Origin: Deltaproteobacteria bacterium
GTDB lineage: Bacteria > Desulfobacterota > Desulfarculia > Adiutricales > Adiutricaceae
Direction: 5' to 3'
Length of the DNA: 35,897 bases
NCBI GenBank assembly: GCA_031278475.1
Contig: JAITKK010000092.1
Coordinates: forward strand, 1 to 35,897
The notes beneath the pieces were generated by a model that made no database searches, was not told where the DNA came from, and was given only the letters and a program-made list of their open reading frames with translations. Position numbers and translations under genes: made by a program. This document shows, one piece after another, positions 1 to 35,897 of this stretch; position 1 is the first letter of the stretch; every line of letters begins with the position of its first letter.

Positions 1-1445
1 CATGTGCTTTGATTTTTGCTATCGCTTTTGGGTAACAAAGTCCCCCAGTCGTATTGAAGAGCGTTTTTACAAACGATATTGGCACTTTTCACAAGTGGCA
101 GATTTTTTGCAAAAATCCCAAATTGTTCGGAAAGTACCATATTCATTTGGTGATCAACCAACCACATCCCCACTTGGGCTATTTGGCACGGAAAATCCTC
201 ACATTCAATTCCATAAAATTGCGCCAAGGATACTTTGCAGGCAACATCTGGTATAAGAGGTTGCTGTGAGCGATACAGCAACTTAAGGATTTCCATCTCA
301 AGCTTTCTGATTTCACGATACGTAATTATCAAAAAGTTTCCGCAGCCGCAGGCAGGATCAAGGAATCTAATCTGACTGATTTTTGCGTGTAATTTTTCAA
401 GACCTTTGTTTGATGTCTTTACATTCTTGAATTCTTCCCAAAGTGCGTCTAAAAATAGGGGTTTTATTACTTTAAGTATATTTTCTTCAGAGGTGTAATG
501 CGCTCCTAGTTCCCGACGCCTTACCTTATCCATAACCCCTTGAAACATTGCTCCGAATATTGCAGGGCTAATGTTACTCCAGTTGAAATTTGTGCACTCA
601 ATCAGGAGTTTACGAATGTCAGAGTCAAAATCGGGCAAGGGTAAGGTATCTGCGAACAATTTGCCGTTCACATAAGTGAAATCCTTTAAGTCCTTGGAAA
701 TAAATGAATTTTGGAAGCGGCTTTTGTGTGGAGTGTTTAAGGTCTCAAATAACTTTTCCAATCGGAAGGAAAGATCTGAGCCATCCTTTTTTGATTTATC
801 TATAAAATTATAAAAACTGTCGTCATAAAATATCCCAGTATGATCGGCAAATAAGCAAAATAATAGGCGTACAAGATAAACTTCAAGGGCATGCCCTGTG
901 TAGTGATTCTTTCTTAGCTTATCATGTAATTGTGCCATTTTTTCAGCGGCTAAGACGTTAACTTCGGGTAATTCTTTTCGGGGACTTTTAGCCTCTAATC
1001 CTGTAATGTCGTAAAATAAATTGACGTTTCTGTGGAGAGCACTGATGTTAAAATGCCATCTCTCGTTAGTGGATAGACGATATACCTGCATCTTTTCAAA
1101 ATCGCAGACAACCCAAAGATCAGGTATGTCATCTTCTGGCAGATATTGCATGTAATTTTTTAATTGTACGTAGGCATAGTTCAAGTCTTTGCCTTTTGAT
1201 TTCATTTCAATGGCAATTTTGCCCTTCCACAGAAAATCAACTGATAGCTTTGATGCGAGATTAGGTCTTTTTACCGGAAACTCAAAACCGCCTTCTTTGT
1301 TGTCAATATCATGAATATTGACCCCAAAGGTTCCGAGTAAATCAGTTACGAAGCCCTGGCCCTCAGCAATTTCACGGCTTGCATCTTTCCAGTCTTTGGA
1401 AAATCGTATTGAGTTTTTCTGTATTTCTTCCCAAGCAAGCCCCAT
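1..1445 (-). CDS. MmeI-like type II restriction-modification enzyme (fused nuclease/DNA methyltransferase), N-terminal part
   Basis: This minus-strand frame stays open to the left edge, so the C-terminal half lies outside the window. Translated from the ATG at 1445, residues D70, E80 and K82 form a D-X9-E-x-K nuclease motif (VDFLWKGKIAIEMKSK), matching the N-terminal nuclease of MmeI-type enzymes. A helical linker follows, and then at about residue 363 the S-adenosylmethionine motif DPACGCGNFL of an N6-adenine methyltransferase. Such single-chain enzymes methylate one strand of their site and cut at a distance. The catalytic NPPF/Y motif and target-recognition domain would lie beyond position 1. 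The ATG at 1445 is preferred because GAGG lies 6 bases before it; the first ATG after the upstream stop is at 1457. The gene is much more AT-rich than the rest of the window, which suggests horizontal acquisition. YeeA-like methyltransferases are close relatives and remain possible. Confidence 0.85.
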   Translation of the reverse strand, partial: MGLAWEEIQKNSIRFSKDWKDASREIAEGQGFVTDLLGTFGVNIHDIDNKEGGFEFPVKRPNLASKLSVDFLWKGKIAIEMKSKGKDLNYAYVQLKNYMQYLPEDDIPDLWVVCDFEKMQVYRLSTNERWHFNISALHRNVNLFYDITGLEAKSPRKELPEVNVLAAEKMAQLHDKLRKNHYTGHALEVYLVRLLFCLFADHTGIFYDDSFYNFIDKSKKDGSDLSFRLEKLFETLNTPHKSRFQNSFISKDLKDFTYVNGKLFADTLPLPDFDSDIRKLLIECTNFNWSNISPAIFGAMFQGVMDKVRRRELGAHYTSEENILKVIKPLFLDALWEEFKNVKTSNKGLEKLHAKISQIRFLDPACGCGNFLIITYREIRKLEMEILKLLYRSQQPLIPDVACKVSLAQFYGIECEDFPCQIAQVGMWLVDHQMNMVLSEQFGIFAKNLPLVKSANIVCKNALQYDWGTLLPKSDSKNQST

Positions 1446-1514
1446 TTGGTGCCTCATAAATACTTAACTAATCCGGAACTCAAAATCGGCCATTATGACA
1501 ATAAATCGTAATAT

Positions 1515-1549
1515 GGCTATATATTTATATCGTTTGATGATATATAGCC
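1515..1549. promoter_or_regulatory. Inverted repeat upstream of the restriction-modification gene
   Basis: GGCTATATAT (1515-1524) and ATATATAGCC (1540-1549) are perfect 10-base arms around a 15-base spacer, 70 bases upstream of the restriction-modification start codon. The position suits an operator or promoter-overlapping repressor site for a toxic enzyme. No controller gene is visible in the window, so the role is inferred. Confidence 0.4.
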
Positions 1550-2373
1550 AGCTGAGGAATCCGCAAAATAATAAAAAATCCGAATAAGGTATGCTAAAAT
1601 TTGGCTATACAATAGCTGGTACTGCAAATCAATAACTGCGGCACAACAAAGATGGGTGCTTATGGCTTCAAATTTGCCTAAAACCACTTTATTCTAGCAA
1701 AATTCCAATTACAATCATAAAAACCAAGTTTTGTGATTTTGTTCCTCTCAAGAAAAACATCTTTTGGCAGTGTTTACATTAAGGTTTGTCTGTCAAAGGC
1801 CTGCCTTGGGTTCAGTAAGTACAAAAGGGCACAAAATTTGGTATGATCAGAAATATAGTGCACAATATTTGCGAAAGGTTTCCGTTAAAAAAGCAAATAT
1901 TGGGTTCTGCTTTTTATTAATAAAGCTCAAGTAGTTTATCAGTTTTTGAGGAAATTAAATAGCGACAAACATTTTGCAATTACTGACAAAACCCCAAAGG
2001 GCTAAACAATTTCAAATTGACAAGGATTTACATGCTTTGGATTACTGCATTTTGGAAGTAGGATTCTAGGATCTGCCCAAGCAAGATGTGGTAAAAAATT
2101 AAAAATATCCTCTATATATGGATTTTCATTTATGTAATTATCCCTTTGGTAATCTGCGGGAATCCGGTCCCGGCTTTGCACAATGATTATGGCGCGTTGC
2201 TAAAAGGCATATTCAAAGTAAGCTTATCCTGTATGATATATCGAGCTAGGCCCAAGCGGTGGTAGTGTGTCTTGTTTATCTGCATTCGTTTGGCAAGTGT
2301 CAAACATAAAAGTGAAAATCAAAGAAATGCCTCTGGTTATGTGTTAACGGGTCCAAAAAAGGCCCTTTCTAAC
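1550..2373. other. AT-rich non-coding region
   Basis: I find no credible gene on either strand: all frames are broken often by stops. The stretch separates the divergently oriented restriction-modification gene and the T6SS operon. It contains one clear inverted repeat, CAATATTTGC (1863-1872) with GCAAATATTG (1893-1902), which could be a hairpin or protein-binding site. Otherwise it looks like decayed or imported AT-rich DNA. Confidence 0.6.
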
Positions 2374-2402
2374 TTGACTTTTTACGTGATTTTTGCTAAT
2401 TT
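2374..2402 (+). promoter_or_regulatory. Sigma70-type promoter for the T6SS operon
   Basis: TTGACT (2374-2379) and TAATTT (2397-2402) are separated by exactly 17 bases. A transcript starting near 2409 would have a leader of about 60 bases before the tssE ATG at 2470. This placement also argues against the longer tssE frame that opens with TTG at 2272. Confidence 0.55.
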
Positions 2403-2469
2403 TAAACTAATTTTGAGGTTTGTTCCACAAGGGTTGCATCCCTTTTTTTTATCGGTAAGGCACTATATC

Positions 2470-2880
2470 ATGCGCTTAAGATTGCTGGAAAGGCTAAGGG
2501 CGGTAGAAAGGGGTGAGGCGCGCTCCGGAAACGAGATGGAGGCGCTAACCGCATCTTTGGAAAAGCACCTAGTGTTCATCCTCAACACACACCAAGGCAC
2601 ATCCCAGAGCGCACCCGATTTCGGGATGCCTGACTTCGTAAGCATAATGGGAAACAGCGATCTTGACAACATAAGGGAACTGACACAGATAATAACGGAC
2701 GTTATTGAAAAGTACGAGCCAAGGATTGGGAACGTCGAAGTCGGGTTCAACCAAAGCACCAAGGATACCGGCGTGCTAGATTTTACCCTGAATTGCTCCA
2801 TGATTGTAAATGGGGTCAGGCGGGATCTCTTCTTCAACACACTTATAACCCCTGACGGCTCCGTTAGGGTCAGGAAATAG
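2470..2880 (+). CDS. tssE: T6SS baseplate protein TssE (gp25-like)
   Basis: TssE is the gp25-like wedge protein of the T6SS baseplate and works in the cytoplasm at the base of the contractile sheath. The 136-residue product has the family layout. An N-terminal helix (LRLLERLRAVE) is followed by a segment of TssE type (SLEKHLVFILNTHQGTSQS), then the FGMPDF motif, then the gp25 core ending in a strand that carries LITPDGSVRVR. The ATG at 2470 is chosen because GGTAAGG precedes it, the protein then starts where TssE proteins normally do, and a good promoter lies just upstream. The frame extends back to a TTG at 2272, but that part is AT-rich and unlike the family. It is the first gene of the T6SS run; a 92-base gap separates it from tssF. 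Confidence 0.9.
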   Translation: MRLRLLERLRAVERGEARSGNEMEALTASLEKHLVFILNTHQGTSQSAPDFGMPDFVSIMGNSDLDNIRELTQIITDVIEKYEPRIGNVEVGFNQSTKDTGVLDFTLNCSMIVNGVRRDLFFNTLITPDGSVRVRK

Positions 2881-2934
2881 AGCCTTTCCCTCGCACACAT
2901 CGGGCTGCGGGGCGAGCGCCAACAAGTCATGGGC

Positions 2935-2955
2935 GCGGCAAAGAGTTGTTGCCGC
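2935..2955 (+). promoter_or_regulatory. Hairpin just before the tssF start
   Basis: GCGGCAA (2935-2941), a 7-base loop and TTGCCGC (2949-2955) form a perfect 7-bp stem ending 17 bases before the tssF ATG. The tssF ribosome-binding site is weak. The hairpin may adjust tssF translation relative to tssE or act as an RNA-processing site. There is no T-run, so it is not a typical terminator. Confidence 0.35.
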
Positions 2956-2972
2956 TACCAATGGATATTTGA

Positions 2973-4682
2973 ATGCTCAAGAACTACTACCAGGAGGAAC
3001 TGGACTTGGTCAGGGAGCTTGCCCAGGAGTTCTCCAGGGACAACCCCGCCATAGCCTCGCTCTTGGGCGCGAAAGGCGACGACCCGGATGTCGAGAGGCT
3101 CTTGGAAGGGGTCGCCTTCATGTCCTCCTTGGTGCGACAGAGCCTTGACGAGGGGTTCCCCCAGCTCATCCAGTCCTTGCTCCAGCTTCTGTATCCCCAG
3201 GCCCTGCTCCCCACCCCAAGTTACACCATGATGCTCTTCCAAGTGGCCCAGGGCTTCATCGAGTCCATAAACCTAAGGGCCGGGTCCGAGGTTGCCTCCG
3301 TGGCCATAGGGGGCGCCAAGGCGAGGTTCACCACAACCGACGACCTGTGGATACTTCCGGCTGCCGTACAGTCCGTGACGGACGAGAGATCCGCGGGCGC
3401 GGTCAAGGTGACGCTTGTAATCAAGTCCCCGGCCCCTTTGGCCTCTTGGCTCCCCGAAAAGCTCTCGATTTACTGCGCTGGGGAGTTTGCGGCTGCCAGC
3501 GAGCGGCGCAGGCTCCTTCTGCAGCACTCTGCGCGGGTGGAGGCCGGGACCATCGGCCAGACGGTCCCTTTGCCCAAGGGATCCCTTGAGCCCGGAGGCC
3601 TTAAGAGCACTCCCGGGAAGCCGCTTACCGAGAGGCTCTCCCACGCGCTTTCCATCATGCAGGAGTATTTCGCGGTGCCCCACAAGTTCCTCTTCCTGGA
3701 GCTTTCCGGGATACGGGAGCGGGTGAACCTGGCGGACAACGAGCTCAGGCTGGTCTTCGTGCTGGACGGCTTCAAGGGGGCCCTCCCCAGCCTCAGGCCC
3801 GAGCACTTCCTCTTAAACGTCGTCCCGGCGGTGAACGTATTCCGGCACCAGGCCATCCCCATCATCGTGGACCACAAGAAGCACGAGTACCTCCTGCGAC
3901 CCCAGGACAGTGAGAGCGAACGCATATCCATCTACCGGGTGCTGGAGGTCTCAAGCCGTGCCCAGGACGGCTCGGTCAAGCCATACCTCCCCTTCGAGCA
4001 GGTGGCCAACAGGGAGAAGGGCTATGGCTGCTACACCGTGTCCGTGAGGAAGTCGCCCATATCGGGGCTGGCCCAGCACTTCATAGGCATGCACTACCTA
4101 AAGGACAGCACCCTCGGAAGGGAGACCCTGTCGGTCGGCCTGGAGTGCAACAACCTGGGGCTCACGGAGCAGATCCGCACCGGGGAGATAAACCAGCCCA
4201 CCGACAGCTCGCCAGCCATGGCCAGGTTCTTCAACATAATACCGCCCACCCGCCATGTGGGGCAGCTGGGCTCCGACAGCCAGTCCTGGACCATTTTGTC
4301 CCACCTGCACGTGAACCTGGCCCCGGTGCTGGATGCGGAGTCCCTGAGGGAGCTTCTGGGCCAGTACTCCCTGCCGGGGGACACGGACATGGGAAGGAAG
4401 CTGGGCAACCGCAAGCGCATAGAGGCCATCCAGGACCTCTCACTTAGGAGGGAGGATCACTTCGTGAGGGGGAGGCCCATCCACGGCTACCGCCTGGAGC
4501 TGACACTGGATCAGTCCGGCTTCGCTTCCATGGGCGATCTCAGGCTCTTCGGGGACGTGCTGGATCACTTTTTGGGCCTTTTCCATCACCTGAACACCTA
4601 CTCGAGACTCAGCATCATCGAGAAGAACAGCAGGGAGGTCATAAGTTGGGTCCCGAGACTGGGTACGAGACGGCTGATCTGA
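2973..4682 (+). CDS. tssF: T6SS baseplate protein TssF (ImpG/VasA family)
   Basis: TssF is the large wedge protein that, with TssG, TssE and TssK, forms the T6SS baseplate in the cytoplasm. The 569-residue product begins with the characteristic TssF N-terminus: MLKNYYQEELDLVRELA, then FSRDNPAIASLLG and DPDVERLLEGVAFM. Next come the helix with LIQSLLQLLYPQALLPTPSY and the long beta-rich body. The length is slightly below the usual 580-630 residues. The ATG at 2973 is the only sensible start: the frame has no upstream extension resembling the family. Its 3' end overlaps tssG by 37 bases in a different frame, which suggests coupled translation and fits the known stable TssF-TssG complex. Confidence 0.95.
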   Translation: MLKNYYQEELDLVRELAQEFSRDNPAIASLLGAKGDDPDVERLLEGVAFMSSLVRQSLDEGFPQLIQSLLQLLYPQALLPTPSYTMMLFQVAQGFIESINLRAGSEVASVAIGGAKARFTTTDDLWILPAAVQSVTDERSAGAVKVTLVIKSPAPLASWLPEKLSIYCAGEFAAASERRRLLLQHSARVEAGTIGQTVPLPKGSLEPGGLKSTPGKPLTERLSHALSIMQEYFAVPHKFLFLELSGIRERVNLADNELRLVFVLDGFKGALPSLRPEHFLLNVVPAVNVFRHQAIPIIVDHKKHEYLLRPQDSESERISIYRVLEVSSRAQDGSVKPYLPFEQVANREKGYGCYTVSVRKSPISGLAQHFIGMHYLKDSTLGRETLSVGLECNNLGLTEQIRTGEINQPTDSSPAMARFFNIIPPTRHVGQLGSDSQSWTILSHLHVNLAPVLDAESLRELLGQYSLPGDTDMGRKLGNRKRIEAIQDLSLRREDHFVRGRPIHGYRLELTLDQSGFASMGDLRLFGDVLDHFLGLFHHLNTYSRLSIIEKNSREVISWVPRLGTRRLI

Positions 4683-5758
4683 TTGGGGAGCTCCAAAGGG
4701 ACCCCAAGGGATTCTCCTACTTCCAGGCCCTGAGGCTGCTCTTCAGGGCCCATGCCGGGAAGGGTGCGCCCCAGGACCGTGCTTCCTCTTTGGCCTTTTT
4801 CCTCCGCAACGCCGTGAGGGTGAGGGCCGAGGTTGATTTGGGCTTTCCGGGCTCGGACATCACCGAGGTCAAGTGGGCCCAACCCAGCTGGAAGGGGAAG
4901 GATCCCTTCCACAGGCTAACCGTCACCTTCATGGGGCTCTACGGCTCCGCCTCCCCGCTCCCGCCCTTCTACGGGAGGGAGGTCCTGGAGGATGTCCTGG
5001 ACGACATGGGTGGGATCCGGGGCTTTTTTGACCTTATCTCCTACTTCAGCTACCGCAACCACGCCCACGCCCTGTTCTTAGGGAACATAGCCTCAAGGAT
5101 CCTTGAGGCCGCCGACGGCTTCACCCGGCTGATGCTCAGATCGTTTCTGGGGGTGCCGCATGCGGCCATGAGGCGGATCATTGGCAGAAGGGACCAGGAC
5201 CTTCCCTACCTGCAGCTCTTCGCGACCAAGCTGCGCCACGCCCCTGGCCTGGTAACCTACCTTAGCGGAAGGCTTGGCGGCCAGGAGCTGGACCTTGAGG
5301 AGTGCGTCCCCAGGACGCTCGACATCCCCGTTGGCCAAAGGGCGAGGCTGGGCCACGACAGCGCCTCCCTGGGGGAGACCGCCATGCTGGGCCGCCATGC
5401 GACCGACCTTACCGGCAAGTTCAGGATTGTGCTGAAGGTCTCCGACATGGAGGGCTTGGAGGACTTCATGCCGGGTGGCGCAAAAAGGAAGGTCCTGGAG
5501 GAGGCCCTTGCCCGCTACGTGGACTCCCCGCTGGAATGGGACGTGCTGGTATCCTTGGGCGAGGGGAGCCTCGAGGGCTTCACCCTGGGCTCCAAGAAGC
5601 GGCCTTTGGGCATATCCACCTTCCTTTCCCCTAGGAAGAGCGACTCCAAGGACATCCTGAGCCCGGCCATGGCAAAGGAACTCTTGTCCCGGGACCCGGC
5701 ATCCGGCTTCCGGAAGGATTACGGGGCACCTTCTGCCAACCAGGGGGCAAGGGCTTGA
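4646..5758 (+). CDS. tssG: T6SS baseplate protein TssG (ImpH/VasB family)
   Basis: TssG pairs with TssF in the baseplate wedge. The 370-residue product carries the family's early motif around FSYFQALRLLFRAH (residues 23-36). The conserved TVTFMGLYGSASPLPPFY segment follows near residues 91-108, and then the FFDLISYFSYRNHAHALF stretch. The start codon is TTG at 4646. It is preferred because GGGAGG sits 7 bases upstream, inside the end of tssF, giving a strong ribosome-binding site and a 37-base overlap. The stop codon overlaps the TTG start of tssJ. The C-terminal tail after about residue 340 is low in recognisable structure. Confidence 0.93.
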   Translation: MGPETGYETADLIGELQRDPKGFSYFQALRLLFRAHAGKGAPQDRASSLAFFLRNAVRVRAEVDLGFPGSDITEVKWAQPSWKGKDPFHRLTVTFMGLYGSASPLPPFYGREVLEDVLDDMGGIRGFFDLISYFSYRNHAHALFLGNIASRILEAADGFTRLMLRSFLGVPHAAMRRIIGRRDQDLPYLQLFATKLRHAPGLVTYLSGRLGGQELDLEECVPRTLDIPVGQRARLGHDSASLGETAMLGRHATDLTGKFRIVLKVSDMEGLEDFMPGGAKRKVLEEALARYVDSPLEWDVLVSLGEGSLEGFTLGSKKRPLGISTFLSPRKSDSKDILSPAMAKELLSRDPASGFRKDYGAPSANQGARA

Positions 5759-6831
5759 GGCACGTACCCGGACATTCCCATGTATCGGCAAAGGGCAAGG
5801 CCACGCTCAAGGCCACGCACATGGCCACGCACATGGCCACGCTCTTGGCCGCTCTTATGGCCGTCCTCATGCTCACGGCCTGCGGGCCCAAGGTCCCGTC
5901 GCCCGTCCCGCCCCCCGGGGCCCCTGCCAAGAGCCCTGGGGCCTTGGAGTACGCCTACTCCCCAGGCGGCATAGGCATAGGCATAATGAGCGACCCTGAC
6001 CTGAACATCACAGAGGATGTACCCACCGCCCTGAGCATCTGCATCTACCAGCTGAGCGACACGTCCTGGTTCCAAGGCAACATTTCCACCTCCCAGGGTC
6101 TGACCGAGCTGCTTGCCTGCCCTCCCAAGCCAGCGGCCCTTGTGCCCGGGGGGCCGGCACCCACGCCTCCCGCTGGTGTCGTCAGCGCCGAGCGCAGGCT
6201 CATACAGCCAGGGCAGAGCATGGATCTTTCCCTTGACCGCATGGTGGGCACCAAGTTCGTGGGGGTTGTCGGTGGTTACAGCGCGCTAACGGCCCCGGGT
6301 TCGGCATCCGTCCTGGCTATCCCCTACATCATGAACAACAAGCTCTTTCGCGCGAACACCTACGAGCTTGTGGAAATGAGGGCCTGGCTCATTTTAAAGC
6401 GGCAGTCGCTTGCCTTCTTCCTCAAGGACAAGGCCACCTACGACAAGAAGACCGCCGACTTCCTGCCACCCAGCAAGCCGGAGCCCCCGGCCTACTGTCC
6501 TGTATGCGCCGAACAGGCGGCAGCGGCTGCCGCCCAAGAGGGAGCTGTCCCAGCCCCGCCAGTGGTTGTCCCGGCCCAGCAGGGGGTTGTTCCGGCCCAG
6601 CAAGGTGCTGTCCCGGCCCAGCAGGGAGCTGTCCCGGCCCAGCAAGGAGCTGTCCCGGCCCAGCAGGGGGTTGTTCCTGGCCAGCAGGGAGCTGTCCCGG
6701 CCCAGCAGGGGGTTGTCCCGGCCCAGCAGGGGACACTCCCACCGCCGCCTTTGGGTGGTGCTGCCAGGACCTCTGGGGCAGCTACCAACCCGGTGGGGGT
6801 CACGCCCACCAGAAGCTCGCAGCCGAGGTGA
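5755..6831 (+). CDS. tssJ: T6SS outer-membrane lipoprotein TssJ with a repetitive Pro-Gln tail
   Basis: TssJ is the lipoprotein that tethers TssM to the outer membrane. The signal sequence has basic residues (K13, K15, K19), a hydrophobic run and the lipobox LTAC with Cys43. Gly44 at +2 fits outer-membrane sorting. The TssJ beta-sandwich follows, with ALSICIYQL near residue 100 and FVGVVGGYSAL near residue 167. It ends near residue 230. The TTG start at 5755 is preferred because it overlaps the tssG stop and keeps the basic n-region; the first ATG is at 5821. Unusually, residues 271-326 are eight heptads of the type (A/V)VPAQQG, followed by a Pro-rich end. Typical TssJ proteins are about 150-190 residues, so this one is roughly twice normal length. 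A 311-base spacer separates it from tssK. Confidence 0.85.
   Translation: MRHVPGHSHVSAKGKATLKATHMATHMATLLAALMAVLMLTACGPKVPSPVPPPGAPAKSPGALEYAYSPGGIGIGIMSDPDLNITEDVPTALSICIYQLSDTSWFQGNISTSQGLTELLACPPKPAALVPGGPAPTPPAGVVSAERRLIQPGQSMDLSLDRMVGTKFVGVVGGYSALTAPGSASVLAIPYIMNNKLFRANTYELVEMRAWLILKRQSLAFFLKDKATYDKKTADFLPPSKPEPPAYCPVCAEQAAAAAAQEGAVPAPPVVVPAQQGVVPAQQGAVPAQQGAVPAQQGAVPAQQGVVPGQQGAVPAQQGVVPAQQGTLPPPPLGGAARTSGAATNPVGVTPTRSSQPR
6565..6732 (+). repeat. 21-bp coding tandem repeat in tssJ (8 units)
   Basis: Eight consecutive 21-base units encode (A/V)VPAQQG heptads; the sixth has Gly for Ala. The units are nearly identical at the DNA level, so copy number is likely to vary between strains by slippage or recombination. 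The encoded tail would be an extended, flexible periplasmic segment. Confidence 0.9.
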
Positions 6832-6976
6832 GACAGGGGGTATCCAGGTATCCGTTATGTTCTTATCCTTTCCTATGAGGCCTTTGGGTTTGGGTAATTT
6901 GAAAGTTGGAAATTTTGACGATTGGGTGGTTTCAAAGTTGGAAAGTTGTGATTTCCGATAGTTTCATGTTTTAGAA

Positions 6977-7080
6977 GCTCTCTTGCGCTTTGAGAGCGGG
7001 AACGGCCTTTTTGGTTCTGGAAATGGTTATGCGCGTATGTTGTCGGCCTAAGCCCGATACGGCAACAATCGCAAGAGAGC
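6977..7080. repeat. Long-range inverted repeat in the tssJ-tssK spacer
   Basis: The 311-base spacer between tssJ and tssK holds no gene. GCTCTCTTGCG (6977-6987) and CGCAAGAGAGC (7070-7080) are a perfect 11-base inverted pair about 100 bases apart, enclosing weaker internal pairings near 7040-7066. GCTCTC can also pair locally with GAGAGC (6992-6997), so two alternative folds are possible. Upstream lie two copies of AAAGTTGGAAA (6902-6912 and 6934-6944), 32 bases apart. It could be a structured leader for tssK or a small non-autonomous mobile-element remnant. Confidence 0.45.
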
Positions 7081-7142
7081 GTTTATCCTGGCCCCTTGGG
7101 CTTTAAGCAGCCTGCCCTGCCAATCCGCGGACGGAGGAACCG

Positions 7143-8537
7143 ATGAGCAACAAGCGACCAATCTTCTGGCGGCAGGGGACCTTCCTGGAGCCCCAGCACT
7201 TCCAGCTTCTGGAGCTGCAGCAGAGAAACGACCTTTCCGCCTTCCTTGGCGCGGTCATCCCCTGGCCCTGGGGGTTCACGTCCCTGAAGCTGAACGACGA
7301 CGCCCTCCAGAACTACGATTTGGAGATCCTGGAGCTCGATCTTTGGCTCCCGAACGGGAGGAGGCTGGTGCTCCCGGACAACGTGTTGATCCGATCACAG
7401 TCTTTCAGGAAGGTCTGGACGAACCCTGACGAGCACCTGGAGGTCGCGCTCACCATCCCGCATTTCTCGGAAACGACGCCAAATGTGGTGCCCGAGTCCT
7501 TGGAGGGCAGCCAGCCGGAGGCGGCCGAGCGGCTGTTCACGGCCCTGGTGCCCCAGAAGGGCACCCCGGATCTCCTTGGCGACGGGCCGCCCTCCATGAT
7601 GGACACGCTCCAGTACAACGCGACGCTTGTCTTCGGGGCGGACGCCAAGGGCAAGAAGGAGGGCCACTACATAATCCCGCTCGCAAGGCTCTACAGGGAG
7701 GGGGAGCGGCCCAGGCTTACGACCTTCCAGCCGCCCACGCTTAACATCTGGCCGGAGAGCCCGCTCCACCAGGTGATGGTGGACATAGGGGAGCTTGTGA
7801 GGGCCAAGGCAAGGCAGCTGGAGGAGTTCAAGGTGAGCCCCGCCCAGACCAGGACCCAAGGGAGCGGAGGCTCGAGCTTGTCGCTTGTGATATCGCTTGT
7901 GATTATCTCAAGGCACATCTCAAGGCTCCACAACCTCGCATCCTCGTCGGCACTTCACCCCTACCATGCCTTCGGCGCCTTGAGGGAGTTGGTCGCCGAC
8001 TTGACCATATTCGCTCCAGGCATATCCGCCCTGGGGGAGCCGCTCAACGACACGGGGAAGGCCCTTCCCCCTTACGACCACATGGATCCCTACCCCAGCT
8101 TCCTTGAGACCAGGAACCTCGCCTCAAGGCTCCTGGACACCATAAACCCGGGCCCCGAGCTCAACCTCAGCTTCAGGCGCGACCACGATCGTTTCCACCT
8201 GGACTTCCCGGCCTGGATGGACATGAACTTTGTCTGCTGGGTCTCGCTCCACCAGGAAGGGGCCCTGGCCGAGGCAGGGGCCTCCCTTGTGTCCTACGGG
8301 AAATTGTCCTCCCCCGCGAGGCTTGACAGCATACTGGGCTACAACCTCCCGGGCATAGCCCTCACACCTTTGAAGGGGGCCCCTGTGGGGCTCCCCAGGA
8401 AGCCCGACACCACCTACTTCGCAATCAGGCGGGAGGACCCGCTCTGGGAGGAGGCTTTGAAGTCGGGGCATCTCACCCTGTTCTGGGACAACGCCCCGGA
8501 GCAGTGCACCCTCTCGCTGATGGGGAACAGGATCTAG
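7143..8537 (+). CDS. tssK: T6SS baseplate-membrane adaptor TssK
   Basis: TssK is the trimeric cytoplasmic adaptor that links the baseplate wedges to the TssL/TssM membrane complex. The 464-residue product starts with the family's signature: a WRQGTFLEPQHFQLLE segment at residues 9-24, followed by a PWPWGF stretch. It then has the phage-receptor-binding-like body and the helical bundle around residues 240-300. Length is normal for TssK (about 440-460). The ATG at 7143 has GGAGG 6 bases upstream. tssL follows after only 4 bases, so the two are co-transcribed. Confidence 0.95.
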   Translation: MSNKRPIFWRQGTFLEPQHFQLLELQQRNDLSAFLGAVIPWPWGFTSLKLNDDALQNYDLEILELDLWLPNGRRLVLPDNVLIRSQSFRKVWTNPDEHLEVALTIPHFSETTPNVVPESLEGSQPEAAERLFTALVPQKGTPDLLGDGPPSMMDTLQYNATLVFGADAKGKKEGHYIIPLARLYREGERPRLTTFQPPTLNIWPESPLHQVMVDIGELVRAKARQLEEFKVSPAQTRTQGSGGSSLSLVISLVIISRHISRLHNLASSSALHPYHAFGALRELVADLTIFAPGISALGEPLNDTGKALPPYDHMDPYPSFLETRNLASRLLDTINPGPELNLSFRRDHDRFHLDFPAWMDMNFVCWVSLHQEGALAEAGASLVSYGKLSSPARLDSILGYNLPGIALTPLKGAPVGLPRKPDTTYFAIRREDPLWEEALKSGHLTLFWDNAPEQCTLSLMGNRI

Positions 8538-8541
8538 GGCC

Positions 8542-9567
8542 ATGCGTTTCGCGGAGCGCTATTTCGGCATATTCCATGCCGTCCTGGAGGCCACCAAAAA
8601 GGGCGGCAAGGCCCAGAGTCCGGGAAAGTTGAGGGAGCTAATCACAAGGCTCATGCAGGAGGAGGAGAACCAGCCCCTGCCCCAGGGCTATTCCCAGGCC
8701 GACCGCAGGGAGGCCCTGTGGCCGGTGCTTGTCTGGGCGGACGAAAGGCTCATGACCTACCCCAAGGACAACCCGGCCTGGCACGCCCACAGCCTCCAGA
8801 GGGAGTTTTTGGACACCAACCAGGGCGGGAGCCTCTTCTTCCTGCGCCTTGAGGATTTGCTGGCCCGCAGGGAGGGGGGCCTTCCGACCCGTCGGACCGA
8901 TGATCCGTTGCCCATCGGCCCGGAGCTAAACGCCGAGTCCTTCGATGGGGAGGGGACCCTGGAGGCGGCGGCGGACGAGGCCGTCGAAAAATGGCGGGAT
9001 CCCGGACAGGGCCCAGAGCCCCTCGAGGGGATACTCGACGTGTTCGCCCTGTGCCTGCTCATGGGCTTCCAGGGGCGTTACAGCCAGGGCAAGACCCTCC
9101 CGCCAAGCAAGGTGCCGAGGATGGACCCCCCCCAGCCCGTCCTTTGGAAGGAGCCGGTCGCCATGCCCTTGGGCGGGCCCATTGGCGACCCCGAGGGGGA
9201 ACCCGGCCACCCGCAAGACGACCCTGCCGGAAAAGCCGCGGACGACTTTGGCTATCAGCTCACGGTGGGGGTCCCCTACAGACTGACGGGAAGCTTGGTG
9301 CGGGGCCTCTCGGACGGCCAGCTCCAGGACGAGGAGGGGAGAAGGGCCCTGGCCGAGCTGAGGAGGCTCTCCCAGGAGCAGCTAGCGGCCTGGAGGGAGC
9401 GGGATCTGGCCCCGCCCCCGGTCAAGAAAAGGAAGACCCTGCTCCAGAGGCTCATTGATTTCTTCTGGGAGTACGACTGGGTGCTCCTCTACATTGTGAT
9501 CCCCATCGCGATTTTGGGCTTCCTTTACCTAAGATCCCTGCGGATAATACAGAACCTGCCGTTTTAG
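8542..9567 (+). CDS. tssL: T6SS inner-membrane protein TssL (DotU/IcmH family), short form
   Basis: TssL is the inner-membrane partner of TssM and docks TssK. The 341-residue product has the DotU cytoplasmic hook domain: FAERYFGIFHAVLEA at the start, LVWADERLM near residue 73, FLRLEDLL near residue 97 and ALCLLMGFQGRY near residue 170. A single transmembrane helix lies close to the C-terminus (about 311-331). It ends about ten residues later, so there is no OmpA-like peptidoglycan-binding domain as found in 'evolved' TssL proteins. The region from about 125 to 165 and the segment around residues 190-240 are enriched in Pro and Gly and look like insertions. A terminator-like hairpin follows 10 bases after the stop codon. 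Confidence 0.93.
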   Translation: MRFAERYFGIFHAVLEATKKGGKAQSPGKLRELITRLMQEEENQPLPQGYSQADRREALWPVLVWADERLMTYPKDNPAWHAHSLQREFLDTNQGGSLFFLRLEDLLARREGGLPTRRTDDPLPIGPELNAESFDGEGTLEAAADEAVEKWRDPGQGPEPLEGILDVFALCLLMGFQGRYSQGKTLPPSKVPRMDPPQPVLWKEPVAMPLGGPIGDPEGEPGHPQDDPAGKAADDFGYQLTVGVPYRLTGSLVRGLSDGQLQDEEGRRALAELRRLSQEQLAAWRERDLAPPPVKKRKTLLQRLIDFFWEYDWVLLYIVIPIAILGFLYLRSLRIIQNLPF

Positions 9568-9577
9568 GCGGCTTTTT

Positions 9578-9617
9578 GCGAGGGATTTGCCATGAAAATG
9601 GCATGGCTCGCGTTTTT
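9578..9617 (+). terminator. Terminator-like hairpin after tssL
   Basis: GCGAG (9578-9582) pairs with CTCGC (9607-9611), and GCCAT with ATGGC around a GAAA loop (9589-9602). GTTTTTG follows at once. The structure has an internal loop, so its strength is uncertain. It suggests that tssM is at least partly transcribed from its own promoter. Confidence 0.5.
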
Positions 9618-9750
9618 GTGGAAAGTCCTTGCGCTTTTTGGAGGGTGCTTGGAAAAGGCCTAAAAAACTTTGTTGCGGAATGTTACGGAATTATGGCATT
9701 CGGAAGCTGGCATCCGATATTTAGGATTTGACATTTAGTGCTTGGTATCC

Positions 9751-9792
9751 GGCATTTGGTATTTGGCATTTGGTATTTGGCATTTGAAATTT
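9751..9792. repeat. 14-bp tandem repeat before tssM (3 units)
   Basis: The 467-base spacer 9568-10034 has no credible gene. Three 14-base units lie in tandem: two identical copies of GGCATTTGGTATTT and one GGCATTTGAAATTT. Further GGCATTTG-like pieces occur up to 9993. The core CATTTG recurs in the 14-bp array at 17357-17426. Confidence 0.8.
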
Positions 9793-9932
9793 GCAAATTG
9801 TTCGGGCACAGTCGGAATTTGGGAAAGGCCAAGGCCGGATTCCAAAATCCGGGCCAAAAAGCCGGGCGTTTTAACATTCGCCCTGGCATTTGTCTTTGTT
9901 TGCGCTCATTTTGTCGTTCTTTGTTTTAGTAA

Positions 9933-9961
9933 TTGGATTTCATTATGGGATTTGTTAGATA
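9933..9961 (+). promoter_or_regulatory. Candidate sigma70 promoter for tssM
   Basis: TTGGAT (9933-9938) and TAGATA (9956-9961) are separated by 17 bases. The region is AT-rich and follows the terminator-like hairpin after tssL, so an internal promoter for tssM is plausible. Confidence 0.4.
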
Positions 9962-10034
9962 ATCAGGCATTTGCAGGCATCCTCGGCATTTGGCTTTGGC
10001 CTTTGCCCTAACCCGCCAGGGTCTTTTCAGGATC

Positions 10035-13000
10035 GTGGCAAACCCGCGAAAACGGCTGCTTTTGAAAAAGTTCCTCTTCATAATCCTGTTGATGGTGCTC
10101 GCCTTCGTCTCGGCGGTGATACTGCTGGGTGTTGCCTGGTACTTCCAGTGGCCGGCCTGGGTTGCGTTGCTGGGGCCCGTGGTCTTCCTTGTGATCCCGC
10201 TTTTCTGGTGGCTCCTCACCCTCGGGTTCCAGGCAATCGCGCGCCGGAAATTCTCCAAGGCGGTGGTGTCGGCCGAGAAGGTGGTCGATCGGGAGGCCCT
10301 GAGCGCCAGCATCCTGGAGCAGGACTGGGACCGGGGGCTCCTCTCGCTGCGCTCGGTAAGGCCCAAGAAGGGAAGGGACCTAAGGCACGACGCGGACTGG
10401 TTCCTGTTCTTGGAGCCGACGAGGAAAGGCAAGGAGAGCTATCTGCAGTCCTCCGGGACGGTCGCCGACTTTTTGGACATGGGAAGCTCGGGCGACACCC
10501 GCAGGGCCGGGGCGGGTTTTAACTGGTATCTCTCGGGCGACAGCGTCCTTTTGGAGCCCCAGGGCTTCCTGAGCATCTCCGAGCCCCCGATGCCTCTCAC
10601 TGGGGCCGCTTCCGGCGTGGGCCTTCCCAAGGGCCCGGGATCCAAAGGCCCGCAGGAGCTGCGGCCCGGGGTGGCCCCGGTGGGAGGGCCGCCCCCCCCG
10701 GAGGCGGCCCTCCCGCTGCAATCTGGCTCGCAGGCGGCGGCGCAGCCGCATCCCACCCTTCCAAGGGAAAGGGACATCCTCCAAGAGAGCCAGGACTGGG
10801 AGGCGTTCCTCAAGCTTCTTGCGAAGACCGGAAGGAAGAAGGCCCTTAACGGCATCGTGCTAACCATCCCCGGGGAGCTTCTTCTGAGGGAAAGGGAGGC
10901 AGAGCTCCTGGACCTGAGCGTGCGCACCCGCAAGCTCTTGGACAGGCTTGTGAAAGAGACCGACAACCAGGCGCCCTGCTACATAATGCTCACCGGCCTC
11001 GCCCCCTTCAGGGGGCTCCCAGAGGCCGTGTCAAGGCTCGAGGGCAAGGGCCCGGTGGGGCTGCTTCTCGACAAGGGCGAGGAAGGGGCCATCCCGGCGA
11101 GGCTCTCGGCGGAGCTGGGGGATGTGTTCAAGAACGGGTTGCTGGACGAACTGGGCGGCCCCCCCGATGCCCTGTCGCCCCTGTTGATGGCGCCCAGGTC
11201 CCTAAGGAGGCTGGAGAGGCCGCTTACGGTGTATCTTGGGGGGCTGTCAATCGAGTCGCCGTTCACCCCGCCACCCAGGGTAAGGGGCGTGTTCCTGGAC
11301 GCCGGGGGCGCAAGGCCCCAGCCCCAGGATCCGAACGCGCCGGCGGAAGATAACCTCGCCTACAGCGGGTTCCTGAAGGGGGTGCTGCCTGCCAACGCGG
11401 ACCTGTCCCAGCGGCTGAACCTCCCGGGAAGCACGAGGCAAAAGCGCATAGTGCTGATATGCGCGGCATTCTATCTCCTGGCCTTGGCCGTGGGGCTGCT
11501 CTTTTACAAGAACGTGGTCTACCACAGGGACATTTCCTCTGTGAGCCAGGGCTTCAGGGAAGGGGAAAGGGCCTTCTACGACCCGGAGGCCTCGGGCCAG
11601 GACTCGGTGTTCCAGGCAAACGCCCTCAGCTACCTGTTGTCCGAGCTGGAGGCGGAAAAGGGCAGGCACCTCATAAGGGGGGTCGGCCCCGACAGGGCCA
11701 ACACCTTCATCGATGACGTGGAAACCGACTTCCAGAAGAGCTTCGAGAGGGCCCTGAAGCAGCTGATTATGGCCTTGGGGCAGCAGTTAAAGGAGGTCCC
11801 GGACCAGAACTCCGTCGAGTACGCCATCACCCTGAGGCAGATACTCTGGCTGCTGTCGGTCTTCAACAAGAAGGTGAAGGGGGAGGATTACGCCCGGCTC
11901 GATGCGAGCTTCCCGCTTCTGCCGGCCAGCTTCCACGGGCCCACCGAGCAGTACTGGGAGACGGGTTTCTGCCAGCTGTTGATGGAGTACCTCAAGCGGG
12001 GCGAGACCGACAGATTGGGATACGTCCCCTTGACCGAGCTCACCCACTCCCTTGAGCTGGCGGTGGGCATGAACGAAGACAACGGCATGAACTGGCTCAC
12101 CAGCTGGGCATCCAACCTCCCGGAGCTCCGCGGCATCAAGGTGAGCGACTTCTGGGACCAGTTCGGGAGCCCGGATACCATGCGCGACATCATCCCGAAA
12201 GGGGCGGTCACGGAGGTGCCCGGGGTCTATACCCTGAAGGGGAGGGCCGCCATAATGGACGCGCTCGCCGAGCTGAGGGAGGTCTATAAGTCCGATTCAG
12301 CGGTCTTCGCCCAGCACTTCCAGGACTACCAGGCAAACTACGACAGCGCCTACCTCGCCACCTGGGGCGGCTTCTACGCCTCTTTCGTGAAGGTGGCCGA
12401 CAACGTGCTCCGCTACGAGGGCATAGAGGGCCTCTACGCCGAAAGGCGCAGGGGCGGTCACGGCCCCTACGGGCGCTTCCTCAGCACCTTGGCGGCAAAC
12501 CTGAAGCCCTTCCTGTCCGAGCGGCAGAGCGATTTGTTCCTCAACAACGTGGAGCTGGACATGGCGGTGGGGGTCTGGAACAGGGCAAGGGTGGGGCTCC
12601 TGAACGCGAGGGAGATGCCCACGAGAAAAAGGCTGGGCACCTACGGCCAGGTGATAGACAGCCTCAAGGGGAGCATCCAGGACGTGTACTACCGCACCGA
12701 GTTCGTGGAGCGTGTCTACCAGGCGGAGATGGCCATAAGCAAGTACAACACGGCCGAAGGCGACATAGTGACGCTGCTCTACGAGCACCCCGACCAGGCG
12801 ATGAGGCTCGCCGCCATCTTCTTCGCGGGCGGGGCGATGCTACCGTCCCCGGCCATGGATCCTACCACGGGGGGCAAGGACCCCATGGGGATGCCAGGGC
12901 CCGGGCGGGACCCCGCTCTGGCCCCGGAAGTGGACATCCTGAGGGCGGGCGGGGCCTTCGGCACGGCGGAGGAGGCCCTGAGCGAATACGCCCAGAACAT

Positions 13001-13802
13001 CTACAGGAACCCGGACGGCACCCCGGCGGAGGATCTGTTCATAGCCTTGGCCGGCAACACGCTAAAGAACCTCAGGAGTTTCCTGGCCCAGACCTCCGCC
13101 CGGACACTTAACGCCAGCTGGGAGTCGGATGTGTACATGCCCACGCATTTCCTCCCGCCCGACGAGGCCGCGGAGCGGCTCTTCGGCCCGGACGGGCTTA
13201 TAATGAAGTTCGTCGAAGGCCCGGCCGCGCCCTTCATCGAGAACAGGGGCATGGCGGGCTACGCCCCCCGCAAGTGGGGGACGGAGACCTTCCCGGTCAC
13301 CAGGGACTTCCTCGCCATGGCATCCATGGCCTCCTCCGAGAACCTGAGGCAGCCATTCCTCGATAGCTACCCGGTGACGCTCACACTTACCGGGGCGGTT
13401 GTGGACCAAGGCGCCAAGGAGAAGCCGGAGAGAACGACTTTGTACATGAAGTCCGGGGCGGATGTGACAACCATTGTCAGCTACAACTACCCCGTCACCC
13501 AGTCCTTCTCCTGGAAGCCCCTGGAAAAGGGCGAGACAGGCATAGAGATAAGCTTCCCCAGCCTGTCGCTTTTCGTCCACTACGACACGGAGCAGGGTTT
13601 CCCCACCTTCCTCAACGACATAGCCGCCTCGGGTTTCTCCTTCACGCCCGCTGATTTCCCCGACCACAAGGAGCAGCTGGAGGCCATGGGCATCACCAGG
13701 ATTAGGGTCCTGGTGCAGGCCGACGGCTCCTACCCGGTGATATCCTTCCTGAGCCTCTCGCAGGCGACCATTCCCAAGAGCATCATCCTCGGTGGCGGCT
13801 GA
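10035..13802 (+). CDS. tssM: T6SS inner-membrane/periplasmic protein TssM (IcmF family) with degenerate Walker motifs
   Basis: TssM spans the inner membrane and periplasm and contacts TssJ and TssL. From the GTG at 10035 the product is 1255 residues. Two transmembrane helices (about 13-36 and 39-57) come first, then a cytoplasmic domain, a third helix near 470-492, and a large periplasmic part to the end. The cytoplasmic nucleotide-binding site looks degraded. Where the family has GxxGxGKT there is LEPTRKGKES (about residues 123-132), and the Walker B LIDTAG region reads LLEPQG, without the Asp. A Pro/Gly-rich insert follows (about 195-245). The start is uncertain: the frame opens with TTG at 9990, but that segment belongs to the CATTTG repeat region. 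The stop overlaps the next start (TGATG), indicating translational coupling. Confidence 0.9.
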   Translation: MANPRKRLLLKKFLFIILLMVLAFVSAVILLGVAWYFQWPAWVALLGPVVFLVIPLFWWLLTLGFQAIARRKFSKAVVSAEKVVDREALSASILEQDWDRGLLSLRSVRPKKGRDLRHDADWFLFLEPTRKGKESYLQSSGTVADFLDMGSSGDTRRAGAGFNWYLSGDSVLLEPQGFLSISEPPMPLTGAASGVGLPKGPGSKGPQELRPGVAPVGGPPPPEAALPLQSGSQAAAQPHPTLPRERDILQESQDWEAFLKLLAKTGRKKALNGIVLTIPGELLLREREAELLDLSVRTRKLLDRLVKETDNQAPCYIMLTGLAPFRGLPEAVSRLEGKGPVGLLLDKGEEGAIPARLSAELGDVFKNGLLDELGGPPDALSPLLMAPRSLRRLERPLTVYLGGLSIESPFTPPPRVRGVFLDAGGARPQPQDPNAPAEDNLAYSGFLKGVLPANADLSQRLNLPGSTRQKRIVLICAAFYLLALAVGLLFYKNVVYHRDISSVSQGFREGERAFYDPEASGQDSVFQANALSYLLSELEAEKGRHLIRGVGPDRANTFIDDVETDFQKSFERALKQLIMALGQQLKEVPDQNSVEYAITLRQILWLLSVFNKKVKGEDYARLDASFPLLPASFHGPTEQYWETGFCQLLMEYLKRGETDRLGYVPLTELTHSLELAVGMNEDNGMNWLTSWASNLPELRGIKVSDFWDQFGSPDTMRDIIPKGAVTEVPGVYTLKGRAAIMDALAELREVYKSDSAVFAQHFQDYQANYDSAYLATWGGFYASFVKVADNVLRYEGIEGLYAERRRGGHGPYGRFLSTLAANLKPFLSERQSDLFLNNVELDMAVGVWNRARVGLLNAREMPTRKRLGTYGQVIDSLKGSIQDVYYRTEFVERVYQAEMAISKYNTAEGDIVTLLYEHPDQAMRLAAIFFAGGAMLPSPAMDPTTGGKDPMGMPGPGRDPALAPEVDILRAGGAFGTAEEALSEYAQNIYRNPDGTPAEDLFIALAGNTLKNLRSFLAQTSARTLNASWESDVYMPTHFLPPDEAAERLFGPDGLIMKFVEGPAAPFIENRGMAGYAPRKWGTETFPVTRDFLAMASMASSENLRQPFLDSYPVTLTLTGAVVDQGAKEKPERTTLYMKSGADVTTIVSYNYPVTQSFSWKPLEKGETGIEISFPSLSLFVHYDTEQGFPTFLNDIAASGFSFTPADFPDHKEQLEAMGITRIRVLVQADGSYPVISFLSLSQATIPKSIILGGG

Positions 13803-16800
13803 TGTCGAGAAGGACCAGGTACATATTGCTCTTCGTGCTGGTGGGATTCGGGGTGGTCGCGTACTTCATCTACCTCAAGATGGGCCCTGTCCCCGAAAGG
13901 GTGGTGGAGACACCGATCGCCCCGCTGCCACCGCCCTTGGTGCTCCGTCCCGACGAGTTTTTGACCGAGCCCGAGGAAGACGAGCTGGCGAGCTATGGGG
14001 CCTGCCCCAACGCCATGGAGCAGTCCTTCTCCGGCACCGGCAGGTTCGGGGAGCTCACCGGGCACTACGACTCGAAAGGCCGCTACGTGTTCTTCATGGT
14101 CCTTGAAGGGACCACCGGGTTCATACGCGCCTACGAGGACATCCAGCGCCGCTCGCGCAACGTGACCTTCCTGGACTTCAAGGGCGATCTCCGCATGCGC
14201 CAGTCCCAGCTGGTGCCCCTCCCGCAGGGCCCTGTGAGCCGGGTGCGCCTTGGCACCCACAGGGGCTTCCTGCGGGTTAGCTTCAACTACCAGAGCTCAA
14301 AGGTCCCAAAGATTGTGCACATCGAGCTGCGCTGCGGCTTTGGCAAGGTTGCCATCCGGCTCACCTTCGACCAGGTGACGCCCCCGCCCATGCATCCCGA
14401 GTACAGCAGGAATTCAGGAGCCCCAGGGCAGGCACCCGCGCCTCTCGCCGCCCCGGCCACCCAGTCCGCACCCGCAGGGCCGCCCCCTCCGCCCATAGGC
14501 ACGGGCGGACCCTTGGACACCCCGGCCGAGGCAGCCGCTGCCGCGAAAGCGGCCCAGACAACCCCTGGCGTAAAGACCGAGCCCCTGCCGGTACCAGGGC
14601 CGGGCGGGGCCAAGCGTTCCAACAACCCCGGTACAAACAATCCAACAAGCGCTCCAGCAACCGCTCCAGCAACCGCTAATCCCGGTACAGATAATCCAGG
14701 AAGCGCTAATCCCGGGACAGATAATCCAACAACCGCTCCAGCAACCGCTAATCCCGGAACAGATAATCCAGGAAGCGCTAATCCCGGAACAGACAATCCA
14801 GGAAGCGCCAATCCCGGTTCAAACAATCCAGGAAGCGCTAATCCCGGGACAGATAATCCAGGAAGCGGTAATCCCGGGACAGACAATCCAGGAAACCCTA
14901 ATCCCGGTACAATCAATCCAGGTAGCGCTAATCCCGGGACAGATCATCCAGGAAGCGGTAATCCCGGGACAGATAATCCAGGAAGCGGCAATCCCGGGAC
15001 AAACAATCCAGGAAGCGCCAATCCCGGTTCAAACAACCCAGGAAGCGGTAATCCCGGGACAAACAACCCAGGAAGCGGTAATCCCAGTTCAAACAACCCA
15101 GGAAATCCTAATCCCGGAAGAGGAGCGGCCAAGAACTTGCCGCAGGATCCCTACGGGCTTGCGGGCTACTCCCCCTGCCAGGGCGAGGGGGCGGGCTTGG
15201 GTAGCTTCGGGAACTTTGAGGAGGGGGTCGACTTCGAGGGCAGGCTGGTATTCATAAGCACGCTGGACGGTGCCTTGGGATCCTTCGTGACCGACCAATC
15301 CTTGGGCGGTTCCGGGCAGCATGCCAGCTACATCGACTTCAGCGGCAGCTTCCGGGGTCCCAGAGGTGGGCAGAATTTCCCGGCCGAAAGCCTTGTAAGG
15401 TCGGTCCGTTTTGGCGACCACAGGGGTTTTACCCGCATGAGCTTCACCTATCGCGGGTCCAAGGGCCCCGAGGCCGTGCGGGCGGAGGTTCTATGCAAGG
15501 AGCGGTCCGTGGCCGTCAGGCTCAGCCTGACGGGCGAGGGCTACGAGCCCACCCCCGATGACATAGAGGCAATAATAGCCCGGGTAAGGGGCCCTGAGCC
15601 GGTTTCAAGCGTGCCGCCCAAGGTGGAAGGCGCCCTTGGTCCCATTGCGGAAGGGGGCACGGTCCAGGCTGGGCTTCCTGCGGATCCGAGTGCGGCTGTC
15701 CCCATGATTGCCCCGATACCGGCACCCGATCCCGCGGCTCGTACGCCTTCCGCTGGCACAGCCCAGGCACCCGCGGGCACAACCGGAGCCCCTGCGACAG
15801 GCCTTCCAGCCGAAGCGTCCGGGGAAGGCCAGCCAGTCGCGGAGGCGGTGCTTCCACATGCGGAGGGCCCTGCGGGAAGCGCACTGACGACCGGGATAAT
15901 GGACGCAACAGTTCAGCCGCCCGCTGAAGTGCCAACCGAGGTCCCCAAAGAGCCCGAAGCAGCCGCCGCGCCAGAGCAGGCCGCCGCGTCAGAGCAGGCA
16001 GCCGCGCCAGAGCAGGCTCCTGCGCCCGAGCAGGCGGCAGAAGCCCCGCAGGCGGCCGCAGCCGGGTCAGAGCCTTCTGGCATCCCCGATCTTCCGGGTT
16101 ACTCCAAATGCGAGACCAAGAGGGGGCCAGGCCAAGGGAGGTTCGGGGCCTTTACGACCCGTTTGGTGGGGTACAACACCTACATTGCCGAGATCCCGTT
16201 CACGGGTACCATTGGGAAGGTCACCATCCTCAACCTTAAAAGGAAGTCTGCCACAAGAAGCGTTACCTACGTGGACTTCCAGGGCTCCTTCACTTCGCGG
16301 CAGAGCGAACTAAGAGACGGCTTGGGTCCTGTCTCCAACATGAAATACGGCAAGCACCGCAGCTTCGCCCGTATAAGTTTCAACTTCCATAACGAACTAG
16401 CGCCTGGTTCCGCAACGACGGAAATCTTTTGCAAGCCCGGTTACATGGCAATCAAGGTCTCTATGGACATGCCTGACTGGAGGGGCGGGAAGGCGGCGGC
16501 CGCCGCGGGCATAAAAACCGGTACAAGCCCGGAGCCCCAGCCTCCCGTTCCGGAAGCCAATGCCCCTGAAGGCGCAAGCGGCGGCACCCCTGGGGTAGCC
16601 CAAGATGCCAACCAAGCCCAGGATGGAACGGTTCAGGAAGGAACCAACCCTGATGTGCCCCTTGAAGGTGAGCCCGCCCCTTCAGGCGGTGAGGAAAGCG
16701 AAAAGCCGACAAGTGATGCCAGCGTGAATACGAAACCTGACTTCAACCTCAGAAATTACGGCCCCTGCGAGGGGGCAGAGCCAGGGCATGGCACCATAGG

Positions 16801-17128
16801 CAATATCTGGACCCAGTTGGACGGAAGGAACAGGCTGGTATTCGTGCTCCCCATAGACGGCACCTTCGGGCCAGTGGCTATCGCAACCAATCTCGAGGAC
16901 AAGGAGAACCCGCACAGCGTCATAAGCTTCAAGGGCGACTTTGCCATTAGTGTTTCGGAAAAGCGGGTGAACGAGTCACCTATAAGCCATATAGAGCTTG
17001 CCAAGAAGCAGGATGCGGCGGAGATGTTGGTAGCCTACACGCCCGGGATCACGTCACGGGAGGTCATCTCCGAGTTTTACTGCAAAGAGGGGGCCATGGC
17101 CGCAAGGCTCACCATGGATGCCAGATAA
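13802..17128 (+). CDS. Membrane-anchored protein with four copies of a two-cysteine domain, coupled to tssM
   Basis: I do not recognise this 1108-residue protein as a named T6SS part. One N-terminal transmembrane helix (about residues 7-26, after MSRRTR) anchors it with the rest in the periplasm. Four divergent copies of a domain of about 120 residues follow, at roughly 65-190, 455-575, 766-885 and 985-1108. Each opens with YxxC and closes with a Cys followed by a pattern like GxxAxRL (for example CKEGAMAARLTM). Inside are a strand like VTYVDFQGSF and then a GxHRxFxRxSF-like strand. The two Cys per domain suggest a disulfide. The fold loosely recalls AMIN domains, which bind cell wall, but this is inference. 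Pro/Asn/Gly and Pro/Ala/Glu linkers join the domains. The ATG overlaps the tssM stop by one base, so it is probably made with TssM. Confidence 0.75.
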   Translation: MSRRTRYILLFVLVGFGVVAYFIYLKMGPVPERVVETPIAPLPPPLVLRPDEFLTEPEEDELASYGACPNAMEQSFSGTGRFGELTGHYDSKGRYVFFMVLEGTTGFIRAYEDIQRRSRNVTFLDFKGDLRMRQSQLVPLPQGPVSRVRLGTHRGFLRVSFNYQSSKVPKIVHIELRCGFGKVAIRLTFDQVTPPPMHPEYSRNSGAPGQAPAPLAAPATQSAPAGPPPPPIGTGGPLDTPAEAAAAAKAAQTTPGVKTEPLPVPGPGGAKRSNNPGTNNPTSAPATAPATANPGTDNPGSANPGTDNPTTAPATANPGTDNPGSANPGTDNPGSANPGSNNPGSANPGTDNPGSGNPGTDNPGNPNPGTINPGSANPGTDHPGSGNPGTDNPGSGNPGTNNPGSANPGSNNPGSGNPGTNNPGSGNPSSNNPGNPNPGRGAAKNLPQDPYGLAGYSPCQGEGAGLGSFGNFEEGVDFEGRLVFISTLDGALGSFVTDQSLGGSGQHASYIDFSGSFRGPRGGQNFPAESLVRSVRFGDHRGFTRMSFTYRGSKGPEAVRAEVLCKERSVAVRLSLTGEGYEPTPDDIEAIIARVRGPEPVSSVPPKVEGALGPIAEGGTVQAGLPADPSAAVPMIAPIPAPDPAARTPSAGTAQAPAGTTGAPATGLPAEASGEGQPVAEAVLPHAEGPAGSALTTGIMDATVQPPAEVPTEVPKEPEAAAAPEQAAASEQAAAPEQAPAPEQAAEAPQAAAAGSEPSGIPDLPGYSKCETKRGPGQGRFGAFTTRLVGYNTYIAEIPFTGTIGKVTILNLKRKSATRSVTYVDFQGSFTSRQSELRDGLGPVSNMKYGKHRSFARISFNFHNELAPGSATTEIFCKPGYMAIKVSMDMPDWRGGKAAAAAGIKTGTSPEPQPPVPEANAPEGASGGTPGVAQDANQAQDGTVQEGTNPDVPLEGEPAPSGGEESEKPTSDASVNTKPDFNLRNYGPCEGAEPGHGTIGNIWTQLDGRNRLVFVLPIDGTFGPVAIATNLEDKENPHSVISFKGDFAISVSEKRVNESPISHIELAKKQDAAEMLVAYTPGITSREVISEFYCKEGAMAARLTMDAR
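14621..15117 (+). repeat. Coding tandem repeat, Asn-Pro-Gly-rich linker
   Basis: About 500 bases of in-frame repeats, mostly 30-base units encoding decapeptides such as NPGTDNPGSA, with shorter and degenerate units at the start. They form the flexible linker between the first and second cysteine domains. The units are so alike that length variation between strains is expected. The base composition is distinctly more AT-rich than the flanking coding sequence. Confidence 0.9.
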
Positions 17129-17673
17129 AAGACCTTGGCAAGGGGTTTAATGTCTAAAATCAGACGAAATTATTGGATAAACCGTAAAATCTAAAATGCT
17201 TGCGAAGTCTTGCCGGTATGCAAAAGAGCTTCCTTGGAAATTGCTCGCAACATTTTAAGTCATCCAAGTATAATCCACTCCAATTATCCATAATTATATG
17301 GATGAGGGCACAAACGCCTTGTCCATTTACGCATGTCAAATGACAGTGATAACAACGTTATTTGATCAGTGTCATTTGAGCTGTGTCATTTGAGCGATGT
17401 CATTTGACCAGTGTCATTTGGGCAGTGTATTCCGTCAAGGGTTGCGATAATTCGCAATTATTTGCGATTATTTGAATACACTTTTGACTATTACATTTTT
17501 TTTTATTATCGTGGTTGTTGGTTTTTGCCAAAAGACCAATAATCTGCTGCGTGAATCTTTCAACGCCAATACAATTTGCAATTTGCATTTTGCATCTTGC
17601 ATCTTGGATTTTGCATCTTGGCTTGATTGATTTGAAAAGGCTTTTGTCCGCACCATTCCAATGCCTTTTGGCC
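17129..17673. other. Spacer between the T6SS locus and hisD (convergent genes)
   Basis: There is no credible gene here. The stretch lies between two convergent genes and is AT-rich. It contains a perfect hairpin, ATCCATA-ATTA-TATGGAT (17286-17303), the 14-bp array at 17357-17426, and degenerate TTGCATCTTGG-type repeats around 17575-17625. I see no strong intrinsic terminator for either flanking gene. Confidence 0.6.
17357..17426. repeat. 14-bp direct repeats with CATTTG core (5 units)
   Basis: Five head-to-tail 14-base units: GTTATTTGATCAGT (degenerate), GTCATTTGAGCTGT, GTCATTTGAGCGAT, GTCATTTGACCAGT and GTCATTTGGGCAGT. An inverted copy of the core, GTCAAATGAC, lies just upstream (17335-17344). 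The regular spacing and variable last four bases look iteron-like, but no replication gene is near. Confidence 0.85.
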
Positions 17674-18963
17674 TCAGCCCTCAAGCCTCGCCTTGACGGT
17701 TCTCGCATGGCACTCAAGGCCCTCGGCCTCGGCAAGGGTCACGACGGTGGGGGCGATATCCTCGAGGGCTTCCTTGGATAGGGTCTGGAAACTGATCTTT
17801 TTGAGGAAGCTGTCGGTGGAAAGCCCGGAGAAGAAGGCCGCGCTCCCACCTGTGGGGAGCACGTGGTTGGTGCCGGTGGCGTAGTCGCCTGCCGGTATGG
17901 GTGAATAGCGCCCCAGGAACACGGAGCCCGCGTTCTCGATCTGTTCGAGGTAGGACATTGGGTCAGCGACCATCAGCTGGAGGTGCTCCGGGGCGTAGCG
18001 GTTCGCAAACTCCACCGCATCCTCGACGCTCTCCGCCACAAGAATGGCCGCATTGTTGATGGAGGAGCGCACTATCTCCGCCCTGTCCAGCTCTGGTATG
18101 AGTGTTTCGGCCCAGTCCAAGGCGTTTTCCGCGACATTCCGGGAGGTGCTCACGATTATGGCCGCCGCATCCGGGTCGTGCTCGAGCTGGGCCAGGAAGT
18201 CCAGGGCCACGATCTTGGGGTCCTGGTCTTGGTCCGCGATTATAAAACCCTCGCTGGGACCGGCCGGGAGATCTATCCCGGTCTCCCCGAATACCGCCAT
18301 CTTGGCGGCTGTGACCCAGGAGCTCCCGGGGCCCACAATCTTTCCCACCTTGGGGAAGTCAAGGACGCCGTAGGCAAGCGCCCCTATGGCCCAGGCGCCC
18401 CCCAGCTTGTAGATGATTTCGGCACCCGCGAGCGTCGCCGCTACCACTATCTCCGGGCGTATCCTTAGCCCGGGCCCCGGAGGGCTCATGGCGAAAATGT
18501 CCTTCACCCCGGCAACCTTCGCTGGGATCAGGTTCATGAGGGCCGTGGACGGGTAGATGGCCCTGCCGCCGGGGATGTAGGCGGCGACCGAGTTTATGGG
18601 TCTCGTGACCCTGCCGCACACAAGGCCCGGGGCTATCTCCGTGAACCAGGCGGCCCTTTCCAGCTGCTCCTCGTGGAACCTCTCTATGTTACTGGCGGCA
18701 TCCCCCAAGGCGTCTATCAGCCCCTGCTCGGTCTCCTCGAAGGCCGAGTCGATCTCGTCATCCGAGACGGTCAGATCCTCTATCCTCAACCCCTCCCTTA
18801 AGGGCCCGTACTCCCGGAGGAGTTCCTTTTCTGGATCCTCTTTGAGCCTCGCGAGTATCTCCTTGGTCCCGGCCTCGCAATCCGCGATCGAGCCCTTTGC
18901 CCGGGCGATTATGGCCTCCCTTCTTTCAGGGGTGAGTTCCTTTAGGGTTTCGACTGTAAGCAT
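17674..18963 (-). CDS. hisD: Histidinol dehydrogenase
   Basis: HisD carries out the last two steps of histidine synthesis in the cytoplasm, oxidising L-histidinol through the aldehyde to L-histidine with NAD+ and a bound zinc ion. The 429-residue product has normal length and all the main signatures. These are SVAAYIPGGRA near residue 125, the GPSEG loop, the catalytic Glu-His pair in NRYAPEHLQL, and the C-terminal FLGRYSPIPAGDYATGTNHVLPT block. The ATG at 18963 is chosen because AAGGG lies 8 bases upstream and MLTVETL matches typical N-termini. The frame extends further upstream, but through the 16-bp tandem repeat. No other his gene is present; tadA lies 161 bases upstream on the same strand. 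Confidence 0.96.
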   Translation of the reverse strand: MLTVETLKELTPERREAIIARAKGSIADCEAGTKEILARLKEDPEKELLREYGPLREGLRIEDLTVSDDEIDSAFEETEQGLIDALGDAASNIERFHEEQLERAAWFTEIAPGLVCGRVTRPINSVAAYIPGGRAIYPSTALMNLIPAKVAGVKDIFAMSPPGPGLRIRPEIVVAATLAGAEIIYKLGGAWAIGALAYGVLDFPKVGKIVGPGSSWVTAAKMAVFGETGIDLPAGPSEGFIIADQDQDPKIVALDFLAQLEHDPDAAAIIVSTSRNVAENALDWAETLIPELDRAEIVRSSINNAAILVAESVEDAVEFANRYAPEHLQLMVADPMSYLEQIENAGSVFLGRYSPIPAGDYATGTNHVLPTGGSAAFFSGLSTDSFLKKISFQTLSKEALEDIAPTVVTLAEAEGLECHARTVKARLEG

Positions 18964-19028
18964 TTGGGGGTCCCTTCTTGGCTGTGTTTCGCTAATCAGC
19001 GGGGTATGGGGGATTGTGCCGGGGGGCC

Positions 19029-19076
19029 GGGTTCGAGTTCTTTTGGGTTCGAGTTCTTTTGGGTTCGAGTTCTTGG
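19029..19076. repeat. 16-bp tandem repeat upstream of hisD (3 units)
   Basis: Three copies of GGGTTCGAGTTCTTTT lie head to tail, the last ending in TTGG instead of TTTT. They sit 66-113 bases upstream of the hisD start, in the tadA-hisD spacer. They could affect hisD expression or be simple slippage products. Confidence 0.85.
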
Positions 19077-19124
19077 CTTTTCGCATTCGGGCTTTTGGGT
19101 TGGCGGGCGGAAGCCGACGCGCAA

Positions 19125-19787
19125 CTATTTTACGCCATCCTGGGAGGCGCCATTGGGGCCCAAGGGGGATCCAGGGTCCCAGGCCGGGTTCTTCCGCCTC
19201 GCCTTGAAGAAGTCCCGCATAAGGAGGGCGCTCTCCTCGGCCAGCACGCCCCCTTCCAAAAAGGACAGCCTGTGGTTGAGCCCCGGGAGGGAGTTTAGAT
19301 CAAGGACGCTCCCAAGCGCCCCCCACTTGGGTTCCCTCGCGCCGTAGACAATGCCCTCAAGCCTGCTTTGCAGGGCGCAGGACAGGCACATGGGGCAGGG
19401 CTCGAGGGTGCTGAAGAGCGCCAGGCCCGTGAGCCTATGGTTCCCTATGAGCCGGGAGGCCTCCCTGAGCGCCAGGATCTCCGCATGGGCGCTGGGGTCG
19501 CTTAGCCCGATTACCCTGTTGTGGGCCCTTGCGAGCACCTCGCCCCCAAGGGTGCAGACAAGGGCCCCCGCCGGGATCTCGGATTCCCGGAAGGCGGCCC
19601 TGGCCTCGGCCAGGGCCGCCCTCATCAGGGACTCCTTGAGCTTGTCGGGGAAGGGGCCCTTGGGCAGGCCCGCGGGCATCACTTCGCAGGGGTCGCCCCC
19701 GACGGCTTTGCCGGTGGGGGGGGCACCCACAACAGGGGACCCATCCTCTTCTTTTTTGGCTGTATCTGGTATATTTTTCGACATCAT
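19125..19787 (-). CDS. tadA: tRNA-specific adenosine deaminase TadA
   Basis: TadA deaminates adenosine 34 to inosine in the anticodon of tRNA-Arg(ACG), letting one tRNA read several codons. The deaminase core is clear: the zinc-ligand and catalytic site SAHAEILAL, then TLEPCPMCLSCALQSR with the two zinc-binding Cys, and the YGAREPKWGALGSVLDL segment. The core starts near residue 52 (LKESLMRAALAEAR). Taken from the ATG at 19787 (GGGG 7 bases upstream), the 220-residue product therefore has a long N-terminal extension of no known function. The true start could be the adjacent ATG at 19784, or one near 19679-19682 that would give a more usual length. The C-terminus also has a Pro/Gly tail. It probably shares a transcript with hisD. 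Confidence 0.9.
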   Translation of the reverse strand: MMSKNIPDTAKKEEDGSPVVGAPPTGKAVGGDPCEVMPAGLPKGPFPDKLKESLMRAALAEARAAFRESEIPAGALVCTLGGEVLARAHNRVIGLSDPSAHAEILALREASRLIGNHRLTGLALFSTLEPCPMCLSCALQSRLEGIVYGAREPKWGALGSVLDLNSLPGLNHRLSFLEGGVLAEESALLMRDFFKARRKNPAWDPGSPLGPNGASQDGVK

Positions 19788-20014
19788 AAAACAGCCCCGG
19801 CTTAAAGCGGGATTTCCGGGGCACCCCTTCTCAATGGGAGGGGGCATGCCCCCATGCCCGAAAGCCATGGCCACTCTCCCCGGGCCAAGCCGAAGGCATG
19901 TTACCACATTTCCAGGGGCCTTCCCGGGCTACCCTAACGCGGGCCTCCCAAGAGAGAAGAAGGGAGGGCGGCGTTCGCGCAACACCGCGTTTGAGGGGGC
20001 CTTTTCGGGGAATG

Positions 20015-20023
20015 TGCTATAAT
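20015..20023 (+). promoter_or_regulatory. Extended -10 promoter for the V4R gene
   Basis: TGCTATAAT combines a perfect TATAAT (20018-20023) with the TGn extension, which can compensate for a poor -35. The nearest -35-like hexamer, TTGAGG (19991-19996), is too far away at 21 bases. A transcript would start near 20030, leaving a leader of about 200 bases. Confidence 0.5.
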
Positions 20024-20029
20024 ACGCAA

Positions 20030-20233
20030 GGGAAGTGGGCCTTGCCCGAGGTCAAGGGCCCAGGCAGGCGCGTGCCCGGGAAATCCCGGCCTTCAGGGCA
20101 AGCCTTGGGCACGGCGCGCATCCCGTATTTTCCAAAATCAAACACATGCGACGCAGTCCGTTATTCCGTAGCCAGGCGGATTCACATAGCTTCCCGGAGG
20201 CGACAGGCCCAGGGGGAGAGAGGAGACTATCAA
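20030..20233 (+). promoter_or_regulatory. Structured 5' leader of the V4R gene
   Basis: The leader can form several stems. GCGCGTGCCC (20068-20077) pairs with GGGCACGGCGC (20107-20117), leaving one bulged G. Inside it, CCGGG-AAAT-CCCGG forms a hairpin. Upstream, GGGCCTTG pairs with CAAGGGCCC with one bulge. A leader this folded before a sensor gene could be a regulatory RNA, though GC-rich sequence also folds by chance. It matches no riboswitch class that I can recognise. Confidence 0.35.
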
Positions 20234-20773
20234 ATGAGCGAGGACCGAAAGTATCAGTTCAGCTGGGATCTTATAGGTGACTTGGACACCGCTAGGCCAA
20301 ACCTTGGCCCCAAGCTCCGCCTGGAGGCTTACAGGCTGCTTCAGTTCTGCACGAGGGACATCCTGGAGCAGCGCTACGGCACCGAGGCCGCCGACCAGAT
20401 CTTCTACGACGCCGGCCAGCTGGCCGGGAAGCACTTCTACGAGAACGCCCTGGACCACACCCCCGCGGACATCAACGACCTGGTCAAGCAGCTCCAGAGC
20501 ACCCTGGTCGACATCGGCATCGGCATCTTCAAGGTGGAGAAGATAAACGAGAACCTGGAGTGCATAATGACGGTCGCGGAGGATCTGGACTGCTCCGGGC
20601 TCCCGGAGCTTGGCTACGGGGTCTGCGTCTACGACGAGGGCTTCATATCCGGGATTCTCGAGGCCTTCACCGGCATCCCCTTCAACGTGAAGGAGATCGA
20701 CTGCTGGTGCACCAACGAGCGCACCTGCCGTTTCGAGGCCAAGCCCAAGCCCAAGGCGGCCGCTGCCGAGTAA
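20234..20773 (+). CDS. V4R (4-vinyl reductase-type) domain protein
   Basis: The 179-residue product is a single V4R domain, a small-molecule-binding module found in bacteriochlorophyll-synthesis proteins and in many sensory proteins. Visible features are the N-terminal helices with LGPKLRLEAYRLLQF, then the AGQLAGKHFYENAL segment, a central beta region, and a C-terminal DCWCTNERTCRFE with three cysteines. The last resembles the conserved Cys-containing end of V4R proteins, which may bind metal. AGGAG lies 9 bases before the ATG at 20234. The Ala/Lys/Pro tail is probably disordered. A diguanylate cyclase gene follows about 300 bases downstream on the same strand, so this protein may sense a ligand for c-di-GMP signalling; that link is inferred from position only. 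Confidence 0.8.
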   Translation: MSEDRKYQFSWDLIGDLDTARPNLGPKLRLEAYRLLQFCTRDILEQRYGTEAADQIFYDAGQLAGKHFYENALDHTPADINDLVKQLQSTLVDIGIGIFKVEKINENLECIMTVAEDLDCSGLPELGYGVCVYDEGFISGILEAFTGIPFNVKEIDCWCTNERTCRFEAKPKPKAAAAE

Positions 20774-20779
20774 TGTGTG

Positions 20780-20824
20780 CCCCACCCGTGGGGGCGCCCC
20801 GCAGGGGCCCCCCCACGGGTGGGG
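20780..20824 (+). terminator. Strong hairpin after the V4R gene
   Basis: CCCCACCCGTGGGGG (20780-20794) and CCCCCACGGGTGGGG (20810-20824) are perfect 15-base complementary arms. An inner GCCCC/GGGGC pairing further tightens the loop. It begins 6 bases after the stop codon. The following ATCTTATT is a poor T-tract, so it may act as a terminator, a 3'-end stabiliser, or both. Confidence 0.6.
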
Positions 20825-20840
20825 ATCTTATTAGGAAGCG

Positions 20841-20863
20841 CACTGGGGGCGCGAGCCCCGGTG
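20841..20863 (+). other. Second hairpin with a GCGA tetraloop
   Basis: GGGGC (20846-20850) and GCCCC (20855-20859) close a GCGA loop of GNRA type, with outer pairing CAC/GTG. It lies just after the large hairpin in the 309-base V4R-GGDEF spacer. The rest of that spacer, to 21082, shows GC-rich sequence without a gene. Confidence 0.4.
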
Positions 20864-21082
20864 GGCGCAGGTTCCCGTCACCCATAAGATTTCCTCGCTT
20901 CCCAATGGCCCAGGCCTTGGGCCTAAGCGAAGGAAGGGGCCCCGGCCCCCCTGGTTCCAATAGTCACATAAAGCGTTCCCCGTGCCGGCTTTGGGGCCCC
21001 TCCCCAAAAGCCCACCGCGGCTTCCAGACCGCCCGCTTTGGCAGCCCCTTCACGCTAGGGGGGTGAATATTGAGGCCCCAGC

Positions 21083-22306
21083 TTGTTCGCTGACTACTAC
21101 AAGGAACGCTTGAAGGAAGCTTCTTCGGTGGAAGACACACCTAGAAAAAACAGGCTCAACACCTTTACCAGGGCTGAGGCCGAGTCCATGTTCAAGTTCC
21201 TTGAGAAGGTGATCATGGACCACAAGACGCCCATCCTTCCCCCGGAGTACGCCAAATGGGACACCTTCATCTCCCTCTACCAGCACACCAGCGAGATAAA
21301 GCACGCCCTCGAGAACTTCGCCAAGGGCGAGCTTGACCTGAGGGTCGTGAAGAAGGGGGCGACTTCCGGGAACCTCAAGGCCATACTCGCGAACCTCACC
21401 CACCTTGCCTGGCAGTTCAAGGTGGCTGCCTCGGGCGACTTCTCCCACACGGTGGAGTTCATGGGCGAGTTCTCCGAGGCCTTCAACCTCATGACCTCGA
21501 GCCTTGCCCAGCACGAGAAGGACATCCGGGAGAAGCAGGAGGAGCTGGCCGAGATGGCGGAAGAGCTCAAAAAGGAGATCCGCCGCAGGGACCAGGTGGA
21601 GGAGGCGCTCAAGGCGAGCGAGAGGAACTACCGCGAGCTGGCCCTCCACGACCCGCTGACCAAGATCTACAACCGCGGCTACTTCAACGAGGCAGGCTCC
21701 AGGGAGATAGAGATAACCAGGCGCCGGGGCGACGAGCTGTCGCTTCTCATAATGGACCTTGACAAGTTCAAGCGCTTCAACGACACCTTCGGGCACATAG
21801 CCGGGGACTCCGCCCTCATCCACACCACCCTGGTGGTAAAGGAGCTGCAGAGGAAGACGGACATCTTCGCCCGCTACGGCGGCGAGGAGTTCGTGCTTCT
21901 TCTTCCCCAGACGGGCCTGAACGACTCCATAGACATAGGCGAGCGCCTTAGGAAGGTGCTGGCCTCCCGCTTCGACCCCTCCCCCAACTGCAGGGATCCC
22001 CTGACCATAAGCATAGGGGCCTCCTCCATAACCCAGGACGACGTGCTCTCCAACATGGACACCCAGGAGATCCTCCAGCTTATGATAGAAAGGGCCGACG
22101 AGGCCCTCTACGAGTCCAAGCGACTTGGCGGCAACATGGTCTGCGCCTACGGGGTGGACATCCCCTTGGGCTCCTCCAAGAAGCCTGGCCACGGCCCTCC
22201 CGAGCACCCCGACCCCATGGCGGACCCCATGTCAACAGCCCCCGCTGGCCCCGTCCCCGAGGGGAACGAGGGCGGCGAGGGCGATCCCCCCCAGATCCTC
22301 CAGTAA
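21083..22306 (+). CDS. Diguanylate cyclase (GGDEF domain)
   Basis: The product condenses two GTP into c-di-GMP. It is soluble, with no transmembrane helix. The first 60 residues are unassigned. A HAMP-like region (about 65-145) follows, with AKGELDLRV and VAASGDFSHTVEFMGEF. Next come a coiled coil (about 145-190) and the GGDEF domain from HDPLTKIYNRGYF to near residue 365. The active-site loop is GGEEF, intact, and the preceding RKTD is the RxxD inhibitory site, so product feedback is expected. The tail is Pro-rich. The start is TTG at 21083: GAGG sits 7 bases upstream, and an in-frame stop at 21071 excludes anything longer. It lies between the V4R and chemoreceptor genes on the same strand. 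Confidence 0.92.
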   Translation: MFADYYKERLKEASSVEDTPRKNRLNTFTRAEAESMFKFLEKVIMDHKTPILPPEYAKWDTFISLYQHTSEIKHALENFAKGELDLRVVKKGATSGNLKAILANLTHLAWQFKVAASGDFSHTVEFMGEFSEAFNLMTSSLAQHEKDIREKQEELAEMAEELKKEIRRRDQVEEALKASERNYRELALHDPLTKIYNRGYFNEAGSREIEITRRRGDELSLLIMDLDKFKRFNDTFGHIAGDSALIHTTLVVKELQRKTDIFARYGGEEFVLLLPQTGLNDSIDIGERLRKVLASRFDPSPNCRDPLTISIGASSITQDDVLSNMDTQEILQLMIERADEALYESKRLGGNMVCAYGVDIPLGSSKKPGHGPPEHPDPMADPMSTAPAGPVPEGNEGGEGDPPQILQ

Positions 22307-22521
22307 GGCCATTTACGCCCTACGGCCCCGTAAGCCCGGAATCCCGGCCTGCCCTCCCCAATCCCAAAGCCCCAATCCCAAAACCCAACAGCCCCCAGCC
22401 CATCTTCCCAAAGAAATGGCAAACGGCCCCGCCCGTTCCCGCCCAGGGCCGTCGTTTCTTGACTTTGTGGCCTCTCAGGGACTAATATTTTTACAAACGA
22501 TGGCATTCCCAGGCCCTTGGA

Positions 22522-24342
22522 ATGGGGGCATTCCACCCGAGCCGGGCCGCAGGGCGGCGGAAAGGCGGGTCCAAGCTGAACCTCAACCTCAAAATAATAC
22601 TGTCCTACGCGCTGGTGCTGGCGGCCTCCCTCATCATAGGCGCCGTCGCGCTCTTCCACCTGGAGAGTTCCGACGAGCGCGCCGAGGGCCGCAGGCTAAG
22701 CGCCCAGGGGGCCAGCTTCGCCTTGGGCGTGCTCATGGGGCCTCCCCCTGGGGACCAGGGGGAGGCCCGGTTCCCCTCTGCCCCGCCTGGGGATCCGGAG
22801 TCCCCCTTCGTCAAGGGGCTCCCCCCCATAGAGCAGGCCTCAAGGGAGCTTTTGACCCAGAGGAAGGACCTGGCGGATCTTCTGCGCCAAAGGGCCCTTG
22901 CCATGGACGCCTACGGGAAGGGGGTCCAGGAGCTTGCCAGGGCCGCGAACGGCGACAACCCCCAGCTGCTGCTTTCCGCAATAGAGGGCTGGGGCGTCCT
23001 GTCCCAGGCCCAGGCGCAGGCCCGGGGCTTGGTGCAGCCGCAGGCCGTGGTGGACTGGCTCGCCTCTTTCAGGGGGAAGTCCCAGGAGGGGGCCTCCCCC
23101 CAGGTCGCCGCCGTCCTGAAGACCTTGTCCGACACGGCCGGGACCTTCCTTGACCTGCACACGAGGATAGGCGACAAGGAATCCGCCCTGTCGAGGACCG
23201 ACACCAGGCTCCGCAGCGAGATAACGGACCTTCTCGGGGCCCCCCTGGAGGGGGGCGACGCGCTCTCCAGGGTGCTTGCGCCCTTGGCCATAGCCGCGGC
23301 CGCCCTCATATTGCTTACGGCCCTTTTGGCGCACTTGTTGATCCGTTCCAACATCACGCCCCTCACGAAGATCACCATGGGACTTGACAGCAGCGCGGGC
23401 AAGGTGGTCGAGACCTCCAGGAAGCTCTCCCGCTCCAGCGCCCAGCTTGCCAAGGGCGCGGCCGACAACACCCAGGCGGTGCTGACCGCCATATCCAGCC
23501 TCGAGACGCTATTGTCCATGGCCAAGAGGAACGCCTCCAATGCCGACTCCTGCAAGGACCTCATGGCCCTGGTCAAGGAGTGCGTGTCCGAGGCCAATCT
23601 CTACATGATGCAGATAGCCGAGGCCATGACCGAGATAAGGGACTCCGGCAAGGCCAGCACGGAGATCATAAAGAGCGTGGAGGAGATAGCCTTCCAGACC
23701 AACATCCTGTCACTCAACGCGGCCGTGGAGGCCGCAAGGGCCGGGGAAGCCGGGGTGAGCTTCGCGGTGGTGGCAGACGAGGTAAGGAACCTCGCCAACA
23801 AGAGCCGGGACGCGGCCAAGAACACCACCTCCATGCTGGCATCCAGCATCACCCTCATAAGCGAGGGCTCCCTCTTGGTGGACAAGGCGAAGGAGAGCTT
23901 CACCCGCCTGGTGGACGCCTCCGACAAGGTGGGGGGCATTGTCGACAACATAGCCCTTGCCTCCAAGAGCCAGACCGGGGACATCCAGGACATCCACCAA
24001 TCCATCGCCCTGATGGACAAGGTAACCCAGGAGAACGCCCTGGAGGCCGCCGAGACGGAGAACTTCTCGCTCGCCCTGAACAACCAGGCAGGCATCCTCA
24101 AAGGGGCCGTGCAGAGGATAACCTCGCTCCTGCAAGGGGCGCGGGCAAGCCTCCCGGTTGCCCGCCCCAGGGTCAGGCGCCTGCCCGAGAAGGCCGTGGC
24201 CCAAGAGGAAGCGGCGGAGCCGCAAGAGGCCATCGAGGACATGGAATCCATCAGGCGCGAGGAGGAGAGCAAACCCAAGAGCTCCTTCAAGGCAAAGAAG
24301 CAGGACCTTGACCAGGCCTTCCCCATGGACGACGATTTTTAG
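22522..24342 (+). CDS. Methyl-accepting chemotaxis-type receptor
   Basis: The 606-residue product is an inner-membrane receptor. Transmembrane helices lie at about 23-45 and 252-276, around a periplasmic sensor domain of about 205 residues that I cannot assign. There is no clear full HAMP domain after the second helix. The cytoplasmic coiled coil contains the conserved MCP hairpin tip near residues 388-425: [20 protein letters not shown] followed by [16 protein letters not shown]. That tip couples to CheA and CheW. The C-terminal end (after about residue 540) is charged and ends in DDDF, with no CheR-docking pentapeptide of the NWETF type. The ATG at 22522 has only a weak AGG upstream. No che gene is in the window. 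It could serve taxis or another CheA-like pathway. Confidence 0.88.
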
Positions 24343-24530
24343 GGGGGCCTTAAGCCTGGCTTGGGGATCTTCCGGGAGCTAACTGCCGCTTGGGCGAAGC
24401 AAGGCTTGTTAGGCCCTGCCGTGTTTTGCATGTTTGGCGTGTGGTTGGCGTGATAGCCGTGATTGGCGCAAACTTCGCCAAGACTCCCTGAATGCCGTTA
24501 TCCCCCCTCGCAACCGGGCTGAGCTACCGC

Positions 24531-24640
24531 AAGGCCGGATAAGGCCGGAAAGGCCGGTAAAAGCCGGAAAAGGCCGGAAAAGGCCGGTAAATGCCAGATA
24601 AGGCCGGAAAAGGTCTGAAAAGGCCTGAAAAGGCCACTCC
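24531..24640. repeat. 10-bp tandem repeat (about 11 units)
   Basis: A strict 10-base period runs through about eleven units based on AAGGCCGGAA, with variants such as AGGCCGGTAA, AGGTCTGAAA and AGGCCTGAAA. It lies about 190 bases after the chemoreceptor gene. No protein in either strand looks real here. Confidence 0.9.
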
Positions 24641-24700
24641 GGCCTGAGCTGCAAGCCTTGCCTCTATCTCCCTGCGCCAAGCCCAAGGCTAGCGCAAAGC

Positions 24701-24776
24701 CCCTCCCAAGCCCTCCCAAGCTCCCAAGTCCTTCCAAGCCTCCCAAGCCCTTCCCAAGCCCTACCCAAGCCCTTCA
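24701..24776. repeat. Second short tandem array, CCCAAG type (about 8 units)
   Basis: Units of 8-11 bases such as CCCTCCCAAG, CTCCCAAG and CCCTTCCCAAG repeat about eight times. The strand is extremely poor in G outside the AAG steps. It follows the 10-bp array closely but has a different sequence. Confidence 0.8.
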
Positions 24777-25275
24777 TTATCGGCTTATCCAGGAAAATAT
24801 TTTATCTTGACAAGTTTTTTTTGCGCGTTGTTAAGGGCATGCGGAAAAAAGCCAGGAAGGCTATGCCCGGGGCAGCGCAACGGGAAAAGCTAGCCAAGGC
24901 GGGTTTTTTCGCGAAAAGGGAGAAAATGAGCCAATAGCGAGCAAATTATGGGAAAAGAGCCATTATTTCTGGAAAAGGGTGGAAAAAGGCTCGTTTGAAG
25001 TGGCTTCATACCTTGGATGGGGCTTTGTTGTCTTATGTACCCAAGATAGTGTAAGATTCAGCGTTAAAGGCAAGCCATGTGGCATTTTGTTGGGCAGTTA
25101 TAAAGGTGCTAATCGTTTTACTTTGTGACCAAAAAATTTTTCTCATGCCCATAGTCCAAGCAAATTTTGAGTTTTTATTTTTTATTCTCGCATTTGCAAA
25201 GCCTCTTCAGCATTTTAGCCGCTAACTATCCCCAATTTTGTCTTTGAATCCCGCAAATCAGCCTGAAAAAAATAT
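24777..25275. other. AT-rich spacer before the LysM gene
   Basis: No confident gene. A TTGACA hexamer (24807-24812) precedes a 32-codon frame (24839-24937) that would encode a very basic peptide, but its ribosome-binding site is poor. A palindrome, TTTTCGCGAAAA, lies near 24905. The rest is low-complexity AT-rich sequence. Confidence 0.45.
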
Positions 25276-25305
25276 TTGCATTAGATTGATATTTAATTGT
25301 ATTAT
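25276..25305 (+). promoter_or_regulatory. Candidate promoter for the LysM gene
   Basis: TTGCAT (25276-25281) and TATTAT (25300-25305) are separated by 18 bases in AT-rich DNA. The leader to the ATG at 25443 would be about 130 bases. In it, TGTCCC (about 25318-25323) can pair with GGGACA (about 25393-25398). Confidence 0.4.
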
Positions 25306-25442
25306 ATTACCGCACATTGTCCCAAAGTTCTCTTACAGGCTCCCCCGTTCCAGAGTAAAAACCGCATAACTTACCAGATATAGCCAAACAAATGGGGACA
25401 TTGCGCATATATGGTAGATTGTCCTGACTGACCAGGCCTGTC

Positions 25443-27983
25443 ATGAGCCAGCCCAAGGGCTTCGCCCAAACAGACAAGCGGGCTGCAATGCCTTCCCGTG
25501 TCAAAGGGAACAAAACCTGCCTAGACGGAGGCCGCGCCGTGGGTCGCTTCATACTCCCCCTGACAATGCTGCTACTGGGGTTCCAACTGGCCCTGGCCCC
25601 GGGCTTGCCCGCCCAGGAAGATCCGGGCGCCCCCACGGACAGCACCATCACCCTCACCAAGAACGTGGAGGTGTACTCCTTCGAGGACCTCACCTTCACC
25701 ATAGAGAACTACACCGTCTCGCCCGGTGAGAACATCGAGGGGATCCTCAGGAAGCAGGGCATCTGGCCGCAGGGCCTTGACGATGCCTCGGCCCAGCGCC
25801 TCGAGAGGCTGGTCCGGGAGCTGAACCCCGTCATAGCCAACCTGGACCAGATATCCCCAGGCCAGAACCTCTACCTTCCCAGGCCCAGGCCCCTGGAATC
25901 CGGGCTTTTGGCGGGCGCGGGCGAGGGCGCCGAGGAAGACCCCTCGGTCGTGGTGACCTACGACCTGAACTCCCCCGAGCAGCAGCCCACAAGGGTGGTC
26001 GTAAAGAGGCAGACCCAGGCCGAGGCCCCCAAGGACCCGGAACCCCTGCCCGAAGGGACCTACGCCCTGACCCTGGACAATGGCCCGGCCCCCCAGCAGC
26101 AAGCCCAACCCCAAGCCCAACCCCAACCCCAGGCCCAACCCCAGGCACAACCCCAGGCCCAGCCCCAGGCCCAGCCCCAGGCCCGGCCCCAGCTTATTCC
26201 CCAGGAACAGGCGCAAGAGCAGCCCCAGGCCCAGGCCGCGGCAGGCACCAGGGAGAGGCCCGCGCGCCAGTCCCAGAGGGCTTCCCGCAGGACGGCGCGC
26301 GCGAGCCGCAACGAGGGCCCGGTGGACGTGTCGGCCGACGGCACCGCCTTCCGCACCATAAGGGTCCGCCGGGGCGACACCCTGGAGCGGCTGCTCCGCA
26401 GGGAGGGGCTGGACCCCCACAGGATATACCGCGACTACCTCAAGGTGACGGTGGGCCTTAACCCGGGCATGCGGGATCCCAACCTCATCATAGCCGGGGC
26501 CCAGCTGCGCATCCCGGTCCAGGACAACTACGACGCCTATTACCAGGCCGACAGCCGCGAGCCCCAGCCTTCCCCTTCCTACCAGCAGGAACAGCCGGTT
26601 GTGTCCGACGCGGGCGGGACCCTTGCGGGCCCCGGGCCGGTGGCCCAGGCGACGCCCCCCAGGCGGGGCTCCGGTTCCAGGTCCCCGGGCGGCAAGAGCG
26701 GGTCAGGTGACGGGGACAGGGCCCAGCCCGCCCCCGGGAAGTTCAGGATAGAGACAAAGAGGCTTTCCCCGGCGCCCCTCCCCACGGCGGACTCCCAGAA
26801 CGCCAGGACCACCCTTTCCGTCATATTCGCGAGACTCGGCGAGGAGGTCACCACCAAGGGCAGGCTCTTCCTGCCACTCGACGAGCCGCCCCACTACGAC
26901 TACGACATGTCCGCAATCCCGGTCCTTGAGCTAAGGAACGGGAGGAAGGTGATACTCGACCTGCAGAGGGCGCTCTCGGCCGACTTCATCAAGCGCTTCA
27001 GGGAAAAGTACCCCGCCTACATGGTGTTCCAGCCCAACCCCAAGGAGCCCATGGCCCAGGCCCTGGACCGCCTGTGGCCCCTGTGCGGCTACTACAGGGT
27101 CTACGGCAAGGACAAGTCCTTCGAGGGCGGGAGGGACCTGAAGCTCAGGATATCGGCCGATTGGCTCATATGGCCCACGGCCGAGGCTTGGAACAACGGC
27201 CAGCCCGTGGTGATAAACCTCGCCCCGGCCCCGGACAACGGCACCCCCGAGCCTTGGATAAGGTTTTTGGCCGATCACCAGATAAAGGTCATAGACCTCT
27301 ACCAGGGGCAGATACTGGCTGGCCCCACCAAGGGCGCGACCCCCATCAACAACTTCACGGTGATAGAGGTCCAGGAGGACAACCCCAGCGCCTTCGCGGC
27401 CGCCTTGGTCAAGAGCTTTGGCTACTCGCCCAGGATAGGCGTGAGCGTGGATCTCGCCCAGGGGCGCATAGCAACCGGCGGGGGCACCTTGGGCCCGGGG
27501 CTCACCCCGCCCGTCTTCTGGGAGGCGGGCGAGGACAGGTTCATCCTGGAGTACGGGGATCTTTCGACAGAGGATCTCTCGGCCCTGAGGCAGAACGGCT
27601 TCAAGGTCATATCCAGCGCCAAGGACATCCAGTCGGTGCTTAAATCCATCCTCGCGGGGGCCGGCCTCAAGCTGGGCGGTCCCTTGGTCCTTAACGGCAA
27701 CAGCTCGGGCGGGCCTTCCATCACCCTGACAGTGGCGGGCGAGACCTTCGCCTTCGACGACAGGACCTACCTCTTCACGACGGTCGCGCTCCCTGGCAAC
27801 ATGACAGGCCTTGACCCCAATCAGACCGTGGTGGTGCTGCGCTACCCGCTTGTAAGCCCGGCAAAGCCGATACCGGCCCCACCTGCCGCAAGCCCGGCTG
27901 GCGCGGCACTCCCGCCCGAGGGTGAAAACCCGGGAGCGGCCCCGGAGGGGGATTCCAGGGTTAGCTCCGAGAACATCGACTGA
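25443..27983 (+). CDS. Secreted protein with two LysM-like domains and a large unassigned C-terminal domain
   Basis: The 846-residue product has a long n-region and a hydrophobic signal segment (about 35-53), with likely cleavage after Ala57 (GLPA/QE). LysM-like modules bind peptidoglycan glycan. One lies at about 89-146 (YTVSPGENIEGILRKQGIW to PGQNLYLP) and one at about 304-359 (RTIRVRRGDTLERLLRREGL to AGAQLRIPV). Between them is a Gln-Pro-Ala repeat (about 218-262). From about 450 to 830 there is a well-folded looking domain that I cannot name, with LFLPLDEPPHYDYDMSAIP and LDLYQGQ-like strands; it lacks obvious hydrolase motifs. The protein is therefore probably periplasmic and cell-wall associated. 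It appears to be a single-gene unit, with its own promoter region and a strong terminator. The ATG at 25488 is an alternative start. Confidence 0.75.
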   Translation: MSQPKGFAQTDKRAAMPSRVKGNKTCLDGGRAVGRFILPLTMLLLGFQLALAPGLPAQEDPGAPTDSTITLTKNVEVYSFEDLTFTIENYTVSPGENIEGILRKQGIWPQGLDDASAQRLERLVRELNPVIANLDQISPGQNLYLPRPRPLESGLLAGAGEGAEEDPSVVVTYDLNSPEQQPTRVVVKRQTQAEAPKDPEPLPEGTYALTLDNGPAPQQQAQPQAQPQPQAQPQAQPQAQPQAQPQARPQLIPQEQAQEQPQAQAAAGTRERPARQSQRASRRTARASRNEGPVDVSADGTAFRTIRVRRGDTLERLLRREGLDPHRIYRDYLKVTVGLNPGMRDPNLIIAGAQLRIPVQDNYDAYYQADSREPQPSPSYQQEQPVVSDAGGTLAGPGPVAQATPPRRGSGSRSPGGKSGSGDGDRAQPAPGKFRIETKRLSPAPLPTADSQNARTTLSVIFARLGEEVTTKGRLFLPLDEPPHYDYDMSAIPVLELRNGRKVILDLQRALSADFIKRFREKYPAYMVFQPNPKEPMAQALDRLWPLCGYYRVYGKDKSFEGGRDLKLRISADWLIWPTAEAWNNGQPVVINLAPAPDNGTPEPWIRFLADHQIKVIDLYQGQILAGPTKGATPINNFTVIEVQEDNPSAFAAALVKSFGYSPRIGVSVDLAQGRIATGGGTLGPGLTPPVFWEAGEDRFILEYGDLSTEDLSALRQNGFKVISSAKDIQSVLKSILAGAGLKLGGPLVLNGNSSGGPSITLTVAGETFAFDDRTYLFTTVALPGNMTGLDPNQTVVVLRYPLVSPAKPIPAPPAASPAGAALPPEGENPGAAPEGDSRVSSENID
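26101..26190 (+). repeat. Coding Pro-Gln-Ala tandem repeat
   Basis: In-frame 12-base units related to CAACCCCAGGCC encode a QPQA-type run in the linker between the two LysM-like domains. Such extended linkers span the periplasm or cell wall. Copy number could vary between strains. Confidence 0.85.
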
Positions 27984-28064
27984 AGGGGCAAATGATCGCA
28001 TCAAGGCGCTCTCGCTCAAAGGGAAGCCAGGGCCGCCTTCGCCACGCTCAAAGCGGCCGGAAAA

Positions 28065-28104
28065 CGCCAGGGCCCCGGGGACCCAAGTCCCCGGGGCCTT
28101 GGCG
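28065..28104 (+). terminator. Terminator-like hairpin after the LysM gene
   Basis: GGCCCCGGGGAC (28071-28082) and GTCCCCGGGGCC (28087-28098) are perfect 12-base arms around a CCAA loop. One G-T wobble and then CGCCA/TGGCG extend it to 18 pairs. AAAA precedes it and only TCTT follows, so the T-tract is weak. Confidence 0.65.
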
Positions 28105-28162
28105 TCTTGGGTCCCTGACAGCCCCTCCCTCTAATCCACCATCAAGGCCAAAAAGCCGCCCC

Positions 28163-28238
28163 CATCCCCTCAACATCCCGCCAATATCCCCTCAATATCC
28201 CCTCAGAAGCCTGTCAAATCCCGTCAAAGCCTGTCAAA
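28163..28238. repeat. Two adjacent short tandem arrays (11 bp and 10 bp)
   Basis: Four 11-base units (CATCCCCTCAA, CATCCCGCCAA, TATCCCCTCAA, TATCCCCTCAG) at 28163-28206 are followed by three 10-base units (GCCTGTCAAA, TCCCGTCAAA, GCCTGTCAAA) at 28209-28238. They lie in the 613-base spacer between the LysM and hybrid-kinase genes, which has no gene. Confidence 0.85.
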
Positions 28239-28328
28239 ATCACCCCAGACCCTCTTAGACAAACGCTCTCTGCCAGATCCCGCGTTACCCGAGCATGCCA
28301 AGAGGGAGCCCGAGGCCACGATGCGCCT

Positions 28329-28450
28329 TAATGGCCTCTTGGGGTGGTCATAGGGGTATTGGGCATCTTGGGGGGGTGCCCATAGGGCCCTTGGGGGGGT
28401 GTGTGGTCATAGGGCCCTCGGGGGCCCTTGGGGGCTCTTGGTGGCCTTAA
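28329..28450. repeat. G-rich low-complexity stretch before the hybrid kinase
   Basis: Many runs of three to seven G occur, including repeated CATAGGGCCC and CCCTTGGGGG blocks. Several closely spaced G runs could form a G-quadruplex in the non-template strand. It lies about 150 bases upstream of the kinase start. Confidence 0.5.
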
Positions 28451-28463
28451 ATTGGCGTGATTA

Positions 28464-28494
28464 TTGACGCAAAATGGTGTAAAGTAGGTATGAA
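28464..28494 (+). promoter_or_regulatory. Weak candidate promoter for the hybrid kinase
   Basis: TTGACG (28464-28469) and TATGAA (28489-28494) are separated by 19 bases, longer than ideal. It is the best sigma70-like site in the spacer. Confidence 0.3.
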
Positions 28495-28596
28495 CCTGCG
28501 ATCCGTTTTGCGCAGGGCAACCGACTAAAAGAGGCAATCCCGGGGCCTAGGTCACCGGACACCAGGGCTTGGGCCTTGGGATAAAAGCGTTTGGAA

Positions 28597-31500
28597 ATGG
28601 GCTGGAAGATAAACTACGCCATAGCCGACGGGTCTGGGCCCTATTCCAGGCTGGAGACCGCCCTGGCGGCGGGCGGCTTGGCATGGGTGGGGATCGTCCT
28701 CAAGCCCGCCAAGGATCCCTTGCCCGAGGGAAAGGGTGCGGAAGGGAGCCAGCCAACCAATGTGGCCAAGGACGCCCCAAGCGAGGCCCCTCCCACCGTG
28801 CCCGAGACCCCGCCCCTGGATGTGGCACCTAAACCCCCAGAAAACCCCTGGATGGCCGATCCCCCCGAGCAAGCAGCCCCCCCCGCACAAGCAGACCCAC
28901 CCCAAAAAGCCGTCCCCCCCAACGCGCCCGACTCCCCTGGGCCGCCCGATCCCCCCGCCCCCATGGAGGCCCAGCAGGTCTTCAAGATAAACCCTGCCCT
29001 TAATATCAAGCCCAGGCCCGTAAGCTCCCGCAAGCCCAAGAAGTTCGTCGACGCAGACAGGCCGAAGATTGTCTTCGAGGACGTGGACTTCGGGAACATA
29101 GGGGCCCTCAAGCCCGGAAGTTTGGGAGGGGGCGCTTCCGACAGCGGCAAGGGCAAGGAGGAAAAGCTGGCACCTGGGACATCCGTCGCCGACGTGACCT
29201 TCTCCAAGGGCTTTCTGAAATCCCTGGGCCTGGAGGAGAAGGCCCCCACGGACGGGATAGGGTTCCTTTCGAGCATTTTGCACCCGGGGGACGCGGACTC
29301 CCTGTATCTCGCCCTGGAGGACGTCTTGGAGGGGAAGGTCGATAGCCTGAGCCTCACCCACCTGTTCTACGACCAGGGCAGGGGCCGCTGGAGGGATTTC
29401 CAAAGCTCCTTTTCGGCGGAAAGGGCGGGGGATCAAATAAGGCTCTGGGGCGTCATAAACCCCGTCAGGAAAGAGGAACCCTATTTCACCTACGGGCCCA
29501 CCGGCGACAGCGGCGAAGGGGGCGAGCCCTCCGACTGGACGAACCCCAATGCCCGCTTCGTGACGCCCGAGCATGGCTCGGGCCAGCTTGTCACATGGAA
29601 GGAAGGGCTTGGGGGGGTCCCCATACAGGGGACCCAGGAGAGCCCGGTCCTGCCTGACAGGCGCGGCCCCTCCTCCCACGGGGAATACTACCACCTGATG
29701 CTGGACTCGCTCCCCATAGTGTGCAGCATCTGGGACTCCAGGTTCAGGATGGTGGATTGCAACGCGGCCGTCATGCCCATGTTCAAGCTGCCCGGGAAAG
29801 ACGCCTTCTTCAACTATTTCCCGACACTATCGCCTCCCTACCAGCCGGACGGGCAGGTCTCCGAGTCGGCCATGCGCCACCACATGGAAAAGGCCATGAA
29901 GGAGGGCTACGACCACTTCGAGTGGCTCTTCCAGACCATGGACGGAGATCCCGTGCAGATGCACGTGACGCTCGCGAAGCTCAGCTCAGGCAAACGCACG
30001 ATACTTGTGTCGTTCGCGGAGGATCTTAGGGACCTTAAGGCCACCGAGGCCGAGCTTGAAAGGGAGAGGACGCTTCTCCAGAAGATACTGGACAACAGCC
30101 CCATAAGCTTCCTGATTACCGTCGACGGGCTTGTGCGCTTCATAACGCCTTTCGCCAGAAAGACGCTCGCCCTGAACGTGGGGGAGCCCTTGGACAGGAT
30201 CTACGCCCACCACGACGACGGGGAGTACGTGAGGGGGACAATCGAGAGGAAGGGGAAGCTCAGCTGGCATCCGGTCTTGGTCAACAGCCGGGGCGGAAAG
30301 CAGCTGCACATGCTCTTGAATGCCTTCAAAACCGACTATTCCGGTGCCATCGGCCAGATGTACTGGCTCATGGATGTCTCCGAGATGGCGGAAAAGGAGC
30401 AGGCGCTCAGTGTCGCAAGGGAGCTGGCCGAGGCCTCCACAAGGGCCAAGAGCGAGTTCCTCGCCAACATGAGCCACGAGATCCGCACCCCCATGAACGC
30501 GATCATAGGCCTTACCCACCTGGCGTTGCAGACGGAGCTCTCTTTGCAGCAGCAGGAATACATAGGGCGCACCCAGTCCGCTGCCCAAGCCCTGTTGCGC
30601 ATCATCAACGACATCCTGGACTTCTCCAAGATAGAGGCCGGGAAGCTCGAGATGGAGAGGACGGAGTTCAACCTGGAGGGGGTCATATCCGAGGCCCTGG
30701 AGCTTCAGTCCATGCGCGCGACCGAGAAGGGCCTGGAGCTGTGGCTGGACATGCCCGAGCTGGACATCCCCGCCTTCATAGGCGACCCGGTGAGGCTCCA
30801 GCAGGTATTGATAAACCTCTTATCGAACGCCATCAAGTTCACTAACGAGGGCGAGGTGGGGGTGAAGGTGGGCTTCGTCGAGGAGATCCCCCTTACGGTC
30901 ACGGCCCACTTCACGGTGGTGGACACCGGCATAGGGCTTACCGAGGAACAGATCGGGAGGCTCTTCACGCCCTTTACCCAGGGCGACAGCTCCACCACCC
31001 GCCGCTTCGGCGGGACCGGCCTGGGGCTCACCATCACCAAGAGGCTGGTGGAGCTCATGGACGGTCAGATTTCCTGCGAGTCGGAGCCAGGCAAGGGCAG
31101 CACCTTCTCCTTCAGCTGCCGCTTCGGCATAAAGGACAAATGGGAGCGCAAGCCCAAGCCCCAGACCATGCAGGGCGTGCACGCCTTGGTGGTGGACGAC
31201 AACCGCACCTCGCTAAAGGTGCTGTCAAGCTCTTTGATATCCTTCGGCTGCGAGGTGAAGAGGGCCGGTTCCGGCGATCTGGCCATCGGGTTCATAAACG
31301 CCCTTTCTTTGAGCAAGGACGCGAGGTTCCCCGAGCTGTTGGTGGTGGACTGGGCCATGCCGGACCCGGACGGGCCCAAGACCTTCTCCCAGCTTGTGAG
31401 CCTATACGCCAAGAACGGCAAACCCGCCCCCTTGGGGGTGCTCATGATCCAGGGACCCTCAACGGCCGAGCAGCAGAAGACCGTGGAAAAGATAGGGGCC

Positions 31501-32250
31501 AAGTCCATACTCACGAAGCCCTTTACGCTAAGATCCCTCAACGACACGCTCTCGCAGGTGCTCTCCAAGGGAAAGGTGTCCCCCAAGAAGGCCAAGAAGG
31601 CGACCGACTACGGCGATCTGGTGTCGCACCTCAAGGGGGCCAAGATCCTCCTTGTGGAGGACAACGAGGTGAACCAGCTGGTCGCGAGCCGCATACTCAA
31701 GAAGGCGGGTTTTGACGTCATCATAGCGAACAACGGCCTTGAGGCTGTCGAGGCGGTCCAGCGCGAGAGCTACCGGCTGGTGCTCATGGACATCCAGATG
31801 CCCGAGATGGACGGCATAGAGGCAACCCAGGCGATAAGGAAGCTCCCGGGCTTCGAGAAACTCCCCATAGTCGCCATGACCGCGCACGCCATGAGCTCGG
31901 ACAAGGAGCTTAGCTTCAAGGCCGGCATGAACGACCACATCAACAAGCCCATAGACGTCCAGGAGCTCTTCCGCACCATAGCCAAGTGGATAGCCCCCGA
32001 GGACGGGGCCAAGTGCGACATCGATTTGGAAGGCGGCAAGGGCGACGGCTCCGATGGCCCGGACGGGGACGGCCAGGGCGGGGCAGGCCCAGGGAACGGG
32101 CCCCAGGACGGCGAGCGGCCCAAGGCCGCGCAACCCGCGCCCGACATCGGCCCGCCCGGGGCCGAGGCCCCGGGCGCCTCCTGGGACAAGGAGGAGGCCG
32201 AGGCCAAGGGGGCGCCAACCCGGAGGGCCTCGGTCCAGGAGACCCTGTGA
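28597..32250 (+). CDS. Soluble hybrid sensor histidine kinase with PAS domains and two receiver domains
   Basis: The product has about 1217 residues and no transmembrane helix, so it should sense a cytoplasmic signal. After an N-terminal segment and a Pro-rich linker (about 45-130) come a PAS-like domain (about 215-300, with LHPGDADSLYLALEDVLEG) and two further PAS domains (about 361-480 and 491-600). The HisKA domain carries His627 in SHEIRTPMN. The ATPase has its N box (NLLSNAIKF), G1 box (DTGIGLT) and G2 box (GGTGLGL). Receiver 1 has Asp918 in VVDWAMPDPDG, and receiver 2 has Asp1065 in LMDIQMPEMDG. Both keep the Lys of TKPF/NKPID, so both look active. No HPt domain follows, so a separate phosphotransfer protein is expected. 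The ATG at 28597 is preferred over a TTG two codons earlier. Confidence 0.93.
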   Translation: MGWKINYAIADGSGPYSRLETALAAGGLAWVGIVLKPAKDPLPEGKGAEGSQPTNVAKDAPSEAPPTVPETPPLDVAPKPPENPWMADPPEQAAPPAQADPPQKAVPPNAPDSPGPPDPPAPMEAQQVFKINPALNIKPRPVSSRKPKKFVDADRPKIVFEDVDFGNIGALKPGSLGGGASDSGKGKEEKLAPGTSVADVTFSKGFLKSLGLEEKAPTDGIGFLSSILHPGDADSLYLALEDVLEGKVDSLSLTHLFYDQGRGRWRDFQSSFSAERAGDQIRLWGVINPVRKEEPYFTYGPTGDSGEGGEPSDWTNPNARFVTPEHGSGQLVTWKEGLGGVPIQGTQESPVLPDRRGPSSHGEYYHLMLDSLPIVCSIWDSRFRMVDCNAAVMPMFKLPGKDAFFNYFPTLSPPYQPDGQVSESAMRHHMEKAMKEGYDHFEWLFQTMDGDPVQMHVTLAKLSSGKRTILVSFAEDLRDLKATEAELERERTLLQKILDNSPISFLITVDGLVRFITPFARKTLALNVGEPLDRIYAHHDDGEYVRGTIERKGKLSWHPVLVNSRGGKQLHMLLNAFKTDYSGAIGQMYWLMDVSEMAEKEQALSVARELAEASTRAKSEFLANMSHEIRTPMNAIIGLTHLALQTELSLQQQEYIGRTQSAAQALLRIINDILDFSKIEAGKLEMERTEFNLEGVISEALELQSMRATEKGLELWLDMPELDIPAFIGDPVRLQQVLINLLSNAIKFTNEGEVGVKVGFVEEIPLTVTAHFTVVDTGIGLTEEQIGRLFTPFTQGDSSTTRRFGGTGLGLTITKRLVELMDGQISCESEPGKGSTFSFSCRFGIKDKWERKPKPQTMQGVHALVVDDNRTSLKVLSSSLISFGCEVKRAGSGDLAIGFINALSLSKDARFPELLVVDWAMPDPDGPKTFSQLVSLYAKNGKPAPLGVLMIQGPSTAEQQKTVEKIGAKSILTKPFTLRSLNDTLSQVLSKGKVSPKKAKKATDYGDLVSHLKGAKILLVEDNEVNQLVASRILKKAGFDVIIANNGLEAVEAVQRESYRLVLMDIQMPEMDGIEATQAIRKLPGFEKLPIVAMTAHAMSSDKELSFKAGMNDHINKPIDVQELFRTIAKWIAPEDGAKCDIDLEGGKGDGSDGPDGDGQGGAGPGNGPQDGERPKAAQPAPDIGPPGAEAPGASWDKEEAEAKGAPTRRASVQETL

Positions 32251-32289
32251 GCGATCCCCTGGGGCCGACGCCGCGAGGCGGGACCTGCC

Positions 32290-33522
32290 ATGGATGACGA
32301 CAATGCCTTGGCAAAGGCCAAGGGCAAAGAGCCACATCCCTTGGCGGACGGGGAAAGAATACTCATAACCAGGCTTTCCGCCATAGGCGACACGGTCCAC
32401 AGCCTGTTTCTGGCGGATGCCCTAAGGAAGCTCAGGCCCGGCTCTTACATAGGCTGGGTCGTGGAGGGGCCTGCGTCCCCGCTCATAGTGGGAAACCCCC
32501 TCTTGGACTTCTGGAAGGTGCTGCCCAAGGGCTTCCTAAGGCACCCATGCCTTGTGCTGGGACTGCGCAAAGAGCTTAGGTCCAAGGGCTTCCGGGTGTC
32601 CTTCGACCCGCAGTCCCTTAGCAAGAGTTCCATCGTGGCATGGCTTTCCGGGGCGACAACAAGGGTGGGCTTCGCAAGGGGGGAGGGCAGGGAGCTGGCC
32701 CCCATCCTTAACAACGTCCTGGTGGACCCGAAACCAGACCACGTGATAAGGCAGACCCTGGGGCTTCTGGAAGGGGTGGGGGAGCAGGCGCCCGAGGGAT
32801 GCTCCCTCACGCTCCCTGAGCCAAGCGATGGGGACAAGGAAGCCGTATCAGGCTTCCTTAAGGATAAGGGCATGGACAAGGGCGGCTATCACCTGTTCGC
32901 GCCAGGGGGGAACCAGGCATCCAAGAGATGGCCCCTTCCGCGTTACGCGGAGCTGGGGGCCGGGCTTTGGAAAGAGACGGGCCGCCCCTCCCCTATCGCC
33001 GCCCACGGCGAGGGGGCCAGGCTTGATGCCCTATCCGCAATCCAAGCCGCAAGGGCCTCGCATGGCGCAGGGCTTCCCCTGTTCCTGGCCCCTGACTTGG
33101 GGCTTCTGGGGGTGATCTCGCTAATAAGGGGCGCGGCTCTCACGGTAGGCTCGGACTCGTTCGCGACCCATGTCGCGGCTGGCCTTGCCCTTCCCACGCT
33201 CATGCTCTTTTCAGTCTCCGACCCCTTGAGGGTGGGCCCGCCCTTCCGGAATGGCGCGAGCGTCCACGCCAAGCTCAGCATAGTCCGCTCCGCCCGGGCC
33301 CGGGCGAGGTTAGGGCCCGAAAACATGCTGGCCCTGGAGGTCCCCAAGGTGCTGGGCGAGGCCCTGCGGCTTTTAGCCAAGGATCACCCAAAATCCTCCG
33401 CCGGGAAAGAGGTGGCCGATGAGCCCGGGGCATCCAGTGAGTCCGGGCCGGCCGATGGATCCGGTGGGTCCGGGGGATCCAAGTCTAGCCTCGCTGCGGG
33501 AAAGGATTCCATTTTGGCGTGA
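32290..33522 (+). CDS. Glycosyltransferase family 9 (heptosyltransferase-like)
   Basis: Family 9 enzymes transfer heptose from ADP-heptose to the lipopolysaccharide core at the inner face of the inner membrane. The 410-residue product has the N-terminal motif ILITRLSAIGDTVHSLFLADAL, split by residue count at about 24-45, then WVVEGPASPLI. The C-terminal nucleotide-sugar domain holds FAPGGNQASKRWPLPRYAEL near residue 203 and GSDSFATHVAAGLALPT near residue 290. This best resembles heptosyltransferase I (WaaC), but donor and acceptor cannot be read from sequence alone. The last 45 residues are Ser/Gly-rich and probably disordered. The gene starts 39 bases after the kinase gene and probably shares its transcript, an odd partnership with no obvious functional link. 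Confidence 0.88.
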   Translation: MDDDNALAKAKGKEPHPLADGERILITRLSAIGDTVHSLFLADALRKLRPGSYIGWVVEGPASPLIVGNPLLDFWKVLPKGFLRHPCLVLGLRKELRSKGFRVSFDPQSLSKSSIVAWLSGATTRVGFARGEGRELAPILNNVLVDPKPDHVIRQTLGLLEGVGEQAPEGCSLTLPEPSDGDKEAVSGFLKDKGMDKGGYHLFAPGGNQASKRWPLPRYAELGAGLWKETGRPSPIAAHGEGARLDALSAIQAARASHGAGLPLFLAPDLGLLGVISLIRGAALTVGSDSFATHVAAGLALPTLMLFSVSDPLRVGPPFRNGASVHAKLSIVRSARARARLGPENMLALEVPKVLGEALRLLAKDHPKSSAGKEVADEPGASSESGPADGSGGSGGSKSSLAAGKDSILA

Positions 33523-33683
33523 ACAACGCCCAAAAAGCGATAAAACGCGCAAAAGGGCCTGATATCCCATAATTTTAGTATTAAATGAGGATATTTTGTG
33601 CTACCCCGGAACCTTTGGGTGTCCCCAAGCTGTATGAGAGCCATGGAGGAGCCGGAACCTAAAGGATTATTGTGGCTTGTTGC

Positions 33684-33716
33684 GTGCTTGCGGCGGGCTT
33701 GCGGCGGGCTTGCGGG
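33684..33716. repeat. 11-bp tandem repeat (3 units)
   Basis: GTGCTTGCGGC, GGGCTTGCGGC and GGGCTTGCGGG lie head to tail in the 462-base gene-free spacer 33523-33984. The rest of that spacer is AT-rich near 33565-33600 and carries a promoter and leader element further down. Confidence 0.85.
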
Positions 33717-33826
33717 CCTATTGGGGGAAAGTGCCAACATCTGCGGCTTGCATGACCCCTTAGGGCTGACTTAGGGCGGATAAAGGCCTGATTATCAAGC
33801 TGTTGTTTTTTTTTACGTCACCCCCC

Positions 33827-33855
33827 TTGTCAAAATGCCAGGGGGTGCTTATATT
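33827..33855 (+). promoter_or_regulatory. Sigma70 promoter for the pentapeptide-repeat gene
   Basis: TTGTCA (33827-33832) and TATATT (33850-33855) are separated by exactly 17 bases, in the right direction and 130 bases before the start codon. This is among the best promoters in the window. Confidence 0.6.
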
Positions 33856-33890
33856 TATGACACGGGAAGACAGGCAAGCGTCCGAAGGGC

Positions 33891-33920
33891 GCCCAAAGGG
33901 GCCGCCCCTGGGGGCTTTTT
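33891..33920 (+). terminator. Terminator-like element inside the pentapeptide gene leader
   Basis: GCCC (33891-33894) pairs with GGGC (33912-33915), and GGGG with CCCC around a CCG loop (33898-33908). A run of five T follows at 33916-33920. It lies between the promoter and the start codon, so it may be an attenuator rather than the end of a gene. The stem has an internal AAA/TGG mismatch, so its stability is uncertain. Confidence 0.45.
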
Positions 33921-33984
33921 GGCCCTGTATGAGTCCTTGTCCGCTTTGAAACCGAGGATGCCAACGCTTAGGAGCTCTTGAGAG

Positions 33985-35897
33985 ATGGATCGGAACACGA
34001 TACTGCCTTTGTTGGAGAACCATGGCCTCTGGAAGGAAACCGAAGGCCAGAAAGGGGAGAAGCTTTCACTCGCAGGCTTGGACATGCGGGGGGTGGACCT
34101 AAGCGGCCTGGATCTGTCCCTTGTCGATATCAAGGACGGCTCCCTCAGGGAGGCCACCTTGGTGGGCTCCATCCTGGACTACGCCGATCTCTCGGGCGCG
34201 GACCTCGACGGGGCCGATCTGTTCCGCTGCTCCATGATTGAGACCAACCTAATGGGCGCCAACCTCAACGGGGCGGACCTAAGGGAGGCCAAGATCTCAA
34301 ACGCCAACTTCGACGAGGCTACCCTCCATGCCGTGAAATGGCCCGACGGCTTCTGCATCTACGGCACCTCGCTTAGAAAGAGCCAGAGGCTCAAGGGCAA
34401 GTTGGAGCAGCACGAACTGTGGCTTACCTCCAACGGCACCGAGGGCCGCAGGCTGGACCTCTCCAACGAGGATTTAAGCCACGTGGACTTCTATCTGGTG
34501 AACCTTAAGAGGGCCATCCTAAGGGGGGTTAACTTCGAGGGGGCGAACCTGGAGTGTGCCAGGCTCTCTGAGGCCAACCTCGAGAGGGCCCGGCTCTGCG
34601 GGGCCTTCCTGTATGATGCCGACCTTACTGGCGCAAACCTCAAAGAGGCGTTCATAATAGACTCCAACCTGTACTCGGCAAAGCTAAGCGGGGCCGATCT
34701 TAGGAAGGCCAATATCAACAAGAGCAGCCTCGAGAACGCCGAGATCTTGGCTGCCGACCTAAGCGACGCCGACATAGTAGAGACAGACCTGAGCCACGCC
34801 AAGCTAAGCGGCTCGACGATGGTGAGGGTAAACATCATTGACAGCGTCCTGACGGGCGCAACCCTTACCGGCGTGGACTTCTTCGAGTCCTACTTCGACA
34901 GGGCCAACTTTTCAGACGCCGACCTGTCGGGGGCCGACCTGCGCTCCGTTGACCTCACCTACGCCAAGTTCAACGAGGCTAGGCTGGATGCCGCCTCATT
35001 TACCAAGGGTTTCAGCATCTACGGCACCTCCAAGAAGAAGAGGAAGCTCTTGGAGCCTGAGCTTGAGGCCCACCAGCTGTGGCTTGCGACTGACGGCGAG
35101 GAGGGCAGGCGGCTGGAACTCTTCCTGTATGATCTGAGCTGGGCCGATCTCTCCGGGCTCAACCTCTGTTTCGCCCACTTCAGCGAGGTGCTCTTCGAGG
35201 GGGCGGACTTCAGGGGGGCAAACCTCACTGGGGCTACTTTTACGGCACCTGTGTTCACCCAAGTGCGGATGTCCAATGCCAATCTTTCCAAAGCACTCCT
35301 AAGGCAAGCAAGGATTGTGGACTCCGACTTTTCCGCGGCAGACCTGACAGGCGTGAACCTCAACAGATCCTCCATAAACAACACCCTGATGAATCACGCT
35401 GTTCTAACGGATGCCAACATCTCCGAGTGCTACTTCAACAGGGTTCGCTTTACCAAGGCCGTCATGGACAGGGCCAACTTCGAGGGCTCCAAGATTTTGA
35501 ATTCCAACATGTTCAAGGCCTCCCTTAAGTCCGCAAAGCTCAACAAGGTCTACGCAAAGGGCTTGGACGTGCGCTTTAGCGATTGTGAGAACTCCGAGAT
35601 GTCAGGTTCCTTCCTAAGCGAGCCCCGCTTCTACTATGCCAACCTAAAGAACATCGATTTAACCTCTTCCCGCTTCGTGCTGGCAAACTTTGTCAGCGCA
35701 AACCTCGAAGGTGCCGATGCGACGGATGCCAACCTCTATGATGCCAGCATGAAGGGGGCGAACATGAGCAAAAGCACCCTGATCAATTGTTACCTCTACG
35801 GTTCCGACATGAGGGACGTGGACCTAAGGGGAGCCGTGGTCGACAGGATAGATCTGACCAAGACCAACCTTAAGGGTGCGAACCTCTCCGGCTTGGA
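33985..35897 (+). CDS. Large pentapeptide-repeat protein, C-terminus beyond the window
   Basis: The frame is open from the ATG at 33985 to the right edge, giving 637 residues so far. Most of it is pentapeptide repeats of the A(D/N)LXX type, such as GADLDGADL and GANLNGADL, which fold into a right-handed four-sided beta helix. A capping-type segment occurs three times: near residues 9-33 (LLENHGLWKETEG), 138-165 (KLEQHELWLTSNGTEGRRL) and 355-380 (ELEAHQLWLATDGEEGRRL). The second and third are each preceded by IYGTS plus a basic stretch (residues 125-129 and 345-349), so the protein is built of super-repeats of about 220 residues. No signal peptide or membrane helix is visible. Pentapeptide proteins include gyrase-protecting DNA mimics and scaffolds; this one cannot be assigned. 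Confidence 0.88.
   Translation, partial: MDRNTILPLLENHGLWKETEGQKGEKLSLAGLDMRGVDLSGLDLSLVDIKDGSLREATLVGSILDYADLSGADLDGADLFRCSMIETNLMGANLNGADLREAKISNANFDEATLHAVKWPDGFCIYGTSLRKSQRLKGKLEQHELWLTSNGTEGRRLDLSNEDLSHVDFYLVNLKRAILRGVNFEGANLECARLSEANLERARLCGAFLYDADLTGANLKEAFIIDSNLYSAKLSGADLRKANINKSSLENAEILAADLSDADIVETDLSHAKLSGSTMVRVNIIDSVLTGATLTGVDFFESYFDRANFSDADLSGADLRSVDLTYAKFNEARLDAASFTKGFSIYGTSKKKRKLLEPELEAHQLWLATDGEEGRRLELFLYDLSWADLSGLNLCFAHFSEVLFEGADFRGANLTGATFTAPVFTQVRMSNANLSKALLRQARIVDSDFSAADLTGVNLNRSSINNTLMNHAVLTDANISECYFNRVRFTKAVMDRANFEGSKILNSNMFKASLKSAKLNKVYAKGLDVRFSDCENSEMSGSFLSEPRFYYANLKNIDLTSSRFVLANFVSANLEGADATDANLYDASMKGANMSKSTLINCYLYGSDMRDVDLRGAVVDRIDLTKTNLKGANLSGL

Follow-up and report, generated by a model that had tools for sequence, protein, structure and literature searches.

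A gene behind tssM encodes four AMIN-fold domains and a candidate peptidoglycan tether of a divergent type VI secretion system

The type VI secretion system (T6SS) requires anchors in the cell wall (PMC8253398). The known anchors are OmpA-type domains on TssL or TagL, together with the poorly studied TagN, TagP and TagW (PMC8253398, PMC10433429). The locus analysed here raises the question of what is encoded directly behind its tssM gene, and what the product might do for the secretion machine. The window, that is, the whole stretch of 35,897 nucleotides that was analysed, carries the T6SS operon in the order tssE-F-G-J-K-L-M upstream of the gene in question (Table 1). Against NCBIfam, TssM, TssL and TssJ stayed well short of the cut-offs (79.8 bits against 388, 67 against 90, and 23 against 32, respectively); therefore, the membrane complex belongs to a divergent class. 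On the other side of the gene lies, on the opposite strand, what we take from its translation alone to be a hisD-like gene.

Table 1. Positions of the T6SS genes and of the parts of the tetra-AMIN gene in the window
Feature	Position	Strand	Basis
tssE (gp25-like)	2272..2880	+	Pfam GPW_gp25 2.1e-17
tssF	2973..4682	+	Pfam 7.6e-108
tssG	4646..5758	+	Pfam 1.2e-52
tssJ, lipoprotein, repeat-rich C-terminal tail	5755..6831	+	Pfam T6SS-SciN 34 bits
tssK	7143..8537	+	Pfam T6SS_VasE 2.9e-63
tssL (DotU), one C-terminal membrane helix, without peptidoglycan-binding domain	8542..9567	+	Pfam
tssM, divergent	9990..13802	+	IcmF_N 66 bits
TssM-linked tetra-AMIN gene	13802..17128	+	ORF, 1108 aa; internal domain homology; Pfam AMIN
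tssM stop/AMIN-gene start overlap TGATG	13799..13805	+	Sequence; overlap of 1 or 4 nt (-1/-4) also in 10 relatives
Inner-membrane helix, N-terminal, positive-inside, juxtamembrane MGxP	13802..13885	+	20 homologues aligned at N-terminus
AMIN domain D1 (Cys68, Cys178), ~residues 61-190	13982..14371	+	AlphaFold, Foldseek; best Pfam AMIN stretch
Linker 1, Pro/Gly/Asn-rich	14372..15142	+	30-bp minisatellite inside, about 14641-15117
AMIN domain D2 (Cys459, Cys565), ~residues 448-578	15143..15535	+	Homology to D1
Linker 2, Ala/Pro-rich	15536..16078	+	Composition
AMIN domain D3 (Cys770, Cys877), ~residues 760-890	16079..16471	+	Homology to D1
Linker 3, Pro/Ala/Gly-rich	16472..16726	+	Composition
AMIN domain D4 (Cys989, Cys1094), ~residues 976-1108	16727..17125	+	AlphaFold, Foldseek

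The initial annotation had described a gene that overlaps the tssM stop codon and encodes one N-terminal membrane helix followed by four related two-cysteine domains, and this layout was borne out. The ATG lies inside the tssM stop as TGATG, so that the two genes are likely joined by translational coupling. The N-terminus, MSRRTRYILLFVLVGFGVVAYFIYLKMG, contains a single hydrophobic segment preceded by the positively charged start MSRRTR; the protein is the product of its own gene, unfused to TssL. The four domains are mutually homologous in all six pairs (phmmer 1e-9 to 1e-18; local-alignment z of 20-31 against shuffles), and the eight cysteines of the protein are distributed exactly two per domain. 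As to the motifs that had been assigned to the domains, the YxxC start is present in all four (YGAC, YSPC, YSKC and YGPC in D1 to D4), whereas the Cys-x-x-G-x-x-A end holds for D1, D3 and D4 and fails in D2, where CKERSVA is found. The linkers, of 85-257 residues, have few hydrophobic residues and much Pro, Ala, Gly and Asn. A Pentapeptide_2 match (66.5 bits) does not represent a domain: it falls on the NPGSxNPGTDN repeat that the 30-bp minisatellite encodes in linker 1. NCBIfam contains no family for this protein, and no match to PF00691 (OmpA/Pal/MotB) was found in it with Pfam.

The identity of the repeated domain is given by the AMIN family. The whole protein matched Pfam AMIN (PF11741) with 30.7 bits against the curated cut-off of 20.5 (E 3.4e-7). 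Taken singly, the domains are divergent: only 9 of 61 reach Pfam AMIN at E<0.01. The consensus of the gathered relatives is GPVxxxRxGxHxGFTRLSLNY...P...E.LC. In a profile-profile comparison (hhalign) with AMIN proteins of the same order, selected as PF11741 matches, the AMIN core was aligned with a P value of 0.0018; the best value from 40 column-shuffled profiles was 0.078. A sequence search of the PDB with the 61-domain profile gave no match, which made a fold search necessary. AlphaFold models were built for D1 and D4, with the sequences of the window and of related loci as input, and had pLDDT values of 91.2 and 90.8 and pTM values of 0.86 and 0.80, respectively. Among solved structures, the best Foldseek match of D1 was the B2 domain of Neisseria PilQ (probability 1.00, TM 0.58), and AmiC was also found (probability 0.99). 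The top three matches of D4 were PilQ, PilQ and AmiC, with a probability of 1.00 and a TM of 0.61 to PilQ B2. The TM values of both models to PilQ B2 and AmiC ranged from 0.52 to 0.61. The E-values were 0.002-0.08: the fold probability is high and the significance modest. The matched domains of PilQ and AmiC are AMIN domains. The structure search on single domains thus had PilQ and AmiC as the best matches for two of the four. Small heat-shock proteins were also considered as a fold match and were dismissed because of lower TM values (about 0.3-0.4) and a large rmsd. The "loose resemblance to AMIN" noted earlier is consequently correct as to the resemblance and too cautious as to "loose", since the Pfam score above the cut-off indicates real homology. 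The four domains of the tssM-linked protein are homologous AMIN-fold domains.

The cysteines appear to be a property of the domain as a pair. In 79 near-full domains, both are present in 67 and neither in 11; a single cysteine occurs once. This joint presence or absence points to a disulphide, and hence to a periplasmic location, an oxidising compartment. The N-terminal helix is also kept: in 20 aligned homologues it is positive inside and is followed by a juxtamembrane (M/L)GxP. A Trp is found in the middle of the helix in most relatives, and its place is taken by Phe in the tetra-AMIN protein. D1 to D4 align in order with those of a sister genome (G029) with 32-59% identity, and dN is well below dS; as dS is near saturation, the direction alone counts. 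The domains thus seem to be maintained by selection. It should be mentioned that D4 of the sister genome lies in a separate overlapping frame without an evident start of its own (L033:2110-2820 and 2700-5228, minus strand). This might be a frameshift, an assembly error or a split gene.

The position of the gene was surveyed in 41 genomes of the order, of which 23 have the domain and 28 have TssM. The gene after tssM was read in three groups of tssM. In the divergent class, counted over loci with enough 3' sequence, tssM is followed immediately by the AMIN gene in 19 cases out of 24. It is behind both intermediate tssM genes (L070, L071) and behind none of the five canonical ones (IcmF_N >200 bits). 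One genome (G031) has both kinds of tssM: the divergent one carries the AMIN gene, and the canonical fragment ends before its downstream gene. Looked at from the other side, 19 of the 23 AMIN genes with upstream sequence follow tssM, and four (L035, L036, L056 and L061) have no tssM in front. One to five domains are encoded, and in some loci these are distributed over two or three genes. Further downstream, the genes are variable. The check proposed earlier, whether homologues are consistent neighbours of tssM, thus came out positively, and the gene lies within T6SS clusters and keeps that place, as is expected of a T6SS accessory. The idea that every tssM of the divergent class has an AMIN gene was rejected, as the second tssM copies of five genomes have none behind them.

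In genus g5, there are two tssM clusters (loci L034, L038, L039, L042, L235, L236, L238, L239 and L240). One has the order tssK-tssM-AMIN with no recognised tssL between tssK and tssM; the other has the order tssK-tssL-tssM without AMIN, and its TssM ORF is very large (1420-1860 aa). A division of labour between the clusters, or a shared TssL, is possible. In L034 (1058-4267, minus strand), the AMIN gene is followed by further tssM-like pieces in several short frames, which may be what is left of a second tssM. The genome of L056 has no detected tssM; there (6361-7308), a tssF remnant of 120 aa directly precedes a single-AMIN gene that is intact. The AMIN gene may thus outlive its own T6SS.

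Beyond the order, a scan of 297 genomes of the phylum gave seven that match the domain profile. Of the five places outside the family, two are directly behind tssM (G080:C8 and G178:C20) and three are elsewhere. A single-AMIN gene is behind tssM in a Desulfobacterales MAG (L093) and in one Shewanella (L134), and a goat-rumen Desulfovibrionaceae MAG (L207) has the order tssM-AMIN-tssE. The single-AMIN proteins that were read outside the order have no Cys pair. A broad occurrence among the relatives of Shewanella was not found: one of 117 genomes of its family has the gene. Judged by TssF, the closest relatives that carry names are Deltaproteobacteria MAGs (Roe453, Gx485 and Nc350 are among their codes), probably from termite guts; genomes of this type appear to have been recovered only as MAGs. 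Members of the family Adiutricaceae have been described among termite-gut Desulfobacterota (PMC9137090).

These features suggest that the AMIN protein probably serves the T6SS membrane complex as an accessory subunit, tethering TssJLM to peptidoglycan. The single N-terminal helix would hold the protein in the inner membrane beside TssM, presumably with the N-terminus inside and the C-terminus outside. The four AMIN domains, predicted to be stapled by disulphides, would extend into the periplasm on the long flexible Pro/Ala/Gly-rich linkers and grip peptidoglycan there, although not every AMIN domain need bind it. The TssJLM complex, tethered to the wall and perhaps also placed by it, could then withstand the contraction of the sheath. 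The function would be that of TagL, or of the OmpA domain in a "specialised TssL", but it would be carried out by several copies of an unrelated fold. PilQ provides a precedent: in pull-downs its AMIN domains go with peptidoglycan, and they determine where the pilus machine is placed (PMC5285504). More tentatively, and with somewhat less than an even chance in our judgement, the proteins might constitute an undescribed subunit family of multivalent AMIN tethers, with one to five domains, that are encoded behind tssM and co-evolve with divergent TssM, TssL and TssJ. In the AMIN-linked cluster of g5, which has no tssL between tssK and tssM, the AMIN protein may have become the centre around which the complex is rebuilt.

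The same neighbourhood could also be explained if the protein helped TssM to assemble or kept it stable: its helix would pair with TssM, and its AMIN domains would hold the periplasmic part of TssM. The strict position behind tssM with its stop/start overlap agrees with this, as do the conserved helix with its mid-helix Trp and MGxP, and one Cys-less AMIN domain is enough in several lineages. There is also a parallel in Campylobacter, where FliO with its AMIN domain supports FlhB of the flagellar export gate (PMC12403147). However, four or five AMIN domains on very long linkers would be left unexplained, and multivalent binding of an extended polymer fits them better; a stability factor seems unlikely to us. 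A role in positioning or wall opening seems quite improbable. Here, the AMIN domains would recognise a state of the wall, such as septal or denuded glycan, and bring either the complex itself or a housekeeping amidase or transglycosylase to the site where the complex must cross the wall. PilQ localises the pilus machine via peptidoglycan binding of its AMIN domains (PMC5285504), and a wall enzyme is required for T6SS assembly (PMC8253398, PMC10433429). However, a catalytic domain is missing from the AMIN protein, and the T6SS operon of the window contains no recognised wall hydrolase; moreover, a positioning role overlaps with anchoring, and sequence is unable to separate the two. Finally, the protein might be an unrelated envelope protein that is co-transcribed with the operon by chance. 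The four homologues without tssM upstream would agree with this, but the tssM-AMIN order recurs in several genera, in other families of Desulfobacterota and in one Shewanella, with varying downstream genes. Given this neighbourhood survey, such a coincidence is disfavoured and we regard it as very improbable.

For the tethering role, one argument is weak. It had been pointed out that TssL lacks a peptidoglycan-binding domain, so that a multidomain periplasmic protein could do the anchoring. The lack is real, with no PF00691 in TssL, but it does not discriminate, because TssL of AMIN-less relatives is also without a wall-binding domain. Among the OmpA matches listed, none was on a T6SS contig, with or without AMIN. 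A takeover by AMIN from an OmpA anchor is therefore unsupported, since among these matches OmpA is absent from the AMIN-less T6SS contigs too. The absence of another anchor does not alone call for the AMIN protein.

The protein shares with PilQ and AmiC the fold, the predicted periplasmic location and the RxGxHxGFTRLSLNY stretch aligned to the AMIN core, and with PilQ the tandem copies. It differs in its conserved Cys pair, N-terminal YxxC extension and very long linkers, in the absence of a secretin or amidase domain, and in its T6SS operon context. Like TagL and the specialised TssL, it would be an accessory inner-membrane protein of a T6SS cluster with a putative wall-binding periplasmic part. 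In contrast to them, it lacks an OmpA/Pal/MotB domain, has a single helix where TagL has three, carries up to five predicted binding domains and is linked to tssM. The AMIN-containing FliO similarly combines a membrane helix with a periplasmic AMIN domain and is encoded with the core of a secretion machine. However, FliO belongs to another machine and is a short single-AMIN protein with a described role in export-gate stability. The neighbours of the present gene are tssE-F-G-J-K-L-M, and linkage to fliP, fliQ or fliR, as would be expected of a FliO, is absent. TagV and TagX are also T6SS envelope accessories that act at the wall; TagV is an outer-membrane lipoprotein and TagX a peptidoglycan endopeptidase, and the texts consulted report no AMIN domain for either.

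In the open literature searched, no paper was found that has "AMIN domain" and "TssM" together. The few papers with both AMIN and T6SS seemingly mention them in passing, to judge from one to three occurrences. What would be new here is a T6SS wall-anchoring accessory, a known class, that is built on AMIN and not on OmpA. OmpA-type anchoring of the T6SS is known and some systems are seemingly anchorless; the repeated-AMIN protein next to tssM is a candidate for their anchor. With it, the T6SS would join type IV pili and flagellar export, whose wall contacts are AMIN-based, and an AMIN tether is a testable answer to how AMIN-bearing T6SSs resist recoil. The place behind tssM also gives a simple search rule for more such proteins.

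The remaining parts of a T6SS are found elsewhere in this genome: contig C219 encodes TssA, a ClpV-like ATPase, Hcp, two TssC and DUF2169, DUF3540 and pentapeptide proteins. The second TssC is in a 685-aa ORF (L233:65-2119, minus strand; G000:C219), with the sheath domain from residue 255, and adjoins the DUF3540, DUF2169 and pentapeptide-repeat proteins. In the window, an MmeI-type restriction-modification protein, truncated by the window edge (3-1463, minus strand), adjoins the T6SS operon. Tandem-repeat arrays are found at 6532-6731, 9742-9793, 14641-15117, 17360-17428 and 17575-17620: the units are of 21 bp in the tssJ tail, 30 bp in the AMIN linker, and 7, 14 or 21 bp between genes.
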